Part shown: piece after piece, positions 1 through 64,000 of the stretch
Layout: each line of letters begins with the position of its first letter
Numbering within the stretch: position 1 is the first letter of the stretch
NCBI GenBank assembly: GCA_030803735.1
Contig: JAURUC010000001.1
Location: 3,861,501-3,925,500, forward strand
Origin: Actinopolyspora lacussalsi
Lineage (GTDB): Bacteria > Actinomycetota > Actinomycetes > Mycobacteriales > Pseudonocardiaceae
DNA: 64,000 nucleotides
Direction: 5' to 3'
Program-made: the position numbers and the translations under genes
The notes under the pieces: generated by a model
What the model saw: the letters and a program-made list of their open reading frames with translations, nothing else
Told to the model about the DNA's origin: nothing
The model's database searches: none

Positions 1-877
1 GAAGTCGTTGGTCGAACGTGGCGAGCTCTCCGCGGCGGAAGCGGCGGTCGCTCGCGTGCTCCCGCTGGCCGACGATCTGTGCGTGGAGGCCGATTCCGCG
101 GGACACACCGACGGCAGGGCTGCTTCCGCACTGTTCCCCACCATGGCGCGGTTGCGTGACTCGGCCGCCGAGCGGTACGGGGCCGGGGCACGGTTGGGGG
201 CGGCGGGAGGTCTGGGGACTCCCGAGGCGCTGGCCGCGGCGTTCGTGATGGGGGCCGATTTCGTCCTGACCGGATCGGTCAACCAGTGTACGCCGGAGGC
301 GGGTACCTCCGAGGAGGTCAAGGACATGCTCGCCTCGCTGGACGTGCAGGATACCACCTACGCGCCTGCCGGTGACATGTTCGAACTCGGCGCGCGGGTT
401 CAGGTGGCCCAGCGCGGAACGTTGTTCGGGCCTCGTGCCGATCGGCTCTACCGGCTCTATCGGCAGCACGGTTCGTTGGAGGAGCTCGACCGGCGAACCG
501 CGGAGACGATTCAGCGGAACTGGTTCAAGCTCTCCTTCGAGGAGGTCTGGGACCAGACCCGCGATTACCTCGCCGCGGTGCGCCCCCACGAACTCGAATC
601 CGCCGAGCGCGACCCGCACCACCGTATGGCGCGCGTTTTCCGCTGGTGGTTCGCGCGTACTAATCGCCTCGCCATAACCGGGGAGTCCGCCGAGCGCGTG
701 AACTTCCAAATCCACTGTGGGCAGGCCATGGGCGCGTTCAACAGGTTCGCGGCCGACGCGGGCATGGCGGACAGACGACAGCGCCACGTCGACGAAGTCG
801 CCGAGTTGTTGATGACCTCCGCGGCCGAGCTGCTCGATCGTCGGATCACCGTGTTGCGCCCGGCCGCGTCCGGTTGA
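1..877 (+). CDS. PfaD-type trans-acting enoyl reductase, 5'-truncated by window edge
   Basis: This is the C-terminal ~290 residues of a PfaD/2-nitropropane-dioxygenase-like FMN enoyl reductase, which acts in trans on trans-AT PKS modules to reduce enoyl-ACP double bonds. Visible family signatures are the VEADSAGHTD segment, GTPEALAAAFVMGADFVLTGSVNQ-type FMN/phosphate-binding region (from about position 205), and the APAGDMFELG motif (about 362). The reading frame is open to base 2 with no convincing start or ribosome site, so the gene begins outside the window. In leinamycin biosynthesis the ER is fused behind an acyltransferase (LnmG, AT-ER). As no AT is found in the window, the missing part may carry the trans-AT, but this is inference. 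It ends 43 nt before the next gene, in the same orientation as the cluster. Confidence 0.9.
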   Translation, partial: KSLVERGELSAAEAAVARVLPLADDLCVEADSAGHTDGRAASALFPTMARLRDSAAERYGAGARLGAAGGLGTPEALAAAFVMGADFVLTGSVNQCTPEAGTSEEVKDMLASLDVQDTTYAPAGDMFELGARVQVAQRGTLFGPRADRLYRLYRQHGSLEELDRRTAETIQRNWFKLSFEEVWDQTRDYLAAVRPHELESAERDPHHRMARVFRWWFARTNRLAITGESAERVNFQIHCGQAMGAFNRFAADAGMADRRQRHVDEVAELLMTSAAELLDRRITVLRPAASG

Positions 878-920
878 GTTCTCTCCGGCCGTTCGGTCGG
901 AAACCAGAAAGGAGTCCCGC

Positions 921-1907
921 ATGACTTCGAACACCGCATCGTCCTCCGAGTTCACGATTCCGGTGGCGAAATACCAGACCTCGCTCGACGAGGCGGACAT
1001 TCTGCACTCCGCGAACTGCGGCGTGATCGTGGAACGCGTCGGTCTGCTCAAGGCGGAGTACCGTTCCGAGGGGCGGGTCTTCGCACGTGAGCTCGCCGAG
1101 TACATCAACGTCAACTACGCGGGAACCGCCTCGGTCTTCGTCTACGAGGAGACCTTCGGAACCAAGGACGTCGTCCACTGGTTGATCCACGTCAAGTCGC
1201 TCGCCGAGTACGAGTACCTCGTCGGGATGGGCAGTGCGGACGAGGGATTCCGCGAAATCTTCACCCGGGAACGCATCCCCTCCGAGAAGGGCGGAGGTAC
1301 CTGGGACCGCATGTTCGTGGAGGGCACTCTCCGCGAGACCGTGCTGCTGCCCCAGTTCACCGGCATGTACGGGACCGAGGTCGACGGGGATGTCGCGGCC
1401 AAGCCCGAGGCGGTCGAGCCGGGTTCCCCCGCGATCGTTCCACCCGCCGCGCAACAGGTGCCCACCCAGGACGAGAACACCCTGCTGCACAGCGCCAACT
1501 GCGGAGTGCTCATCCACCGGGTCGGCCAGCTCACCTACGAGTTCCGTTCCGAAGCGCGCCAGTTCGCCAGGGAAGTCGCACGAACCATCAACACCAACCA
1601 GGCCGGCCGGGTGACGGTGCTGCTGTACGAGGAGGCGTTCGGCCGTTCCGACCGGCTGCACTGGCTCATCCACATGAAGTCGTTGTCCTCCTACTACTCG
1701 CTGATCGACATGCGGGCGTGGATGTCCGAGGAAGTGCGTGAGGTCTACACCCGCGAACGAATCGAACAGGACCGGGGAGGCGGTAACTGGAACCGCATGT
1801 TCCTCGACGCGAGCCTGGAGGATCTGGCTCTGACACCGCAGCACTGGGGCATGTACACGACCACGGCTCCGCAGCGGCTGACCAACGGAGCCGGAGCGCA
1901 TCGGTGA
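921..1907 (+). CDS. Tandem-duplicated protein of unknown function in a PKS cluster
   Basis: The protein has 328 aa and starts at ATG 921 behind a good AAGGAG site. It consists of two homologous ~130-residue halves (about residues 14-150 and 185-320). Both contain the order LHSANCG, E(Y/F)RSE-R-FARE, N-N-AG, (V/L)HWLIH-KSL, TRERI, GGG-W-RMF and GMY. The halves are joined by an acidic/Pro/Ala linker. From memory it resembles the DUF6039-type proteins found in actinobacterial PKS clusters, but I could not check this. The HWLIH-KSL stretch suggests a dimeric alpha/beta-barrel (ferredoxin-like) fold, so one chain could form an intramolecular dimer. No catalytic motif is recognisable. It sits between the trans-ER and the starter-unit A-PCP gene, so a role in the pathway is likely but unspecified. 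Confidence 0.75.
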   Translation: MTSNTASSSEFTIPVAKYQTSLDEADILHSANCGVIVERVGLLKAEYRSEGRVFARELAEYINVNYAGTASVFVYEETFGTKDVVHWLIHVKSLAEYEYLVGMGSADEGFREIFTRERIPSEKGGGTWDRMFVEGTLRETVLLPQFTGMYGTEVDGDVAAKPEAVEPGSPAIVPPAAQQVPTQDENTLLHSANCGVLIHRVGQLTYEFRSEARQFAREVARTINTNQAGRVTVLLYEEAFGRSDRLHWLIHMKSLSSYYSLIDMRAWMSEEVREVYTRERIEQDRGGGNWNRMFLDASLEDLALTPQHWGMYTTTAPQRLTNGAGAHR

Positions 1908-1959
1908 TACGACGTTCGCCCGACACAGCAGGGTGCCCGAGTTACGAGGGGGAATACAG

Positions 1960-3774
1960 GTGGTGGGAACCGGATCTTCCGATTATCACGAGGCCGAGTT
2001 GACGCACGAGGCCTTCGAAGCGGTGGTGCGGCGGCAACCGGATCGCCTCGCCGTGACCGAGCCCGGTTCGGGGTCGCTGACCTATGCCGAACTGGACGCC
2101 AGGGCACGGCGACTCGCCGGTCGGCTGGTCGCCGATGGCATCGAGGCGGGCGAGCTGGTCGGGCTCTGCCTGCCGCGCGGTATCGACCTGGTCGTGGGAG
2201 TCGTGGCCGTTCTCAAGGCGGGGGGCGCTTATGTGCCGCTCGACCCGGAGCTCCCGGCCGCGCGTACGGAACTCCTGTTGACCGACACCCAGGTGCGAAC
2301 CGTCGTCACCGACGACGCCGGGGCCGAACTGCTGGCGGACCAACGGGTGTCGACGGTGCCGGTCGATCCCCCCGAACCAACCGGGGCGACCGACCCGCCG
2401 CGGCCCCGGGAGGACGACCCCGCTTACGTGATTCACACCTCGGGATCGACGGGAACTCCCAAGGGGGTGGTGGTCGAACACCGCAACGTGCTGCGGCTGT
2501 TCGAGACCACCGATCGGCTCCTCGATCTCGGTCCGGACGACGTCTGGACGATGTTCCACTCGGTCAGCTTCGACTTCTCCGTATGGGAGATCTGGGGTGC
2601 GCTGCTGCACGGCGCGCGCCTGGTCGTGGTTCCGAGGGACGTGACTCGCGTGCCGGAGCGCGTGCTCGCGTTGCTGCGGGAAGAGCGAGTGACCGTGCTC
2701 AGCCAGACGCCTTCCGCATTCCGTGCCCTCACGGCCGCGGCGGAGCGAGGTGGCGGGGACGACGAACTCGAACTCCGCTACGTCGTCTTCGGCGGGGAAC
2801 GTCTCGACCTCTCCGCGTTGCGCGGATGGCTCGAACGGCACGGCGACACCGAGCCGGAACTGATCAACATGTACGGGATAACGGAGACGACGGTTCACGT
2901 GACGTACCGCCGGATCCGTGTGGCGGATCTTCGTACGCCGGATCGGAGTCCGATCGGGGTGCCGTTGCCCGATCTGCGGGTCCGACTGGTCGACGGGGAA
3001 GGCCGGGAGGTTCCCACGGGCACGGCTGGTGAGATCCAAGTCAACGGCCCCGGAGTGGCACGGGGGTATCTCCGACGTCCGGAGCTCACCGCGGAGCGTT
3101 TCGTCACCGACGCGGAGGGCCGCTGGTACGCGTCGGGTGACAGGGCAGTACGTCGCCCGGACGGGGATCTGATCTATCTGGGGCGTGTCGACGACCAGAT
3201 CAAGGTGCGGGGGTACCGCATCGAACCGGGCGAGGTGGAGCACTGCCTGGAGGAGCAGGACGGGGTCGCCGCGGTGGTGGTGGCACCGCGCGATTACGAC
3301 GGGGACCGGCGTCTCGTGGCCTACGTGCTGCCTTCGGAGCACACGGCGGCGGAGCCGCTGTTCCGGAGGCTCTCCGGAGCCGCCCGCGAGCGGTTGCCGA
3401 CGCACATGCGTCCCGCCGTGTACCGCGTGATCACCGAGTTGCCGCTGACCGAACAGGGCAAGACGGATCGCGACGCGCTCGACTCCTTCGTCTCCCACGA
3501 GTCCGCCTCCGAGGCCCCGGATGAGGCCCCGGACGAGGGTGCGGACGAGTCCACCACCGAAACGACCGAACAGTTGGTGAGCCGCATCGTCGGCAAGGTG
3601 CTGGAGCGCCCGGACGTCGACAGTGACGACGATCTTTTCGCCGCGGGTGCCACCTCGCTCTCGTTGATGCGAATCATCGCGGAGCTCCGGCGTGAATCGG
3701 GAGCTCGGGTGGATATCGACGCCATCGGTGAACACGCCTCCATAAGACGGCTCGCGTTCGCGTTGTCCGCATGA
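1960..3774 (+). CDS. SyrB1-like A-PCP didomain, predicted threonine activation
   Basis: Stand-alone NRPS adenylation domain (about residues 15-500) followed by a carrier domain (about 535-604, phosphopantetheine Ser in GATSLSL). A-domain cores are visible: [35 protein letters not shown] and K in LTEQGKTDR. The binding-pocket code read by eye is D-F-W-S-V-G-M-V-H-K. This is one residue from the Thr code D-F-W-N-V-G-M-V-H-K of SyrB1, so threonine (or a close analogue) is the likely substrate. GTG 1960 is chosen because a GAGGGGGA site lies just upstream; an in-frame GTG at 1933 lacks one. The next two genes are the matching halogenase and aminoacyltransferase, as in syringomycin. The MbtH-like protein at 46395 probably assists this or the cysteine A domain. 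Confidence 0.92.
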
Positions 3775-3799
3775 TGAGAACCGGCATTGGAGTTTCGAC

Positions 3800-4759
3800 A
3801 TGACCACGGAAAACATCACCACCAACCGCGAATTCGCCCTCAGTGAGCAGGAACTCGCGCAGTTCCACGCACGTGGGTTCCTGGGGCCGTTCAAGGTGTA
3901 CGAGCCGGAGGAGATGGAGCGGATCTGGCGCAAGGAACGCATTCGGCTCATGGACCGGGAAAAAGCGGTTTACCAGGACGGTGCCGCCGAGTCCGGCAAC
4001 ACCAACATATCCAACTACGACCGCCATCTCGATTCGCGGGTACTGGCCGACCACGTGACCGAGCCCGGCATCGTGGACCGGGTTTCCAGTGTGCTCGGCC
4101 CGGACGTGCTGTGCTGGCGTTCCGAGTTCTTCCCCAAATACGCGGGCGACGAGGGTACCGACTGGCACCAGGCGGACACCTTCGCCAACGCCTCGGGCAA
4201 ACCGCAGATCCTGTGGCCGGAGGGGATCGAGGACTTCGGGGGGACCATCACCGTCTGGACGGCCTTCACCGAAGCCGACGAGGAAACCGGCTGCCTTCAG
4301 TTCATTCCCGGGACGCACCAGACGATGTACTACGACGAGACAAAGCGGATGCACTACGACCCGGACACCATCAACCGCTCGGTCAAGGACGGGGTGCGCC
4401 GCGGCTTCTTCGGATACGACTACCGGCAGCTGCAGAAGGACCCGGACTGGAAGCCGGACGAGGATCAAGCCGTCTCGCTCGTGATGCGTCCTGGTGAGGC
4501 GATCATGTTCTGGTCCACTCTCATGCACGCCTCACGACCGCATCTGGGCAATACCGACAACATGCGCCTGGGATTCGCCGGGCGTTACGTACCCACATCG
4601 GTGCGGGTCTATCCCGACACCGAGATTCTCGAGGAGTACGGCGGCAGCGTCAGCCTGGACCGGTACGGCTCGGTCCTCGTCAGTGGCCGGGACCGTTACG
4701 GGCACAACCCCCTGGCGACCGAGACGACCCGCGGACATCCCTTTCGGCACCGTCCCTGA
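3800..4759 (+). CDS. SyrB2-like non-heme Fe(II)/2-oxoglutarate halogenase
   Basis: 319 aa, colinear with SyrB2 over the full length. The family chlorinates the unactivated gamma-methyl of threonine while it is tethered to a carrier protein. The facial triad is altered in the halogenase-specific way: His123-Gln-Ala125 in GTDWHQAD puts Ala where hydroxylases have Asp/Glu, leaving room for chloride. The second iron His is His243 in STLMHAS. The 2-oxoglutarate-binding Arg is probably the one in [10 protein letters not shown]. The segment [10 protein letters not shown] after the HxA motif is also typical. It starts 25 nt after the A-PCP stop, so substrate and enzyme are co-expressed. 4-Chloro-threonyl-S-PCP is the expected product by homology; the exact position and number of chlorines cannot be read from sequence. 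Confidence 0.95.
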
Positions 4760-4823
4760 CCAACCCCCTCGTGCTTCGGGCGTCTCCGGACGGGACGTCC
4801 GGGGGGAAAGGAACTCGGTAATC

Positions 4824-5699
4824 ATGGCCGTCGGAGCACCAGAGGATTTCGGATCGGCGTGTGTCGCGGCCCCGGACGGGGCCCTGCTACCGGTACGCAC
4901 CGCCGGTGATCCGGACGATCCGGCCGTGCTGCTCGCCTCGGCGTGCGGTATGCCCGCAGGCCTGTGCGATCCCTGGGCCGGCCACCTGGCACGTGACCAT
5001 TACGTGCTCACCTGGGAGACCCGCGGAATGTTCGGCGACGAGCGAAACGGCCGGACGGTGTGTGCCGCCGCGGAGTTCGACCGGCTGGGCACCGGTGTCG
5101 AGCACCAGGTCGGGGACATGCTAGCCGTTCTGGACGGTTACGGGATACGTGACGCCCACGTGATGGGGCTGTGCGGCGGCGCTGTACTGGGGTTGCGAAT
5201 GGCAGCGGATCATCCGGACCGAGTGACCTCGTTGAGCTTGTGGCACGGCGACTACGAGCTCGGGGCGGATTGCCCGAAGACGAGCCATCAACGCAATCTC
5301 CAGGCGTTGATGGAGATGGCGGCGGAGAGCCGGGACAGTGCCGCGATGGTGCAGAGCACCGTTCGCGACACCGCCACCGACGAGCTGCCCCCCGAGATCG
5401 CGGAGATGGTGCGTTATCCCTACCGCGACTCCGAACTGCTCTACCGGTACTGCCGGTTGAACGGTGCCCTGATGGCGCACGACGTGCGTGGACTGCTGAG
5501 CCGGGTCGAGCAGCCCACGCTGGTGGTCACCAGCGAGGACGACCACACCGCGCACCCCGCGGGGTCCCACGCCGTGGCCTCGGGACTTCCCTCGGCCGAG
5601 CTGTACGTGGCTCCGCACGGAAACCACCTGTCGCTCTTCGCCGCGGGCGGGGAGCTGACGGAGATCGCCGGACGTTTTCTTCGGGAGAGAGGTGGGTGA
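4824..5699 (+). CDS. SyrC/CmaE-like aminoacyltransferase with Cys nucleophile (alpha/beta-hydrolase fold)
   Basis: 291 aa from ATG 4824, behind a GGGGAAAGGA site. An upstream in-frame extension overlaps the halogenase and is not needed. Alpha/beta-hydrolase fold in which the nucleophile elbow is G-L-C117-G-G rather than GxSxG. SyrC and CmaE use such a Cys to pick an aminoacyl group off one carrier protein and hand it to another. The acid and His of the triad are probably in TSEDDHT and PHGNHLS. In context it would move chloro-threonyl from the A-PCP to a carrier domain of the assembly line. The most obvious acceptor is the N-terminal PCP of the next megasynthase, which has no A domain of its own in front of it. 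An ordinary thioesterase is less likely because of the Cys. Confidence 0.88.
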   Translation: MAVGAPEDFGSACVAAPDGALLPVRTAGDPDDPAVLLASACGMPAGLCDPWAGHLARDHYVLTWETRGMFGDERNGRTVCAAAEFDRLGTGVEHQVGDMLAVLDGYGIRDAHVMGLCGGAVLGLRMAADHPDRVTSLSLWHGDYELGADCPKTSHQRNLQALMEMAAESRDSAAMVQSTVRDTATDELPPEIAEMVRYPYRDSELLYRYCRLNGALMAHDVRGLLSRVEQPTLVVTSEDDHTAHPAGSHAVASGLPSAELYVAPHGNHLSLFAAGGELTEIAGRFLRERGG

Positions 5700-5857
5700 C
5701 GAGTTTTTCCTGGAGCCGCGCCGGATGTTCCGCTGGAGTGGTGCTGACGCAATTCTTGAGCACGACGGGACGGCGCCCTGGAATGTCCACAATTTACTTC
5801 GTCTGGTTTGTACTGTAGTGGTGTCGCGCTCAGGGGACCTACCCAAACGGAGTGTAC
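5700..5857 (+). promoter_or_regulatory. Intergenic region upstream of the Crp/Fnr regulator
   Basis: 158 nt between the aminoacyltransferase and the regulator, the longest non-coding stretch in the left half of the cluster and locally less GC-rich (about 5775-5820). It is a plausible promoter site for the regulator and the downstream PKS genes. I do not see a convincing Crp-type dyad or a clear -35/-10 pair. GGAG at 5849-5852 sets the start at ATG 5858. Confidence 0.35.
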
Positions 5858-6523
5858 ATGTCGGATAAGCGGTCAGAATGCGGGTGGTACAACCGCCTGC
5901 TCGAAGCTGCCGGCTCGGGAATACGAGAGGATGTTCTGGAGAGGGGCGAGAACATCTACACCTGTGGTAAGTCCGATCCGGTCGTCTACCTGGTTTCCCG
6001 CGGTCAGGTGAAGAGTTCGATGCTCTCCCAGTCCGGCAAGCGCTGCCTGTTGGCGATACACACCGCGGGGGATCTGTTCGGCGAGAGCTGTCTGTTGAAC
6101 GCGGAACGCTCCGAGGAGGCGACCGCCATGACCGAGGTGGTGCTCAAGCGCATTCCGAGTGACCGCTTCCTCGCCGCGCTCGCGTCGAACGGAGCTCTGG
6201 AGGAGTTCGTCACCTATCTGGTGGGACGTATGGCTGAGCAGCAGCAGGTGATCACCAATCTGGTTACCGTGGACAGCGAGAAACGCCTCGCGGCCACGCT
6301 GCTCAGGCTGGCGAGGAAGCTCGGGCGGCGTGACACCGACCGGCTGCTGATAGAGCAGTACATCACGCAGGAAGAACTGTCCGGAATGGTCGGAACGACC
6401 AGGTCCAGGGTGGGTTATTTCCTGAAACGCTTCCGTGCGGACGGTTTTATACGTACGTTGCCGGGAGCTTTTATCGAAGTGAACGAAGCGCGTCTCAACA
6501 AGTATCTACAGCTTTCTGTCTGA
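5858..6523 (+). CDS. Crp/Fnr-family transcriptional regulator (LnmO-like position and type)
   Basis: 221 aa. The N-terminal cyclic-nucleotide-binding-type beta-roll (about residues 20-115, including VYLVSRGQVK, GDLFGE and LLNAERSEEATAMTE) is followed by a dimerisation helix. The C-terminal winged helix-turn-helix has ITQEELSGMVGTTRSRVGYFLKRF as its recognition region. No Cys cluster for an Fe-S centre is evident, so the effector is unknown. The leinamycin cluster is controlled by a Crp/Fnr-type activator, LnmO. This gene sits directly upstream of the megasynthase genes in the same direction, so it is the best candidate for the pathway-specific activator. ATG 5858 is preferred over GTG 5852 because of ribosome-site spacing. 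Confidence 0.9.
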   Translation: MSDKRSECGWYNRLLEAAGSGIREDVLERGENIYTCGKSDPVVYLVSRGQVKSSMLSQSGKRCLLAIHTAGDLFGESCLLNAERSEEATAMTEVVLKRIPSDRFLAALASNGALEEFVTYLVGRMAEQQQVITNLVTVDSEKRLAATLLRLARKLGRRDTDRLLIEQYITQEELSGMVGTTRSRVGYFLKRFRADGFIRTLPGAFIEVNEARLNKYLQLSV

Positions 6524-6635
6524 ATCCGGGAAAACCGTTCTCGTGCGGGAGTTCGCTCGTCCGCGTTCATCCTGTCGGGATATCACCGGGGGCAGTGGAT
6601 CCGCTCTTTCGGAGAATTTGTGCGGGGTTGTTGTC

Positions 6636-9600
6636 GTGACATCGACGAATGATGCCGGGTGGATGGCGGCCCGTGCGGACATCGGGGACACGGAATCGGT
6701 GGTACGTGCCGTGCTGGCCGGAGTGCTTCCGGAGGACGCCGAACCGTTGTGGGACACGCCGTTGCGGGAGCAGGGAATGGACTCCCTGGGCGCCACTCGC
6801 CTGTGGTTCGAGCTGAAGCGTCACTTCGGCGTCGAACTGCCGCCGGACCGGCTGGGAGAGTGTTCCGGGGTACGTGAACTCGTGGAGCTGGTCGCCTCGG
6901 AGCTCGGTTCCGGGGCTCGTAACGAATCCGAGGACACTGCCGCGGCGATGGCGGCAGGCGGGATCACCGACGAGTCGGACGTGGCGCTGCCGTTGACCCC
7001 GATCCAACAGTCCTACCTGGTGGCGAAGGAAGCCGGATTCGGGCCCGATTCCCTCGGATGTCACCTATACCGGGAATTCACGGTGGAAAACCTCGACCCG
7101 CGACGGCTGCGTTCGGCGTGGGACCGGGTGGTGCGTCGTCACGAGGCGCTGCGTACCGCGATAGGTGCGGACGGGCGACAGCGAGTACTGGACGAGCCGT
7201 TTCCCTGGGACATGCCGGTCCACGACATGTCGGGCAGCGACGAGCGAAGCGTTCACCGCAGGCTGCGTGAAGTGCGGCACTCGTTGTCCCACCGTGGTTT
7301 CCCCGTCGGGGACGGGCCACTGTTCGCCATCGAGGTCACCCATGTCCCAGACGGGAGCAGTACGGTGCACTTCGCCCTCGACGGTCTCTTGACCGATGGT
7401 GTCGGGCTGGGCTTGTTGTTCGAGGACTGGTGGAACAACTACCTCGGCGGGGCCGAGGAAACCGGGGCCGGCGAAACCCCGCGATCGGAGGGGGAAGCTC
7501 CCGGGCTGGGCGAGTGTCTGGACGCGTTGCGGGCCGAGCGATCGGGGCAACGCTACCGCGAGGATCTGGACTACTGGACCGAGCGCCTCGCCGAGCTTCC
7601 CCCGGGACCCGGACTGACGCGGGTGTCCGAGTCCCAGGAACCACCCGCGGACGGCCCCTGTCCGCTACGCACTCCGATGAGCGGTTCGCTCGACGCCTCG
7701 GACTGGGCGGCTCTGTGCCGTGCCGCCCAGCGGGCAGGCGCTTCCCCGACCACCTACGTGTTGGCGCTGTTCGTCGAGGCGCTGTACCGCAACGGGGGGC
7801 GGTCGTACTGCTCGTTGGTGCTCACCACGAGTTTCCGTGGCATGCTCCCCCACGGTTCCGAGCGAACGGTGGGGCCGTTCACCTCGACCACGGTCCTCGC
7901 GGTCGACGCGTCGATCGGCCGCTCCCGGGCGGAAACCGCTCGTGACATTCACCGCGAACTCTGGCAGGACCTCGCCCACTCCCGGGTGAGTGGGGTGGAA
8001 GCCCTGCGTGTCGCCAGAAGACAGTCACCGCCTGTGGTCTTCACCTCCTTGCTCGACTCCGGGGCACGGGAGCCGGGGAGCGGTGGCTTCGCCGATTCGG
8101 TGAGCTATGCGGTGAGTCAGACCACCGGCGTTTCGCTCGACCACCAGATGTGGGAGCAGGACGGAGCGCTGCACTACCGCTGGGACGTGGTGCCCTCGGA
8201 CTTCGAACCGGGAGTCGTCGAGAACCTCTTCGCGCTGTTCGGGAACATACTGCTCGACGCCGCGAGCGAGCAGCGTGAGGGGAGCGTCGAGCACGCGCTC
8301 AATCCGTTGCAGCAGGCCTACTACGTGGCACGTTGCACCGACATCGGTGAGGCCGCCGGTTGGAACGGGTGCCAGGTTTGTCACTCGTTTCACGTGTCCG
8401 AACCGGATCCGGAGCGGCTCGAATCGGCGTGGCTCCGGCTGGCCGCGGCCCACCGGATGTTGCGCGGCACTGTCGGCTCCGAGGGAGTGGTACGCACGAG
8501 CTCGGAGCGGCCGACCCGCCGCCACATTCCCGTGCTCGACACCCGTGGTCTCGCCGACCCCGCCGAGACGGTACAGCTCATGCGGGAGGAGATGGTCGCA
8601 CGGGCGTACCCGCTGGATCGCGGTCCGCACTCCGATCTGCGGCTGACGATCGAGGCCGATGGTTCCGGCACGGTGCACTGCGCGCTCGATCTGACGCTGT
8701 TGGACGGCCCGAGCATCCATTTCCTGCTGCGCGAGCTCGTGCGACTGTACGAGGATCCCACGGCGGCTCCGCGCGCGCACCCGTCCGGGGAGACCGGGAC
8801 GACTTCCGAGAACCCGCCGCCGGACGCCGCGACTCGCCGGTCCTACTGGCAACAGCGGGTAGCCGAGTTGCCTCCCGGGCCGCGGGTGGATCCCCCCGCC
8901 GCGGGCACTTCCCGACGGAGGGTCAGGTACGACGGCCTGCTGACCGGCTGGCGGGCGCTCCGGGACCGTGCTGCGCAAGCGGGACTCCACGGCGACGACG
9001 TGCTGCTCACGGTGTTCGCCGAGGTTCTCGCGGAGCGGTTCGACGCGCCGTTCACGCTGCCCGTGGTGCGGTGGAACCCCCGGTCCGCTCCGATGCGGCC
9101 GGGTGAGTTCACTGAATTGAGCTGGGTGGCCCGGAGCGCGGACGAATCGGTTCCCGCCGAACGAGCACGGCGATACCGACTGACCGTCGACGAGGACGTT
9201 CGGCACGCCGGATCCGACGGTCTGGCAGGTCTCGGTGAACTGCGTCGTCGCACGATGAAGGAGCGGGGCGGGTTCGAACTGCCGGTCGTCTACACCGGAA
9301 TCCTGCGGCTCGGCGACTCCCCGTTGCCTTCCGGGGTGCGCCCCGGCCACTGGCTCACCTGCACCCCCGGCGTCTCGCTGGACTGCATCGCCATCGAGGA
9401 AGGCGACGAGCTGCGGTTCCACTGGGACGTCGTTCTGGAGGACTTCGCGGTGGAAACCTCCGGCGGAACCGATGACACGCCCTCGGTCGCGGAGTTGTTC
9501 GAACGCTACCGGAACCGGTTGCGCGAACTGGCCGCGGGCGAGACCGAGTGGTGGGAGGGAACCCGCCGAACCGCCGCGATGACGCGCGAAGCGGGGTGCG

Positions 9601-12600
9601 CGGACGTGGGCGGGCCGGAGCACGTCCACCGGCAGGACATCGGGCGGGATATCGGATCGGCCGCCGAGCAGCGGCGGTTGTTGCTCGCGGGCGAGGGTGC
9701 CGTCGTCCCCTTCTCCGACTCGGCGCCGGTGCACACCTTGTTCGAACAGCACGCGCGACAGCGTCCCGATGCCACTGCGGTGCGCTGGTCCGGCGGTGTC
9801 ATGACCTACGGGGAGCTGAACCGGCGTGCCAACGGGCTCGCCCGCCGGCTCCGCGAACTCGGGGTGGCGGCCGAGACGCCGGTGGGCATTCACCTCGCTC
9901 GTGGCCCGGAGATGGTGGTGGCCGTTTTCGGCGTGCTCAAGGCGGGCGGTTTCTACGTTCCGATGGATCTTTCGCTGCCCGTCGAGCGCATCGAGCATCT
10001 CGTCGAGGATACCCGGCTGAAGTACGTGCTCACCGACGCCGAGCGTTCCGATCCGGCACTCCCGCCGGGATTGGTGCCGTTGGACGTCACCCACGTACAG
10101 CCGTCCGAGGCGGGTGATCCCGAGCCCGTCGCCGATGTGGACAACACGGCCTACGTCATCTTCACTTCCGGCAGCAGCGGACGTCCGAAGGGTGTGGCCG
10201 TCACCCACCGGCCGCTGCTCAACCTCGTCGACTGGTGTGACCGAAACTGGTGGTTCGGCCCCGGTGACATGGGGCTGTGCGTCACTTCGCTCGGATTCGA
10301 CCTCTCGGTGTTCGACATACTCGGGTTGCTCGGTAGCGGTGCCGCGCTCTACGTCACCGACGACGAGCAGCGCAGGGACCCCGAGCTGCTGCTCGAACTG
10401 CTGTTGCGGGAGCCCATCACCTTCTGGAACTCGGCTCCCACCACGCTCAATCAATTGGCACCGCTGTTGCCGGACGCACGCGGTTCCGAGGGGACGTCCT
10501 CGTTGCGGCTGGTTTTCCTCAGCGGCGACTACACTCCGCTACCGCTGCCGGACGAGATCCGTGCCGCTTTTCCCGGCTCGGTAGTGGTCAGCCTCGGCGG
10601 TGCGACCGAGGCGACCGTCTGGTCCAACTTCTACGTCGTCGGTGAGGTGGACCCCGAATGGCGGAGCATCCCGTACGGCAAGCCCATGGACAACGCGGTC
10701 TACCGCGTGCTCGACGAAGAGCTGTCGCCCTGCCGTGCGGAGGTGGCGGGCGATCTCTACATCGGTGGTGAATGTCTGAGCACGGGCTATCACAACCGCC
10801 CCGCGCTGACGGCGGAACGCTTCGTTCCCGATCCGTACGGACCACCCGGCAGCAGGCTCTACCGTACCGGGGACCGTGCCTGCTGGATGTCCACAGGGGA
10901 CTTGCGTTTCCTGGGGCGGGCCGACAGCCAGTTCAAGATTCGCGGCTTTCGGGTCGAACCGGGCGAGATCGAACACCGGTTGCGGGAGCACGACGCGGTC
11001 AAGGACGCGGTGGTGGTTCCCGGCGGTGCCGCTTCCTCCGACGAGAGACTGGTCGCGTTCCTGCGTGCCGATGTCGCCGACCCGCCGGGAATCTCTGGAA
11101 TCAGATCGCACTGCGCCGCGACACTGCCCGATTACATGGTGCCCAACCAGGTCGTGTACCTGGACTCCTATCCGGCGACCGGGAACGGCAAGCTCGATCG
11201 TGACCGCCTGCTGGAGATGGCCGAGGGACGGAGCGGACAACAGGACGAAACGCTCGCCAGCGCAGGGGACGCCAGCGCAGGGGACGCCAGCGCAGGGGAC
11301 GCCAGCGCAGGGGACGCCAGCGCAGGGGACGCCAGCGCAGGGGATTCGCCACCGGTGGAGCTGGTGGGCGAGATCGCGGAGACGTTCGCCGCCTATCTCG
11401 ACGACACGGCGATCCGCCCGGACGAGGATCTCTGGGACATGGGCGCGACCTCGTTCACCATGGTCCGTGTCTCCGGCGAGCTGCGCAGTCGTCACGGTGT
11501 TCGGGTTCCGGTGGCGGTGCTGTTGGAGAACCCGACCGTCAACGGAATAGCGAGATGGCTGGCACCGAGACTCGCGGAATCACCCGGAACCGAGCAAGGT
11601 GAGACCACTGCCGGAACGGATGACTCCTCCCGGACATCGTCGCCGCCCGCCCCCGAGGAGGACGGGCCCGAACCCGTGGATTTCTTCTCGCGGGAGTCCA
11701 GGGACGCGTTCAAGTCTGGGGAGTGGAACCGGCGACGTCCGCTTCCGGGCGAGGAATCCGTGCCGCTGTCACGGTACGGTTTCGCGGCGCAGCAGTTCAC
11801 CTGGCGTTCCAGCCACCGTGAGTTCGGCGAACGCTGCCTGCCGCTCGAATCCTTCACACGGTTGCTGGAGTTGCTGGCCCACGGAAGTGGTGCCGAGGGC
11901 GGGCGCAGACTCCACCCCTCCGCGGGAGACACCTACTCGGTGCAGGTTTACCTGCATGTGCGGCCGGAGGCCGTCGAGGGCCTCTCCGGTGGCCTCTACC
12001 ACTACGAGCCGTACGAGCACGCGTTGTGGCGTATCAGCCGGGAACAACCGCTCACCCGCAACGAGCACTTCGTGCACAACCGGCCGCTGTTCGACGCGGC
12101 CGGATTCGGCATCTACCTCGTGGGGCGCGAGGACGGCATAGCGCCGATCTACGGTGCCGACGCCGAGCGGCTGCTCATGCTGGAAGCGGGTTACATGGGC
12201 CAGCTGCTCATGTCCGGGCAAGCCCGCTCCGGGATCGGGCTCTGTCCGATCGGCACGCTCTCCTTCGAGCCGCTGCGGTCGGCCTTCGGTCTGAAGAGCT
12301 CCGATGTCTATCTGCACGCGATGCTCGGTGGCCCCGCCGAGCACCCCTCGACGGCTTCGGACGGTTCGTTGCCGAACTACACCGCTCCCGCGGCGGAGAA
12401 GAGCGGACAGCTCGCCGAGCCGAGTGCCGCCCGGGAAACTCGGGGGGAACGTGCCGACGAGGTGGCGGTCGTCGGCGTGGCGGGCCGCTATCCCGGGGCC
12501 GAGAATCCCGAACAGTTGTGGCGGAACCTCCTGGAATCCCGTGCTGCCATCCGTGACGTTCCTTCCGGGCGTCGCGCCACCGTGCTCGGGGAGGACGCCG

Positions 12601-15600
12601 GAACCGGCGGGCCGCCGGGCGGCTGGCTGTCGAATGTGGACACCTTCGACGGGCTGCTGTTCCGCGTGTCCCCGGCGGAGGCGAGGACTCTCGACCCGCA
12701 GCTGCGGTTGTTGCTCGAAACCTGCTGGGAGTGTTTGGAACACGCGGGCCACACCCCCACCTCGCTGCACGAAGAGGCCGGCAGGGTGGGGGTCTTCACG
12801 GCGGGGATGTGGCAGGACCATCAACTGACGGGTGCCGCCGCCTTCGCCGGGGGCGGGAACGCGGACATCTCGGCGACAGCCTCCGAGACGGCCAACAGGA
12901 TCTCCGCGGCCTTCGACTTCCGGGGCCCCAGCGTGGCTGTGGACACTTCCTGCTCCGCCGCGTTGACCGCACTGCATTTGGCCTGCGGGAGCCTGCGCGA
13001 CGGGGAATGTGACGCCGCGCTGGTGGCCGCGGTCAACCTGTTCACCCATCCCTACCACCTGGGGGTGCTGCGTCGGCTCGGTTTCACGGCCGAAGTTCGT
13101 TCACCACGTGCCTACGACGCCGAGGCCGCGGGCTGGACCCCGGGCGAGGGGGCCGGAGCCGTACTGCTTCGTCGCTCCGCCGAAGCGCTTCGCGACGGCG
13201 ACACGCGGTTGGGCGTGATCGAGGGGACAGCGCTCGGGCACACGGGGAGCCGGAGTCGATTCGCCACGCCGTCCGCCGCCGCGTTCGAGGAGTCCCTGCG
13301 GGCAGCGCTGCACAACGCGGGACGCGAGCCGTTCGAGATCGACTACATGGAGTGCTCGGCATCCGGGGCGGCGTTCTCCGACGCGGCCGAGGTCGAGGCG
13401 GTCTCGCGAGTGTTCGGCGCCGCCGGTTCGGAACTGCCCGCGGGCACCGTCAAGCCCCTGATCGGCCATCTCGAAGCCGCTTCGGGGATCTCGCAGTTGA
13501 CCAAGGTGCTGTTCCAGATGCGGGACCGTCGGTTGCCACCCACCCCGCTCGCCGAACATCGCAGCGCGCTGCCACCTTGGGAGGAATCCCCGCTGCGGTT
13601 CGCCGATCGATCTCTTGCCTGGAACTCCGCCGTGCCCGACGGCACGGTACGCGCGGTGGTCAACGCGGTCGGTGCCACCGGCTCCCACGGGCACGTGGTG
13701 CTTCGTTCCGTCCCGGACGAGCCGCACGCTCCACGCCCCGCGAAAACCGGGTCCTCGGCAGGCACGGTCTTCGTGCTCTCGGCCCAGGACGAGGAGCGGC
13801 TGGCGGAGTACGCCCGTGTGACGCACCGGGACCTCGCTCGTCGTGTCGAGACCGGCACTGCCCCCGCACTGCGCGATGCCGCACACACCTCGCGGCGGGG
13901 GAGGATCGCGCTGCGCCATCGGCTCGCCGTGGTCTGCGAGGACTTCGACACCCTGTTGGAGGGCTTGGACGCCCACGCGTCCGGCCGTCCGCATCCCCGT
14001 GTCGTCACCGGAACGGCGACCCACGGGCAGGAGGGTGAGCAGGCGAACGAAGGGCTCGCCCCCGGCCCGGTCGAACCGGCGCACCTCGCCCGGGCCTGGG
14101 TGGCGGGAGCCGAAGTGGACTGGGGGGCGCTCGCCGACGGCGATTCCGCGAGACGGATCGTGCTGCCGACCTATCCGTTCGCGTCGAAACGGCTCCCCGA
14201 CGAGCCGGAATCCGCTCCGACCACCGACGAGGTGTCCACGGTCGTGGCCGATGCCGTGCGTTATCTGCGGAGTCTGTTCGCCGAGATCGCCGAACTGGAC
14301 GAGCGGAGTGTCGACGTACACGCTCCGCTCGAAGACTACGGGCTCAACTCGTGGCTGGTCACGAGGCTGAATGAGCGACTCGTCCGGGACTACGGTTCCG
14401 GGGTCGCCCGCACGCTGTTCTTCGAGTGCCGCACGCTGCACGGTGTGGCCACCGCCTTGGCCGCCCTGGGGGACGCTCCCCGTCGTGCGGATACCGCCAC
14501 GGCCCCGTCGCGCGTGCTCACACCGTCCTCGTCCGACTCGGGGGAGTCGGACTCGGGGTCGTTCGTTCCCTCCGACACCTCGACCGAGCCGGTGGCGATC
14601 GTCGGGGTGGCGGGACGTTATCCGTGGGCCGATTCCCCGGAGGAGTTCTGGCGCAACCTCTGCTCGGGCGAGGACTGCGTCACGTCGTTCCCCGCCGAGC
14701 GACATCGGGAGGGATGGCCCTCGCCCGAGACCATGCGCGGTGGTTTCCTTCGCGACGTCGCCGCCTTCGACGCCGCGGTGTTCGGCATCGTGCCGCGTGA
14801 CGCTGAGCTCATGGACCCACAGGAGCGGTTGTTCCTCGAAGTCACCAGAGAGGCGTTGGAGGACGCCTGTTGCCCGCCCGACCTACTGCACGAGTGGTAC
14901 TCCGGCCGGGTCGGGGTCTTCGTCGGATCGATGTACAACGAGTACCCCTACTTCGGCATCGAGCACGCGTGGCGAACCGGATCACCGATGCCCACCGGAT
15001 CCGCCCTGGCAGGTGTGGCGAACCGGGTCTCGCACACCTGGAACCTGCTCGGCCCGAGCATGACCGTCGACACCATGTGCTCGGCCTCGCTGACGGCGTT
15101 GCACCTCGCGGTGGAGAGCCTGCGACGCGGTGAGTGCGCTGCCGCGATCACCGGCGGGGTCAATCTCTCGTTGCATCCGAACAAGTTCGTGCAGCAGTCG
15201 AGGCTCGGAATGACGTCCAGCGATGGACGCTGCCACGGTTTCGGCGCGGGTGGCGACGGTTTCGTGCCGGGTGAGGGAGTCGGCGCGCTGCTGCTCAAAC
15301 CCCTGCGAACCGCCGTCGAGGACGGGGATCGGGTTCACGCCGTCATCAGGGGCACCGCGGTCAACCACGGCGGCAGAACCAACGGCTACATGGTGCCCGA
15401 CCCCGCCGCACAGGCGAGTGTGGTGCGCTCGGCGTTGCTCCGGGCCGGAGTGGAACCGGAGACCATCGGCTACATCGAGGCCCACGGCACCGGCACACCG
15501 TTGGGGGACCCGGTCGAGATCGAAGGGCTGCGCGCCGTGTTCGGCGATCGGGACGGCGATCTCGGAGAGTGCCCCATCGGATCGGTCAAGTCCAACATCG

Positions 15601-18600
15601 GTCACCTGGAGGCGGCGGCAGGTGTGGCCGGGCTGACCAAGGCGTTGCTTCAACTGCGGCACGGCCGGTTGGTTCCGAGCCTGCACGCCGAAACGCTCAA
15701 CCCCAACGTGAACTGGAGCGAGGTGCCGTTCCGGGTGCAGCGGGAGAACGCACCCTGGCCTGCCCGGCACGACGGTGTCCCCAGGAGAGCCGGGGTCAGT
15801 TCCTTCGGTGCCGGGGGCGCCAACGCCCACGTCGTCCTGGAGGAGTACCCACGCCGACTCCGGGACGCCGGTTCCGCCGCGACGGAGGACGAGGACCGGG
15901 ACCGGGCGGTGCTGCTTTCCGCTCGTACGCCGGAAGCCCTGCGCAGGCTGGCCGGTCGTCTCGCCGAGTGGTCGTGCGGGGCCGGCCACGCACGACTGGC
16001 GGACGTGGCCCACACGCTCCGGGTCGGCCGCGAACCCATGCGGGAACGGCTGGGGATCGTGGCCTCGGACCTCTCGGACCTGCGTGCCTCGCTGGAACGC
16101 TTCCGAAGCGGTGGGCGCTCGGACCCCGACACCGGGATATTCACCGGACGAACCGCGGCCAGAGGTGAGTCCGTCCCGCCGGAACTCGTGGGAAGGGACT
16201 TCGACCGCGCCACGGCATCCGAGATCGCCGCTCACTGGTCCGAGGGCGGTCTTGTGGACCGAACCAGGAACCGGAACGCCGACGGTCCGCGACTGCTCTC
16301 GTTGCCGACCTATCCCTACGAGTCGGAACACCACTGGTTCCCGGAAGCCGGTTCCACGGCGACCGATCGGAACGCGCCCGGCGTCGATCCGGTGAACGCC
16401 CCAGGGGAAGCGTTCACCGGTTCCGGGACGACCGAAGTCCCGCTGTACCGCAGGCACTGGGAGCCCGCTCCGGTCGAGTCCTCCGAAGCGCTCCCCGCCG
16501 CACGACGGGTGTTGTGTCTGTACCGCGACCAGGTGCGTCCCGTGGCCGAGACGCTCGCGGAGCTGTTCGGGCGAGTGGGAACGACCGTGGATCTCGCGCG
16601 GGAGGACACCGTTGACCCCGCCGGGCCGCCCGGGGACTACGACGGTGTCGTCGATCTGTGCGACCTGCGCCGTCCCCACCGGGACCGGTACTGGACGAAC
16701 AGGCTCACGGTGTTGCGACGGTTGTTGGACGTTCCGCACCGCCCGTTGCGGCGAGTGATGCAGGTGACCAGCGGTCTGTTCGGGGCGGACGGACCACCGC
16801 CCAATCCGGCGGGGGCGCGGCTGGCCGGGTTCGTGCGGATGCTGGGGGCCGAGTACGACGGCGTGCGATCCGAGGTGTTCGACACCGACGCTGACGTCGA
16901 CGACCCGTCGACCGTGGCCGGAGACATCCTGCGCGAGTGGTCCGTGGCAGGCGGTGAGAGCGAGGTCCGCGTTCGCGACGGCGAGCGTTCGACGCCCGCG
17001 CTACGGCGGTGGTTCCCCGCTTCCGAGCCCGTCGAGCTGGACCCAACCCGTTCCTACCTGGTGAGCGGTGGGACGAGCGGTATCGGTGCCGCGGTGGCCG
17101 AGCACCTGGTGCGCAGGGGAGCCAGGAGTGTCGCGCTGCTCGGACGTCGTCCGTTACCGCCCCGTGAACGTTGGGACGATCCCGGTCTCGACTCCGGAAC
17201 CGCCGACACCGTGAACGGGATTCTCGCTCTGGAGAGGTCCGGCGCGACCGTTCTGGTCCACACCGGATCGGTAACCGACCGGCGCTCCGTCGCGGACTTC
17301 CTCGGCAGGGTGCGGTCGGAGTCCGGTTCGATCGCGGGCGTCGTGCACTGTGCGGGGGTCTCCTCCAGGGGGAAGCCCGCACTGGTGCACAAGGACCTCG
17401 TCGACATCGACGAGGTCGCCGAGCCCAAGGTCGAGGGTTTCGAGGTCCTGGCCGAACTGTGCGCCGATGATCGCCCGGACTTCTTCGTCGGATTCTCCTC
17501 GCTCTCGGCGGTGCTTCCCCGGCTGGCGGTGGGGATGGCCGACTACGCCGCCGCCAACACCGCGTTGGACCTGCTCGCTTCCGTGCGGGCTCGTTCGGGT
17601 GAACCGTGGCATCGCACGATCGACTGGCCGGTGTGGCTCGAAAGTGGAAGTGGGGCGGAATACGCCGGAGCATGTGAGGCACTCGGCATCGGCTCCGTGA
17701 CCGATTCCGAGGGGATGTCCGTACTGGACGCTGTCCTGGCCGCTGACTCCCCGGGGAGCGTGGTGGTCCGGCCCGAGGTCCGGAAGGTTTCCGAGAGGTC
17801 GTGCGGGCGGGACGACTCCGCGGGGTCGGTGCTTGGTTCGGTGGGAACGCGGGACGCGGACAACCGGCACGTCTCGTCCGCGCGGGATCGCCCGAGCACG
17901 GTTTTCCACTCCCCGGCCGAGGAGTCCGGGCCACGCTTACCCGGTTGGCTGGCCGAGGTGCTCTCCCGGCGAACCGGGGTTCCGAAGGATCGGCTGGAGC
18001 CCGACGAGACCTTTTCCGACATGGGGGTCGAGTCGGTGATGCTGGGCGAGCTCACCTCCGACATCGAAGGCGAACTGGGTGTCCCGGTGGATCCCGCGTT
18101 GCTGTTCGACCACCCCACTCCGGGCGAACTCGCCGCGAAGCTGCGGGAACACGTCGTCGCTTCGGAACGCTCCGAGGACCCGGCGGACGACGGTGCCGTA
18201 CCGCATGAGAACGGTGCCGTACCGCATTCGGCCGCCACGGCGGGCGCGGCGCCCGATCCCGCGGCATCGGGCGAGAGCTCGGACAAGGTCGCGATCATCG
18301 GAATGTCCTGCCGGTTCCCCGGGGCGCCGGACCTCGACACCTTCTGGACCAATCTGCTCGCCTCCCGATGCGCCGTGACGGAGGTTCCCGCCACTCGCTG
18401 GGACGTTTCCACGTTGTACGACCCGTTCCGGCGGAACGGTGGATCGATGAGCAAATGGGGAGGTTTCGTCGAGGACATCGAGTTCTTCGACGCGGAACGG
18501 TTCGGACTCTCCGATGAATCGGCGATGTCGCTCGATCCGGCCATACGGATGTGGTTGGAGGGAACCGAACACTGCCTCGCGGACGCGGGGTACACCGCTG

Positions 18601-19763
18601 ACGAACTGGCCGGGCGCGACATCGGGACATTCGCCGGAGCCAGGATGTCGGGGTACCGAACCCGTGCCCGCGCGCGGGGACTGTCGCCCGGGCTCGGGGG
18701 CGATCAGAACTTCATCGCCGCTTGGGCCGCCCATCAGTACGACCTCAGAGGCCCGACCTTCGTGGTCGACAGCGCTTGTTCCTCCGCACTGGTCGGACTG
18801 CAGCTCGCTTGCCGCAGCGTGCTCTCCGGCGAGTCCGAGGCCGCGTTCGCGGGCGGCGTGGAAGTGCTGCTCGACGAGGAACCCTATCTGGAGTTCAGTG
18901 CAGCCGGAGCGCTGTCGTCGCGCGGCGTGTGCGCCACCTTCGACGCCTCCGCCGACGGTTTCGTTCCGGGGGAGGGCATGGGCATGGTGCTGCTCAAATC
19001 GTTGGACGCCGCCGTTCGTGACGGTGACCGCGTGCACGCGGTGATCGATGCCGTGGCCGTGGGCAACGACGGCAACACCATGGGGCTGACCACCCCGAAC
19101 CCGGAGGCCCAGGCGGATGTCGTCCGCAAGGCGTTGCGACGGGCGGGCAGGAACGCACGGGAAATCGGGCTGATCGAGGCACACGGCACGGCGACCCGCA
19201 TCGGTGACCCCATCGAGCTGCGTGCGTTGTCGGAGGTGTTCCGTGCGGACACCTCGGACACCGGTTACTGCGCGATCGGCAGCGTCAAGTCCTCGGTCGG
19301 ACACCTGCTGAGCGCGGCGGGAATGCCCGGCCTGATCAAGGCCGTACTCGGCGTGGAGCACGGAACACTGCCGCCGACGCTGTTCTGCCGGGAGCCCAAT
19401 CCACGGTTCGACTTCGGCTCTTCCCCGTTCACCCCTGTCACGACTCCCGAGCAGTGGTCCGTCGGGGACGGGCCACGAATCGCCGGGATCAGTTCCTTCG
19501 GACTCGGCGGCACGAACGCCCACGCCGTGGTCAGCTCGTTCGAATCGCCACGGGGCGTAAGGGGGGAGCGAGTACGAACACCGTTGCCCGCGCCGAGGTT
19601 CCGACGTCGCAGGCTCTGGCTGGACCGCGACGACGGTTCGGCGCGGTCGGTGTCGAACGACGAGTCCGGCACCGGAACCGCACCCCCTCCCACGGCCGGT
19701 GAGAACGGTGCCGCCACCGATTCCGGGCCCGGCGAGGCGTCGATCCTGCGGCTGCGGTTTTGA
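6636..19763 (+). CDS. Hybrid NRPS-PKS 1: PCP-Cy-Cy-A-PCP-Ox-KS0-ACP-KS-KR-ACP-KS
   Basis: About 4375 aa. Domain order with approximate residues: PCP (18-90, Ser50), Cy1 (115-547, D249-xxxx-D254), Cy2 (551-968, D685-xxxx-D690), A (1029-1529), PCP (1575-1648, Ser1606), SagB-type flavin oxidase (1681-1903), KS0 (1942-2359), ACP (Ser2572), KS (2651-3072, Cys2815), KR (3269-3715), ACP (Ser3800), KS (3882-4303, Cys4048). It contains no AT domain; KSs are followed by the trans-AT flanking linker ending in PTYPF/PTYPY. It builds the thiazole and the first extensions, and ends in a KS whose processing domains are on the next protein. Start is uncertain: GTG 6636 keeps the whole first PCP; GTG 6543 and ATG 6663 are alternatives. 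Confidence 0.95.
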   Translation: MTSTNDAGWMAARADIGDTESVVRAVLAGVLPEDAEPLWDTPLREQGMDSLGATRLWFELKRHFGVELPPDRLGECSGVRELVELVASELGSGARNESEDTAAAMAAGGITDESDVALPLTPIQQSYLVAKEAGFGPDSLGCHLYREFTVENLDPRRLRSAWDRVVRRHEALRTAIGADGRQRVLDEPFPWDMPVHDMSGSDERSVHRRLREVRHSLSHRGFPVGDGPLFAIEVTHVPDGSSTVHFALDGLLTDGVGLGLLFEDWWNNYLGGAEETGAGETPRSEGEAPGLGECLDALRAERSGQRYREDLDYWTERLAELPPGPGLTRVSESQEPPADGPCPLRTPMSGSLDASDWAALCRAAQRAGASPTTYVLALFVEALYRNGGRSYCSLVLTTSFRGMLPHGSERTVGPFTSTTVLAVDASIGRSRAETARDIHRELWQDLAHSRVSGVEALRVARRQSPPVVFTSLLDSGAREPGSGGFADSVSYAVSQTTGVSLDHQMWEQDGALHYRWDVVPSDFEPGVVENLFALFGNILLDAASEQREGSVEHALNPLQQAYYVARCTDIGEAAGWNGCQVCHSFHVSEPDPERLESAWLRLAAAHRMLRGTVGSEGVVRTSSERPTRRHIPVLDTRGLADPAETVQLMREEMVARAYPLDRGPHSDLRLTIEADGSGTVHCALDLTLLDGPSIHFLLRELVRLYEDPTAAPRAHPSGETGTTSENPPPDAATRRSYWQQRVAELPPGPRVDPPAAGTSRRRVRYDGLLTGWRALRDRAAQAGLHGDDVLLTVFAEVLAERFDAPFTLPVVRWNPRSAPMRPGEFTELSWVARSADESVPAERARRYRLTVDEDVRHAGSDGLAGLGELRRRTMKERGGFELPVVYTGILRLGDSPLPSGVRPGHWLTCTPGVSLDCIAIEEGDELRFHWDVVLEDFAVETSGGTDDTPSVAELFERYRNRLRELAAGETEWWEGTRRTAAMTREAGCADVGGPEHVHRQDIGRDIGSAAEQRRLLLAGEGAVVPFSDSAPVHTLFEQHARQRPDATAVRWSGGVMTYGELNRRANGLARRLRELGVAAETPVGIHLARGPEMVVAVFGVLKAGGFYVPMDLSLPVERIEHLVEDTRLKYVLTDAERSDPALPPGLVPLDVTHVQPSEAGDPEPVADVDNTAYVIFTSGSSGRPKGVAVTHRPLLNLVDWCDRNWWFGPGDMGLCVTSLGFDLSVFDILGLLGSGAALYVTDDEQRRDPELLLELLLREPITFWNSAPTTLNQLAPLLPDARGSEGTSSLRLVFLSGDYTPLPLPDEIRAAFPGSVVVSLGGATEATVWSNFYVVGEVDPEWRSIPYGKPMDNAVYRVLDEELSPCRAEVAGDLYIGGECLSTGYHNRPALTAERFVPDPYGPPGSRLYRTGDRACWMSTGDLRFLGRADSQFKIRGFRVEPGEIEHRLREHDAVKDAVVVPGGAASSDERLVAFLRADVADPPGISGIRSHCAATLPDYMVPNQVVYLDSYPATGNGKLDRDRLLEMAEGRSGQQDETLASAGDASAGDASAGDASAGDASAGDASAGDSPPVELVGEIAETFAAYLDDTAIRPDEDLWDMGATSFTMVRVSGELRSRHGVRVPVAVLLENPTVNGIARWLAPRLAESPGTEQGETTAGTDDSSRTSSPPAPEEDGPEPVDFFSRESRDAFKSGEWNRRRPLPGEESVPLSRYGFAAQQFTWRSSHREFGERCLPLESFTRLLELLAHGSGAEGGRRLHPSAGDTYSVQVYLHVRPEAVEGLSGGLYHYEPYEHALWRISREQPLTRNEHFVHNRPLFDAAGFGIYLVGREDGIAPIYGADAERLLMLEAGYMGQLLMSGQARSGIGLCPIGTLSFEPLRSAFGLKSSDVYLHAMLGGPAEHPSTASDGSLPNYTAPAAEKSGQLAEPSAARETRGERADEVAVVGVAGRYPGAENPEQLWRNLLESRAAIRDVPSGRRATVLGEDAGTGGPPGGWLSNVDTFDGLLFRVSPAEARTLDPQLRLLLETCWECLEHAGHTPTSLHEEAGRVGVFTAGMWQDHQLTGAAAFAGGGNADISATASETANRISAAFDFRGPSVAVDTSCSAALTALHLACGSLRDGECDAALVAAVNLFTHPYHLGVLRRLGFTAEVRSPRAYDAEAAGWTPGEGAGAVLLRRSAEALRDGDTRLGVIEGTALGHTGSRSRFATPSAAAFEESLRAALHNAGREPFEIDYMECSASGAAFSDAAEVEAVSRVFGAAGSELPAGTVKPLIGHLEAASGISQLTKVLFQMRDRRLPPTPLAEHRSALPPWEESPLRFADRSLAWNSAVPDGTVRAVVNAVGATGSHGHVVLRSVPDEPHAPRPAKTGSSAGTVFVLSAQDEERLAEYARVTHRDLARRVETGTAPALRDAAHTSRRGRIALRHRLAVVCEDFDTLLEGLDAHASGRPHPRVVTGTATHGQEGEQANEGLAPGPVEPAHLARAWVAGAEVDWGALADGDSARRIVLPTYPFASKRLPDEPESAPTTDEVSTVVADAVRYLRSLFAEIAELDERSVDVHAPLEDYGLNSWLVTRLNERLVRDYGSGVARTLFFECRTLHGVATALAALGDAPRRADTATAPSRVLTPSSSDSGESDSGSFVPSDTSTEPVAIVGVAGRYPWADSPEEFWRNLCSGEDCVTSFPAERHREGWPSPETMRGGFLRDVAAFDAAVFGIVPRDAELMDPQERLFLEVTREALEDACCPPDLLHEWYSGRVGVFVGSMYNEYPYFGIEHAWRTGSPMPTGSALAGVANRVSHTWNLLGPSMTVDTMCSASLTALHLAVESLRRGECAAAITGGVNLSLHPNKFVQQSRLGMTSSDGRCHGFGAGGDGFVPGEGVGALLLKPLRTAVEDGDRVHAVIRGTAVNHGGRTNGYMVPDPAAQASVVRSALLRAGVEPETIGYIEAHGTGTPLGDPVEIEGLRAVFGDRDGDLGECPIGSVKSNIGHLEAAAGVAGLTKALLQLRHGRLVPSLHAETLNPNVNWSEVPFRVQRENAPWPARHDGVPRRAGVSSFGAGGANAHVVLEEYPRRLRDAGSAATEDEDRDRAVLLSARTPEALRRLAGRLAEWSCGAGHARLADVAHTLRVGREPMRERLGIVASDLSDLRASLERFRSGGRSDPDTGIFTGRTAARGESVPPELVGRDFDRATASEIAAHWSEGGLVDRTRNRNADGPRLLSLPTYPYESEHHWFPEAGSTATDRNAPGVDPVNAPGEAFTGSGTTEVPLYRRHWEPAPVESSEALPAARRVLCLYRDQVRPVAETLAELFGRVGTTVDLAREDTVDPAGPPGDYDGVVDLCDLRRPHRDRYWTNRLTVLRRLLDVPHRPLRRVMQVTSGLFGADGPPPNPAGARLAGFVRMLGAEYDGVRSEVFDTDADVDDPSTVAGDILREWSVAGGESEVRVRDGERSTPALRRWFPASEPVELDPTRSYLVSGGTSGIGAAVAEHLVRRGARSVALLGRRPLPPRERWDDPGLDSGTADTVNGILALERSGATVLVHTGSVTDRRSVADFLGRVRSESGSIAGVVHCAGVSSRGKPALVHKDLVDIDEVAEPKVEGFEVLAELCADDRPDFFVGFSSLSAVLPRLAVGMADYAAANTALDLLASVRARSGEPWHRTIDWPVWLESGSGAEYAGACEALGIGSVTDSEGMSVLDAVLAADSPGSVVVRPEVRKVSERSCGRDDSAGSVLGSVGTRDADNRHVSSARDRPSTVFHSPAEESGPRLPGWLAEVLSRRTGVPKDRLEPDETFSDMGVESVMLGELTSDIEGELGVPVDPALLFDHPTPGELAAKLREHVVASERSEDPADDGAVPHENGAVPHSAATAGAAPDPAASGESSDKVAIIGMSCRFPGAPDLDTFWTNLLASRCAVTEVPATRWDVSTLYDPFRRNGGSMSKWGGFVEDIEFFDAERFGLSDESAMSLDPAIRMWLEGTEHCLADAGYTADELAGRDIGTFAGARMSGYRTRARARGLSPGLGGDQNFIAAWAAHQYDLRGPTFVVDSACSSALVGLQLACRSVLSGESEAAFAGGVEVLLDEEPYLEFSAAGALSSRGVCATFDASADGFVPGEGMGMVLLKSLDAAVRDGDRVHAVIDAVAVGNDGNTMGLTTPNPEAQADVVRKALRRAGRNAREIGLIEAHGTATRIGDPIELRALSEVFRADTSDTGYCAIGSVKSSVGHLLSAAGMPGLIKAVLGVEHGTLPPTLFCREPNPRFDFGSSPFTPVTTPEQWSVGDGPRIAGISSFGLGGTNAHAVVSSFESPRGVRGERVRTPLPAPRFRRRRLWLDRDDGSARSVSNDESGTGTAPPPTAGENGAATDSGPGEASILRLRF
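6687..12345 (+). other. Loading PCP and thiazole-forming NRPS module (Cy-Cy-A-PCP-Ox)
   Basis: The N-terminal PCP (GMDSLGATRL, Ser codon 6783) has no A domain in front of it and should receive chloro-threonine from the SyrC-like enzyme. Two cyclisation domains follow in tandem, each with DxxxxD instead of HHxxxDG (DGLLTD at 7380, DLTLLD at 8688). The A-domain pocket read by eye is D-L-F-N-F-S-L-V-W-K, close to known cysteine codes (D-L-Y-N-x-S-L-I-W-K). The SagB/nitroreductase-like domain (11676-12345, LHPSAGDTYSVQVYL) would oxidise thiazoline to thiazole with FMN. It comes after the PCP rather than inside the A domain. One Cy may condense and the other cyclise, as reported for other tandem-Cy systems; which does which cannot be told here. 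Confidence 0.88.
11256..11345 (+). repeat. Six in-frame copies of a 15-nt repeat in the A-PCP linker
   Basis: Unit GCCAGCGCAGGGGAC, six perfect head-to-tail copies apart from the last base. It encodes (Ala-Ser-Ala-Gly-Asp)x6 between the Cys A domain and its PCP. The frame is kept, so copy number can change without breaking the protein. Confidence 0.97.
12459..14475 (+). other. Non-extending module KS0-ACP
   Basis: The KS keeps the acylation Cys (DTSCSAA, codon 12951) and the last His (IGHLEAASG). The first catalytic His is missing: the HGTGT region reads E-C-S-A-S-G-A, with Ser at codon 13356. Such KS0 domains in trans-AT lines pass the chain on without decarboxylative extension. The flanking linker (IVLPTYPF) and an ACP with GLNSWLVTRL (Ser codon 14349) follow. 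It sits directly behind the thiazole oxidase, where it would move the thiazolyl chain from PCP to ACP. Confidence 0.85.
14586..18170 (+). other. PKS extension module KS-KR-ACP
   Basis: KS with DTMCSAS (Cys codon 15078), HGTGT and NIGH all intact, then the trans-AT linker (SLPTYPY). The KR has a GGTSGIG nucleotide-binding motif near 17065, and the catalytic Ser and Tyr in SSLSAVL and ADYAAAN. The ACP (DMGVESVML, Ser codon 18033) lies at 17940-18170. The predicted result is a beta-hydroxy intermediate. The A/B stereotype was not assigned because no LDD motif is present. Confidence 0.85.
18187..18226 (+). repeat. Short in-frame duplicated linker (ENGAVPH twice)
   Basis: Two near-identical ~21-nt copies (ACGGTGCCGTACCGCATGAG-type) in the ACP-to-KS linker of the first megasynthase. 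Similar NG-V/P linker repeats recur in protein 2, so this linker type is characteristic of the cluster. Confidence 0.7.
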
Positions 19764-22640
19764 CGCGCCCGCGCCGAAACGAACCACGTCGTCAACCCGC
19801 GCGAAGCAACCGAGTCCGGCGGACGTCCGGAGAGTCCTCACAGGAGATCTTCGTCATGAGCACACCGAATCCAGCGGTCGAATGTCGCGTCACCCTGCTG
19901 CACAGCGACTTCATCATGCGCAACCATCGGGTGCACGGGGTCTCGGTCATGCCCGGTGTCACTTTTCTCGATCTGTTTCTGCGTGTGCTGCGGGCCGAGG
20001 GACACGACCCGGCGAGCGTCGTCTTCAGCCGGGTGCTGTTCTCCGAACCCGTCATCACCTCGGAGGGCCACGACCGCGAGATACGGGTGTCGATCGACTC
20101 GTCGCCCGACGGCACGTACCGGATCACGGCGGACAGCTGCTGGAGTGTCTCCGGGACGTTGTACGGCCCGTGGCACGAGAACGCGCGGGCCGAACTCGGC
20201 TTCACGGATCGTCCGGCGCCTGGAGCGCTGGACGTGGAGGCGTTCAAGGGGAGCGCCCGGTACTCCGGTTCGATGGATGACCTCTACCGCCGGGCACGGG
20301 GTGAGGAGATCCGGCACGGTGCGGCGATGCGGTGCACCGGTCCACGTTACGAGCGTGACGGTGCCGCGCTGGTGGAGCTGAGTCCCGGTTCGTCGGGAGT
20401 CACCGACGGCGGTGGTTTCCTGCTGCATCCCGCGGTCATGGACGCTTCCACCATCGCCGGTTTCGGCCAGACGGATGTTTCCGGGCAGGATCCGTTCGTG
20501 CCGGTTTTCCTGGAGCGCTTCCGTGCGACGGCGTTTCCCCAGGACCCCGTTCTGGTGTACGCGCCCACGCCGGAAACCCTTTCCGGGTCGGGCGAGGTGC
20601 TGCGCAACAGCTACACGCTGCACGACGTTTCCGGGAATCCGGCCGCCGAGTTCGAGGGACTGGTGTGCAAGCGTATTCGGGACCCCGAACAGCTGACCCG
20701 GTTGTTGCCCGAGGCGAACCCGGTCTCGCCCGAAGTGGCTTCCGGGAATACCGCGGGCGGGCCGTCGGAGGTCGGAACCTCCCGAAACGCCGGAGCGGCC
20801 GAGGAAACCATCACGACACGGCTTGTGCGGCTGTTGCGCGAGTTCGTCGCGGGAGCGCTCGGCGGTGCTGACCCGGACACGGTACCCACCGACAGCGGGT
20901 TCTACGACCTCGGACTCGAATCCACGGATCTGCTGCGCATCAGCGAGCGGCTGGAGGACGTGGTCGGGACCTCGCTCTATCCCACCCTGCTGTTCGAGTA
21001 CGGCGACATCGACAGTCTCGTCGAGCACCTGATCGGTACGCACTCCCTCGACTCCGCCGGAATTCCCGAATCGGTCGGTTCCCGGGACCAGGGTGAGCGG
21101 CTCCCGGACGGGGAGAAGCCCACCGAAACCCCGGAGCACGAAAGCGCTGTCGAGTTCCCGGCTGGCCCGTCCCCCGATGGCCCGTCCCCCGATGGCCCGC
21201 CCCTCGATGGCACGGCCTCTGCTGCCGCCGCCCCCGATGACGTTGCCGTGAGCTATCGCGAGACCTGGGTGACCGCCGCCGCTCCCGTCCGGGACACCGA
21301 ACGGACGGCAGTGGTACTGGGCACGACTCCGGAGTTGGAGTCCGAGTTGTCGGACGGGACGGCGCGTGGCGGCGCCCGGATCGTGTGCGTGTCCGCGAAC
21401 GGCGGGTCGACCGGGGCGGATCACGCGGTGGACCCGGAGTCCGAATCGGACATCGTGCGGCTGCTGGAACAGCTCCGCGAGCGCTTCGGCCGAGTTCCCG
21501 AGGACTGGATCCTGTTGGCGGGGTCCCTGGGGTACGGCCCCGGTGGGATCACCGACGAGACGTCTTCCTTCCGCGCGTTCCGGAACCTCGCGGTGACGCT
21601 GTCACACCGGGCCGACGGGACACCGATTCGACTGTTGTTCGCACACGCCGCCTCCGCTGGAGTCCCACTTCCGGGGGAAGCGGCTCTCTCGGCGTTCGCC
21701 GCCACCGTCGCCGCGGAGTCGTCCCGACTGAGTTGCCGAACCGTGGATCTGGGGGAACGGCCCGATCCCGCCACCATCGCCGGTCCACTGCTCAACGAGT
21801 TGGCAGCGACGGACTCCGAGAGCGTGTCGCGTTATCGCGAGGGGCGACGCCAGGTCCGCCGCTGGGTGCGTGCGGCGGAACCCCCCGATGGGGACGTGCC
21901 GTGGCGCGCGGGCGGTCGTTATTTGATCACCGGTGGCTCTGGGGGAATAGCGACACTGCTGACCACCGAACTCGTGCGGGAGCACCGTGCTCGTGTCGTG
22001 CTGGTGGGCCGAGGGGAGTGCCCGCCGGAAACCGCCGACCTCATGCGTCGTTCGCGGGAACTCGGTTCCGAGGTGCACTGGGTTCGCGCCGACGTCTCGT
22101 CGTCGGACGGAGCGCGACGGGCGGTCACGGCCGCGCGGGAGCTGCTGGGAGGTATCGACGGGCTGCTGCACTGCGCCGGTGCCGTTCGCGACGCACTGTT
22201 CTTCCGCGCCTCCGGGCAGGACGCGGCGGAAGTGCTCGCCCCCAAGGTGGCGGGCACCCGGAATCTGGACGAGGCCACCGCCGAGGAACCTCTCGATTTC
22301 TTCGTGCTCTTTTCCTCCACGACCGCCGCGTTACCCAACCCCGGACAGTCGGCCTACGCCTACGCGAACGCCTATCAGTGTCACTTCGCCGCGTCGCGTG
22401 CCGGACGCCGGGATCGGCCCGGTCGCAGTCTCGCCGTGGGATGGCCGCACTGGGCCGAGGGCGGGATGCGGATGCCCGAGGACGGACTGCGTCGCTCCAG
22501 GGAGCGGGACGGACTGTCGCCCATGCCCACCCGGGTGGGCATGGATTCACTGCGTAACGCGCTGCGGACGGAGCACAGCCGGTTGTTGGTGCTGTACGGC
22601 GATCCGGGGCGACTGGACGCCGTCCTGGACGCCGGCAGTG
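18279..22640 (+). other. Split PKS module KS // DH-ACP-KR
   Basis: The KS (DSACSSA, Cys codon 18777; HGTAT; SVGH) ends protein 1. The DH (HRVHGVSVMP, His codon 19925; acidic residue in HPAVMDAS) begins protein 2, followed by an ACP (LGLESTDLL, Ser codon 20921) and then a KR (GGSGGIA, SSTTAAL, YAYANA). The DH-ACP-KR order, with ACP before KR, is a known trans-AT arrangement. The expected product is a double bond. The DH lacks the usual Gln/His four residues after its Asp, so its activity is likely but not certain. Confidence 0.8.
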
Positions 22641-25600
22641 AACCGCGAGTGGAGGCGGAGGCGGTGGTGTCCGGTTCGCGAGTCGGATCGGAAACCGACT
22701 CGGACTCTCCCCGCGCGGCCGCTGCCGCGCCACGGGCCGACGAGACCTCGGCGCTCCGGGATTCGGTCACCCCGGACAGCGACGGCATAGCTGTGATCGG
22801 GATCGCGGGCCGCTACCCGGGTGCCGACGGTCTCGGGGATTTCTGGCGCGATCTAACCGAGGGCAGGGACCGCGTCACCGGGATTCCGGAGGAGCGTTGG
22901 GACCACTCCGCCTACTTCGATGCCGAGAAAGGACGACCGGGACGCACCTACGGGCGATGGGGCGGTTTCCTCACGGGAGCCGCCGATTTCGACCACGGCT
23001 TCTTCGGTATCTCTCGGCGTGACGCCGAACGGATGGATCCGCAGGAACGGCTTTTCCTCACCACGGCTTGGCAGACCCTGGAGGACGCGGGCCACTCCCC
23101 GGCGGCGCTCGGCGGCCGCGCCGTGGGGGTTTTCGCCGGAGTCATGTGGAATCACTACCAGCTCGAAACCGACGCCGACGGCGTGGCACCCACCGCGATG
23201 CACGCGGCCGTCGCCAACCGGGTTTCGCACACCCTCGATCTCCGGGGGCCGAGCATGACCGTGGACACGGCCTGCTCCTCGTCGTTGACCGCGATCCACC
23301 TGGCGCTGGAGAGCCTCCGGCGCGGTGAGTCCGAGTCGGCCCTGGCGGGAGGGGTGAACGTCACCGCGCATCCCCAGAAGTATCTGCAGCTGTCCCAGGG
23401 GAGGTTCTTGTCCACCGACGGGCGATGCCGCAGCTTCGGTGCGGGCGGGGACGGCTACGTGCCGGGTGAGGGCGTCGGGGCAGTGCTGCTGAAACCGCTG
23501 GCGAGGGCCAGAGCCGACGGCGACCACGTCTACGGCGTCATTCGCGGCAGCGTGCTCAACCACACCGGCAGGACCAGCGGTTTCACCGTTCCCAACCCTT
23601 CGGCACAGGCAGAGCTCGTCGAAGAGGCACTGCGGCGGAGCGGATGGGATCCGGCCACCGTCGGGGTGATCGAGGCGCACGGTACCGGGACGGAGCTCGG
23701 TGATCCGATCGAGGTGGACGCGCTTCGCAGGGCCTTCGCCGCTCGCGAATCGGCCGGACGACGCGATTGCGATCGGTCGACCGGCTGCGCACTCGGTTCG
23801 GTGAAGTCGAATATCGGACATCTGGAGAGCGCGGCGGGGATCGCGGGGCTGACCAAGGTGCTGCTACAGCTGCGCCATCGCACCCTGGTGCCCTCGTTGC
23901 ACGCCGCCGAGGTCAATCCCAGGGTGGAACTCGACGACTCGCCGTTCCGGCTGCAACAGCGCTGCGAGCCCTGGCGAGAGCGGCCCGACGGGGTGCCCCG
24001 GCGTGCCGGTATCAGCGCGTTCGGCGCGGGCGGTTCCAACGCACACCTGCTGGTGGAGGAGGCGCCCGCACCAGCCGAACGCGCTCGGGAAACCGGTGAG
24101 CAGCTGTTCGTCCTTTCCGCACGGGACGAGACGGGGCTGCGGGATCGCGCCTCGTCGTTGCTCGCCGAGCTGGACGGGTGGAGCTCCCGTTCCCGGCAAC
24201 GGGCCGGTTCTCCCGTCGCCGAGATCACCGAATCGGTGGCCGCGCTGTTGGGGGTGGCCCCGGAGGCTCTGGACGTGACGGAGCCGCTCGGCGATCTCGG
24301 GTTCGACGGGCAGGCGCTGCGCGAACTGGGCAGCGGGTTGCCCGCCGATCCGCGGGACGGGAGTACTCCGCGTATCGCGGCCGACGACAGTATCGCCGAC
24401 CTGGGGAATCGCTGCCACGGGTTTTCGGAGCGGGAGCAGTGGAGTTCCGGGCCGAACCGCGCGGACGATCTCGCCTGGACACTGCAAACCGGTCGGAACC
24501 CGATGCGGGTCCGACTGGCCGTCGTGACAGACGGAGTCGAGCGGCTGAGCGAGCTGCTGCGGTCCTTCCTGGCGGGAGAAGCCCCACCGGAGGGTTGTCA
24601 TTGGCCGCCGCACTCCACGGCGGACGAGATCGTTACGACCGGTGACGCCGAGAGCGCGGTCGGCCGCGGCGACTGGCGCGAGGTCGCTCGTCACTGGATG
24701 ACGGGTGATCCGGTTCCCTGGGAGCACAGCCCGATATCCGAACGGGCGAGACGGGTGCCACTGCCCGGTTATCCGTTCCGGGGTGAAACCTGCTGGATCG
24801 GGCGTTGGCGGACGGATGGAGCGAACGGATCGGAAGACGCGAGCGAGGCGGTGACCGAGGAGGTGACCGACGCGAACACCGATTCCCGTCGGGGGGATGA
24901 CGCGGCCGGAGTGAGTGCGTCCACCACGGAGTCAGACGGTTCCACCGAGTCGACCGGGCAGCGGGACGAGGTCGAGCTGCGCCTGCTCGATTCGGGGATA
25001 GCGCTGATCACCATGCGGGAATCCAGCGGTGCGAACATGTTCACCCCGACGGTGATGCGCGGCCTCACCGCGGCGTTCGACCGCGTCGCGGAGGATCGGC
25101 GGATCAGGGTCGTCGTGCTCACCGGAACCGAGACCGTGTTCAGTATGGGGGCCACTTCGGAGGGACTGCGTTCCCTGGCCGAGGGCAGTACCAGCTTCAC
25201 CGACACGCCGTTCGTCTACGAAGGCCTCCTGCGCTGTGAGGTGCCCGTGGTGGCAGCCGTGCGGGGACACGCCTCGGGCGGTGGGCTCGTGTTCGGCCTG
25301 TACGCGGACTCGGTGGTTCTTTCCCGGGACGGGGTCTACAGCGCCAACTTCATGAATCACGGCTTCACGCCCGGAATGGGGGCGACCCACGTGTTGCCTC
25401 GGCGAATGGGCGAGGGGTTGTCCCGGGAGATGTTGTTGACCGGCCGCTCCTACGGCGGGGAACAGCTGGAGAGGCGCGGTGCCGACGTGATGTTCGCGGA
25501 CTCCGCGGAGGTGTTGGGAACCGCGCTGGAGATCGCCCGGTCCATCGCGGACAAGCCCGCCGACGCACTGCGGATCTTCAAGCGGGATGCCGCGGAGCGG

Positions 25601-28600
25601 GTTCTGGGGCAGCTGTCGGATGTAGTCGACCGCGAGGCACGGATGCATCGCGCTGTGCTCGGCCCGGAAGCGCGGGAGCGCGTCGAGCGACACTTCGCGA
25701 AGGTGGAACGGTTCCGCGGCTCCGGCGGAGCCGACGAAACATCCACGCCTGCGGTGGAAACATCGGTCTCCGAGGTGAAAGCACCGGTTCCGCCCGGAGA
25801 GGTCGTGACCACCCCGGCGCCGGGTGCCGCACCCGACCCGCCCGCCGGATCGAACGGTGGGACGGTCGGGCTCTCCGACACGACTGGGTTCGCCGAGACG
25901 GCCGAGCCCGCCGGTCCCACCGACGAGGAAATCACCTCGGTGGTGGAGAAGGCGCTGCGCGAGCAGCTCTACCTGCGTCCCGACGAGATCGATCCCGAGC
26001 TGAGCTTTAGCGAGATGGGGCTGGACTCCATCGGTGCCGTGGAGATCGTGCGCAGGCTCAACGACGCGTTCGGGGTCAACATGGACTCGGTGGCTGTCTA
26101 CGATCAGCCGACGATTCCGCGACTGGTGCGGTTCGTGCGTCACGAACACTCGCGGGGCCGGGAGCTCAGGAGATCCGTCGAGACGGACACCGGCCACACA
26201 TCCGAGGAGCTCGTCCCGCAAGAGCGGGTGGAAGAGCCAACGGCGGGAGAAGACGTTCCGGTGTCCGGGCAACAGCACGGAGTCCGGGAATCCGTCGTCC
26301 CTGCGCTCGGAACCGTGAGTCTGTCCGGGCTGGATGCTTTCGCCGGCCGGAGCGGTGCCGCCGGGGACGAGGTGCCGTCACTGCCCACCCACCGGACGGT
26401 CGAGGGTTCGCCCGAGGAGGGGCGGAGGGCAGAGCACGCCGCGACGGTGTCCTCGCGTGAGGCGGGTTCCGAGGCCCCACACGGCCCGGAGGGCGAAGCC
26501 CGCCCCCGTGATCCGGCGAGCCACTACTCCGGGGAACGGCCGATCGCGGTCATCGGTATGGCCGGACGCTTTCCCGACGCGCCGGACCTGGAGAGCTTCT
26601 GGCGCAATCTCGCCGAGGGGCACGACAGCATCCGCGAGGTTCCGGCCTCGCGGTGGAACGTCGACGAGGTCTTCGACCCGAACAACACCCGGGGCCATAC
26701 CTACAGCAGGTGGGCCGCACTGATATCCGATGTGGACAAATTTGACGCGGAGCTGTTCCGGGTTTCTCCGCTGGAGGCCGAGTCCATCGATCCGCAACAA
26801 CGACTGTTCCTCGAAACGGCATGGCACTGCCTGGAGGACGCCGGATACGCCGTGCGTAGGGGCGATCACGAGGAACGTCCCCGTTGTGGGGTGTTCGTGG
26901 GTTGCGGTTCCGGGGATTACACCGAGCTGTTGCGCGAGCGAGGACGCGATACCGAGGCACACGCTTTCCTGGGGAACTCCTCCGCCGTGCTGGCCGCTCG
27001 TATCGCCTACCAGCTCGATTTCGCCGGCCCTACGGTTTCCGTGGACACCGCCTGCTCGTCCTCGTTGGTGGCGGTGCATCAGGCGGCCGAGAGCATCGCG
27101 CGCGGCGAGTGCACCACGGCTCTGGCCGGTGGTGTGGCAGTTATGAACACCCCTCGGATGCACGTGATGACCAGCAGGGCGGGAATGCTCTCGCCCACCG
27201 GTGACAGCTCTCCGTTCGACGCCGCCGCCGACGGGATCGTGCTCGGCGAAGGTGTGGGCGCGGTGCTGCTCAAGCCGTTGGACGAGGCGCTGGCCGACGG
27301 CGACAACGTGCACGGGATGCTGCTGGCGGGCGGAATCAACGGGGACGGCCACACCAACGGCATCACCGCTCCCAACGCCACCGCTCAGGTCGAACTCATG
27401 CGCCGGGTCTGGGACCGCGCGGGGGTCGGCGCCGACGACATCGGATACGTGGAGACGCACGGTACCGGCACTCAACTGGGCGATCCCATCGAAGTGTCGG
27501 CGTTGCAGTCCCTGTTCGCCGCCAGGGATACCGCTAACGACCCCTGCCTGATCAGCTCCGTCAAGGCGGCCGTCGGTCACACCACCATGGCGGCCGGTAT
27601 AACCGGCCTGCTCACGATGCTCCTGGCGCTGCGCCACGGCGCTGTCCCGCCCACCGCCGGATACGACACGCCCAATCCCGCGATCGACTTCACCCGGGCT
27701 CCGCTACGGGTGGCGGAACACCGCGCGGAATGGCCGGTGAATCCGACTACCCGCCGACGGATCGGTGCCGTGAGCAGCTTCGGATTCAGCGGTACCAACG
27801 CACATCTGGTGGTGGCACAGCCCCCGGCACGACCGGATAACGGCGAGCCGCGGGAGATGCTCGGCGAGCTGCCCGTGCCGATCTCGGCCCGTACCCCACA
27901 GGCACTGCGGGACGAGTTGGGTCGTCTCGCCGGACATCTCGCCTGCGACCGGGACGAGCCGGCCGAGACGGGGACGCGACTCCTCGACATCGCCCACACC
28001 CTCGCCACGGGACGTGCGCATTACCGGTGCCGTGCCGTGGTGTTGGCCCACGACGTCGAACGGCTCGGCGAACTGTTGCGCGAAGCGGCCGCGACCGCCG
28101 TTCCGGCGAACGGTACCCACCCGGAGCCGTTCGGATACTCCTCCGAACCGGAGGCACTGCGCAAAGCCCGGGAATTCCTGGCAGGCGAGGAACCCGACTG
28201 GAACGAGTTGTGGCGGAACGCCTCGCCGGTGCGGGTTTCACTGCCCTCCCGGAACCTGCTTCGGGAACGTCACTGGGTCGAGGTGGACGACACCGGAGGT
28301 GGAACACCGCCCGCACCCGATCGGGAGACTGAGGACGCCTCGCCCGGGGTCCACCACTTCAGCGGCTCCGAGCCGGTGGTGCGCGATCACCGAGTGGCAG
28401 GCAGGGCGTTGCTGCCCGGTGCTTGGTCGCTTTCGCGAGCCGCACGCGCGATTCTCCTCGAACACCTCCCCGCCCCGTTCGCGCTGCACGGTGTCTGCTG
28501 GCTTCGACCGGTCGAGGCCGGTGACGGGGGGTCACTGCGGTTGGACGTGCAGCGGCGGACGGAATCGTCCCTGCGCTTCGAGTTCCTTCCCGACAACGGG

Positions 28601-31600
28601 GCGGGCTGTCACGCGCGTGGTGGTGCGCGTCCCGTCGACCCGGCTTCGACGGACGAGGCGCGGCGTCGCGTGGAAACCGATCCGGACGACTTCCCGAACA
28701 TCTGGTCGCGGCAGCGGATCTACGAAGTCTTCGCCTCCGCCGGTATCGACTACGGTCCCGCCTTCCGAGTGCTGCGGCGGGTCGGGTTCGGCCCGGACAC
28801 GGCGCTGGGGGTTCTCGACGACGAAACCGACGGGCGAGCGTCGGACACCGACGACGTACTCAGCCCGTTCCTTCTCGACGGCGCGATGCAGGTGGTGGCG
28901 GTGCTGGCCGCATCGGCGGAGTCCCATTCCTCGCCCGCGCTTCCGTTCGCGGTGGAACGCATGGAGGTGTACGAACCACAAGCCCGGCCCCGTTACGCAC
29001 ACGCCGTGCGTGAGCGTTCCGACTCCTACACCGTGTCCGTAGTCGACGAAGCGGGTTGGGAGTGCGTTCGTTTCAACGGACTGGTATTGCGCGCGCCCAC
29101 CGTGCCGGAAAGCGGCGCGCGGCAGCCTTCGGCACGCGGTACGTCCGTTGATCCGATGGTTCACGTCCCCGTGCTGCGGGAGATTCCACGCGCGGCGATC
29201 GCGACCGCGCGGCGCGAGCCGGAAAAGCTCGTGCTCGTGCACACCGCTGCCCGGGCCGAGGAAGCGGCGCGCCTTCGTCGGCTCCACGAACGCCGCGGCG
29301 ACACCGTGGACTCCGTCACCTTCGCCGAGGCCGAGAGCGCCGTGTCCTCCCACCCCGACACGGTCTGCGTACTGGTCGGCGGCGACGAGATCCGCAACGG
29401 AGCTGTCGGGGCAGGGCTGGCCGTGCTGCGGCTGGTCAAGGCATTGCTGGCCGCGGGGCTCGGGCAACGTCCGCTCGTGGTCAAAGCGGTACTGGACACC
29501 GCGGTGTCCGGGGAGCACGATTCCGCTCCGCATCCCGACGCTGCGGTGGTGCTCGGATTGTTGCGCAGCGTCGCGGCCGAACATCCCGATTGGCGCGTCG
29601 GTTGCGTCGACGTGCGCGGTGCGGACTCGGACTCCCAGGAGCTCGTCCCGTCCGAGGACTGCGCGGAACGTTTCGTGCTGCTGCGCGACGGGAAGAGATT
29701 CGTGCGTGAGCTCGAACCCGCCCGGTTCGGGGACTCCGACGAGTCTCCCTTCCGTCCCGGCGGGGTGTACGTGCTGTTGGGTGGTGCGGGCGGAATCGGC
29801 GTCGAGCTCAGCAGGCACCTGGCACGAACGGTCGCCGCCAACCTGGTCTGGATCGGACGCCGTCCGCTCGACGACGAGGTGCGGGCCGCCATGGACTCCG
29901 TACGCGCCCTCGGCGGCGAAGTCCACTACTTCCGGGGCGACGCCGCGGATCCGGCTTCGCTGCGTGCCTGTGTCGATCGGGTCCGCGAGACCCTGGGAGG
30001 TGTCGACGGAGCCTTTCACGCCGCGATGGTTCTCCGGGATCGCACCCTGGAGCGGTTGTCCGAATCGGATTTCACCGAGGTGGTGGCCCCCAAGGATATC
30101 GGCGCGGTGAACTTCGCGGAGGCACTGCGCGACGAGACCCCGGACTTCGTGGTCTACTTCTCCTCCGCCGCGTCGTTCACGGACGCTGCCGGCCAGGGCA
30201 ACTACGCGGCGGCCAGTACCTGTGAGGACGCCTGGGCGGCACGGCTACGCGCAACGGGTCTGCCGGTCACCGTCGTCAACTGGGGATTCTGGGGCAGCGT
30301 CGGCGCGGTGGCTCAGCAGCGTTACCTGCGAAGGTTCGCCGAACTCGACGTCGAATCCATCGAGCCCGCCGAGGGATTCGCGGCTCTGACGAGAATACTG
30401 GCCGCTCGGGTGCCCCAGGCTCTCGTGGTCAGGGCGGGCTCAGCCGGAAGGCGAGCCCTCGGAATACGGGACCCCGGCTCCGAGCCCGGCGAACAACGGC
30501 CCTCGGATGCCGGTGCGGGTGCTACCTCCGGGGAAGGTTTTCACGCGCTGGACGCCCTCGCCGCCGCGGAGTTGCGGGACGCCCTGCTGCCGCTGCTCGG
30601 CCCACTGCCCGCGTCCCGGTCGGAGCTCGCCGATCGGCTGGGAGTCGTCGAATCGCGACTCCCGCTGTTCCGGGCTCTGCTGCGGATTCTCACCAGTACG
30701 GGTGAGCTCGATTCGTCCGAGGGACGGATACATACCGGTGAGCGATCCGTGCCACCGGAGTCCCCGGCCTCCTTCGCGGCCCGCTACCCCGAACTGGCAC
30801 CACACCTGGAACTGACCGGTCGGTGCGTCGGCGCGCTGCCCGAAGTGCTGCGTGGCGAACTCAGCGGCACCGAGGTGCTGTTCCCGAAGGGGTCCATGCG
30901 ACTCGTGAGCTCGATCTACCGGGACGGGACCGGTGCCGAGTACTTCCACGACGAGCTGGCGCGGCGCGCCGTCCGGAGCGTGGAATCGGTACACCGCGAA
31001 CGGAAACGCCGGGCACGGTTGCTGGAGATCGGTGCGGGGACCGGTACCTGCACCGCGTTCGTGCTGCGTGAACTGGACGAAACGGGATTCGAGGTCGACT
31101 ACACCTACACGGATGTTTCCTCGGCGTTTCTGCGGCACGGTGAACGTGAGTTCGCGGACCGCGACCCGGAGGTCGAGTTCCGAACCCTGGACATCGAACG
31201 CGATCCCTCGGAACAGGGATTCGAAACTTCGTACTACGACGTCGTGATCGCCACCAACGTGCTGCATGCCACCGCCTCGCTGCACGAGACGCTCCACAAC
31301 GTTCGTTCGCTGCTTCGTCCCGGCGGCACCCTGCTCGTCAACGAGGTGACCAGGGCACACCATTTCCTCACCCTCACCTTCGGGCTGACGACCGGGTGGT
31401 GGCGTTTCACCGATCCCGAGTCCCGGCTGCCGGACTCCCCACTGCTCTCGCCCCGGAGCTGGCGGCAGGAACTGCAGAACCACGCTTTCGACGAGGTCGA
31501 GATCACCACGGTCCCGGGGACGCGGCCGGCGGAGAGCGAGCAGTGCGTGTTCGCCGCCGTCCGGGGCGAATTCGCCGAACCGGGGGAAGAGCCGGGGGAA

Positions 31601-34600
31601 GAGCCGGGGGCGTCGGAGATGATCGACCGGGTGAAACGTGCCTTCGCGGACGTGCTGAAGTACCGCGAAGCGGATCTGGATCCCGACCTGACCTTCGAGA
31701 ACTTCGGGGTGGACTCCCTCGTCAGCCAGGAGATAGTCCGAAGGCTCGAATCCGATCTCGGTGAGCTGCCCGCCACGCTGCTCTTCGAGCATCCCACCAT
31801 TCGCCAACTCGCCGAACGGTTGCACACCGAACCCGGCTCGCGTCCCACCGGGACGAGGCGTCACGGATCGGACTCCGGGGCCGGGCCGGTCTCCGAACAC
31901 GTCGCGGAGCCGCCGACGGAGCGAGGGGAAGAGCGGCCCGAGGGGCGAGCGGGTTCGGAGGGGGCCCACTCCGTCGCCGTGACGGGGGAATCCACGGCGG
32001 ACGAGCACACCGGGGCGAGTGAGGTGGGTTCCCCGGACACCGACATCGCCGTTGTCGCGATGGCGGGGCGCTACCCCGGTGCTCCCGATCTGGCGACCTT
32101 CTGGGACAACCTGCGGCGGGGAGTCAGCAGCGTAACCGAGGTTCCGCCGGAGCGCTGGGACTGGCTCGAACACGCCGATCCGCCGCGCACCGGGGAGGAC
32201 GGCGGCTACGCCCGGTGGGGCGGCTTCATCGATGGTGTGGCCGAGTTCGACCCCGGTTTCTTCGGGATACTGCCCAGTGAGGCGGCGGACACGGATCCAC
32301 AGGAGCGGTTGTTTCTCGAAAAGGCCTGGGAGGTGCTCGAAGAGGCCGGGCACGTGGGGCCGACGACCAGGGAGCCGAACACCGGAGTGTTCGCGGGCAC
32401 CATGTACGCCTCCTACGGGCAGCTCGCTGCCAGGGCACGACAGGACGGCATCCCCACCGCGGCTCACTCGGCCGCGTGGTCGATCGCCAACCGGGCTTCC
32501 TACGTGCTGGATCTGCGCGGCCCCAGCTTCGCGGTGGATTCCGCCTGCTCTTCCTCACTGCTCGCGGTCCACCTGGCCTGTGAGTCGCTGCGTAGGGGCG
32601 AGTGCCGCATGGCGATCGCGGGCGGGGTCAACGTGATCCTGCACCCCGATCACCTGAACGCGCTCGGTGCCAGGAACATGCTCTCGCCGAACGGACGATG
32701 CCGGGTCTTCGATGAGGCCGCCGACGGCTTCGTGCCGGGCGAGGGGGTGGGAGCGGTACTGCTCAAACCGCTTCGGGACGCCGTCGACGACGGTAACCGG
32801 ATCCTCGGGGTCATCAAGTCCGGAGCGGCCAACGCCGGGGGGAAGACCTCCGGATACACCGTGCCCAACCCCGACGCGCAGGCAGACCTCGTCACGGACG
32901 CGCTGCTCCGATCCGGAGTGGAACCGGCGTCGCTCGGTTATGTCGAGGCGCACGGTACCGGTACCGAGCTCGGTGACCCGATCGAATGCGCGGCGCTGAC
33001 CCGTGCGTTGCGCCGAGCGGGCGACGGCACCACGGACTGCGCGGTCGGTTCGGTCAAGGCGAACATCGGTCATCTGGAAGGTGCCGCGGGGATCGCCGGG
33101 TTGACGAAGGTACTGCTGCAGCTCGCCCACTCCCGGATCGCTCCCAGCCCGAACCTGGAGCACATCAATCCCAAGATCGACCTCTCGGAATCACCACTGC
33201 GGCCGGTCGCTGGTGGGCAGGCCCCGTACTGGGCCGGCCCACCCTCGGCAGCCGGGGACACCGGGGTTCCGCGCGACCGTGTGGCCGGGGTCAGCTCCTT
33301 CGGGGCAGGCGGTGCCAACGTCCATCTCGTGGTGACGGAACACGGCGAGCGGGCCGGAGGTGTCCGCGCGGAACCGTCCCGGAACCGGCGAACCGAGGTC
33401 TTCGTGCTGTCCGCACCCACCGACGGTCAGCTCACCGAACTCGCCGGAGCTGTGGCGCTGTCGTTGCGGGACCCCGACGAGTCCCACGATCTCGCCGCGC
33501 TCGCCTGGACTTCCCAGTTCGGACGCCGCGCGTTCCCCCACCGACTCGCGTTCGTCACCGACAGCGTTCCCGAACTGGCCGAGGCGTTGCTGCGTTTCTC
33601 GGAACGGGGCGAGACCGGAACCGACCACGACCGGGTTCGGGTCTTCCACGGTACGGGTTCCGCCACGCCGGGGAGCGTCCCCGAATCGGAAGACCCCGCG
33701 GCACTGGCGAGTTCCTGGAGCCGTGGAGCCGAGGTCGACTGGGAACGGTTGTGGCGCGGACTTCGCCCGGGCAGGGCCGCTTTCCCGACCACGCCCTACC
33801 GACGTCGTCGATACTGGTTGGCCGAACCGGGCGGCCCCCGTTCCGGAGCGGTCGGCGAGAGTGGTTCCGGCGCCGCGCGGCCCGGCCGACCCGACGCGGC
33901 GCGGGAGGACGTGCCCGTCGAGGCCGGCGGTGGGGAAGACCTTGATTGGGATGCCGGGGAAACCGACCCGGTGAGCGCGGCCGACATCGGCTGCGAGTAC
34001 CGCACGGCGGCGTGGCGTTCGAGGCCGTTTCCCGATACCGGGGCCCCGCTTCCCGAGAACCTGCTGCTGGTGGTGGAGGAGCCGGACCTGGCGCGACCCG
34101 TGATGGAGGCAGCCGCCGTGCGCGGCGTTCGGTGCCGTGTCGCAGTCGCGCGCGGTTTCTCCGAAGCGGATCTCACCGTCGCGGAAACCGATGTGCACGT
34201 GTTCGATCCCACCGACCCCGAGCGCCACGCCCGGTTGGTGGGCGAGCTCGGTACCACCGGGGTGCTGCCGGATGCCGTGCTGCACCTCCTTCCGGAGGAG
34301 ACCGCTGGTGATCCCGCTGGTGGGGCGCGTTCGGTCTTCGCGCTCGCCGCTCGGTTGCTCGAACGCGCGGGTGGAAGCCCGCTGCACTACGTCGCCGCGT
34401 GCTCCGGCGGCGGGGCGGGGAGCGCCGCGGTGGCGGGAGTGCTGCGCACTCTGGGACTGGAACACGGTTCCTTCTCGGGCGGCGAGGTCGCGATGGAGGG
34501 GGCCTCGCCCGGGAACGAGTGGTGGGCGGATCCACTGCTTCGCGAGCTCTCGCTGCGGGGGACCGTTCGTCGGGTGCGCTACCGCGACGGCGAGCGGTTC

Positions 34601-37276
34601 GAGAACGAATCGGCGGATTTCGTCCCACCCGCTCCCGTCGAATCGGTGCACGGCGTCTGGCTGGTCACGGGGGGAGCGGGCCAGGTCGGTCGGCACACCG
34701 CGCACCGGCTGGTGCGCGACGGCGCGCGGGCCGTGGTGCTGTTGGGGCGTTCCGAGTCCTCCGAACACACGGCCTCGGTGCTGACCGAGCTGACCGCCGC
34801 GGGTGCCGAGGCCGAGTACCTGTGCGTCGACGTCACCGACGCCGCGCGGGTGCGATGGGCGGTGGCCGAAGTGAACCGGCGGTTCGGTGCGTTGACCGGT
34901 GTGGTGCACGCGGCGGGAGTGGTCGAGGATCGCCGCGCCGTGCACAAGACCGTCGAAGAGTTCGACGCGGTGCTGGCGCCCAAGGTCTCCGGAACGCTCA
35001 ACCTCGACGAAGCGCTGCTGCGACAACCCCTCGAATGGTTCGTGCTGTTCTCCTCGCTGGCCGCGGTGGGAGGGAACCCCGGTCAGGCCGATTACGCCGC
35101 GGCCAACGCTTTCCTGGACACCTATGCCGAGTTTCGTCCCACCGGTCGCCCCGGAAAAGCCGTCAGCATCGGCTGGCCGTTGTGGGAGGACGGCGGCATG
35201 ACCGTGGACGACGCCAACCGAGCTCTTTTCGCACGGGTTTGGCGCATGGCGCCGTTGTCGACGAGCGCGGCGATGTGCGCTTTCGAGCGGGCGCTGTCGC
35301 CGAACGCCCCGGCGGCGTTCGCCGTCGTCAGCCGCGATCACGCCGAACCGGAGACGGATTCAACGCCCGACACCGCTTCCGGTATCCGGCGGGAGGTTCC
35401 CCCGGTGGAAACCGTGGAGAAGCTGTTGCGCGGATTGGCGGCGGGATATCTCCTCGTGGACGAGTCGGAGGTGGATCCGGAAGCGAACCTGCTCGACACC
35501 GGCTTCGACTCCATCACGCTGACCGAACTGATCAACGAGGTGAACCGGGAGTACGGCACGGATCTGTTGCCGACCGTGCTGTTCGAGTGCGTCGACCTGG
35601 CCTCCTTCGCCCGTTACCTCGTCGAGTGGCACGGGACGGAGCTGGCCGCGGCGACCGGGTCTGCGGAAGTGGTCGAACCGCTGCCGCGATCCTCCGTGGC
35701 CGACCACTCCGCTACGACGCGGGAATCCGTCGCGGACTCCACGCACGGCGATCCCGGTTGGCTCTTGCCCCCCGAAAGCAACGGTCCCGTGGGGAACGGC
35801 CCCGTGGGAAACAGCGCGGTGGAAAACGGCGCTCTCCCGGCGGAAGCGGAGTCGGAGAGAGCCGTCCCCGGGGAGACCCAGCGGGGAGGCCCCGTGGAGA
35901 ACGGTGCGGTGGGGAACGGCCCCGTGCGGAACGGTGCGGTGCGCCGCGGCACCGTGCTGGAAGGGGATCAACCCGACGAGATCGCGGTCATCGGTATAGG
36001 GGGCACGTTTCCCGGAGCCGCGGACCCCGCGGAGTTCTGGCGCCGGTTGACCAGTGGGGACGATCTGGTCCGCGCGGTTCCCGAGGACCGGCACGAGCTG
36101 TTGGCCCATTCCGCGACTCGCGGGGTAAGGGGCGGGTTTCTGGACGACGCGTGGTCCTTCGACGCCGAGCTTTTCGGCATCTCGCCGCGCGAAGCCGCTC
36201 TGATGGATCCGCAGCAGCGTGTCTTCCTGCAGACCGTCCGCCGCACACTGGAGGACGCGGGATACCGCACCGATCGGATCGCGGGAACCGAAACCGGCCT
36301 CTACGTCGGTGTGTCCACCAACGACTGGGCCGATGTGCTCACCTCGCGGGAGGTGGGGGTCGAGGCCCATACCGCCACCGGCGTGGCGCACTCCGTGTTG
36401 GCCAACCGGGTCTCCTACCTCTTCGATCTGCGCGGCCCCAGCGAAGCCGTGGACACGGCCTGTTCGAGTTCACTGGTCGCCGTGCATCACGCGGTTCGCG
36501 CGCTGCGCGAGGGCGAGTGCGTCACCGCCCTCGCGGGCGGGGTGAACCTGATGTTGAGTCCCAACCTGTTCACCGCCTTCGACAAGTCGGGAATGCTGAG
36601 TCCCGGGCACACCTGCCGCACCTTCGACAGCGCCGCCGACGGATACGTACGTGGTGAAGGAGCGGGTGCGGTGCTGCTCAAACCGCTGGAGAACGCGCTG
36701 GCCGACGGCGATCACGTTTACGCCGTCATCAGGGGCAGTGCCGTGAACCACGTCGGCCGAGCCAGTTCGCTCACGGCCCCGCAGCCGGAAGCCCAGACCC
36801 GAGTGATTCTTCGAGCGCACCGCAGGGCCGGGTTCAGCCCCGACACCGTGAGCGCGGTGGAGGCCCACGGTACCGCCACCAGACTCGGTGATCCGGTGGA
36901 GGCCGAGGGGCTGAAACGGGCTTTCGAACGGCTCTACCAGGACTGGGGACTCGACGCGCCGAGCGCTCCGCACATCGCGCTCGCCTCGGTGAAGAGCAGC
37001 ATCGGTCATCTCGAAGCCGCCTCAGGTATCGCGGGGATGATCAAGATGCTGCTCGCGATGCATCACCGACAGCTCCCACCCACGCTGCATTACCGGGAGC
37101 CGAATCCGCTGCTCCGGCTGGAGGGCAGCCCCTTCGAGGTCAACGACCGGCTGCGTGATTGGAGCGACGACTCCGGGCCGTTGCGTGCGGGGGTCAGCTC
37201 GTTCGGTTTCGGCGGTGCCAACGCGCACGTGGTTCTGGAGTCCCACGAACAATCCCAGGAGGTAGTGGTCCGATGA
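19856..37276 (+). CDS. Trans-AT PKS 2: DH-ACP-KR / KS-ECH2-ACP / KS-DH-KR-MT-ACP / KS-KR-ACP / KS
   Basis: About 5806 aa. The frame is open from 19760, but ATG 19856 behind CAGGAG gives a clean DH N-terminus. Approximate residues: DH (8-275, His24), ACP (Ser356), KR (462-928), KS (976-1400, Cys1140), a linker containing an ACP-like remnant (1451-1519), ECH2 (1705-1950), ACP (Ser2058), KS (2228-2655, Cys2400), DH (2831-3083, His2845), KR (3099-3535), C-methyltransferase (3562-3901), ACP (Ser3954), KS (4063-4497, Cys4231), KR (4706-5163), ACP (Ser5219), KS (5374-5797, Cys5536). All four KSs keep Cys and both His. No AT. Its stop overlaps the next start (ATGA at 37273), so the two proteins are translationally coupled, and the last KS is completed by domains on protein 3. 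Confidence 0.95.
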   Translation: MSTPNPAVECRVTLLHSDFIMRNHRVHGVSVMPGVTFLDLFLRVLRAEGHDPASVVFSRVLFSEPVITSEGHDREIRVSIDSSPDGTYRITADSCWSVSGTLYGPWHENARAELGFTDRPAPGALDVEAFKGSARYSGSMDDLYRRARGEEIRHGAAMRCTGPRYERDGAALVELSPGSSGVTDGGGFLLHPAVMDASTIAGFGQTDVSGQDPFVPVFLERFRATAFPQDPVLVYAPTPETLSGSGEVLRNSYTLHDVSGNPAAEFEGLVCKRIRDPEQLTRLLPEANPVSPEVASGNTAGGPSEVGTSRNAGAAEETITTRLVRLLREFVAGALGGADPDTVPTDSGFYDLGLESTDLLRISERLEDVVGTSLYPTLLFEYGDIDSLVEHLIGTHSLDSAGIPESVGSRDQGERLPDGEKPTETPEHESAVEFPAGPSPDGPSPDGPPLDGTASAAAAPDDVAVSYRETWVTAAAPVRDTERTAVVLGTTPELESELSDGTARGGARIVCVSANGGSTGADHAVDPESESDIVRLLEQLRERFGRVPEDWILLAGSLGYGPGGITDETSSFRAFRNLAVTLSHRADGTPIRLLFAHAASAGVPLPGEAALSAFAATVAAESSRLSCRTVDLGERPDPATIAGPLLNELAATDSESVSRYREGRRQVRRWVRAAEPPDGDVPWRAGGRYLITGGSGGIATLLTTELVREHRARVVLVGRGECPPETADLMRRSRELGSEVHWVRADVSSSDGARRAVTAARELLGGIDGLLHCAGAVRDALFFRASGQDAAEVLAPKVAGTRNLDEATAEEPLDFFVLFSSTTAALPNPGQSAYAYANAYQCHFAASRAGRRDRPGRSLAVGWPHWAEGGMRMPEDGLRRSRERDGLSPMPTRVGMDSLRNALRTEHSRLLVLYGDPGRLDAVLDAGSEPRVEAEAVVSGSRVGSETDSDSPRAAAAAPRADETSALRDSVTPDSDGIAVIGIAGRYPGADGLGDFWRDLTEGRDRVTGIPEERWDHSAYFDAEKGRPGRTYGRWGGFLTGAADFDHGFFGISRRDAERMDPQERLFLTTAWQTLEDAGHSPAALGGRAVGVFAGVMWNHYQLETDADGVAPTAMHAAVANRVSHTLDLRGPSMTVDTACSSSLTAIHLALESLRRGESESALAGGVNVTAHPQKYLQLSQGRFLSTDGRCRSFGAGGDGYVPGEGVGAVLLKPLARARADGDHVYGVIRGSVLNHTGRTSGFTVPNPSAQAELVEEALRRSGWDPATVGVIEAHGTGTELGDPIEVDALRRAFAARESAGRRDCDRSTGCALGSVKSNIGHLESAAGIAGLTKVLLQLRHRTLVPSLHAAEVNPRVELDDSPFRLQQRCEPWRERPDGVPRRAGISAFGAGGSNAHLLVEEAPAPAERARETGEQLFVLSARDETGLRDRASSLLAELDGWSSRSRQRAGSPVAEITESVAALLGVAPEALDVTEPLGDLGFDGQALRELGSGLPADPRDGSTPRIAADDSIADLGNRCHGFSEREQWSSGPNRADDLAWTLQTGRNPMRVRLAVVTDGVERLSELLRSFLAGEAPPEGCHWPPHSTADEIVTTGDAESAVGRGDWREVARHWMTGDPVPWEHSPISERARRVPLPGYPFRGETCWIGRWRTDGANGSEDASEAVTEEVTDANTDSRRGDDAAGVSASTTESDGSTESTGQRDEVELRLLDSGIALITMRESSGANMFTPTVMRGLTAAFDRVAEDRRIRVVVLTGTETVFSMGATSEGLRSLAEGSTSFTDTPFVYEGLLRCEVPVVAAVRGHASGGGLVFGLYADSVVLSRDGVYSANFMNHGFTPGMGATHVLPRRMGEGLSREMLLTGRSYGGEQLERRGADVMFADSAEVLGTALEIARSIADKPADALRIFKRDAAERVLGQLSDVVDREARMHRAVLGPEARERVERHFAKVERFRGSGGADETSTPAVETSVSEVKAPVPPGEVVTTPAPGAAPDPPAGSNGGTVGLSDTTGFAETAEPAGPTDEEITSVVEKALREQLYLRPDEIDPELSFSEMGLDSIGAVEIVRRLNDAFGVNMDSVAVYDQPTIPRLVRFVRHEHSRGRELRRSVETDTGHTSEELVPQERVEEPTAGEDVPVSGQQHGVRESVVPALGTVSLSGLDAFAGRSGAAGDEVPSLPTHRTVEGSPEEGRRAEHAATVSSREAGSEAPHGPEGEARPRDPASHYSGERPIAVIGMAGRFPDAPDLESFWRNLAEGHDSIREVPASRWNVDEVFDPNNTRGHTYSRWAALISDVDKFDAELFRVSPLEAESIDPQQRLFLETAWHCLEDAGYAVRRGDHEERPRCGVFVGCGSGDYTELLRERGRDTEAHAFLGNSSAVLAARIAYQLDFAGPTVSVDTACSSSLVAVHQAAESIARGECTTALAGGVAVMNTPRMHVMTSRAGMLSPTGDSSPFDAAADGIVLGEGVGAVLLKPLDEALADGDNVHGMLLAGGINGDGHTNGITAPNATAQVELMRRVWDRAGVGADDIGYVETHGTGTQLGDPIEVSALQSLFAARDTANDPCLISSVKAAVGHTTMAAGITGLLTMLLALRHGAVPPTAGYDTPNPAIDFTRAPLRVAEHRAEWPVNPTTRRRIGAVSSFGFSGTNAHLVVAQPPARPDNGEPREMLGELPVPISARTPQALRDELGRLAGHLACDRDEPAETGTRLLDIAHTLATGRAHYRCRAVVLAHDVERLGELLREAAATAVPANGTHPEPFGYSSEPEALRKAREFLAGEEPDWNELWRNASPVRVSLPSRNLLRERHWVEVDDTGGGTPPAPDRETEDASPGVHHFSGSEPVVRDHRVAGRALLPGAWSLSRAARAILLEHLPAPFALHGVCWLRPVEAGDGGSLRLDVQRRTESSLRFEFLPDNGAGCHARGGARPVDPASTDEARRRVETDPDDFPNIWSRQRIYEVFASAGIDYGPAFRVLRRVGFGPDTALGVLDDETDGRASDTDDVLSPFLLDGAMQVVAVLAASAESHSSPALPFAVERMEVYEPQARPRYAHAVRERSDSYTVSVVDEAGWECVRFNGLVLRAPTVPESGARQPSARGTSVDPMVHVPVLREIPRAAIATARREPEKLVLVHTAARAEEAARLRRLHERRGDTVDSVTFAEAESAVSSHPDTVCVLVGGDEIRNGAVGAGLAVLRLVKALLAAGLGQRPLVVKAVLDTAVSGEHDSAPHPDAAVVLGLLRSVAAEHPDWRVGCVDVRGADSDSQELVPSEDCAERFVLLRDGKRFVRELEPARFGDSDESPFRPGGVYVLLGGAGGIGVELSRHLARTVAANLVWIGRRPLDDEVRAAMDSVRALGGEVHYFRGDAADPASLRACVDRVRETLGGVDGAFHAAMVLRDRTLERLSESDFTEVVAPKDIGAVNFAEALRDETPDFVVYFSSAASFTDAAGQGNYAAASTCEDAWAARLRATGLPVTVVNWGFWGSVGAVAQQRYLRRFAELDVESIEPAEGFAALTRILAARVPQALVVRAGSAGRRALGIRDPGSEPGEQRPSDAGAGATSGEGFHALDALAAAELRDALLPLLGPLPASRSELADRLGVVESRLPLFRALLRILTSTGELDSSEGRIHTGERSVPPESPASFAARYPELAPHLELTGRCVGALPEVLRGELSGTEVLFPKGSMRLVSSIYRDGTGAEYFHDELARRAVRSVESVHRERKRRARLLEIGAGTGTCTAFVLRELDETGFEVDYTYTDVSSAFLRHGEREFADRDPEVEFRTLDIERDPSEQGFETSYYDVVIATNVLHATASLHETLHNVRSLLRPGGTLLVNEVTRAHHFLTLTFGLTTGWWRFTDPESRLPDSPLLSPRSWRQELQNHAFDEVEITTVPGTRPAESEQCVFAAVRGEFAEPGEEPGEEPGASEMIDRVKRAFADVLKYREADLDPDLTFENFGVDSLVSQEIVRRLESDLGELPATLLFEHPTIRQLAERLHTEPGSRPTGTRRHGSDSGAGPVSEHVAEPPTERGEERPEGRAGSEGAHSVAVTGESTADEHTGASEVGSPDTDIAVVAMAGRYPGAPDLATFWDNLRRGVSSVTEVPPERWDWLEHADPPRTGEDGGYARWGGFIDGVAEFDPGFFGILPSEAADTDPQERLFLEKAWEVLEEAGHVGPTTREPNTGVFAGTMYASYGQLAARARQDGIPTAAHSAAWSIANRASYVLDLRGPSFAVDSACSSSLLAVHLACESLRRGECRMAIAGGVNVILHPDHLNALGARNMLSPNGRCRVFDEAADGFVPGEGVGAVLLKPLRDAVDDGNRILGVIKSGAANAGGKTSGYTVPNPDAQADLVTDALLRSGVEPASLGYVEAHGTGTELGDPIECAALTRALRRAGDGTTDCAVGSVKANIGHLEGAAGIAGLTKVLLQLAHSRIAPSPNLEHINPKIDLSESPLRPVAGGQAPYWAGPPSAAGDTGVPRDRVAGVSSFGAGGANVHLVVTEHGERAGGVRAEPSRNRRTEVFVLSAPTDGQLTELAGAVALSLRDPDESHDLAALAWTSQFGRRAFPHRLAFVTDSVPELAEALLRFSERGETGTDHDRVRVFHGTGSATPGSVPESEDPAALASSWSRGAEVDWERLWRGLRPGRAAFPTTPYRRRRYWLAEPGGPRSGAVGESGSGAARPGRPDAAREDVPVEAGGGEDLDWDAGETDPVSAADIGCEYRTAAWRSRPFPDTGAPLPENLLLVVEEPDLARPVMEAAAVRGVRCRVAVARGFSEADLTVAETDVHVFDPTDPERHARLVGELGTTGVLPDAVLHLLPEETAGDPAGGARSVFALAARLLERAGGSPLHYVAACSGGGAGSAAVAGVLRTLGLEHGSFSGGEVAMEGASPGNEWWADPLLRELSLRGTVRRVRYRDGERFENESADFVPPAPVESVHGVWLVTGGAGQVGRHTAHRLVRDGARAVVLLGRSESSEHTASVLTELTAAGAEAEYLCVDVTDAARVRWAVAEVNRRFGALTGVVHAAGVVEDRRAVHKTVEEFDAVLAPKVSGTLNLDEALLRQPLEWFVLFSSLAAVGGNPGQADYAAANAFLDTYAEFRPTGRPGKAVSIGWPLWEDGGMTVDDANRALFARVWRMAPLSTSAAMCAFERALSPNAPAAFAVVSRDHAEPETDSTPDTASGIRREVPPVETVEKLLRGLAAGYLLVDESEVDPEANLLDTGFDSITLTELINEVNREYGTDLLPTVLFECVDLASFARYLVEWHGTELAAATGSAEVVEPLPRSSVADHSATTRESVADSTHGDPGWLLPPESNGPVGNGPVGNSAVENGALPAEAESERAVPGETQRGGPVENGAVGNGPVRNGAVRRGTVLEGDQPDEIAVIGIGGTFPGAADPAEFWRRLTSGDDLVRAVPEDRHELLAHSATRGVRGGFLDDAWSFDAELFGISPREAALMDPQQRVFLQTVRRTLEDAGYRTDRIAGTETGLYVGVSTNDWADVLTSREVGVEAHTATGVAHSVLANRVSYLFDLRGPSEAVDTACSSSLVAVHHAVRALREGECVTALAGGVNLMLSPNLFTAFDKSGMLSPGHTCRTFDSAADGYVRGEGAGAVLLKPLENALADGDHVYAVIRGSAVNHVGRASSLTAPQPEAQTRVILRAHRRAGFSPDTVSAVEAHGTATRLGDPVEAEGLKRAFERLYQDWGLDAPSAPHIALASVKSSIGHLEAASGIAGMIKMLLAMHHRQLPPTLHYREPNPLLRLEGSPFEVNDRLRDWSDDSGPLRAGVSSFGFGGANAHVVLESHEQSQEVVVR
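22781..26145 (+). other. PKS module KS-[ACP-like remnant]-ECH2-ACP, predicted beta-branching site
   Basis: KS intact (DTACSSS, Cys codon 23273; HGTGT; NIGH). A crotonase-fold domain (24968-25705) follows the linker and matches PksI/BaeI-type ECH2 decarboxylases: VELRLLDSGIALITM start, (V/L)RGHASGGG oxyanion region, ADSVVLS, NHGFTPGMGAT. The ACP after it (MGLDSIGAVEI, Ser codon 26027, then VYDQPTI) resembles beta-branching ACPs but has Ile where many of them have Trp. There is no KR or DH, so the beta-keto group would be available for HMG-synthase attack. A separate ECH1 dehydratase is not in the window. Confidence 0.8.
26537..31840 (+). other. PKS module KS-DH-KR-MT-ACP
   Basis: KS intact (Cys codon 27053, HGTGT, AVGH). 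It accepts the product of the ECH2 module. DH with HRVAGRALLPG (His codon 28388) and LDGAMQ both present. KR (GGAGGIG, SSAASF, GNYAAAS). C-methyltransferase at about 30540-31560 with the SAM motif LLEIGAGTGT and NVLHAT. ACP FGVDSL (Ser codon 31715). Expected product is an alpha-methyl-alpha,beta-unsaturated unit. A GEEPGEEPG duplication lies between MT and ACP at about 31583-31612. Confidence 0.87.
32042..35630 (+). other. PKS extension module KS-KR-ACP
   Basis: KS intact (DSACSSS, Cys codon 32546; HGTGT; NIGH), linker, KR (GGAGQVG with the third Gly region altered; SSLAAVG; ADYAAAN), then ACP (TGFDSITLTEL, Ser codon 35510). Beta-hydroxy product expected. The KR nucleotide-binding motif GGAGQVG is slightly off the usual GGxGxxG but should still bind NADPH. 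Confidence 0.85.
35780..35960 (+). repeat. Low-complexity N/G/P/V repeat linker
   Basis: Degenerate repeats of GGAACGGCCCCGTG-like units encode GNGPV / ENGAV / RNGAV repeats in the ACP-to-KS linker, split into two blocks by an acidic stretch. It is the same linker style as at 18187. Confidence 0.8.
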
Positions 37277-40200
37277 GGACTGGAACGGTCCCTGCTGCCG
37301 GGGACGAGGAATCGCCGAAAGCGCGATCACCGGAGCTTCTCGTGCTCTCCGCCCCGGACGCGCCCCGGCTCGCGGCTTACGCCGTGCGGATCGCCGAGAC
37401 GCTGGAGCAGCGTGCCGACCTGTCGTTGTCGCGGGTCGCTCATACGCTTCGTGTCGGGCGCGATCACTTCGCGGAGCGGTTGGCTCTGCTCGCCGGGAAT
37501 CGTGACCGCGCGGTACGGCTGCTCAGATCGCTGGGAACGGGCGATACGGCGGGTGGGCCGGGAACCGGATCCGAAAGCGGTGCCATGTTCCGGGGCGAGG
37601 TCACGGGAACAGCTCCAGTGGTGAGTGCGGACGCGTCACTCGCGGAGCTGGCCGAGTGCTGGGTCGCCGGTGGTTTCGACACGTGGGACGAGTTGGAGCA
37701 CCGGTTTCATCCCGGTGACCGAACCGGACCCGGTCGAGTCCCACTACCCGGGTTCCCCTACTCGGGCGAGCCCCATGCCCCGGCCGTTCCCGAACCGGAC
37801 GAGTCCGATCCCGTTCGGTTACCGCGGACGCGAACGAGTGAGGAGACCGCTGTGGACTCGAACCCGGTCGCCGATTCCCCGTCACGGAAGAAAGCGGAGT
37901 TCCGCAGACCTGTGCGCGGGGACTTCCGGCAGGTCGAACTCGGCCCGCTTCGGGCGGAAGAACGAACGCACCCGCCGAACACAGCTCCGAAGTCGACCGC
38001 CGCTGCTTCGGAGGAACCGACCGTTCCGGAGCGAACGGCGGCCGAGGAAACGAACGGAGTGCTCCCCGAGCCGGCCGAACCCGCGTGTGCCGGATCCGCG
38101 CGTGCCGAACCCGGGGAACCCACTCCCGAGGTCCAGCGGACGATCCGGCGGCGTGGTGCCGAAGTGCTCGGAATGCGTATCGAGGACATCGAGGTCACAC
38201 GATCCTTCGCCGAGCTCGGACTGGACTCGGTGTTCCGGATGGAGCTGGCTCGGTTGCTCGGCGCGGACTTCGGGGTGGAGCTCAGCGCCGCCGAACTGTA
38301 CGAGTACGACACGGTGGCGAAACTGACCCGGTACGTGGGATCGACGAGCGATGCGGGCGAGTCCCGACCGGTTCCGCCGGAGGAGCTGTCGACGCGGCCC
38401 CTACTCTCGGAGCCCGCGGGGCCGGAGACGCCCGAGCCCGCGGGGCCGGTGAACGACGAATCCCCGCCGTCCCCCGTGGGAGAACCGGCGACGGCGGATG
38501 CGGAACGAGCCACGAGGTCATTCGTCGAACGAGTGCTCGAACGCGTCGTGGAGCCCGGAACGGAGTTCACGGCGGCCGGGCTCACCTCGTTCGACATGCT
38601 GCGCGTGGTGTCCGAACTGGAGAAACGGCTGGGCAGGCAACCCAAGACGCTGTTGTTCGATCACCCTACGCTCGAACGGCTGACCGAATACCTGGTCGAG
38701 ACGCACGGCGCCGAAGCGGTGGTCTCGCTGAGCTCGCCTGCCGAGAGCTCGCCTGCCGAGAGTTCATCCGCCGAGCAACCCAGCGGTTCCGATAGGCCCG
38801 AGGGCCGTGCGGCGGAATGCGAGGACACCGTGGTCCCCGGTGCGGACGAACCCCTGGTGGTGCGCAAGCGCGAGGTGCCCGACGATCCCCAGCTGCGCCG
38901 CTCCATGGAGCGCGCCGAAGCCACCTGGGGCATGGAGGGCGGTCTGGCGGGACGTGACATCGCCCCCTTGGCCTTCGTGGGGGCCGAACGTGACTGCTGG
39001 TTCAACATCTCCCGCAGCGGGGAGACGTTGTTCGCCTGGAGTTACGTCGGCAGTGAGCGGAACTTCCTCCCCCTGGCCGAGCAGTACCTCCGCTACGCCC
39101 GACGACACGGGCTGCGCGCGAACTTCCTCTCCCGGATGCCGGTGGACGAGCTGGGAGGGCAACCCCTGTTGTGCACCCCGTTCGGGGCCGTTCAACGATT
39201 ACCCGAGTTGGCTGACTTCTCGTTACGGGGCGGCAGAATGTCCCGGCTGCGCTACATGGTGCGTCGTTTCGCCAAAGCCGGTTCGGTCGAAACCGCGGAA
39301 TACCGGTGCGGTGACGACCCGGAAACCGACCGCGCCATCGCCGAGCTGATGGATCGGTGGACGGAGAACAAGCAGATGGTCAACCCGTACGTCGCTGTCG
39401 TGCGGGAGGAGATCCTCTCCGGTTCGCTGGACGAGCGCCACCGCGTCTTCCTGACCCACCTCGACGGCAGGTTGGTCACCGCCGTGATCATAACGCGGAT
39501 TCCCTCGGAGAACGGGTATCTGCTCGATCTGGAGTTCTATCCGCCCGACATGCCGCTCGGCGGGCTCGAATTCACCGTGGTGGAGATAATCGAGACCCTC
39601 GTCGCCGAGGGCAGCACCACGTTCAGCTTCGGGGCCAGCTTCGGGGTGCGGTTGGACAACACCCCCAACGAGGATCCCGAGATCGTGCGGGGGCTGGACG
39701 AGCTGGAATCGGTCGGGATCTTCGGGGCGGGCAACTTCCAGTTCAAGAACAAGTTCCGCCCCACCAACCTGCCGCTGTATCTCTGCCAACCCGACGTGCC
39801 GGATCGCAGCGACGTCTCCGACGTCATCATGATGATCGCCGAGCCCCGCATCGGTGCCGAGGCCCCGGAACTCTACGTGCCCGCGTCCACGGCGCACTCC
39901 GCTTCCGACACCGGGGGAACCGAGCCGGTCGAGCCGACGAGTACCACCGCCTCCGCCTCCGGGGAAGGGATCGACGCGTACTCGTACAACCCACTGCTGG
40001 TGCCGCACCACGAGGTGCCGCTGGATCTGGTCACCGATTCCTGGGCCGAATTGGAGACCCCCGCGGTGGTGCGCGCGGTGCGGCGACTGCGGGAGAGTGT
40101 CACCGGCGAGCCGGAGCCGGCTGATCTCGCGCGGGATGTCGGCTGGTTGCCGTTCGAGAGCGTCGTCCCCGTCCCCTCCGGGCGTGCCGCGGAGGCGCTG

Positions 40201-42060
40201 CTGTGCCACTGCTGGCCGAGTGGCCCCGGCGAGGTGCCGCACAACGGAGTGTTCCCCAGCTGGAACGGTTCGCTGCTGGACGCGGGGTTCAAACCCGTGC
40301 GGATGGATTCGACCACCCCGGACGACCGGACGCTCTTCCGGGACATCGACATCGACGCCCTGGAGCGATCACTGGCCGAACGCGGTGAACGGATCTCGTT
40401 CGTCTGTCTGGAGCCGAATGCCAACTCCAACGGCGGTCATCCGTTGTCCATGGCGGGACTGCGGGCCGTATCGGCACTGACCGCGCGGTACCGGGTGCCG
40501 TTGGTGCTGGACGCGACACGTGCACTGGACAACGCCCTGCTGATCACCGAATACGAACCGGAGTACCACGGCACGGAGCCCTTCCGGGTTCTTCGCGAGA
40601 TGCTCGGGTTCGCCGATGCGGTGACGATGAGCCTTTCCAAGGACTTCGAGTTGGAGTTCGGCGGGTTGCTCGCCTCTTCCCGGGCCGACCTCGTCGAGCG
40701 GATGGAGCACCACATCGCGGTGCGCGGTCCCCAGGTGGGCCTGGCCGCACGCAAGATGATCGCTGCTTCCCTGGCGGACGAGGAGAACCTGCTGCCCGCG
40801 GTGGCGGAGCGGTCGGCGGCGGTGGAGCTGCTGCACACCGAGCTCGCGGCTGCCGGGATACCGGTCCTCTCCTCGGGGGCCGGGCACTGCGTACTGCTCG
40901 ACCTCTCGCGCTTGTCCTGGTGCGACGACCTCGGGACACCGGTGGCCACCTTCCTGGCGCTGCTGTACGAAAGGCTCGGTGTCCGTGCCGCCCCGCACCC
41001 CGGTGCCGCCGAGTCCGGACGGGACGAACTCGTACGACTCGCCGTGCCGTTGGGAACCGACTTCGAGGCGATTCGCGCTCTGGCGCCGCGACTCGCCTCG
41101 CTGCTCGCCGATCCCGGCGGGGTGCGTGAGCTGGTGCCGCTCCGACCCGGCGATACCGGACCGCTGGCCGAGTACCGCCCCGCCGATGGGGTGCCCGACG
41201 ACGTGCGGAGTGCGTTGCGCGAAGGTCACCGGCCGCTGGACGAGAACCTGACAGTGGTCCGGGAGCACGGTTCCGGGGTCCGTGACGAGACGATCGGGCT
41301 GCTGGGTGGATCCGTCGAGATGATCGAAGCGGGCTCCCCGACGGCTCCGCCCCTGCTGTTGATGCATCCGTTCAACATCGGTGCCGGGCTGTTCGCACCA
41401 CAGTACGCAGCTCTGGAGGCGGGCTATCGAACGATCTGCCTGCACCATCCAGGGGTCGGCAACACCACGGCCGCTCCGGACGACCTCTCACTGGACGGAC
41501 TCGCCGAGCTGTGGCGTCACGCCCTGGCCGAGCGGGGGATCCGCGGCCCTTACCACGTGCTCGGGGCCTCGTTCGGCGGGCTGGTCGCGCAGACCTTCGC
41601 GCTGCACAACCCCTCGGTGACCGCCAGTCTCACACTGCTGGGAAGTTCTTACCGTGTCGGTAACCGGGTCGGCGAGGTCAACCGACTCTCGGCTGTGGCG
41701 GGTGAGGACTTCGACCGGCTGGTCGAAGTCCTGCCACCCGGCTCGCCACCGGTACGGCGGCGGGAAGAGCTCGAATCGCTGTTGCTGCGCTGCGAGAGCA
41801 TGGATTCGCAACTCGGTCTGCGGTATCTCGACGTCTTCGCCGACAATCCCGACCTCCTGGCGCGACTGCCCCACATCTCGGTGCCGACACTGATCGTGCA
41901 CGGCAGTCACGACACCGTCATCCCGCTCAAGACCGCCCATCTGCTGCACGGCGTGATTCCCGATGCCGAATGGGCCGAGATCCACGACGCCGGGCACTTC
42001 CCGGGTCTCACTTCGCCGGAATCGGTGCACGAGGCGTTGGTTCCGTTCCTGGCGGAGCAC
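35975..42060 (+). other. Terminal module KS // ACP-ACP-DUF-SH-TE (leinamycin-family signature)
   Basis: The KS (DTACSSS, Cys codon 36461; HGTAT; SIGH) is on protein 2. Protein 3 supplies the KS-flanking linker, two ACPs (Ser codons 38227 and 38587), a domain of unknown function, a PLP-dependent lyase-like SH domain and a thioesterase. In leinamycin the equivalent module carries the beta-branch and then takes sulfur from a cysteine adduct cleaved by the SH domain. The same logic is inferred here. Confidence 0.88.
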
Positions 42061-42087
42061 ACCCCGGGGGAGATGAGGGCGGCATGA
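37273..42087 (+). CDS. Terminal PKS protein 3: linker-ACP-ACP-DUF-SH-TE (LnmJ C-terminus-like)
   Basis: 1604 aa, start ATG 37273 overlapping the previous stop (ATGA). Approximate residues: KS-flanking linker 20-165, ACP 282-356 (GLDSVFRM, Ser319), ACP 412-481 (GLTSFDML, Ser439), DUF 536-840 (FGASFG, GNFQFKNKF; reminiscent of a GNAT/DUF2156-like fold), SH 900-1290, TE 1336-1596. The SH domain looks like a tryptophanase/beta-eliminating-lyase fold: VLDATRALDN provides the pyridine-N Asp and SLSKDFELEFGG the Schiff-base Lys (Lys1123). The TE has GASFGG (Ser1433), HGSHD and DAGHF. In leinamycin this didomain cleaves a C-S bond of a cysteinylated chain to leave a thiol. The TE would release the macrocycle. 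Confidence 0.93.
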   Translation: MRTGTVPAAGDEESPKARSPELLVLSAPDAPRLAAYAVRIAETLEQRADLSLSRVAHTLRVGRDHFAERLALLAGNRDRAVRLLRSLGTGDTAGGPGTGSESGAMFRGEVTGTAPVVSADASLAELAECWVAGGFDTWDELEHRFHPGDRTGPGRVPLPGFPYSGEPHAPAVPEPDESDPVRLPRTRTSEETAVDSNPVADSPSRKKAEFRRPVRGDFRQVELGPLRAEERTHPPNTAPKSTAAASEEPTVPERTAAEETNGVLPEPAEPACAGSARAEPGEPTPEVQRTIRRRGAEVLGMRIEDIEVTRSFAELGLDSVFRMELARLLGADFGVELSAAELYEYDTVAKLTRYVGSTSDAGESRPVPPEELSTRPLLSEPAGPETPEPAGPVNDESPPSPVGEPATADAERATRSFVERVLERVVEPGTEFTAAGLTSFDMLRVVSELEKRLGRQPKTLLFDHPTLERLTEYLVETHGAEAVVSLSSPAESSPAESSSAEQPSGSDRPEGRAAECEDTVVPGADEPLVVRKREVPDDPQLRRSMERAEATWGMEGGLAGRDIAPLAFVGAERDCWFNISRSGETLFAWSYVGSERNFLPLAEQYLRYARRHGLRANFLSRMPVDELGGQPLLCTPFGAVQRLPELADFSLRGGRMSRLRYMVRRFAKAGSVETAEYRCGDDPETDRAIAELMDRWTENKQMVNPYVAVVREEILSGSLDERHRVFLTHLDGRLVTAVIITRIPSENGYLLDLEFYPPDMPLGGLEFTVVEIIETLVAEGSTTFSFGASFGVRLDNTPNEDPEIVRGLDELESVGIFGAGNFQFKNKFRPTNLPLYLCQPDVPDRSDVSDVIMMIAEPRIGAEAPELYVPASTAHSASDTGGTEPVEPTSTTASASGEGIDAYSYNPLLVPHHEVPLDLVTDSWAELETPAVVRAVRRLRESVTGEPEPADLARDVGWLPFESVVPVPSGRAAEALLCHCWPSGPGEVPHNGVFPSWNGSLLDAGFKPVRMDSTTPDDRTLFRDIDIDALERSLAERGERISFVCLEPNANSNGGHPLSMAGLRAVSALTARYRVPLVLDATRALDNALLITEYEPEYHGTEPFRVLREMLGFADAVTMSLSKDFELEFGGLLASSRADLVERMEHHIAVRGPQVGLAARKMIAASLADEENLLPAVAERSAAVELLHTELAAAGIPVLSSGAGHCVLLDLSRLSWCDDLGTPVATFLALLYERLGVRAAPHPGAAESGRDELVRLAVPLGTDFEAIRALAPRLASLLADPGGVRELVPLRPGDTGPLAEYRPADGVPDDVRSALREGHRPLDENLTVVREHGSGVRDETIGLLGGSVEMIEAGSPTAPPLLLMHPFNIGAGLFAPQYAALEAGYRTICLHHPGVGNTTAAPDDLSLDGLAELWRHALAERGIRGPYHVLGASFGGLVAQTFALHNPSVTASLTLLGSSYRVGNRVGEVNRLSAVAGEDFDRLVEVLPPGSPPVRRREELESLLLRCESMDSQLGLRYLDVFADNPDLLARLPHISVPTLIVHGSHDTVIPLKTAHLLHGVIPDAEWAEIHDAGHFPGLTSPESVHEALVPFLAEHTPGEMRAA

Positions 42088-43070
42088 CCGAGACCACGAT
42101 CCGTCCCGAACCGGGACCACACGTGCTGGACGGTTCGAACATCGCCCGTACCGAGGTGGTGCGTCCCGCGATGTGCGGGCCGCTGTCGCTGTTCGCCGCG
42201 CGGGTGGGCGACTGGACCTGGGACGCTGTCACCGCCCTCTGCGGTACCGACGTGCTCACCGCCACCGACGGCTCCGGCGAGCCCGCTTACCTGTCGTTCT
42301 GCTACTACCGCATCCGGTGCGGTGCGGGTGTCGCTCCCGCCTCGCTGACGTTCGGTGACCGCCTGGACGTCACGAGCGGACTGTTCGGCCTCGGCAGCGA
42401 GTCGGTGCTCACGCTGCACCGCATCGGGACGACCGGCCAGCACGAGCCCCCGGCGGGTTCGTCCGGCCCCGAACCGGTCGACGTCGAGGAATTCCGCGGG
42501 CCGCCTCCCCCGCGAACCCTGCACGTGGAGAACTTCAACCGCTGGATAACCCGGTCGCGCTCCGGCAGCAACGAAGGACTGGTGCGGGCCGCCCCACCCG
42601 GGTTTCGCCATCGGCGGCTTCCCGCGGCACCCGACTGGCTGTCCCCTCGGTGGGCGACCCGGCGTGCTCGCACCGAGCACACGCTGCTGGAGCCCTCCGA
42701 GGCGGACGAGCACATCCCTAGTGGGGCGCCGGTGAGCACGAGTTACGAGGTCGACATCACCAGGGATCTCAACGGTGTCGGCCTGGTCTACTTCGCCTCC
42801 TACTTCGCCATGGTCGACCGTGCCGTGCACCATGCCTGGCGAGCGGCGGGTGGTGACGATGCCGCCTTCCGTGACCGCGGGTTGCTGGACCATCGGCTCT
42901 GCTATCTCGGTAACGCCGAAGCGGGGGCCCGGCTGGAACTGCGGGTGATCCCGCTACGGCACCGCCAACGTCCGACCGAACGGTTGCACGACGTCACGAT
43001 CAGCGACAGCCGTTCCGGAAGGCTGTTGGCGGTAGCCGCCGTCCGTCAGCTCATCGAGGAGTCCCGATAA
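42084..43070 (+). CDS. LnmK-like bifunctional acyltransferase/decarboxylase
   Basis: 328 aa, start ATG 42084 overlapping the stop of the TE protein. Double hot-dog-type protein similar to LnmK, which takes methylmalonyl-CoA, decarboxylates it and loads propionyl onto LnmL. Recognisable segments: VRPAMCGPLSLFAARVGDWTWD, ALCGTDVLTATD, YLSF-YY, LTFGDRLDVTSGLFGLGSESVLTLHRI (each read as separate short blocks), then a second hot-dog half from about residue 215 (STSYEVDITRDLNGVGLVYFA). LnmK uses a tyrosine nucleophile; Tyr69, Tyr75 and Tyr76 are the candidates here. The following gene is a free ACP, the expected acceptor. The substrate (methylmalonyl versus malonyl) cannot be decided from sequence alone. 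Confidence 0.88.
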   Translation: MTETTIRPEPGPHVLDGSNIARTEVVRPAMCGPLSLFAARVGDWTWDAVTALCGTDVLTATDGSGEPAYLSFCYYRIRCGAGVAPASLTFGDRLDVTSGLFGLGSESVLTLHRIGTTGQHEPPAGSSGPEPVDVEEFRGPPPPRTLHVENFNRWITRSRSGSNEGLVRAAPPGFRHRRLPAAPDWLSPRWATRRARTEHTLLEPSEADEHIPSGAPVSTSYEVDITRDLNGVGLVYFASYFAMVDRAVHHAWRAAGGDDAAFRDRGLLDHRLCYLGNAEAGARLELRVIPLRHRQRPTERLHDVTISDSRSGRLLAVAAVRQLIEESR

Positions 43071-43073
43071 GCC

Positions 43074-43358
43074 ATGCCGAAATCAACAGCCGACGCCGGA
43101 GAACAATCCGGAACACCGGACCACGAGGAGTGGGCCGAGGTTCGACGCGTCATCGGTGAGATTCTTCCCGGAGTCACCGAGTCCGAGATGACCGCAGATC
43201 GTCATCTCGAACAGCTCGGGGCTGATTCCGTCGATCGTGTCGAGATCGTGTTGGCCCTCAAGGACGGGTTCGGCGTGCGCGAACCCCTGAAATCGTTCGA
43301 GAACGTGCCGGATCTGCAATCTCTCGTGCGATTCCTGCACACATCGCGTACGAGGTGA
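43074..43358 (+). CDS. Discrete donor ACP 1 (LnmL-like)
   Basis: 94 aa, ATG 43074 behind GAGGAG and three bases after the LnmK-like stop. Single carrier domain with phosphopantetheine Ser in LGADSVDRVEI. Position between the LnmK-like enzyme and the HMG synthase makes it the donor ACP loaded by the former and used by the latter. Its stop overlaps the HMG synthase start (GTGA). Confidence 0.9.
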   Translation: MPKSTADAGEQSGTPDHEEWAEVRRVIGEILPGVTESEMTADRHLEQLGADSVDRVEIVLALKDGFGVREPLKSFENVPDLQSLVRFLHTSRTR

Positions 43359-44620
43359 GACACTTGGCAACCGCACAACCCACCGGCCGCTACGGCATAG
43401 CTGCCCTGAACGTCTACGCGGGACTCGCCCAGATCCCCGTTCCCACCCTGTTCGACGGGCGGGGACTCGACCGGGAACGTCTCGAAAACCTGGCGATGCG
43501 GCGTCGCTCCGTCGCCCTGCCCTTCGAGGATCCGGTGACCAACGCCGTCAACGCCGCCACACCGTTGTTGAACGCGTTGAGCGAGGAGGAACGCGCCTCG
43601 ATCGAACTGCTCGTCACCTCCAGCGAATCCGGCGTCGACTACAGCAAATCGATCTCCAGCTATGTGCACGACCAGCTCGAACTTTCCAATCACTGCAGGC
43701 TGTTGGAGGTCAAACAGGCGTGCTACGCGGCGACGGCCGCTTTCCAACTGGCAGTGAGCTACGTTGCTTCCGGAGTCTCCCCGAACGCCAAGGCGTTGAT
43801 CATCGCCACCGATGTGGCGCTGGTGGACGAGCGAGCCGGATACGCCGAACCCGCCACCGGTCACGGGGCCGTGGCGCTGCTCGTGGGGGAGGAACCGCGT
43901 GTGCTCGCGGTGGACCCCGGCGCATTCGGCACCTACAGTTACGAGACCCTCGATTCCGCCCGGCCCTCACCCCGTTACGACATCGCCGACATAGACCGTT
44001 CGCTCTTCGCCTATCTCGATTGCCTGACCGGTAGTTTCGGGGAGTACGCGTCGAGGGTGCGCGGCGCCGACTTCGTGGACACGTTCGACTACCTGGCCAT
44101 GCACACCCCTTTCTCGGGCATAGTCAGGGCGGCGCATCGCAAAATGATGCGGGAGCGCGGTGACTCCGATTCCGGCGGGATCGCCGAGGACTTCGAGCGA
44201 CGTGCCGCTCCTTCGCTCGTCTATCCGGCCGAAGTGGGCAATCTCTGCTCCGGCTCGGTCTATCTGGCACTGGCCAGCCTGCTGGACAACGCCGCGGTGA
44301 CCGAACCTCGCAGGGTCGGGCTCTACACCTACGGATCCGGCTGTTCCTCGGAGTTCTACAGCGGGGTGGTCACGGCCGATTCCAAGGAGGCGGTGGGCGA
44401 CACACGGCTCGGTCAACGGCTGGCTGAGCGGGTGGAACTCTCCTTCGAGGCGTACGAACAGCTGTGGCAGCACAATCGCTGGTGCCTGGAACCCACCGAG
44501 GACAGAAGCGTGGACGTCGACCACTGGACGGGTTTTCTCGGTTCGCCGCTCCCGGAACTCCCGTTGCTGGTCAACACCGGCACGAAGGGCTATCACCGGC
44601 AGTACGAGTGGATCGGGTGA
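43355..44620 (+). CDS. HMG-CoA synthase homologue for beta-branching (LnmM/PksG-like)
   Basis: 421 aa. Start GTG 43355 overlaps the donor-ACP stop; TTG 43364 is an alternative. Condenses the acyl group of a donor ACP with the beta-keto group of a PKS-bound chain. Catalytic residues visible: Cys123 in VKQACYAAT, Glu in SSESGVDYSKS, His in AMHTPFSG. The STGHG-like region (EPATGHGAVALLV) and the C-terminal TYGSGCSSEFYSG are also family-typical. It is the only HMG synthase in the window although two donor ACPs are present, so it either serves both or a second one lies outside. Confidence 0.95.
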   Translation: MRHLATAQPTGRYGIAALNVYAGLAQIPVPTLFDGRGLDRERLENLAMRRRSVALPFEDPVTNAVNAATPLLNALSEEERASIELLVTSSESGVDYSKSISSYVHDQLELSNHCRLLEVKQACYAATAAFQLAVSYVASGVSPNAKALIIATDVALVDERAGYAEPATGHGAVALLVGEEPRVLAVDPGAFGTYSYETLDSARPSPRYDIADIDRSLFAYLDCLTGSFGEYASRVRGADFVDTFDYLAMHTPFSGIVRAAHRKMMRERGDSDSGGIAEDFERRAAPSLVYPAEVGNLCSGSVYLALASLLDNAAVTEPRRVGLYTYGSGCSSEFYSGVVTADSKEAVGDTRLGQRLAERVELSFEAYEQLWQHNRWCLEPTEDRSVDVDHWTGFLGSPLPELPLLVNTGTKGYHRQYEWIG

Positions 44621-44710
44621 TACCGCGGGGCGGTGCGCCCGAGCCGGGAGATCCCCTCCGGGCCACCACCCGACCCGTCGAACGACCGAACCCGTCCCCG
44701 GAGGAGAACG

Positions 44711-44953
44711 ATGCTTGATTCGCAGACGATACTGGAAACCGTCCGACGCAACGTCAATCTCGTGGTCCCCGAGATAGAGCAGTCCGAGGTCGTCTCCGAG
44801 GCGAGTCTGACCGATCTGGGATGCAACAGTGTCGATCGAGCGGATGTCGTCACCACGACCATGGAAGAGCTGGGAATCTCCGTTCCGATAGCCGAGTTCC
44901 GGGAGGTGGGCGATGTCGCTTCGCTGGTGGAACTGTTACGGGTGAACTCGTGA
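44711..44953 (+). CDS. Discrete donor ACP 2
   Basis: 80 aa, ATG 44711 behind GAGGAG. Carrier domain with Ser in LGCNSVDRADV. Followed with a GTGA overlap by the decarboxylating KS, the same pairing as AcpK/PksF-type genes of acetyl-type beta-branching cassettes. It carries a TTA leucine codon near its end (44936-44938). Confidence 0.92.
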   Translation: MLDSQTILETVRRNVNLVVPEIEQSEVVSEASLTDLGCNSVDRADVVTTTMEELGISVPIAEFREVGDVASLVELLRVNS

Positions 44954-46272
44954 ACGCGCCGGCGGAACGGAACCCCGGAGTGGCCGTCACCGGTGCCGGC
45001 CTGCTCTGCCCCGTCGCCGGTGACGTGGCGGAGTTCGCCACAGCCCTGTACGAGGGCCACAGCGGTGTCCGGGTCAGGTCTCCGGAGGACGACGAGATCA
45101 GCGGGGGCTCGGTACGCCGCACGCCCGGCCTCGCCGCGCCGTTACGGGACTTCTCCCTGGCCGACGCCGTTGACCGGTTGGGTGTCTCCGAGCTGTTGCG
45201 CACTCGTGCGCGGCGTCTCGCGGCCAGGGCGCCGCTACCGATACGTGCCGCCGTGGTGGCGGCCCTCCAGGCTTGGCAGGACGCCGGACTGGCCGAGGAG
45301 ACCGGGACGGGCGAGGATACCGCGCTCGTGGTGGGTGGACAGAACCTCGCCAGCCGTTACACGGAGGAGTGCAGACCGCGTTACCTCAACGACCCCGCTC
45401 ATCTGCCCGCCAGGTACGCGCTGCACATGATGGACACCGATCACGTCGGCGTGTTGAGCGCGTTGTTGGGAATCACCGCGGAGGGGTACACGCTGGGTGG
45501 TGCCTCGGCGAGCGGGAACCTGGCGCTGGTGCACGGTGCCCGGTTGGTGGATTCCGGCACGGTTCGCCGCTGTCTGGTGGTGGGTGCTATGGCCGATCTG
45601 TCCGAGATGGAGCTACAGGGGCTGTTCAATCTCGGTGCGATGGCGGGGACCGAGGGCAACGACCGCCCCGAACTGCGGTGTCGTCCGTTCGACCGGCAGC
45701 GTGAGGGGTTCGTTCCCGGGCAGGGAGTGGGGTGTCTGGTGCTGGAACGGGCTGATCGGGCGAGAACGCGAGCCCCTGCCGTGTACGGTCTGCTCGCCGG
45801 TCACGCGGTGGGTCTGGACGGTAACCAGCTCTCCGATCCGGACGAGAACGGCGAGACGCGAGTGATGATCCGTGCGATACGGCAGGCCGGAGTGGAACCC
45901 AGCGCGGTGGACTGCGTCAACACGCACGGTACCGCTTCACGGCTGGGAGACGAGACGGAAGCGAGGGCGATCGAGAACGTGCTCGGCAGCGATGTCACCC
46001 GGCCCTGGATAAACGCCACCAAGGGCTGGACGGGGCACTGCCTCGGCGCTTCCGGGGTGATCGAGGCGATCGCCGTGTTGCTGCAGATGCGGGGCGGATT
46101 CGTTCATCCGAACGCGAACCTGACCGACCCGCTCCATGAGAAGTTGCGTTTCGTGGGTGGCACCGCCGAACCGGCGCGGCTCGACTACGTTCTCTCCAAT
46201 TCCTTCGGTTTCGGAGGTATGAACAGCAGTCTGCTGCTGGCCGGCCCGGAGCACGCTCTCCGGAGTGGCTGA
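44950..46272 (+). CDS. Decarboxylating ketosynthase of beta-branching (PksF-like, Cys to Ser)
   Basis: 440 aa, GTG 44950 overlapping the ACP stop. KAS-fold protein in which the nucleophilic Cys is replaced by Ser186 (GGASASGN), while the two His remain (THGTAS, WTGHCLGAS). Such KSs decarboxylate malonyl-ACP to acetyl-ACP, giving the acetyl donor for HMG-synthase-dependent beta-methyl branching. This is a second, different route to a donor acyl-ACP beside the LnmK-like enzyme. TTA codon at 45142-45144. Confidence 0.92.
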   Translation: MNAPAERNPGVAVTGAGLLCPVAGDVAEFATALYEGHSGVRVRSPEDDEISGGSVRRTPGLAAPLRDFSLADAVDRLGVSELLRTRARRLAARAPLPIRAAVVAALQAWQDAGLAEETGTGEDTALVVGGQNLASRYTEECRPRYLNDPAHLPARYALHMMDTDHVGVLSALLGITAEGYTLGGASASGNLALVHGARLVDSGTVRRCLVVGAMADLSEMELQGLFNLGAMAGTEGNDRPELRCRPFDRQREGFVPGQGVGCLVLERADRARTRAPAVYGLLAGHAVGLDGNQLSDPDENGETRVMIRAIRQAGVEPSAVDCVNTHGTASRLGDETEARAIENVLGSDVTRPWINATKGWTGHCLGASGVIEAIAVLLQMRGGFVHPNANLTDPLHEKLRFVGGTAEPARLDYVLSNSFGFGGMNSSLLLAGPEHALRSG

Positions 46273-46394
46273 GCCCTACTCGCCGCGCCCCGCGTTCCCG
46301 TTCGGTGATCTCGGGGCCGCTGTTCCGGAGACTGACACGACCGCTGGTGACCGGGGAGAACCCGGCACGCCTTTCTCGTTCGAGAGGAGATGCC

Positions 46395-46601
46395 TTGTTC
46401 GAGGCACGGATTCGTTATCGCGTGGTGCGCAATCAGTGTGGTCAGTACTCGATCTGGCCCGCCGACTCCGATCCGCCGTCGGGGTGGGACGCGGTGGGGG
46501 AACCCGCCGCGAGGGAGGAGTGTCTGACCGACATCGACAACAGGTGGCGAGACATCCGCCCCGCCCCTTCCTCGGAGAGCTGTGGGCCCGCCCGGGGATG
46601 A
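46395..46601 (+). CDS. MbtH-like protein (TTG start)
   Basis: 68 aa. MbtH-family chaperone/activator of NRPS adenylation domains: NQCGQYSIWP, PPSGWDAVG, CLTDIDNRWRDIRP match the conserved S-(L/I)-W-P, P-x-G-W and C-L-x-x-I-x-x-x-W-x-D-x-R-P pattern. The TTG at 46395 sits five bases behind AGGAG (46385-46389). An ATG at 46390 is in another frame, so automated callers could miss the gene. It probably serves the Thr and/or Cys A domains of this cluster. Confidence 0.9.
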   Translation: MFEARIRYRVVRNQCGQYSIWPADSDPPSGWDAVGEPAAREECLTDIDNRWRDIRPAPSSESCGPARG

Positions 46602-46605
46602 AGCA

Positions 46606-46764
46606 GTGACCAAGGCACCGGAGCCCGCCCGCGGCCTCGGCTCGGGAGGGGCCGGCCCCGGTGAACGGTGGCTTCGGGACCGGTTCCGTGCCGGGGAGCA
46701 CGCGGTGCTTGGCACGGCGCGACGGGCGTTCGTGGCCTCCGACTCCCGATCGGGAAACCGGTGA
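46606..46764 (+). CDS. Possible small ORF, function unknown
   Basis: 52 aa, GTG 46606, four bases after the MbtH stop. Arg/Gly/Ala-rich with no recognisable motif and no good ribosome site of its own. It may be translated by coupling, or the 46602-46812 stretch may simply be an untranslated spacer. Confidence 0.2.
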   Translation: MTKAPEPARGLGSGGAGPGERWLRDRFRAGEHAVLGTARRAFVASDSRSGNR

Positions 46765-46812
46765 GCCTTACGCGGGGCTTCCCGCATGGCCCTCGAACAA
46801 AGGAGTGAGAAC

Positions 46813-47661
46813 ATGCCCGTACCGGAAGCCCGGATCGGAGACGAGGAGCCCCGGGACTCCATGACGACCCGGAACTTCAGGGCGCCCCGGGGCGAGCGAG
46901 GATCCCGGTCGGACCCCGCGGCCCGCTGGTTCGCGGGTTCGCCGCTGTCCTCGGATGAATGTCGAATAAGGCTGTTCTGCTTTCCGCACGCCGGGGGCGG
47001 TAGCGCACTGTTCCGGCCGTGGCGTGCCGAACTGGCCTCCCGGGGAATCGACGTGCTCCCGCTGGTGTTGCCGGGGAGGGAATCCCGGATACACGAACCC
47101 GCCTATCGCCGCGTGGTCGATCTCGTCGAAGCGCTGGCGGAGGTCCTGCCCGATCGGCTGGACACGCCGTATGCCTTCTTCGGGCACAGCATGGGAGCCG
47201 TGGTCGCTTACGAGACCGCCCGCGCGCTGGCCCGAAGAGACCATCCGCGACCACGCTGCCTGCTGGTCTCCGGCCGCAGGGCCCCTGGGTTGCCGAGCAG
47301 ACGCAGGCTGTTCTCCGAACTCTCCGACGAGGTGCTGCTGGAGGCGATGGGAGAGCTGAACGGCACTCCGGCCGAGATCCTGCGGGACAGGGAACTCATG
47401 CGGTTGTTCCTGCCCTGCCTGCGTGCGGACCTGGAGCTCAATGAGTACTACATCCCACTTCCGGGGGAGTCCCTGGATGTGCCGATCACCGCGATGGGCG
47501 GGACATCCGACCCGGAGGTGGACCCCGACGAGCTGAGCGCCTGGGGGAGTCGCACCACCGGAACGTTCCACGAACGGCTGTTCGAAGGGGACCACTTCTA
47601 CTTGAAAGGTGCGGTTCCCGAGGTCATGACCACCGTGCGTTCCGCACTGGGGATCGCTTGA
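46813..47661 (+). CDS. Type II thioesterase (LnmN-like role)
   Basis: 282 aa, ATG 46813 seven bases behind AGGAG. Alpha/beta-hydrolase of the external editing thioesterase family (RifR/GrsT type). FCFPHAGGG at the N-terminus, GHSMG with Ser126 as nucleophile, the acid in GGTSDPEV and the His in EGDHFYL. It removes mis-primed acyl groups from stalled carrier domains. A ~45-residue N-terminal extension before the first conserved motif is longer than usual; an in-frame ATG at residue 17 is a possible later start. Last gene of the rightward biosynthetic run before a strong terminator. Confidence 0.92.
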   Translation: MPVPEARIGDEEPRDSMTTRNFRAPRGERGSRSDPAARWFAGSPLSSDECRIRLFCFPHAGGGSALFRPWRAELASRGIDVLPLVLPGRESRIHEPAYRRVVDLVEALAEVLPDRLDTPYAFFGHSMGAVVAYETARALARRDHPRPRCLLVSGRRAPGLPSRRRLFSELSDEVLLEAMGELNGTPAEILRDRELMRLFLPCLRADLELNEYYIPLPGESLDVPITAMGGTSDPEVDPDELSAWGSRTTGTFHERLFEGDHFYLKGAVPEVMTTVRSALGIA

Positions 47662-47716
47662 ACGTGTGAGGCGACCGCCCGTCACACGCGGATCGCGCGC
47701 TCGGGTGAAAAGAAGC

Positions 47717-47762
47717 GGGCGGCGCCGGAAGGCGCACCCTGCGGTGCGTTCCGGCGCCGCCC
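47717..47762. terminator. Strong bidirectional hairpin terminator between convergent genes
   Basis: Arms of about 20 nt (GGGCGGCGCCGGAAGGCGCAC at the left, pairing with GTGCGTTCCGGCGCCGCCC at the right) around a CCTGCG loop. It lies between the rightward thioesterase and the leftward VOC gene. Confidence 0.85.
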
Positions 47763-47779
47763 GTGGTTACGGGACGAGC

Positions 47780-48145
47780 TCACATGGCGCTCGTGCAGAA
47801 CGGGTGACCCGCTGGATCGGTGAATACACGCCAGCGTTCCTCGTTCGGCTGCTCCTTGGCCTTCTCCGCGCCCATCGCCAGGATCCGGCTCTCCGCCTCG
47901 TCCAGGTCCGCGACGCCGAAGTCCAGGTGGAACTGCTGTGGCACGCTTTGGCTCGGCCATTCCGGAGCGCGGTAGTCCGCCACCCGCTGGAACCCGATCC
48001 ACAGGCCGCCCTCGGTGGCCAGGCCGACGAAGTCGTCGTCGCTGTAGACCATCTCCCAGCCGGTCAGCTTCTGGTAGAACTCCCCGAGTGCCTTGGGGTC
48101 GGGGCAGTCCAAGGTGACGGCTCGCAGGCTCACTTGTTCGGTCAA
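47780..48145 (-). CDS. VOC-superfamily (glyoxalase/bleomycin-resistance-like) protein
   Basis: 121 aa, start TTG 48145 (GGAG about 9 nt upstream). Single-chain pair of beta-alpha-beta-beta-beta modules: VTLDCPDPKALGEFYQKLTGWEM, then QFHLDFGVADLDEAES and FTDPAGHPF. Such proteins bind metals or ligands and include drug-binding resistance proteins as well as dioxygenases. Downstream of, and probably co-transcribed with, the AMP-ligase fusion. Its substrate is unknown; a drug-binding role would fit a cluster edge but is speculative. Confidence 0.85.
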   Translation of the reverse strand: MTEQVSLRAVTLDCPDPKALGEFYQKLTGWEMVYSDDDFVGLATEGGLWIGFQRVADYRAPEWPSQSVPQQFHLDFGVADLDEAESRILAMGAEKAKEQPNEERWRVFTDPAGHPFCTSAM

Positions 48146-48200
48146 GGTCGTTGTCTCCGTTTCTGTTCCGCTCTCGTCGGTGATGTGCTGGTTTCGCCGG

Positions 48201-50093
48201 TTATTCGCCGAATTCGCAGTCCAGCTGGAAGACGGTTCCGTCGGAACCCTCCACGATCTCGGCCGATCCGGTTATCCCGGTGAGTTCGCCGGTTCCGGTG
48301 TTCGGAACGATCGTCCAGCTCCCGGAACGGCTCTCCGGGGTCATGATGGTCGAATGGCGTACCACGAAACTGCCGCTGCGGCCCGCCATGGTGCCCTTGA
48401 TGTACTCGTAGGCAACGTAGGACATCGAGTTCTCAACCGGAGTTTTCAGCATCGTCGCCAGAACTTCACTGGTGCCTTCCAGCTCACCGGTGAACGTCTT
48501 CGTCATGCGGGTTCGGGTTAGGGTGGCGCCCTCCCATTCCTGGAGAGGTTGCTCGTCCCAGGAATCGACGCTGAACTTGCTTTCGATCCGAGTGGACATC
48601 GGACCTCCTTCACCGGTTCGCAACGCCGCGGCGAGTCGCTCCCGCAGCGAGTGTTTGATTACCTTGCCGTTCTGGCTGCGTGGCAGCTTCTCGAACCGCT
48701 CCAGGACAGCGGGAGGTTCGTGGTCGGAGAGTTGTTCCCGCAATCGGGATCTCAACTCCGGCACGCTGCCGTTCGGCCCGAGAACGACCCCCACACCCAC
48801 GACTTCCTCGTTTCCGAAGGGTACGGAAACCACCGAAGCGTCCTCGACCGATTCGTAGGCGTACACCGCTGCCTCCAGCTCCACACTGGATACCAGACCC
48901 GAAGCCGTGTGTATCGCTTCGCTGGCCCTGTCGAAGAACTTTATACGCCCGTCCTGTTGTATGCTGGCCAGGTCGCCGGTCCTGATCCAGCCGTCCACGT
49001 AGGTTCGTTCGTTGGCGGTTGTGTTGTCCAGATAGCGCCGTTGCGGAGCGCGGCAGCGAATCCTGATTTCACCCAACTCCCCGTCCGGAACCGTGTCGCC
49101 GTTCTCGTCCGCGATACGCACCTCGGTTCCGGTGGCCGGAGCTCCCAGTGAGAACGGGTTCTCCGGATCGTAGGTTCCCACTATCGCGGCGGGAACCGCC
49201 TCCGCGGCTGTGAAGGTGGTCGTGATGGTGGCCCCCGGGAAATCCTCCAGCAGTTCTCGGGCGATGGCCGCCGACAACGGTGCCGCGCCCGAGGCGAGTG
49301 TTGCCACTTCGGAAAGATCGTAACGCCTGGCCGTGCCCTCCCGAACTATCCGGGTCGCTATCTCCGGGTTGATCATCAACGAGTTCGCGCGGAATTTCTC
49401 CGCGAGTTGTCCGAATCGTTCCGTGTCTCCCGGCGGGCACAACACGAGCTTGGTCGGCGAGGCCAATGCGATGTGCAGGGTGGTGGCGCTCGCGTTTGTC
49501 CCGAGCGTCATCGGGACCACCAGCGGTTTCGGATCCCGGAACTGGGCGAATCCCTCCGGGCCCCTCCCGTGTGTGGTGTTGCCGTGCGGCACCGCTATGG
49601 CTTTCGGCGTTCCCGTGGTTCCGGTGGTGTACAGAATGTCCGATAAATCTGTTGCGGAGATTTCGTGCTCGTAGTGGGAGTCGTCCGTATCGGCCACATC
49701 GGTTACTTTTCGTGACCATCCGGTGAATCCTCGCACCGGCGAAATGTCCGTGGCGTGCAGCAGCCCCACCGCTCCGCACTGTTCTATCCTGCGGTCGATC
49801 TCCCCCGCCGAGATTCCGTCGTTGAGGTGGAACGCGGTCGCCCCGCACTTGTGCACCGCGAGATAAGCCACCGCGTAGTCGATCCACTCCTGGCCACTGA
49901 AGTGCAAACCGATTCTGTCGCCGTGCCCGACCCCGAGCGCTGTCAGGCCACGAGCCACCGCGTTGGTGCGGAGCTCCCATTCACCGTAGGTGATTTCCGT
50001 TGTATCGTTCACGTTCAGCGCCACCCAATCCGGGTGGTGATCGGCACGTCGTCGGAGGAGGTCCGGCAGGCAGAAACTCTCTTCTTCTCGCAC
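48201..50093 (-). CDS. AMP-dependent acyl ligase fused to a DUF3224-like domain
   Basis: 630 aa from GTG 50093 (GAGGACT upstream). Residues 1-490 are an ANL-family ligase: YTTGTTGTPKA (P-loop), FTAAEAVPAA in place of a normal A5 YGxTE motif, GWIRTGD and a Lys in QNGKVIK. Residues ~500-630 resemble DUF3224 proteins (TRTRMTKTFTGELEG, YVAYEYIKGT, GSFVVRHS, GTGELTGI). The join contains a perfect internal ribosome site (AAGGAGG, 4 nt, ATG at 48599). The second part may therefore be made separately, and the fusion may reflect loss of a stop codon. Substrate unknown. It is divergent from the isochorismatase-like gene. Confidence 0.8.
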   Translation of the reverse strand: MREEESFCLPDLLRRRADHHPDWVALNVNDTTEITYGEWELRTNAVARGLTALGVGHGDRIGLHFSGQEWIDYAVAYLAVHKCGATAFHLNDGISAGEIDRRIEQCGAVGLLHATDISPVRGFTGWSRKVTDVADTDDSHYEHEISATDLSDILYTTGTTGTPKAIAVPHGNTTHGRGPEGFAQFRDPKPLVVPMTLGTNASATTLHIALASPTKLVLCPPGDTERFGQLAEKFRANSLMINPEIATRIVREGTARRYDLSEVATLASGAAPLSAAIARELLEDFPGATITTTFTAAEAVPAAIVGTYDPENPFSLGAPATGTEVRIADENGDTVPDGELGEIRIRCRAPQRRYLDNTTANERTYVDGWIRTGDLASIQQDGRIKFFDRASEAIHTASGLVSSVELEAAVYAYESVEDASVVSVPFGNEEVVGVGVVLGPNGSVPELRSRLREQLSDHEPPAVLERFEKLPRSQNGKVIKHSLRERLAAALRTGEGGPMSTRIESKFSVDSWDEQPLQEWEGATLTRTRMTKTFTGELEGTSEVLATMLKTPVENSMSYVAYEYIKGTMAGRSGSFVVRHSTIMTPESRSGSWTIVPNTGTGELTGITGSAEIVEGSDGTVFQLDCEFGE

Positions 50094-50318
50094 GATCAGT
50101 CCTCGATTCGGAAAGCTGGCCTCTGGCGGTGAACCGTTCGTGGTGGAATTCGCGGAGCGCTCCGGGCCGGACTCTAGACGACTTCGCCGCGCAGCCAAAC
50201 AAGTACGGAATACCGGTCAAGACTCGTACCAGTGGGCATCCAGCGGGATGACCGACAGTTGACTCGCTCGCCGTGTGCTCGGCGGACGTTTTCATCGGCA
50301 CGAAAGGAATACGAAGCC
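50094..50318. promoter_or_regulatory. Divergent intergenic region
   Basis: 225 nt between the leftward AMP-ligase and the rightward hydrolase, so at least one promoter in each direction is expected. No obvious operator dyad was found. AAAGGA at 50303 serves the rightward GTG 50319. Confidence 0.4.
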
Positions 50319-50912
50319 GTGGCGGTCAATTCCTCGACAGCGACAAGTTCGTTCGTTCCCTCGCGTACAGTGCTGTTGCTCATCGATCTCATGAACGGCG
50401 TCGTGGGGAGTGGTGGCGCCCCGCACCACCCCGAGGACGTCGTCGCCAATTCGGCTCGACTGGCCAAGACGTTGCGGGACAACGGTGGTTTCGTCGTCCT
50501 GGTCCGAGTCGACCACGCTCCCGACGGTTCACTCGCCCCCGCGCCGATCACCGACACGACCGGAGCCGCGCCCGCCGAGCTGCCCAGCGACTGGAACGAG
50601 GTCGTCCCGGAGCTGTGCGGCTCCGGTGACGCCGTGGTGACCAAGTTCGGCTGGGACGCCTTCCACGGCACGGAGCTGGACATGATGCTGCGTCGCAAAC
50701 GCGTCGAGACGATCCTGCTCGGGGGGATGATCACCAACCTGGGGGTCGAATCCGCGGCACGCAGCGCCTTCGACCTCGGTTACGAGCAGATCTTCGTCGA
50801 GGACGCCATGACCGGTTTCGATCCCACCACGCATCGGCACACCACCGAGAGTCTGTTCCCGATGATCGGCCGGGTTCGTCGAACCGAGGAGTTGCTGAAA
50901 GCCTTCGCATGA
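50319..50912 (+). CDS. Isochorismatase-like hydrolase with Gly at the usual Cys position
   Basis: 197 aa, GTG 50319. Isochorismatase/nicotinamidase fold: TVLLLIDLMNGV carries the first Asp, TKFGWDAFHGT the Lys region. The nucleophile loop reads GGMITNLGVESAARSA, with Gly where cysteine hydrolases have Cys. True isochorismatases (EntB, PhzD) also lack the Cys, so it may act on a vinyl-ether-like or other non-amide substrate, or be a different subfamily. The next gene starts 37 nt downstream on the same strand. Confidence 0.8.
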   Translation: MAVNSSTATSSFVPSRTVLLLIDLMNGVVGSGGAPHHPEDVVANSARLAKTLRDNGGFVVLVRVDHAPDGSLAPAPITDTTGAAPAELPSDWNEVVPELCGSGDAVVTKFGWDAFHGTELDMMLRRKRVETILLGGMITNLGVESAARSAFDLGYEQIFVEDAMTGFDPTTHRHTTESLFPMIGRVRRTEELLKAFA

Positions 50913-50949
50913 CCACCATTCGTAATCGTCATGCGAGGAGTGTCCAGTC

Positions 50950-52074
50950 ATGGTGATCGACGTCGGCCGCGACCGTGTTCTCGCCTACCGTGCGGCAGCC
51001 CAGGAACTGGCGCGTACCGGAACCGAGCCGGAATCCCTTCGGGTGTTCCGGCTGGGTGTGCAGGACAACCAGTCGGGAGCCGCCGTGTTGGCGTTGGCCG
51101 CGCGCTGTTCCGGTACGTTCACCTCGGACGATGTGTTCGACGGGGGCCGAACCGTGCGGACGTGGTCCGTACGGGGGGCTCCTCATCTGCACGGCCGTGC
51201 CGAGCTGCCCGGTCTGGCGACCGCGCTCTGGCCGCTCGACGACGGTGACGCGGAGACCAGGCTCGGCAGCTCCGGCCGAGCCGTCCGCAAGGCGGGGGTG
51301 TCCGGGACCGAAGCGTTTCGTCTCGTCGCAGCAGCGATGCGCGACACCGTCACGGAACCCATGACGAAGGGAGACGCCAGCGCCGGTGTCTCCCGGCGTG
51401 TCCCGGACGCACTCAAGTACGACTGCCGTACCTGCGGTGCGACGCACGTCTACGGTTCCCTGTTCCAGAACGCCGCGTTGGCGGCGGGGATACTGCTCGA
51501 TCCGCGGGCGAGCGGGACAGTGCTGTTGCCCGACAGCGAAGCGGGCTCGATCCCCGGAGAAGCACGTGGGACCGATGAGCTGATTCGTGCCTACCTCCGG
51601 TTGCACGGGCCGGCCACTCCGGAAACGGTGGCGGATTTCTTCGGGACACGTGCGGATCGGATCCGTCGGGTATGGCCGGAAGGCTTGACCGAGGTCAGGG
51701 TGGCGGGAAGCGCGGCATGGCTCGACGACAGCGGTACCGAGGAGTTGCGGTCGGCCCCGCCCTTCGAGGAGGTCCGGCTGCTGCCGCCCACCGATCCCTT
51801 CCTGCAGGCCAGGGACCGTTCGTTGCTGCTGCCCGACGAGAGTCGTCGCAAGGAGCTCTGGAAATCGCTCAACAGCCCCGGGGCGGTGTTCGCACGCGGG
51901 GAGATCCTCGGAACCTGGCGACTGCGTGGTGCCGGGCGGAAACGGAGCGAGCTCAGGACGAGCTGGTTCGAGGGTGCGCCCGATTCGGAGCTGCGAAGCG
52001 CCGTCGAGCGGGAGGCCGAGCGTGTCCGCGAGGTGAACGGTGTGGAAGAGGTCCGTGTGGTCTTCGAGGAGTGA
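50950..52074 (+). CDS. AlkZ/HTH_42-family winged-helix DNA-glycosylase-like protein
   Basis: 374 aa, ATG 50950 behind GAGGAG. Winged-helix-repeat protein of the HTH_42 family (AlkZ, YcaQ, HedH4), which removes bulky alkylated bases and protects producers of DNA-alkylating antibiotics. Family-like segments: LGVQDNQSGAAVLALAARC near the N-terminus, TWSVRGAPHLHG, DLGH-equivalent region around residue 150 and LLPPTDPFLQARDR near the C-terminus. The catalytic QxQ (AlkZ) or QxD (YcaQ) motif appears as Q-D-N here, so activity is not assured. At the edge of a leinamycin-type cluster, self-resistance to a DNA-damaging product is the best inference. Confidence 0.78.
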   Translation: MVIDVGRDRVLAYRAAAQELARTGTEPESLRVFRLGVQDNQSGAAVLALAARCSGTFTSDDVFDGGRTVRTWSVRGAPHLHGRAELPGLATALWPLDDGDAETRLGSSGRAVRKAGVSGTEAFRLVAAAMRDTVTEPMTKGDASAGVSRRVPDALKYDCRTCGATHVYGSLFQNAALAAGILLDPRASGTVLLPDSEAGSIPGEARGTDELIRAYLRLHGPATPETVADFFGTRADRIRRVWPEGLTEVRVAGSAAWLDDSGTEELRSAPPFEEVRLLPPTDPFLQARDRSLLLPDESRRKELWKSLNSPGAVFARGEILGTWRLRGAGRKRSELRTSWFEGAPDSELRSAVEREAERVREVNGVEEVRVVFEE

Positions 52075-52136
52075 TCCGGTTGTGACATCGAACCCGTGAT
52101 CCGATTCGTAACTCATCCGATCGAGAAGGGACCGAG

Positions 52137-53615
52137 ATGACATCGGAAGCCACCCGGCCGGAGCCGCGGCCGCTGAACGGGCGGAAGCGCGCGATCACCA
52201 CGGCGGGGGTGTTGCTCGCGCTGTTACTGGCCTCCGTGGACTCCGCCATCGTGAGCACGGCGCTGCCCCGGATCGTCGAGGATCTGGGAGGAGCGGCCCT
52301 CTACGCCTGGCCCGGTGGCGCTTTCATGGGCGCCGCGGCCGTAATGCTGCCCATAGGTGGCAAGCTGGGAGACATATTCGGCCGCAAGCTGTTCATGCTC
52401 GTCGGGTTGACCGGTTTCGTCGCTTCGTCCGCACTCTGCGGAATCGCGGGAAGCATGGTCGCCCTCGTCGTGTTCCGCGCCGTGCAGGGTGTTTTCGGCG
52501 GCATGCTGCTTGTGACGATGTTCACCGTCATCGCCGACATACATCAGGGTGAGTCCCGTGCCAGGGCACAGGGACTCGCCAGCGCCGTCTTCGGCATCGG
52601 TTCGGTCGTGGGGCCGCCGATCGGCGGTTTCATCACCGACGCACTGGGGTGGCGTTGGATCTTCTACGTCAACATCCCGTTCGGGTTGCTCGCGTTGGCC
52701 GCTCTGGTGGCTGTCCCGCACGTGAGCTCCGACGCCGACTGGCGCTCGATCGATTTCCCCGGCGTGCTGACGCTCATCGGCGGGATAGTCCCGTTGTTGT
52801 GCGGCCTTTCCGTGCTCAACTCCGCGTCCGGTGTGTCCCCGACCGTGCTGCTGCTGTTCGCCGTCGGCCTGGTGTCGCTCGGTTGCTTCGTGTTCGTCGA
52901 GCTCAGAGTCGCCGACAATCCGGTGGTCCCGTTGGGGATCTTCCGCGTCAACCAGGTGACGGTCCTGGTCGTCGTGGGTTTTCTGAGTAATTTCGGGATG
53001 CTGGCCGGAAGTTACTACGCACCACTGCTCTATCAGGGCATGCTGGGCACGAGCGCCTCGCAGGCGGGCAACTGGTTGATCCCCATGATGCTCGCGTTGA
53101 TCGTGGGAAGCACGCTTTCCGGCCGGATCTTCCCCCGGATCCCGCGCTACCGCTTCTTCCTGACCGGTGTTCTCGTCGTGCTGATGGTGGCGCTGTGGTC
53201 GCTGAGCCGTGTCGGCCCCGACACGGCCGCGTGGCTGCCCATGATCGCCCTCGCCTGTTGCGGTGCCGCACTGGGTGCGATCTTCCCGGTCCTGACGACG
53301 GTCGTGCAGAGTTCGGTCGTACCGGAGCGACTGGGGGTGGCCACCAGCCAGATCTCGTTCTGGCGTGCCCTCGGCGGGCCGGTGGCGCTGGCCGTGCTCG
53401 GTGTGTTCGTGGGAAGCGGGATAGGGACATCCGGTGAGCCCGCGACCGTTTCCACCGCCATGAGCGGTGTCTTCCTCACCGCCTCCGGGGTGGTGGCCGT
53501 GGCGGCGGTGGCTTCGCTGCTGCTGCGGGAAGTGCCGCTCGGCGGCTCCGAGAAGGCAGCGCGAGAGGAGGCTGCCGGAGCCGAGGCAGCGGGAGCCGAC
53601 TCCGGGCGCGATTAG
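52137..53615 (+). CDS. MFS drug exporter, DHA2 (14-TM) family
   Basis: 492 aa, ATG 52137 with GAAGGGA upstream. Fourteen hydrophobic segments are expected. Motif A-like GGKLGDIFGRKLFM, DHA2 motif C-like GIGSVVGPPIGGFITDALGWRWIFYVN. The N-terminal LASVDSAIVSTALPRI is typical of EmrB/QacA pumps. It has a charged C-terminal tail. Starts 62 nt after the AlkZ-like gene in the same direction, so export and DNA protection may form a resistance operon. TTA leucine codon at 52224-52226. Confidence 0.93.
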   Translation: MTSEATRPEPRPLNGRKRAITTAGVLLALLLASVDSAIVSTALPRIVEDLGGAALYAWPGGAFMGAAAVMLPIGGKLGDIFGRKLFMLVGLTGFVASSALCGIAGSMVALVVFRAVQGVFGGMLLVTMFTVIADIHQGESRARAQGLASAVFGIGSVVGPPIGGFITDALGWRWIFYVNIPFGLLALAALVAVPHVSSDADWRSIDFPGVLTLIGGIVPLLCGLSVLNSASGVSPTVLLLFAVGLVSLGCFVFVELRVADNPVVPLGIFRVNQVTVLVVVGFLSNFGMLAGSYYAPLLYQGMLGTSASQAGNWLIPMMLALIVGSTLSGRIFPRIPRYRFFLTGVLVVLMVALWSLSRVGPDTAAWLPMIALACCGAALGAIFPVLTTVVQSSVVPERLGVATSQISFWRALGGPVALAVLGVFVGSGIGTSGEPATVSTAMSGVFLTASGVVAVAAVASLLLREVPLGGSEKAAREEAAGAEAAGADSGRD

Positions 53616-53727
53616 TCAGGGCCCGCGAATACCTCCGGTTCCGGGGCAGTGGATACCGGGTCCGTGTCCGGAACCGGGTTACCCCCACGGCTGTTCGGCA
53701 GGCAGATCCAACGGTTGGGAGACCACA

Positions 53728-54477
53728 GTGAACCGACGTTCGGGATTCGATCAGTTAGCGGAGGAGTACGAGTCAAAGCGGGGAGGCATGTCCCGTGCCC
53801 GGCTGGCCGCCGACGACCTGTTGCCGTACCTGGCGACCGGTGGCGTGCTCGAAGTCGGAGTGGGAACCGGTGCGCTCGCTCAGGCACTGCGCGAGCGCGG
53901 TCGCGCGATCAGCGGTGTCGACATCTCGGAACCGATGCTGCGACAGGCCCGTGAGCGGTTGGGGAGTGAATCGGTCACCCGGGCGGACGCGGTGGCCCTG
54001 CCGTTCCCCGCCGACGACTTCGCCAACGTGGTGCTGGCCCATGTCGCCCACCTCGTGGACGACATTACGGAAGCCTTGTCCGAGGCTGCCAGGGTGGTGG
54101 CACCCGGTGGGCGTGTGCTGCTGTTGCACGGACATCCGATCGGCGAGGTCGACGAACTGAGCGAGGCCACCTCGTCGCTTCGTCCGCTCGAACAACAGCG
54201 GACCGATTCTCCCGAGCGAGTGCGGGAAACCGCCGAGCGTGTGGGGTTGCTGACCGTCTCGCAGGACCGGGGAACGGCTTACGAGCACGGCATGACCCCC
54301 GCGGAACTGGCACGCAACATCGAGACCCGACAGTGCCCCTACCTGTGGGACGTGGACGCCGAGACCTGGACGGCCGCGGTGGAACCGGCACTGGAGGCAC
54401 TGCGGGCGTTGCCCGAGCAGGAACGAACCCGCACGAACCGCTGGCAGGTTCACCGTTCCGTGTTCGCCGCCCCCTGA
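53728..54477 (+). CDS. Class I SAM-dependent methyltransferase
   Basis: 249 aa, GTG 53728 with GGGAGA upstream. The open frame upstream overlaps the MFS gene and is not used. Rossmann-type methyltransferase: VLEVGVGTGALAQALRERG (motif I), DISEPML (acidic ribose-binding), ADAVALPFPADDFANVV (motif II region), VVAPGGRVLLL. UbiE/Methyltransf_11-like. The acceptor is unknown; O- or N-methylation of the product or a thiol S-methylation are open possibilities. Ends before a clear terminator. Confidence 0.88.
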   Translation: MNRRSGFDQLAEEYESKRGGMSRARLAADDLLPYLATGGVLEVGVGTGALAQALRERGRAISGVDISEPMLRQARERLGSESVTRADAVALPFPADDFANVVLAHVAHLVDDITEALSEAARVVAPGGRVLLLHGHPIGEVDELSEATSSLRPLEQQRTDSPERVRETAERVGLLTVSQDRGTAYEHGMTPAELARNIETRQCPYLWDVDAETWTAAVEPALEALRALPEQERTRTNRWQVHRSVFAAP

Positions 54478-54486
54478 TCGGTCGAA

Positions 54487-54520
54487 CGGGTACCGCCGGA
54501 GTGATTTCCGGCGGTACCCG
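54487..54520. terminator. Perfect hairpin terminator between convergent genes
   Basis: CGGGTACCGCCGGA (54487-54500), loop GTGATT, TCCGGCGGTACCCG (54507-54520): 14 bp perfectly paired. Between the rightward methyltransferase and leftward deacetylase genes. Confidence 0.93.
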
Positions 54521-54533
54521 CTTTCGGAGGGCT

Positions 54534-55250
54534 TCAGCGCGGCAGTAGTTCGAACGCTATGGCGGGGCGGTTACCGAAGCGTTCCCCGGTGAGCTTCGCG
54601 AAATTGGTCAGCGGGGTGCGCACGTCGGACATGGCGGGGCCCAACGAGGACAGGTAGGCGCTGTGGGCCTCCAGGGAGGCCACGGCCTGGTCCAGTGTCT
54701 CGGTGATGTCCACCGCGTGGGTCGGGTTGGGGGAGCTGGCGATCGCGACGTGCTTCACCCCGCCCCAGGGCTCGGTGGCGAGCTCGGGGAATATCCAGCG
54801 GTTTCCGGCGTCTCCCACCGCGTCCAGCAGAGCGCGTCCCGTGTTGCGGTGGTCGGGGGTGTTCCATTTGCCGTTGCCGAAAGTGTCGTGGTGGTTGAAC
54901 CCCACCACGAGTTCCGGCCGGTGCCGCCGGATCGCGTCCGCCAGGTCCCTGCGCAGCGGGATTCCGTACTCGATGGTTCCGTCCGTGTGGTTCAGGAACT
55001 CCACCGAACCCACTCCGACGATCTCGGCGGCAGCACGCTGTTCCGCTTCTCTGACCCGGGCGGACTCCTCCGGCGACATCGAGTCGATACCCGCTTCTCC
55101 CCGGGAGGCCAGCAGATATGTGACGTGTTTGCCCTCGGCTGTCCACGCGGCCACGGCGCCCGCCGCACCGAATTCCACGTCGTCGGGATGGGCTACGACG
55201 ATCAGGGCGCGTTCCCAGTCGTCGGGCATCGATCGCAGCTCGTCACTCAT
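54534..55250 (-). CDS. PIG-L/LmbE-family zinc deacetylase
   Basis: 238 aa from ATG 55250; an upstream extension to 55316 is possible. Metal site signature AHPDDVEFG at the N-terminus and the later His in TPDHRNTG, with NHHDTF in between. The family deacetylates N-acetylglucosaminyl groups and includes MshB and mycothiol S-conjugate amidase, which act in mycothiol metabolism and detoxification. With a sulfur-bearing, possibly alkylating product, processing of a mycothiol adduct or removal of an acyl group from a sugar/amine are both plausible. Lies leftward, in the same direction as the FAD oxidoreductase gene. Confidence 0.9.
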   Translation of the reverse strand: MSDELRSMPDDWERALIVVAHPDDVEFGAAGAVAAWTAEGKHVTYLLASRGEAGIDSMSPEESARVREAEQRAAAEIVGVGSVEFLNHTDGTIEYGIPLRRDLADAIRRHRPELVVGFNHHDTFGNGKWNTPDHRNTGRALLDAVGDAGNRWIFPELATEPWGGVKHVAIASSPNPTHAVDITETLDQAVASLEAHSAYLSSLGPAMSDVRTPLTNFAKLTGERFGNRPAIAFELLPR

Positions 55251-55373
55251 GGAAACAGGGTCGCAAGCTCGACGGGATTTCCACTGGAATCGAGCTGGAC
55301 CCACCGGTCGGGACATCTCACCGCTGTTCGGTCGGAAATCGGTGACGACGTCCGGCGCCCGATGGGTGGTTCG

Positions 55374-56555
55374 TCAGAGCATCGCCATCAGTTCGGGGGT
55401 GTAAAGTGCCTCCACCGGCCGGACACCTGCCACGGTGTCGAAGTAGAGTTCCGTGAGCGCGGGATCGGCGCCTATCGCCCGCAGCATCTCGATCCGCTGT
55501 TGTTTGGCCTGCAGCTGCGCCACTATCAGGGTCGCCTTGTAGCCGTCCACGAGTTCCGCGTCGCGGCGGTGTTCGTAGCGTTGGAGCCCCTCGTCCAGTT
55601 CTTCCGGTGCGTCCAGCACGCCTGCGGTGTTCTCCACCAGGTGTTCCGCCTGTAGAAACGCGTCGCTGATACCGCGGGCGCTGATCGAGTCCTTGTGGTG
55701 ACCGGCGTCCCCGACGAGTGCCCAGCCCGAGCCGTGAGCTCGCCGGAAGAAGTTACGCTGGTCCCCCGTTCCCCGGATTCCCTCGGTCCGTCGCTTGCCT
55801 GCCAACCGGTCCCGCAGGGCGGGAGCCGTGCTCTGGATGGTTTCCAGGTACTCGCGCTCCGCGTCTTTGCGTATCTCGTCGAAACGTTCCTGCGGGAAAT
55901 AGGTCGCTATCAGCGTCGTGTTGTCGTTGGTCGGTACGGCCCCCACCCATTTTCCGGGACCCTCGTACAGCTCGAAGTGCGCCGGGACGTCCTCCCAGTA
56001 GTCGTAGTAGGCGCACGTCATCCTGGGATCCCGCACCGTGTACTCCGCCTCCGCGAGTCGGGCCACGGTCGAGCGCATGCCGTCGGCTCCCACCACGAGT
56101 GCGGCCTGTTCGGTGAAGCTCCGGTTCCCGTGCTTGGCCGCCACACCGATCACCCGGCCCTGGTCGTCGCGGAGCAGCCCGGTCACCGAGCACTGCTCAC
56201 GCAGCTCCACGTCGGCCGCGACCGCGCCGTCGACGAGGATCTTGTCCAGGACGCGTCTTCTGGGGGCGTAGGCCTCGCGGTATCCGTCCACTCCGCTGCT
56301 TCCGCCTTCGAGGCGCACGTCGGAGACCTCGTAGACCACGGTGTCCAGCGGTGGGCAGTCGGTGGCACGTATCTCTTCCAGCAGCCCCCAACGTCCCAGC
56401 CGTTCCACCCCGGGTTGATGGATGTAGTTCGTGGACATGGTGTCCGAGGGAAAAGAACCCCGGTCCAGCAGTAGTACACTGTGGCCCGAGCGCGCATAGA
56501 GCATGGCCGTGGAAGCTCCCGCACATCTGGCTCCGACGACGATCACGTCGTACAT
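55374..56555 (-). CDS. FAD-dependent oxidoreductase (PHBH/geranylgeranyl-reductase-like fold)
   Basis: 393 aa, ATG 56555. MYDVIVVGARCAGASTAMLYA is the FAD ADP-binding fold; LVVGADGMRSTVARL (DG motif) and WALVGDAGHHKDSISARGISDAF (GD motif) identify a group A flavoprotein. Could be a hydroxylase/epoxidase or a reductase acting on the product or a small aromatic. It lies at the right border of the cluster, and membership is inferred from position only. About 120 nt upstream of the deacetylase, likely co-transcribed. Confidence 0.88.
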   Translation of the reverse strand: MYDVIVVGARCAGASTAMLYARSGHSVLLLDRGSFPSDTMSTNYIHQPGVERLGRWGLLEEIRATDCPPLDTVVYEVSDVRLEGGSSGVDGYREAYAPRRRVLDKILVDGAVAADVELREQCSVTGLLRDDQGRVIGVAAKHGNRSFTEQAALVVGADGMRSTVARLAEAEYTVRDPRMTCAYYDYWEDVPAHFELYEGPGKWVGAVPTNDNTTLIATYFPQERFDEIRKDAEREYLETIQSTAPALRDRLAGKRRTEGIRGTGDQRNFFRRAHGSGWALVGDAGHHKDSISARGISDAFLQAEHLVENTAGVLDAPEELDEGLQRYEHRRDAELVDGYKATLIVAQLQAKQQRIEMLRAIGADPALTELYFDTVAGVRPVEALYTPELMAML

Positions 56556-57062
56556 GACAACCACCCCGCAACATCCCGACGACAAGGTTGGACCCGTCCG
56601 GGGAAACGAGGATCTCGGAGTGGCCCCACCCTCGGGGCTTTCGCGGGCTCCGAGCGATGCTGTCCTTCCGTTGCCGGGCCCCGGTCGTTCGCGGTGCCCG
56701 GCCGCCGTGTGGCGGCCCGGGGCGACTCCCGGACGGATCGGTGACACCGGAGCAGCCTACGGAACGGTTCTTCGCCCGACTGCTCAGAATTGAGCGTCGG
56801 GTGTGACGACGGGAGTTCTCGAATCCTGCTGTTACGCCGCGTAGTCGGGTTCTTTTCGGTGAGATCGTTCCCGCGGTACGACGCGGAACCGGATTCGAGC
56901 GTTCCCGGAGGGGATAGGTTCGGCTGTTTCCCCTGCGTCCTAAAAGTCGGAATGTGCGATTTTGAGCAGCGTAGTCATGCCGGGTTGGTTACGTTTCGGT
57001 ATCGCAGCGAAACGCTGCTCGCCCCAGGCGGCGATGATTTGATTTGAAGGGAAGAGCGCGCG
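56556..57062. other. 507-nt divergent intergenic region, no gene seen
   Basis: Between the leftward FAD oxidoreductase and the rightward secreted protein. The middle (about 56740-57000) is less GC-rich and must hold promoters for both. No RNA gene or conserved palindrome was recognised. It looks like the boundary between cluster-associated genes and core genome. Confidence 0.5.
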
Positions 57063-57578
57063 ATGCACGCCTTCAGCAAGTTCGGTGCCGGTGCCGCTAC
57101 GGTTCTCGCCGCGGTGGGAGCCCTCACTGTGGCAGGCTCCACCGCCGCGACGGCGGACACGAACTCGGTGGTCTACTCCTGCGGTTCCGGGAGTCAGACA
57201 CAGCAGTTCGACGAACGGATCACGATTACGGCTCCCACGGATGCGAGCGTGGGGGACAGCATTGTTCTCGACGTCTCCGTCCAGCACGACAATCAGGCCC
57301 AGGATCCCTTCCCCGCGGGTTCCATAACGGCCGAGTTGGACGTGACGGTGGGCGGAGCGGTTTCCGACGAGGTCACCGCCACGGGGCTGACCAACGAGGA
57401 CAGGGTCCCCGCCGGTGACGCTCCGTTGCTCACGGGTGGTCAGGCCGAGGTCACAGTGCCCAACGCCGGGGATGTGACGTTCACACCGGACACTTTCACG
57501 GTCGTCAACAACGGTGTCGCCGTTTCGTGCACACCTGCCGAGGCGGCTCCGGTGATCGCGACCACCCACGTTTCCTGA
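57063..57578 (+). CDS. Secreted protein of unknown function
   Basis: 171 aa, ATG 57063 with GAAGGGAAG upstream. N-terminal signal peptide (Lys at residue 6, hydrophobic stretch to about residue 26, AxA-type cut near ATA-DT). The mature part is Thr/Val/Asp-rich, beta-strand-like (SIVLDVSVQHDN, GSITAELDVTVGG, VTFTPDTFTVVN), with Cys residues near each end that could form a disulfide. Monocistronic, followed by a terminator. No function inferred. Confidence 0.85.
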   Translation: MHAFSKFGAGAATVLAAVGALTVAGSTAATADTNSVVYSCGSGSQTQQFDERITITAPTDASVGDSIVLDVSVQHDNQAQDPFPAGSITAELDVTVGGAVSDEVTATGLTNEDRVPAGDAPLLTGGQAEVTVPNAGDVTFTPDTFTVVNNGVAVSCTPAEAAPVIATTHVS

Positions 57579-57621
57579 TGTCTCGTCGATAGTTTTCCCG
57601 CGCCTGTATCCGGCTCGGGTG

Positions 57622-57658
57622 GAACCGGCTCACCACTTCGCTCGTGGTGAGCCGGTTC
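57622..57658 (+). terminator. Rho-independent-like hairpin after the secreted protein gene
   Basis: GAACCGGCTCACCAC pairs perfectly with GTGGTGAGCCGGTTC around a TTCGCTC loop, followed by a short CTTGTGTG run. Confidence 0.92.
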
Positions 57659-58073
57659 TTGTGTGTGGCGGGCGAGCGTGTGCACGGACAGTGATTGAGC
57701 TTTCCCTCGTGCGGGCGAACTGCACGCTTCAGTGGCCGGTGGTCGCTCCATCGGTGGACGGGTCATCCTTCCGGGGTTATCCACGTGGGGGATTCACAGC
57801 GGGTTTGATCTCGATGAGGATCGGGAGAGCGATAGAGCGAGCGCAGCGCGATGTTCGTGGCTGTAAGGGAATGCGTTTCACGCTCGTGCGGCTTAGGGTC
57901 GACACGCGGAGACGATGCCGCCCGGTCTTTCGAGGAACGTCTCCGGGGAGACTGGACCCCCCGGAAAGATTGGTCTCAACCTTTGCACGATTCCCTCTAT
58001 CGAATTAAGCCGAATCCCACTACGGTTCTGTTACAGACAGAGCTGTAGCAGCAGCGACGGAGGTTCGACACCG
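57659..58073 (+). promoter_or_regulatory. Upstream region of acs
   Basis: About 415 nt without a convincing gene. The last 80 nt are AT-richer (around 57985-58040) and likely contain the acs promoter. A single DnaA-box-like TTATCCAC at about 57777 is isolated and probably fortuitous. GGAGG at 58059 precedes the ATG. Confidence 0.4.
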
Positions 58074-60056
<1,983 letters not shown>

Positions 60057-60097
60057 GGGAAGTCCGCAGCGGCTCGGTTTTCCAACCCGCTCCTGTT

Positions 60098-60208
60098 GCG
60101 GAACCTCTCGTGCGGCTCTCGCTGCGGGTGCCCCGACATCGGGTAGCTGACCTACACAACGTCGGGACCGTCCTCGCGAGAGCCGTACGAGAGAACCCGC
60201 GGCGGTGC
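60098..60208 (+). repeat. Intergenic repeat A, left copy (inverted partner at 62159-62268)
   Basis: 111 nt beginning GCGGAACCTCTCGTGCGGCT and ending GAACCCGCGGCGGTGC. Its reverse complement recurs at 62159-62268 with roughly nine in ten positions matching by eye. Each copy itself has two small inverted motifs near its ends (CTCTCGTGCGGCTCTCG-like), so it can fold. Confidence 0.88.
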
Positions 60209-60769
60209 AGGCTGCGAGGGTGGCCGGAGTTCGGCCTGTGGGAGTGATAGGAGTCGCGACTCGCGAGGGTGGTGGGAGTCCGACCCTCGTCGGCGCCACC
60301 GGCGCGGCGATTTCGCGAGAAATCGACGCCGCTCTCGCACCGGCAGTTGAGCGGTAGGGCAGCCCGGGACCTTCGGTGTCCGATAAGTTCCGTCAGGGCG
60401 GTTCGTCCCGATCCGGGCCCGCCTCGCCGAGCGGGGTGGAACCGCCGGAACACCTTCCGCGAGAGACGATCCCGGATGCCGCTCGATTTTTCTCACATCC
60501 CGGATGTTCACCCGCCTGCCCCCGAATGATTGATCCAGGGGTCCGCATTCGAGTGATCCACCGAAACCCCAGTTCACAGCGGGTTCAGTTGTGGATTAAC
60601 AACTTTTTCCCCGGTTGGCAACCCCCGGCCCCGTCGTCGCCCCGCCGGCGTCGCCATGCCGGTCTCGACGGGGCGGAACGGACGTTCTCCCGTGTTAAGC
60701 TCAGCCGCGGGGCGAGCCGGAAAACGGTCATTGTGGAGTACGTGACGTAACAATCTCAGGAGCACCTCC
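60209..60769 (+). other. Intergenic region upstream of nhaA, no gene seen
   Basis: Beyond repeat B no coding sequence is supported. The segment 60560-60620 is unusually AT-rich for this genome (GTTGTGGATTAACAACTTTT) and may hold promoter elements. AGGAG at about 60759 precedes GTG 60770. Confidence 0.45.
60307..60327 (-). repeat. Short near-palindromic repeat B, left copy
   Basis: GATTTCGCGAGAAATCGAC with one flanking GC; the same sequence is inverted at 62093-62113, with a partial third copy at 62042-62060. It lies about 100 nt outside repeat A on the nhaA side. Confidence 0.8.
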
Positions 60770-61996
60770 GTGGCGAAATCGCAGCGCAACCGATCAAAAC
60801 GGTCCGGCGCCCCGGAGGCTCGGGGGTTCGACTTCGGTTCGTACCTGCGAAACGAAACCGTCGGTGGCATGTTCATGCTCGCTGCCACGGTGGTCGCGCT
60901 GGTAGCCGCCAACTCCCCGGTATCGCACCTTTACGCGGCGGTTCGTGACTTCACGATCGGTCCGCACTTCCTGCACCTGGACCTCACCGTGGGGGAGTGG
61001 GCCAAGGACGGTCTGCTGGCCATCTTCTTCTTCGTGGCAGGACTGGAGCTCAAGCGCGAGCTGGTCCTGGGTGACCTGGCCGACCGCAAGAAGGCCACGC
61101 TGCCGGTGCTCGCCGCGCTCGGCGGCATGGTCGTGCCCGCCGTGCTGGCTGTCGCCATCGGACACGGTGCGCCCGGCGCCGCCCAGGCGTGGGCGATCCC
61201 GGTGGCCACCGACATCGCCTTCGCGCTCGGTGTGCTCTCCCTGACGGCCTCGGCCATGCCCACCACCGCCCGCGTCTTCCTGCTCAGCCTCGCCGTGGTG
61301 GACGACCTGGGGGCCATCATCGTCATCGCGGTGCTGTTCACCAGCGGGATGAACCTGATCGCGCTGCTGGTGGCGGTGCTGCTCTGCGTGGGTTACTGGT
61401 ACGCCCAGCACCGCCGCATTCGGACCTCGTGGCTCTACGTGCCGCTGGCTGTGGCCGCCTGGGTCGCGGTGCACAGCAGCGGAGTGCACGCCACGATCGC
61501 CGGTGTGGCGCTCGGCCTGCTCACCAGGGTTCGTCCCGATCCCTACGAACAGGCATCGCCCTCGATGCGGCTGGAACACCGGTTGCAACCGTGGTCGGCT
61601 GCCCTGGTGGTGCCCGTGTTCGCGTTGTTCGCCGCCGGTGTCCCGGTCGGGCTGGACGCGCTCAGCAACGTCTTCCAGGACCGGATCGCGATCGCGGTCA
61701 TGGTCGGGTTGGTGGTCGGCAAGCTGATCGGGATCTTCGGTACCTCGTTCGTCGCCATCAAGCTCGGGTTCGGCAGTCCCCCGCAGGGGGTCACCTGGAG
61801 TGACCTGTTCGCACTGGCGATGCTGGGTGGTGTCGGCTTCACCGTCAGCCTGCTGATCGCCGATCTCTCGCTGGCGGGGGCGGCGGCCGACCGGGCCAAG
61901 GCAGCCGTGCTGATCGCTTCCGCGGTCGCCTCGATCGTGGCCACGTTGATGCTGGTCTTCCGCAAGCAGCACAGCTCCACGGCTCACACGACCTGA
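60770..61996 (+). CDS. nhaA: Na+/H+ antiporter NhaA
   Basis: 408 aa, GTG 60770 behind AGGAG. Integral membrane antiporter exchanging Na+ (or Li+) for protons, with about 12 hydrophobic segments. Family hallmarks: FFFVAGLELKREL, ATDIAFALGVL, and VVDDLGAI with the paired Asp that binds ions in E. coli NhaA. N-terminal ~20 residues are basic (KSQRNRSKRSG). Such antiporters are common in halotolerant actinobacteria. Flanked on both sides by the inverted repeats A and B. Confidence 0.96.
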   Translation: MAKSQRNRSKRSGAPEARGFDFGSYLRNETVGGMFMLAATVVALVAANSPVSHLYAAVRDFTIGPHFLHLDLTVGEWAKDGLLAIFFFVAGLELKRELVLGDLADRKKATLPVLAALGGMVVPAVLAVAIGHGAPGAAQAWAIPVATDIAFALGVLSLTASAMPTTARVFLLSLAVVDDLGAIIVIAVLFTSGMNLIALLVAVLLCVGYWYAQHRRIRTSWLYVPLAVAAWVAVHSSGVHATIAGVALGLLTRVRPDPYEQASPSMRLEHRLQPWSAALVVPVFALFAAGVPVGLDALSNVFQDRIAIAVMVGLVVGKLIGIFGTSFVAIKLGFGSPPQGVTWSDLFALAMLGGVGFTVSLLIADLSLAGAAADRAKAAVLIASAVASIVATLMLVFRKQHSSTAHTT

Positions 61997-62092
61997 GCTT
62001 CTGGTTTTCCCCGGTCGTTTCGCGTGGCGGTGCTGGTGGCGTCAATTTCTCGCGAAATCTTCGCGCCGGTGCTGCGGTGCGCTCCTGCGGGT

Positions 62093-62113
62093 GTCGATTT
62101 CTCGCGAAATCGC
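62093..62113 (+). repeat. Short near-palindromic repeat B, right copy
   Basis: GTCGATTTCTCGCGAAATCG, inverted relative to 60307-60327. A degenerate copy lies at 62042-62060. Confidence 0.8.
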
Positions 62114-62158
62114 CGTGCCCGTTCGACGCAGACCGAGCCCCGAGCACCCTCGCCACCG

Positions 62159-62268
62159 GCACCGCCGCGGGTTCTCTCGTGCGGCTCTCGCGAGGACGCC
62201 GGAGACGTTGTGTAGGTCGCTACCCGATGTCGCCGGACCCGCAGCGAGAGCCGTGCGAGAGGTTCCGC
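62159..62268 (-). repeat. Intergenic repeat A, right copy (inverted)
   Basis: 110 nt, reverse complement of 60098-60208. The two copies face each other across nhaA, with repeat B on the inner side of each. Confidence 0.88.
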
Positions 62269-62358
62269 CAGCCGAGTGCCCTCGTAAACCGAGGTGACCC
62301 ACTCAAGCAAGGGCGCGTCACTGCGTGGGTGTTGTTCGCTCGTGGCACGATAACGAGC

Positions 62359-62865
62359 GTGAACAGCTCCCAGAACAAACAACACGACGGGGCCGGCACC
62401 ACCGCCGAGTCGGCCGTGACCTCGATTCCGTTGTCCGAAGAGGGCACCGGTTCCGGAGGCGAGCAGTCCATCGGCTCCCTGGGGCGGGACGTCGCCACGC
62501 ATCTGTCCTCGTTGGTGCGTGGTGAGCTGGAGCTGGCCAAGGCCGAGATCTCGAATGAGGCTCGCAAGGCCCTCAAGGGCAGTGTCTACTTCGTCCTGGC
62601 ACTGACGGTGCTGGCCTTCAGCAGCTTTTTCCTGTTCTTCACCCTCGCCGAGGGGCTCCACGCGCTCGGACTGTGGCGCTGGGCCTCCTTCGGCATCGTG
62701 TTCCTGGTCATGCTGCTGGTGACCATCGTACTGGCCCTGTTCGGCTACCGGCGCGTGCGCAAGATATCGGCCCCCAGGCGAACGATGGACTCGTTGCGCG
62801 AGACCGCGCAGCTGCGCCACCGGCACTCGCAGGACTCCGCCGAGCGGCCTCAGCCTTCCGAATGA
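62359..62865 (+). CDS. Holin-X (phage-holin-like) family membrane protein
   Basis: 168 aa from GTG 62359. The open frame upstream runs through the repeat region and is not used. Acidic N-terminus, a conserved amphipathic segment (SIGSLGRDVATHLSSLVRGELELAKAEI), then two transmembrane helices (YFVLALTVLAFSSFFLFFTLAEG and WASFGIVFLVMLLVTIVLALFGY, given as short blocks) and a basic tail. The family is common in actinobacteria, often near MarP/NhaA genes. It is unlikely to be a phage gene. Role unknown. Confidence 0.85.
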   Translation: MNSSQNKQHDGAGTTAESAVTSIPLSEEGTGSGGEQSIGSLGRDVATHLSSLVRGELELAKAEISNEARKALKGSVYFVLALTVLAFSSFFLFFTLAEGLHALGLWRWASFGIVFLVMLLVTIVLALFGYRRVRKISAPRRTMDSLRETAQLRHRHSQDSAERPQPSE

Positions 62866-62949
62866 GGCCCGCCGCGCGTGGCCCGTGTCCGTCCGGAGAC
62901 GGGCGCACCCGCGGGGCGACCGCCCCCTCGGCCCGGCGCGTCCTCCGGA

Positions 62950-64000
62950 TCACTCGGTGCAAACACCGGTCGCCACCTCCGACGACAGGGTGGGTGCCGC
63001 TGCCACCTCGTCGGCCACCTCGGACGCGGTCAGCGCGAACCCGGTATTCGGATCGTCGACGGCGGCACCGAACACCAGGCCGACCACTTCACCGTCCGGG
63101 TTGATGAGTGGACCTCCGGAGTTGCCGCTCTGCACCTGGGCGCGCACGGTGTACACATCGCGCGTCACCGTGTCCTCGCCGTAGATGTTCGGCCCGCGCA
63201 GGTCGATCCGCTCCCGGACCCTGCCCGCCGAGGCGGTGTAGGGGCCGTCCAGCGGGTAACCGAGCACGATCACGTTCGTGCCGGAGTTCGCGGGCTGTGA
63301 GACGAACTCCAACGGCTCCGCGTCCAGCGCGGGAACGGACAGCACGGCCACGTCCTCCTCCTCGTCGAAGAGCACCACGTTGGCCGCGAAGCGCCCCCGG
63401 CCGATCTCCACGAACACGCTGTCGGTGCCCGCGACCACGTGGGCGTTGGTGACCACTCTGTTCGGGGCCACGACGAAGCCGGTTCCCTCCAGTGCGCGTC
63501 CGCACTCCGGAGCCCTGCCGCGTATCTTGACGATGCTGGGGCGGAGATCCCGCACCACCTCGCTGCGTGCCAGCGCCGGGTTCGGCGCCTCGATGCGGGC
63601 CACCGGTGTGCGGGAGAACGGTTGTACCGCGTCCGGGAACCCGCTGACCCCCAGCACCTTCCGCAGTTCGGACGGCAGTTCGCGCGCGGCGTCGGGCATC
63701 ATCGAATCCACGGTGCGCAGCACGCTCGACCTGCTGACGCTGCCCGCGAGCCCCGGCAGCGCCGAGGCGGAGGTCAGTGGCAGCGCCACCAGCCAGGCCA
63801 CCACGAACACCGCCACGCCCTGCAGCAGGGCACCCAGCGTGTTGTCGACGCCGATCAGTCTCCGGTGCCCGGTGATCCGTTCCCGAAGTTGGTGGCCCGC
63901 CCACATGCCCGCCGTCTCGCCCAGCGCCACGAGCAGCACGACGAGGCCGATCCCGAATCCGATTCGGGCAGCCGCGCTGTCGAGCTGTTCGAGCAGCAGC
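62950..64000 (-). CDS. MarP-like membrane serine protease, N-terminus beyond window
   Basis: At least 349 codons, open to the right edge. The N-terminal hydrophobic CvpA-like segments (VLLVALGETAGMWAG, LGALLQGVAVFVVAWLVALPL) lead into a periplasmic trypsin-like protease: TNAHVVAG (His), DEEEDVAVL (Asp) and VQSGNSGGPL (Ser). This matches the MarP family, which in mycobacteria maintains acid and oxidative stress resistance through cell-wall hydrolase processing. Two Cys (in PECGR and the last residues, TGVCTE) could form the regulatory disulfide known in MarP. Convergent with the holin-like gene. Confidence 0.92.
   Translation of the reverse strand, partial: LLLEQLDSAAARIGFGIGLVVLLVALGETAGMWAGHQLRERITGHRRLIGVDNTLGALLQGVAVFVVAWLVALPLTSASALPGLAGSVSRSSVLRTVDSMMPDAARELPSELRKVLGVSGFPDAVQPFSRTPVARIEAPNPALARSEVVRDLRPSIVKIRGRAPECGRALEGTGFVVAPNRVVTNAHVVAGTDSVFVEIGRGRFAANVVLFDEEEDVAVLSVPALDAEPLEFVSQPANSGTNVIVLGYPLDGPYTASAGRVRERIDLRGPNIYGEDTVTRDVYTVRAQVQSGNSGGPLINPDGEVVGLVFGAAVDDPNTGFALTASEVADEVAAAPTLSSEVATGVCTE

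What the first reader, a model, noticed from the sequence alone, without database searches (positions are those of the whole stretch)
1960..5699. Complete SyrB1/SyrB2/SyrC-type chlorothreonine trio feeding a leinamycin-family assembly line
Three adjacent genes give (i) an A-PCP with a Thr-type pocket (D-F-W-S-V-G-M-V-H-K), (ii) a halogenase with the diagnostic HxA motif (His123-Gln-Ala125, His243), and (iii) an alpha/beta-hydrolase transferase with a Cys nucleophile (Cys117). The first megasynthase begins with a PCP that has no A domain, a natural acceptor. The characterised leinamycin and guangnanmycin lines, as far as I recall, start from an unhalogenated amino acid, so a chlorinated Thr starter next to a thiazole would be new for the family. 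A chloromethyl/hydroxy pair could also form an epoxide or ring.
Basis: partly seen in the sequence, partly recalled or inferred. Interest (0 to 1): 0.88.

Follow-up and report, generated by a model that had tools for sequence, protein, structure and literature searches.

The report
Chlorothreonine starter genes, largimycin type
Three neighbouring genes most likely load, chlorinate and hand over threonine to start a leinamycin-type antibiotic assembly line; the same gene trio is already known from the largimycin pathway, and relatives of its halogenase were found in most genomes of this family that we searched, so it is a good prediction but not a new kind of system.

Summary
1960-3774 is an A-PCP with code DFWSVGMVH, 3800-4759 a full-length SyrB2/CytC3-type chlorinating enzyme (His123-Gln-Ala125, His243), 4824-5699 an alpha/beta-hydrolase with Cys117 (GLCGG), and the first megasynthase starts with a PCP that has no A domain. 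The cluster is leinamycin-type (ACP-ACP-DUF-SH-TE, LnmK, LnmX). 'New for the family' fails: in largimycin biosynthesis LrgS/LrgH/LrgY have the same assigned roles, and inactivation of lrgH shows cryptic chlorination of threonine en route to an epoxide (PMC9396626). Halogenase homologues occur in 25 of 32 leinamycin-type genomes searched, on the LnmK contig in 20. Differences here: Cys-type second A domain (thiazole expected; largimycin has oxazole), no P450 in or near the cluster, and module 8 split after its KS (1 of 27 clusters). The cluster lies in a ~64.5-kb stretch absent from a conspecific genome and two congeners. Beyond the trio only C9-branch genes come close to tracking the halogenase, so no universally linked dehalogenase was found; a VOC protein at 47780-48145(-) is the local candidate. 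New member of a known kind.

The parts
2..877 (+). trans-acyltransferase (LnmG/LrgG type), 5' end outside the window
   Evidence: FabD_helical_ins 5.5e-27; homologue in 26 of 27 other clusters
921..1907 (+). DUF6039 protein; a second copy (39% identical) lies 3.6-4.5 kb upstream of window base 1
   Evidence: PF19505 2.4e-119; 39% to the upstream copy
1960..3774 (+). LrgS/SyrB1-type A-PCP, predicted to activate L-Thr (code DFWSVGMVH)
3800..4759 (+). LrgH/SyrB2-type Fe(II)/2OG chlorinating enzyme, H123-x-A125, H243, R256
4824..5699 (+). LrgY/SyrC-type aminoacyl transferase, alpha/beta-hydrolase fold, Cys117 in GLCGG
5852..6523 (+). Crp/Fnr-type regulator
   Evidence: cNMP_binding 6.3e-14, HTH_Crp_2 2.2e-11
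6543..19763 (+). LrgI/LnmI-type NRPS-PKS: PCP-Cy-A(DLFNFSLVW)-PCP-Ox-KS-ACP-KS-KR-ACP-KS
   Evidence: Cy read from DGLLTDGVG, not the canonical DxxxxDxxS
19760..37276 (+). LrgJ/LnmJ-type PKS, first part: DH-ACP-KR-KS-ECH2-ACP-KS-DH-KR-MT-ACP-KS-KR-ACP-KS
37273..42087 (+). LrgJ/LnmJ-type PKS, second part: linker-ACP-ACP-DUF-SH-TE; ATGA overlap with the first part and AGGAGG at 37257-37262
42084..43070 (+). LnmK-type acyltransferase/decarboxylase
   Evidence: TIGR04098 7.4e-78; LnmK 4hzo 3.6e-87
43074..43358 (+). discrete ACP (LnmL/LrgL type)
   Evidence: PP-binding 4e-9
43355..44620 (+). HMG-CoA synthase homologue (LnmM/LrgM1 type)
   Evidence: HMG_CoA_synt_C 9.7e-19
44633..44953 (+). second discrete ACP (LrgA type)
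   Evidence: PP-binding 2.5e-5
44821..46272 (+). discrete KS (LrgD type), C9-branch cassette; true start probably later
   Evidence: Ketoacyl-synt_C 1.4e-29; at 42% identity or more in 20 of 21 halogenase-bearing clusters and 0 of 7 others
46786..47661 (+). type II thioesterase (LrgN type)
   Evidence: PF00975 5.5e-43
47780..48145 (-). VOC/Glyoxalase_6 protein, possible LrgB counterpart, candidate dehalogenase/epoxide-former (unproven)
   Evidence: PF18029 1.1e-27
48201..50198 (-). acyl-AMP ligase-like protein with C-terminal DUF3224
50232..50912 (+). isochorismatase-family hydrolase, no tblastn hit (1e-5) in 27 other clusters
   Evidence: PF00857 1.9e-33
50950..52074 (+). AlkZ-like (HTH_42) protein; possible self-resistance, catalytic motif not canonical
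   Evidence: PF06224 3.3e-44; AlkZ 5uuj 7.9e-7
52137..53615 (+). MFS exporter
   Evidence: MFS_1 2e-52
53467..54477 (+). SAM methyltransferase (start uncertain; overlaps the exporter ORF)
   Evidence: Methyltransf_11 1.3e-20
54534..55316 (-). LnmX-type PIG-L deacetylase family protein
   Evidence: LnmX 5bmo 1.5e-79
55374..56747 (-). FAD-dependent oxidoreductase (possible LrgO counterpart; true start likely ATG at residue 65)
   Evidence: FAD_binding_3 1.8e-22

Best explanation
The trio is the discrete starter-loading unit of a leinamycin-type trans-AT NRPS-PKS. The A-PCP (1960-3774) activates L-threonine and holds it as a thioester; the non-haem iron/2-oxoglutarate enzyme (3800-4759) chlorinates C4 of the tethered threonine; the Cys-nucleophile alpha/beta-hydrolase (4824-5699) moves 4-chloro-threonyl to the orphan N-terminal PCP of the first megasynthase, where a Cy-A-PCP-Ox module (Cys-type code) builds a chlorothreonyl-thiazole start. 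Shown: gene identity, motifs, order, co-occurrence. Inferred: substrate, chlorination, transfer, thiazole. By analogy with largimycins the chlorine is probably an activating group lost before release (epoxide or diol), but whether it is lost here is open.
For: Full-length match to SyrB2 and CytC3 with HxA iron site; code DFWSVGMVH against the recalled Thr code DFWNIGMVH; Cys nucleophile in GLCGG; orphan PCP. HQA in 21 of 21 halogenase-bearing clusters; LrgY relative at 47-57% identity in all 20 other such clusters, its Cys-Gly-Gly kept in 21 of 21; LrgS-type Thr code in 18 of 21. Characterised precedent: LrgS/LrgH/LrgY; the lrgH mutants make non-chlorinated or unmodified-Thr analogues.
Against: No biochemistry on these proteins. 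Three halogenase-bearing clusters (G006, G008, G010) have halogenase and transferase but no Thr-type A-PCP in the stretch fetched, and one halogenase-free cluster (G024) has a Thr-type A domain 59 kb from LnmK, so the trio is not strictly indivisible. Four of 7 halogenase-free clusters hold a distant (26-27%) transferase-like hit that also has a Cys at the nucleophile site, so such a transferase need not mean a chlorinated cargo. No SyrC or LrgY sequence was compared. Congruence of the halogenase with family genes is modest (Spearman 0.29 with SH, 0.49 with LnmK).
Confidence: 0.88

Rival explanations
1. The chlorine is kept in the end product: a truly chlorinated leinamycin-family compound, because this cluster has no enzyme that removes it.
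For: Beyond the trio only C9-branch genes (a KS, and less strictly a second HMG synthase) come close to tracking the halogenase across 28 clusters, so no universally linked dehalogenase was found; the cluster also lacks the three P450s of the largimycin route.
Against: In the only characterised case the chlorine is lost before release; a VOC protein like the one floated as a candidate in PMC9396626 is present at 47780-48145(-). The screen used ORFs of 100-1600 aa, merged paralogues and missed that VOC at first, so it is not exhaustive.
Confidence: 0.25
2. The iron enzyme hydroxylates, or acts on an amino acid other than threonine.
For: Ectoine hydroxylase (TIGR02408) is a weak second family match (31.9 bits, far below its cut-off); three related clusters pair a related halogenase with a different A domain (DIWQSTA).
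Against: Ala125 replaces the carboxylate ligand of hydroxylases; TIGR01762 at twice its cut-off; neighbouring A domain has a Thr-type code.
Confidence: 0.06
3. The cluster is present but does not make a product in this strain (silent or non-functional after horizontal transfer).
For: Halogenase absent from the one conspecific genome and the eight congeners searched; PKS module 8 is split between two genes.
Against: The genes read as open ORFs; the split has a Shine-Dalgarno-like sequence and an ATGA overlap, as in translationally coupled genes; the largimycin cluster too is silent under standard conditions yet functional.
Confidence: 0.1

Closest known systems
Largimycin cluster lrg of Streptomyces argillaceus (BGC0001853): LrgS, LrgH, LrgY, LrgI, LrgJ
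   Same: Discrete Thr loading protein, SyrB2-type halogenase and transferase feeding the first NRPS-PKS; two HMG-synthase genes, discrete KS, ECH, two discrete ACPs, in-line ECH2, tandem ACPs and SH; an FAD enzyme and a VOC protein are also present in the window
   Different: No P450 here (three in lrg); second A-domain code is DLFNFSLVW as in 19 of 27 other clusters, while lrg makes an oxazole; module 8 split after KS; AlkZ-like and isochorismatase-family genes in the insertion. Compared through the papers' descriptions only; the lrg sequence could not be compared
Leinamycin, guangnanmycin and weishanmycin clusters
   Same: Terminal KS-ACP-ACP-DUF-SH-TE order, LnmK and LnmX homologues (solved leinamycin proteins)
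SyrB1/SyrB2/SyrC of syringomycin biosynthesis
   Same: Same three activities; SyrB2 aligned over residues 9-315 of 319
   Different: There (recalled) 4-Cl-Thr ends up in a lipopeptide; here it starts a polyketide line. SyrB1 and SyrC sequences not compared

Membership tests
SyrB2-type chlorinating enzymes | HxA/G in place of HxD/E at the iron site | tested here: met
   H123-Q124-A125 and H243; HQA in 21 of 21 halogenase-bearing clusters
SyrB2-type chlorinating enzymes | Family profile above curated cut-off | tested here: met
   TIGR01762 461.8 bits, cut-off 226.3
SyrB2-type chlorinating enzymes | Chlorinates an aminoacyl-S-PCP | not testable with these tools
   needs enzyme assay
LrgS/SyrB1-LrgH/SyrB2-LrgY/SyrC loading unit | Discrete A-PCP with Thr-type code | tested here: met
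   DFWSVGMVH, PP-binding
LrgS/SyrB1-LrgH/SyrB2-LrgY/SyrC loading unit | Cys-nucleophile alpha/beta-hydrolase transferase | tested here: inconclusive
   GLCGG Cys117 and co-occurrence with the halogenase; not compared with SyrC or LrgY themselves, activity untested
Leinamycin-type clusters | Terminal ACP-ACP-DUF-SH-TE | tested here: met
   SH aligns to 9cen 3e-70
[quoted passage not shown]
   split after KS at 37273-37276; domain order kept
Leinamycin-type clusters | LnmK/LnmL/LnmM genes after the last PKS | tested here: met
Leinamycin-type clusters | At least one P450 gene (said of every lnm-type cluster in PMC13200230; not used as a criterion) | tested here: not met
   No P450 nearer than about 700 kb; none in 6 of 28 clusters
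Largimycin-type subgroup | LrgS/LrgH/LrgY trio | tested here: met
   by motif and order
Largimycin-type subgroup | Three P450s LrgC1-C3 | tested here: not met
Largimycin-type subgroup | LrgO (FAD) and LrgB (VOC) | tested here: inconclusive
   FAD and VOC genes present but lrg sequences not at hand

The most novel reading that the evidence does not exclude
The VOC protein at 47780-48145(-) is the still unidentified enzyme that expels the chlorine of the 4-chloro-threonyl starter and closes the C18/C19 epoxide, in the way CmaC (recalled: a Zn-dependent VOC enzyme) closes a cyclopropane after the SyrB2-type halogenase CmaB. Clusters that have the halogenase but no VOC would then keep the chlorine. 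In this P450-free line the product would carry a thiazole, a C9 exomethylene and two alkylating ends (starter epoxide or chlorohydrin plus the sulfur-derived episulfonium), which would fit an AlkZ-like repair gene in the same insertion.
Probability: 0.13. Interest if true: 0.7.

Novelty: new member of a known kind. Interest (0 to 1): 0.33.

Why it matters
It corrects a novelty claim: chlorinated threonine starters are established in this family (largimycins), and the halogenase is the majority state among the leinamycin-type genomes searched here (25 of 32). The comparison narrows an open question in print, which enzyme removes the chlorine: among the gene families screened no universally halogenase-linked candidate appeared, and VOC-bearing against VOC-free clusters give a direct test. 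The insertion and its P450-free content show which scaffold might be made without P450 tailoring.

Tried and rejected
A dedicated dehalogenase by co-occurrence: ORFs of 100-1600 aa in 28 clusters (21 with, 7 without halogenase) were clustered. Beyond the trio, the discrete KS came closest (20 of 21 against 0 of 7 at 42% identity or more; the profile search gave 19 of 21 against 1 of 7), then the second HMG synthase (19 of 21 against 1 of 7 at 53% or more; the ORF screen had merged it with LnmM). Both belong to the C9 branch, so neither was taken as a dehalogenase. The screen has blind spots: it first kept a spurious antisense ORF (47666-48283) and missed the VOC gene opposite it.

VOC as a halogenase partner: at 47% identity or more in 8 of 21 halogenase-bearing and 0 of 7 other clusters, Fisher p 0.075, so not significant; a 34% hit in G012 was left out of the count. 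Genome-wide VOC paralogues reach 64% identity outside the cluster (G016), so identity is no proof of orthology. VOC and FAD genes do co-occur (8 with both, 0 VOC alone, 1 FAD alone, 19 neither; nominal p 2.9e-6, inflated by relatedness). The VOC count took only the fetched stretches: one search also shows a VOC about 11 kb from LnmK in G004 (not in the table) and one about 35 kb from it in G010 (just outside its stretch).

Frameshift in the PKS at 37.2 kb: suspected from overlapping frames, rejected because AGGAGG lies 10 nt before an ATGA start-stop overlap. A sequencing error cannot be excluded by computation.

FAD protein as a second halogenase: its best PDB matches are flavin halogenases, but it has no WxWxIP motif (motif recalled); treated as an oxidoreductase.

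AlkZ-like gene as proof of a DNA-alkylating product: the region where AZL proteins have (Q/H)-aliphatic-Q reads Q-D-N by eye (motif classes from passages of PMC9040887), so glycosylase activity is doubtful. Rfam: no match at gathering scores in the window. No tRNA in the 20 kb upstream or 10 kb downstream of the window. Neither structure prediction nor fold search was run.
Full report
1. What is there. 1960-3774 is AMP-binding, AMP-binding_C and PP-binding. Its nine specificity positions read DFWSVGMVH; the recalled Thr code is DFWNIGMVH. 3800-4759 matches SyrB2 (2fct, 3.2e-138) and CytC3 (3gja, 9.4e-131) over nearly its whole length, passes TIGR01762 'chlorinating enzyme' at twice the cut-off, and has H123-Q124-A125, H243 and R256. 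The third ORF opens at 4494, but the likely start is ATG 4824, which puts the GLCGG cysteine at 117.

2. Surroundings. The first megasynthase (6543-19763) begins with a PCP (4.9e-14; Ser81), then a condensation domain read as heterocyclisation type (DGLLTDGVG; the canonical motif, recalled, is DxxxxDxxS), an A domain, a PCP and a nitroreductase-type Ox domain. The next two genes complete the line: DH-ACP-KR-KS-ECH2-ACP-KS-DH-KR-MT-ACP-KS-KR-ACP-KS, then ACP-ACP-DUF-SH-TE. LnmK (4hzo, 3.6e-87; TIGR04098), LnmX (5bmo, 1.5e-79) and the SH domain (9cen, a 'polyketide synthase protein', 3e-70) identify a leinamycin-type cluster. A second HMG-CoA synthase, an ECH and a second DUF6039 gene lie upstream of the window in L002, and a discrete KS and a second discrete ACP are in the window; together this is the C9-branch set described for largimycin.

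3. Is it new? No. In PMC9396626 (I read section 2, section 7 and search passages) LrgS, LrgH and LrgY are the loading module of LrgI and would activate, chlorinate and transfer L-threonine; mutants indicate that LrgH chlorinates and that chlorination is needed for the C18/C19 epoxide. PMC13200230 (parts 1-3 of 5 read, plus passages) places dehalogenation before release from the PKS and, in what I read, names no enzyme for it. Two further papers looked up by DOI (meant as the 2017 family survey and the first largimycin paper; DOIs recalled) are not held. Full-text searches: leinamycin with SyrB2 gave one paper, PMC9396626; leinamycin with chlorothreonine none; leinamycin with halogenase ten, of which I opened only the two largimycin papers; largimycin fourteen, of which I opened four.

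4. How common is it? A LnmK alignment (31 sequences) was scanned over one genome per species: 92 relatives, best 80 kept, 78 loci. Of these 34 also had the SH domain; the other 44 were not followed. I gave 33 of the 34 to the genome search (L021 and L022 are two contigs of one species; L021 was left out); 32 were held and searched (L022 was not). A halogenase at E<=1e-60 was found in 25 of 32 genomes, on the same contig as LnmK and 14-43 kb away in 20, on other contigs in 5. I fetched these 20 and the 7 genomes without it and compared them with the window: 28 clusters, 21 with and 7 without halogenase. The five split cases were dropped.

5. Co-occurrence (identity to the window protein; thresholds). 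HQA in 21 of 21 halogenases. LrgY relative at 47-57% in all 20 others with halogenase, with Cys-Gly-Gly at the nucleophile site in 21 of 21; in 4 of 7 without halogenase a 26-27% hit, which also has a Cys there. LrgS-type Thr code in 18 of 21; G006, G008 and G010 have none in the stretch, and carry another A domain (DIWQSTA) about 5 kb upstream of the halogenase. One halogenase-free genome, G024, has a Thr-type A domain 59 kb from LnmK. The discrete KS is in 20 of 21 against 0 of 7, the second HMG synthase in 19 of 21 against 1 of 7. Halogenase distances correlate with those of LrgY (Spearman 0.38), LnmK (0.49), LnmM (0.28) and SH (0.29), permutation p 0.002-0.04: partly shared history, not strict.

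6. What differs here. (a) Second A domain: DLFNFSLVW, the same code as in 19 of 27 other clusters; G006, G008 and G010 have DLFNYSLVW, G001 and G002 DLFNAAMVW, G005 DLFNCALVW, G003 gave a partial AALVW and G013 no proper match. Against the recalled Cys code DLYNLSLIW this predicts cysteine, hence thiazole; largimycins have an oxazole, although the LrgI code too is said to look more like Cys, so the code is not decisive. G001-G003 also have three P450 places each and may be largimycin-like, but I could not test that. Chlorothreonyl-thiazole is a prediction that this cluster shares with 13 of the 20 other halogenase-bearing clusters (both codes). (b) P450: none in the cluster; the nearest in the genome is more than 700 kb away. 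A tblastn with 31 P450 proteins from the clusters found none in the window, G006, G008, G010, G026 and G030, 6 of 28. PMC13200230 says every lnm-type cluster known has at least one. (c) Module 8 is cut after its KS: the next gene starts at ATG 37273, overlapping the stop TGA, with AGGAGG 10 nt before it. In 26 other clusters with a readable SH ORF that ORF reaches at least 8.9 kb upstream of SH, here 2.8 kb. PMC7618002 (passages) describes one domain order for module 8 throughout the family.

7. A strain-specific insertion. The genome (5.03 Mb, one contig) belongs to the family that holds Saccharothrix and Actinokineospora (same coordinates), i.e. Pseudonocardiaceae by recall; the genus was not identified. 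Of 249 genomes of the family searched, 19, its own included, have a halogenase at E<=1e-100; the one conspecific genome (G129) and the eight congeners listed have none. In G129 the left flank ends 6.6 kb upstream of window base 1 and the right flank starts at window 57872; between them lie only about 1.05 kb in G129, 0.61 kb in G070 and 0.13 kb in G104 (only these three were compared). So about 64.5 kb, containing the whole cluster, is extra in this strain. Its content bounds the gene set: no P450 inside.

8. The missing dehalogenase. In the co-occurrence screen nothing beyond the trio and the C9-branch genes tracked the halogenase. The VOC protein at 47780-48145(-) (Glyoxalase_6, 1.1e-27) was found only when a spurious antisense ORF was recognised. 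PMC9396626 mentions LrgB, a VOC protein, among proteins of unknown function in this context. VOC genes lie in 8 of 21 halogenase-bearing clusters and 0 of 7 others (p 0.075), each with the FAD gene. Background VOC paralogues reach 64% identity. This is a lead, not a result.

9. Other papers: PMC8479088 (passages) and PMC9040887 (passages) were used for the SH domain, GnmP and AlkZ-like classes.

10. Verdict. Observation confirmed, function well supported, novelty claim refuted by largimycin. A new member of a known kind with some unusual accompaniments.

Noticed in passing
window 37257-37276: LnmJ-type PKS is split after the last KS with AGGAGG and ATGA overlap; the only such case among 27 clusters with a readable SH ORF
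   Followed up: yes
6.6 kb upstream of window base 1 to window 57872: About 64.5 kb, the whole cluster, is absent from a conspecific genome and two congeners, whose flanks are about 0.13-1.05 kb apart
   Followed up: yes
window 47780-48145 (-): VOC/Glyoxalase_6 gene hidden under a longer spurious antisense ORF (47666-48283 +); possible LrgB counterpart
   Followed up: partly
window 50950-52074: AlkZ-like protein inside the insertion, no tblastn hit in the 27 other clusters; catalytic region reads QDN, so activity doubtful
   Followed up: partly
window 921-1907 and L002:15486-16409: Two DUF6039 paralogues (39% identical), with an internal repeat; a DUF6039 match in 26 of 27 other clusters, with or without halogenase; function unknown
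   Followed up: partly
G006, G008, G010 (L130-L139, L145-L149): P450-free relatives with halogenase and transferase just upstream of LnmJ but a different A domain (DIWQSTA) nearby instead of the Thr A-PCP; the halogenase may act on another residue
   Followed up: partly
G016, G020, G024, G032 clusters: Halogenase-free clusters with a distant (26-27%) relative of the transferase that keeps a Cys at the nucleophile site (GWCTGP, CWCSGP, AWCTGP); perhaps a transferase for an unchlorinated starter
   Followed up: no
window 60073-60238 and 62129-62293: Inverted copies of an intergenic repeat around a Na+/H+ antiporter gene; similar pieces occur in dozens of places in the conspecific and congeneric genomes
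   Followed up: no
window 53467-54477: SAM methyltransferase with 42-43% relatives in G014, G017, G018; could be a hydropersulfide methyltransferase like GnmP, not tested
   Followed up: no
L002:14400-15401: 333-aa ORF on the minus strand without family; a 69% similar piece of 469 bp makes up nearly half of the 1-kb empty site in G129
   Followed up: no
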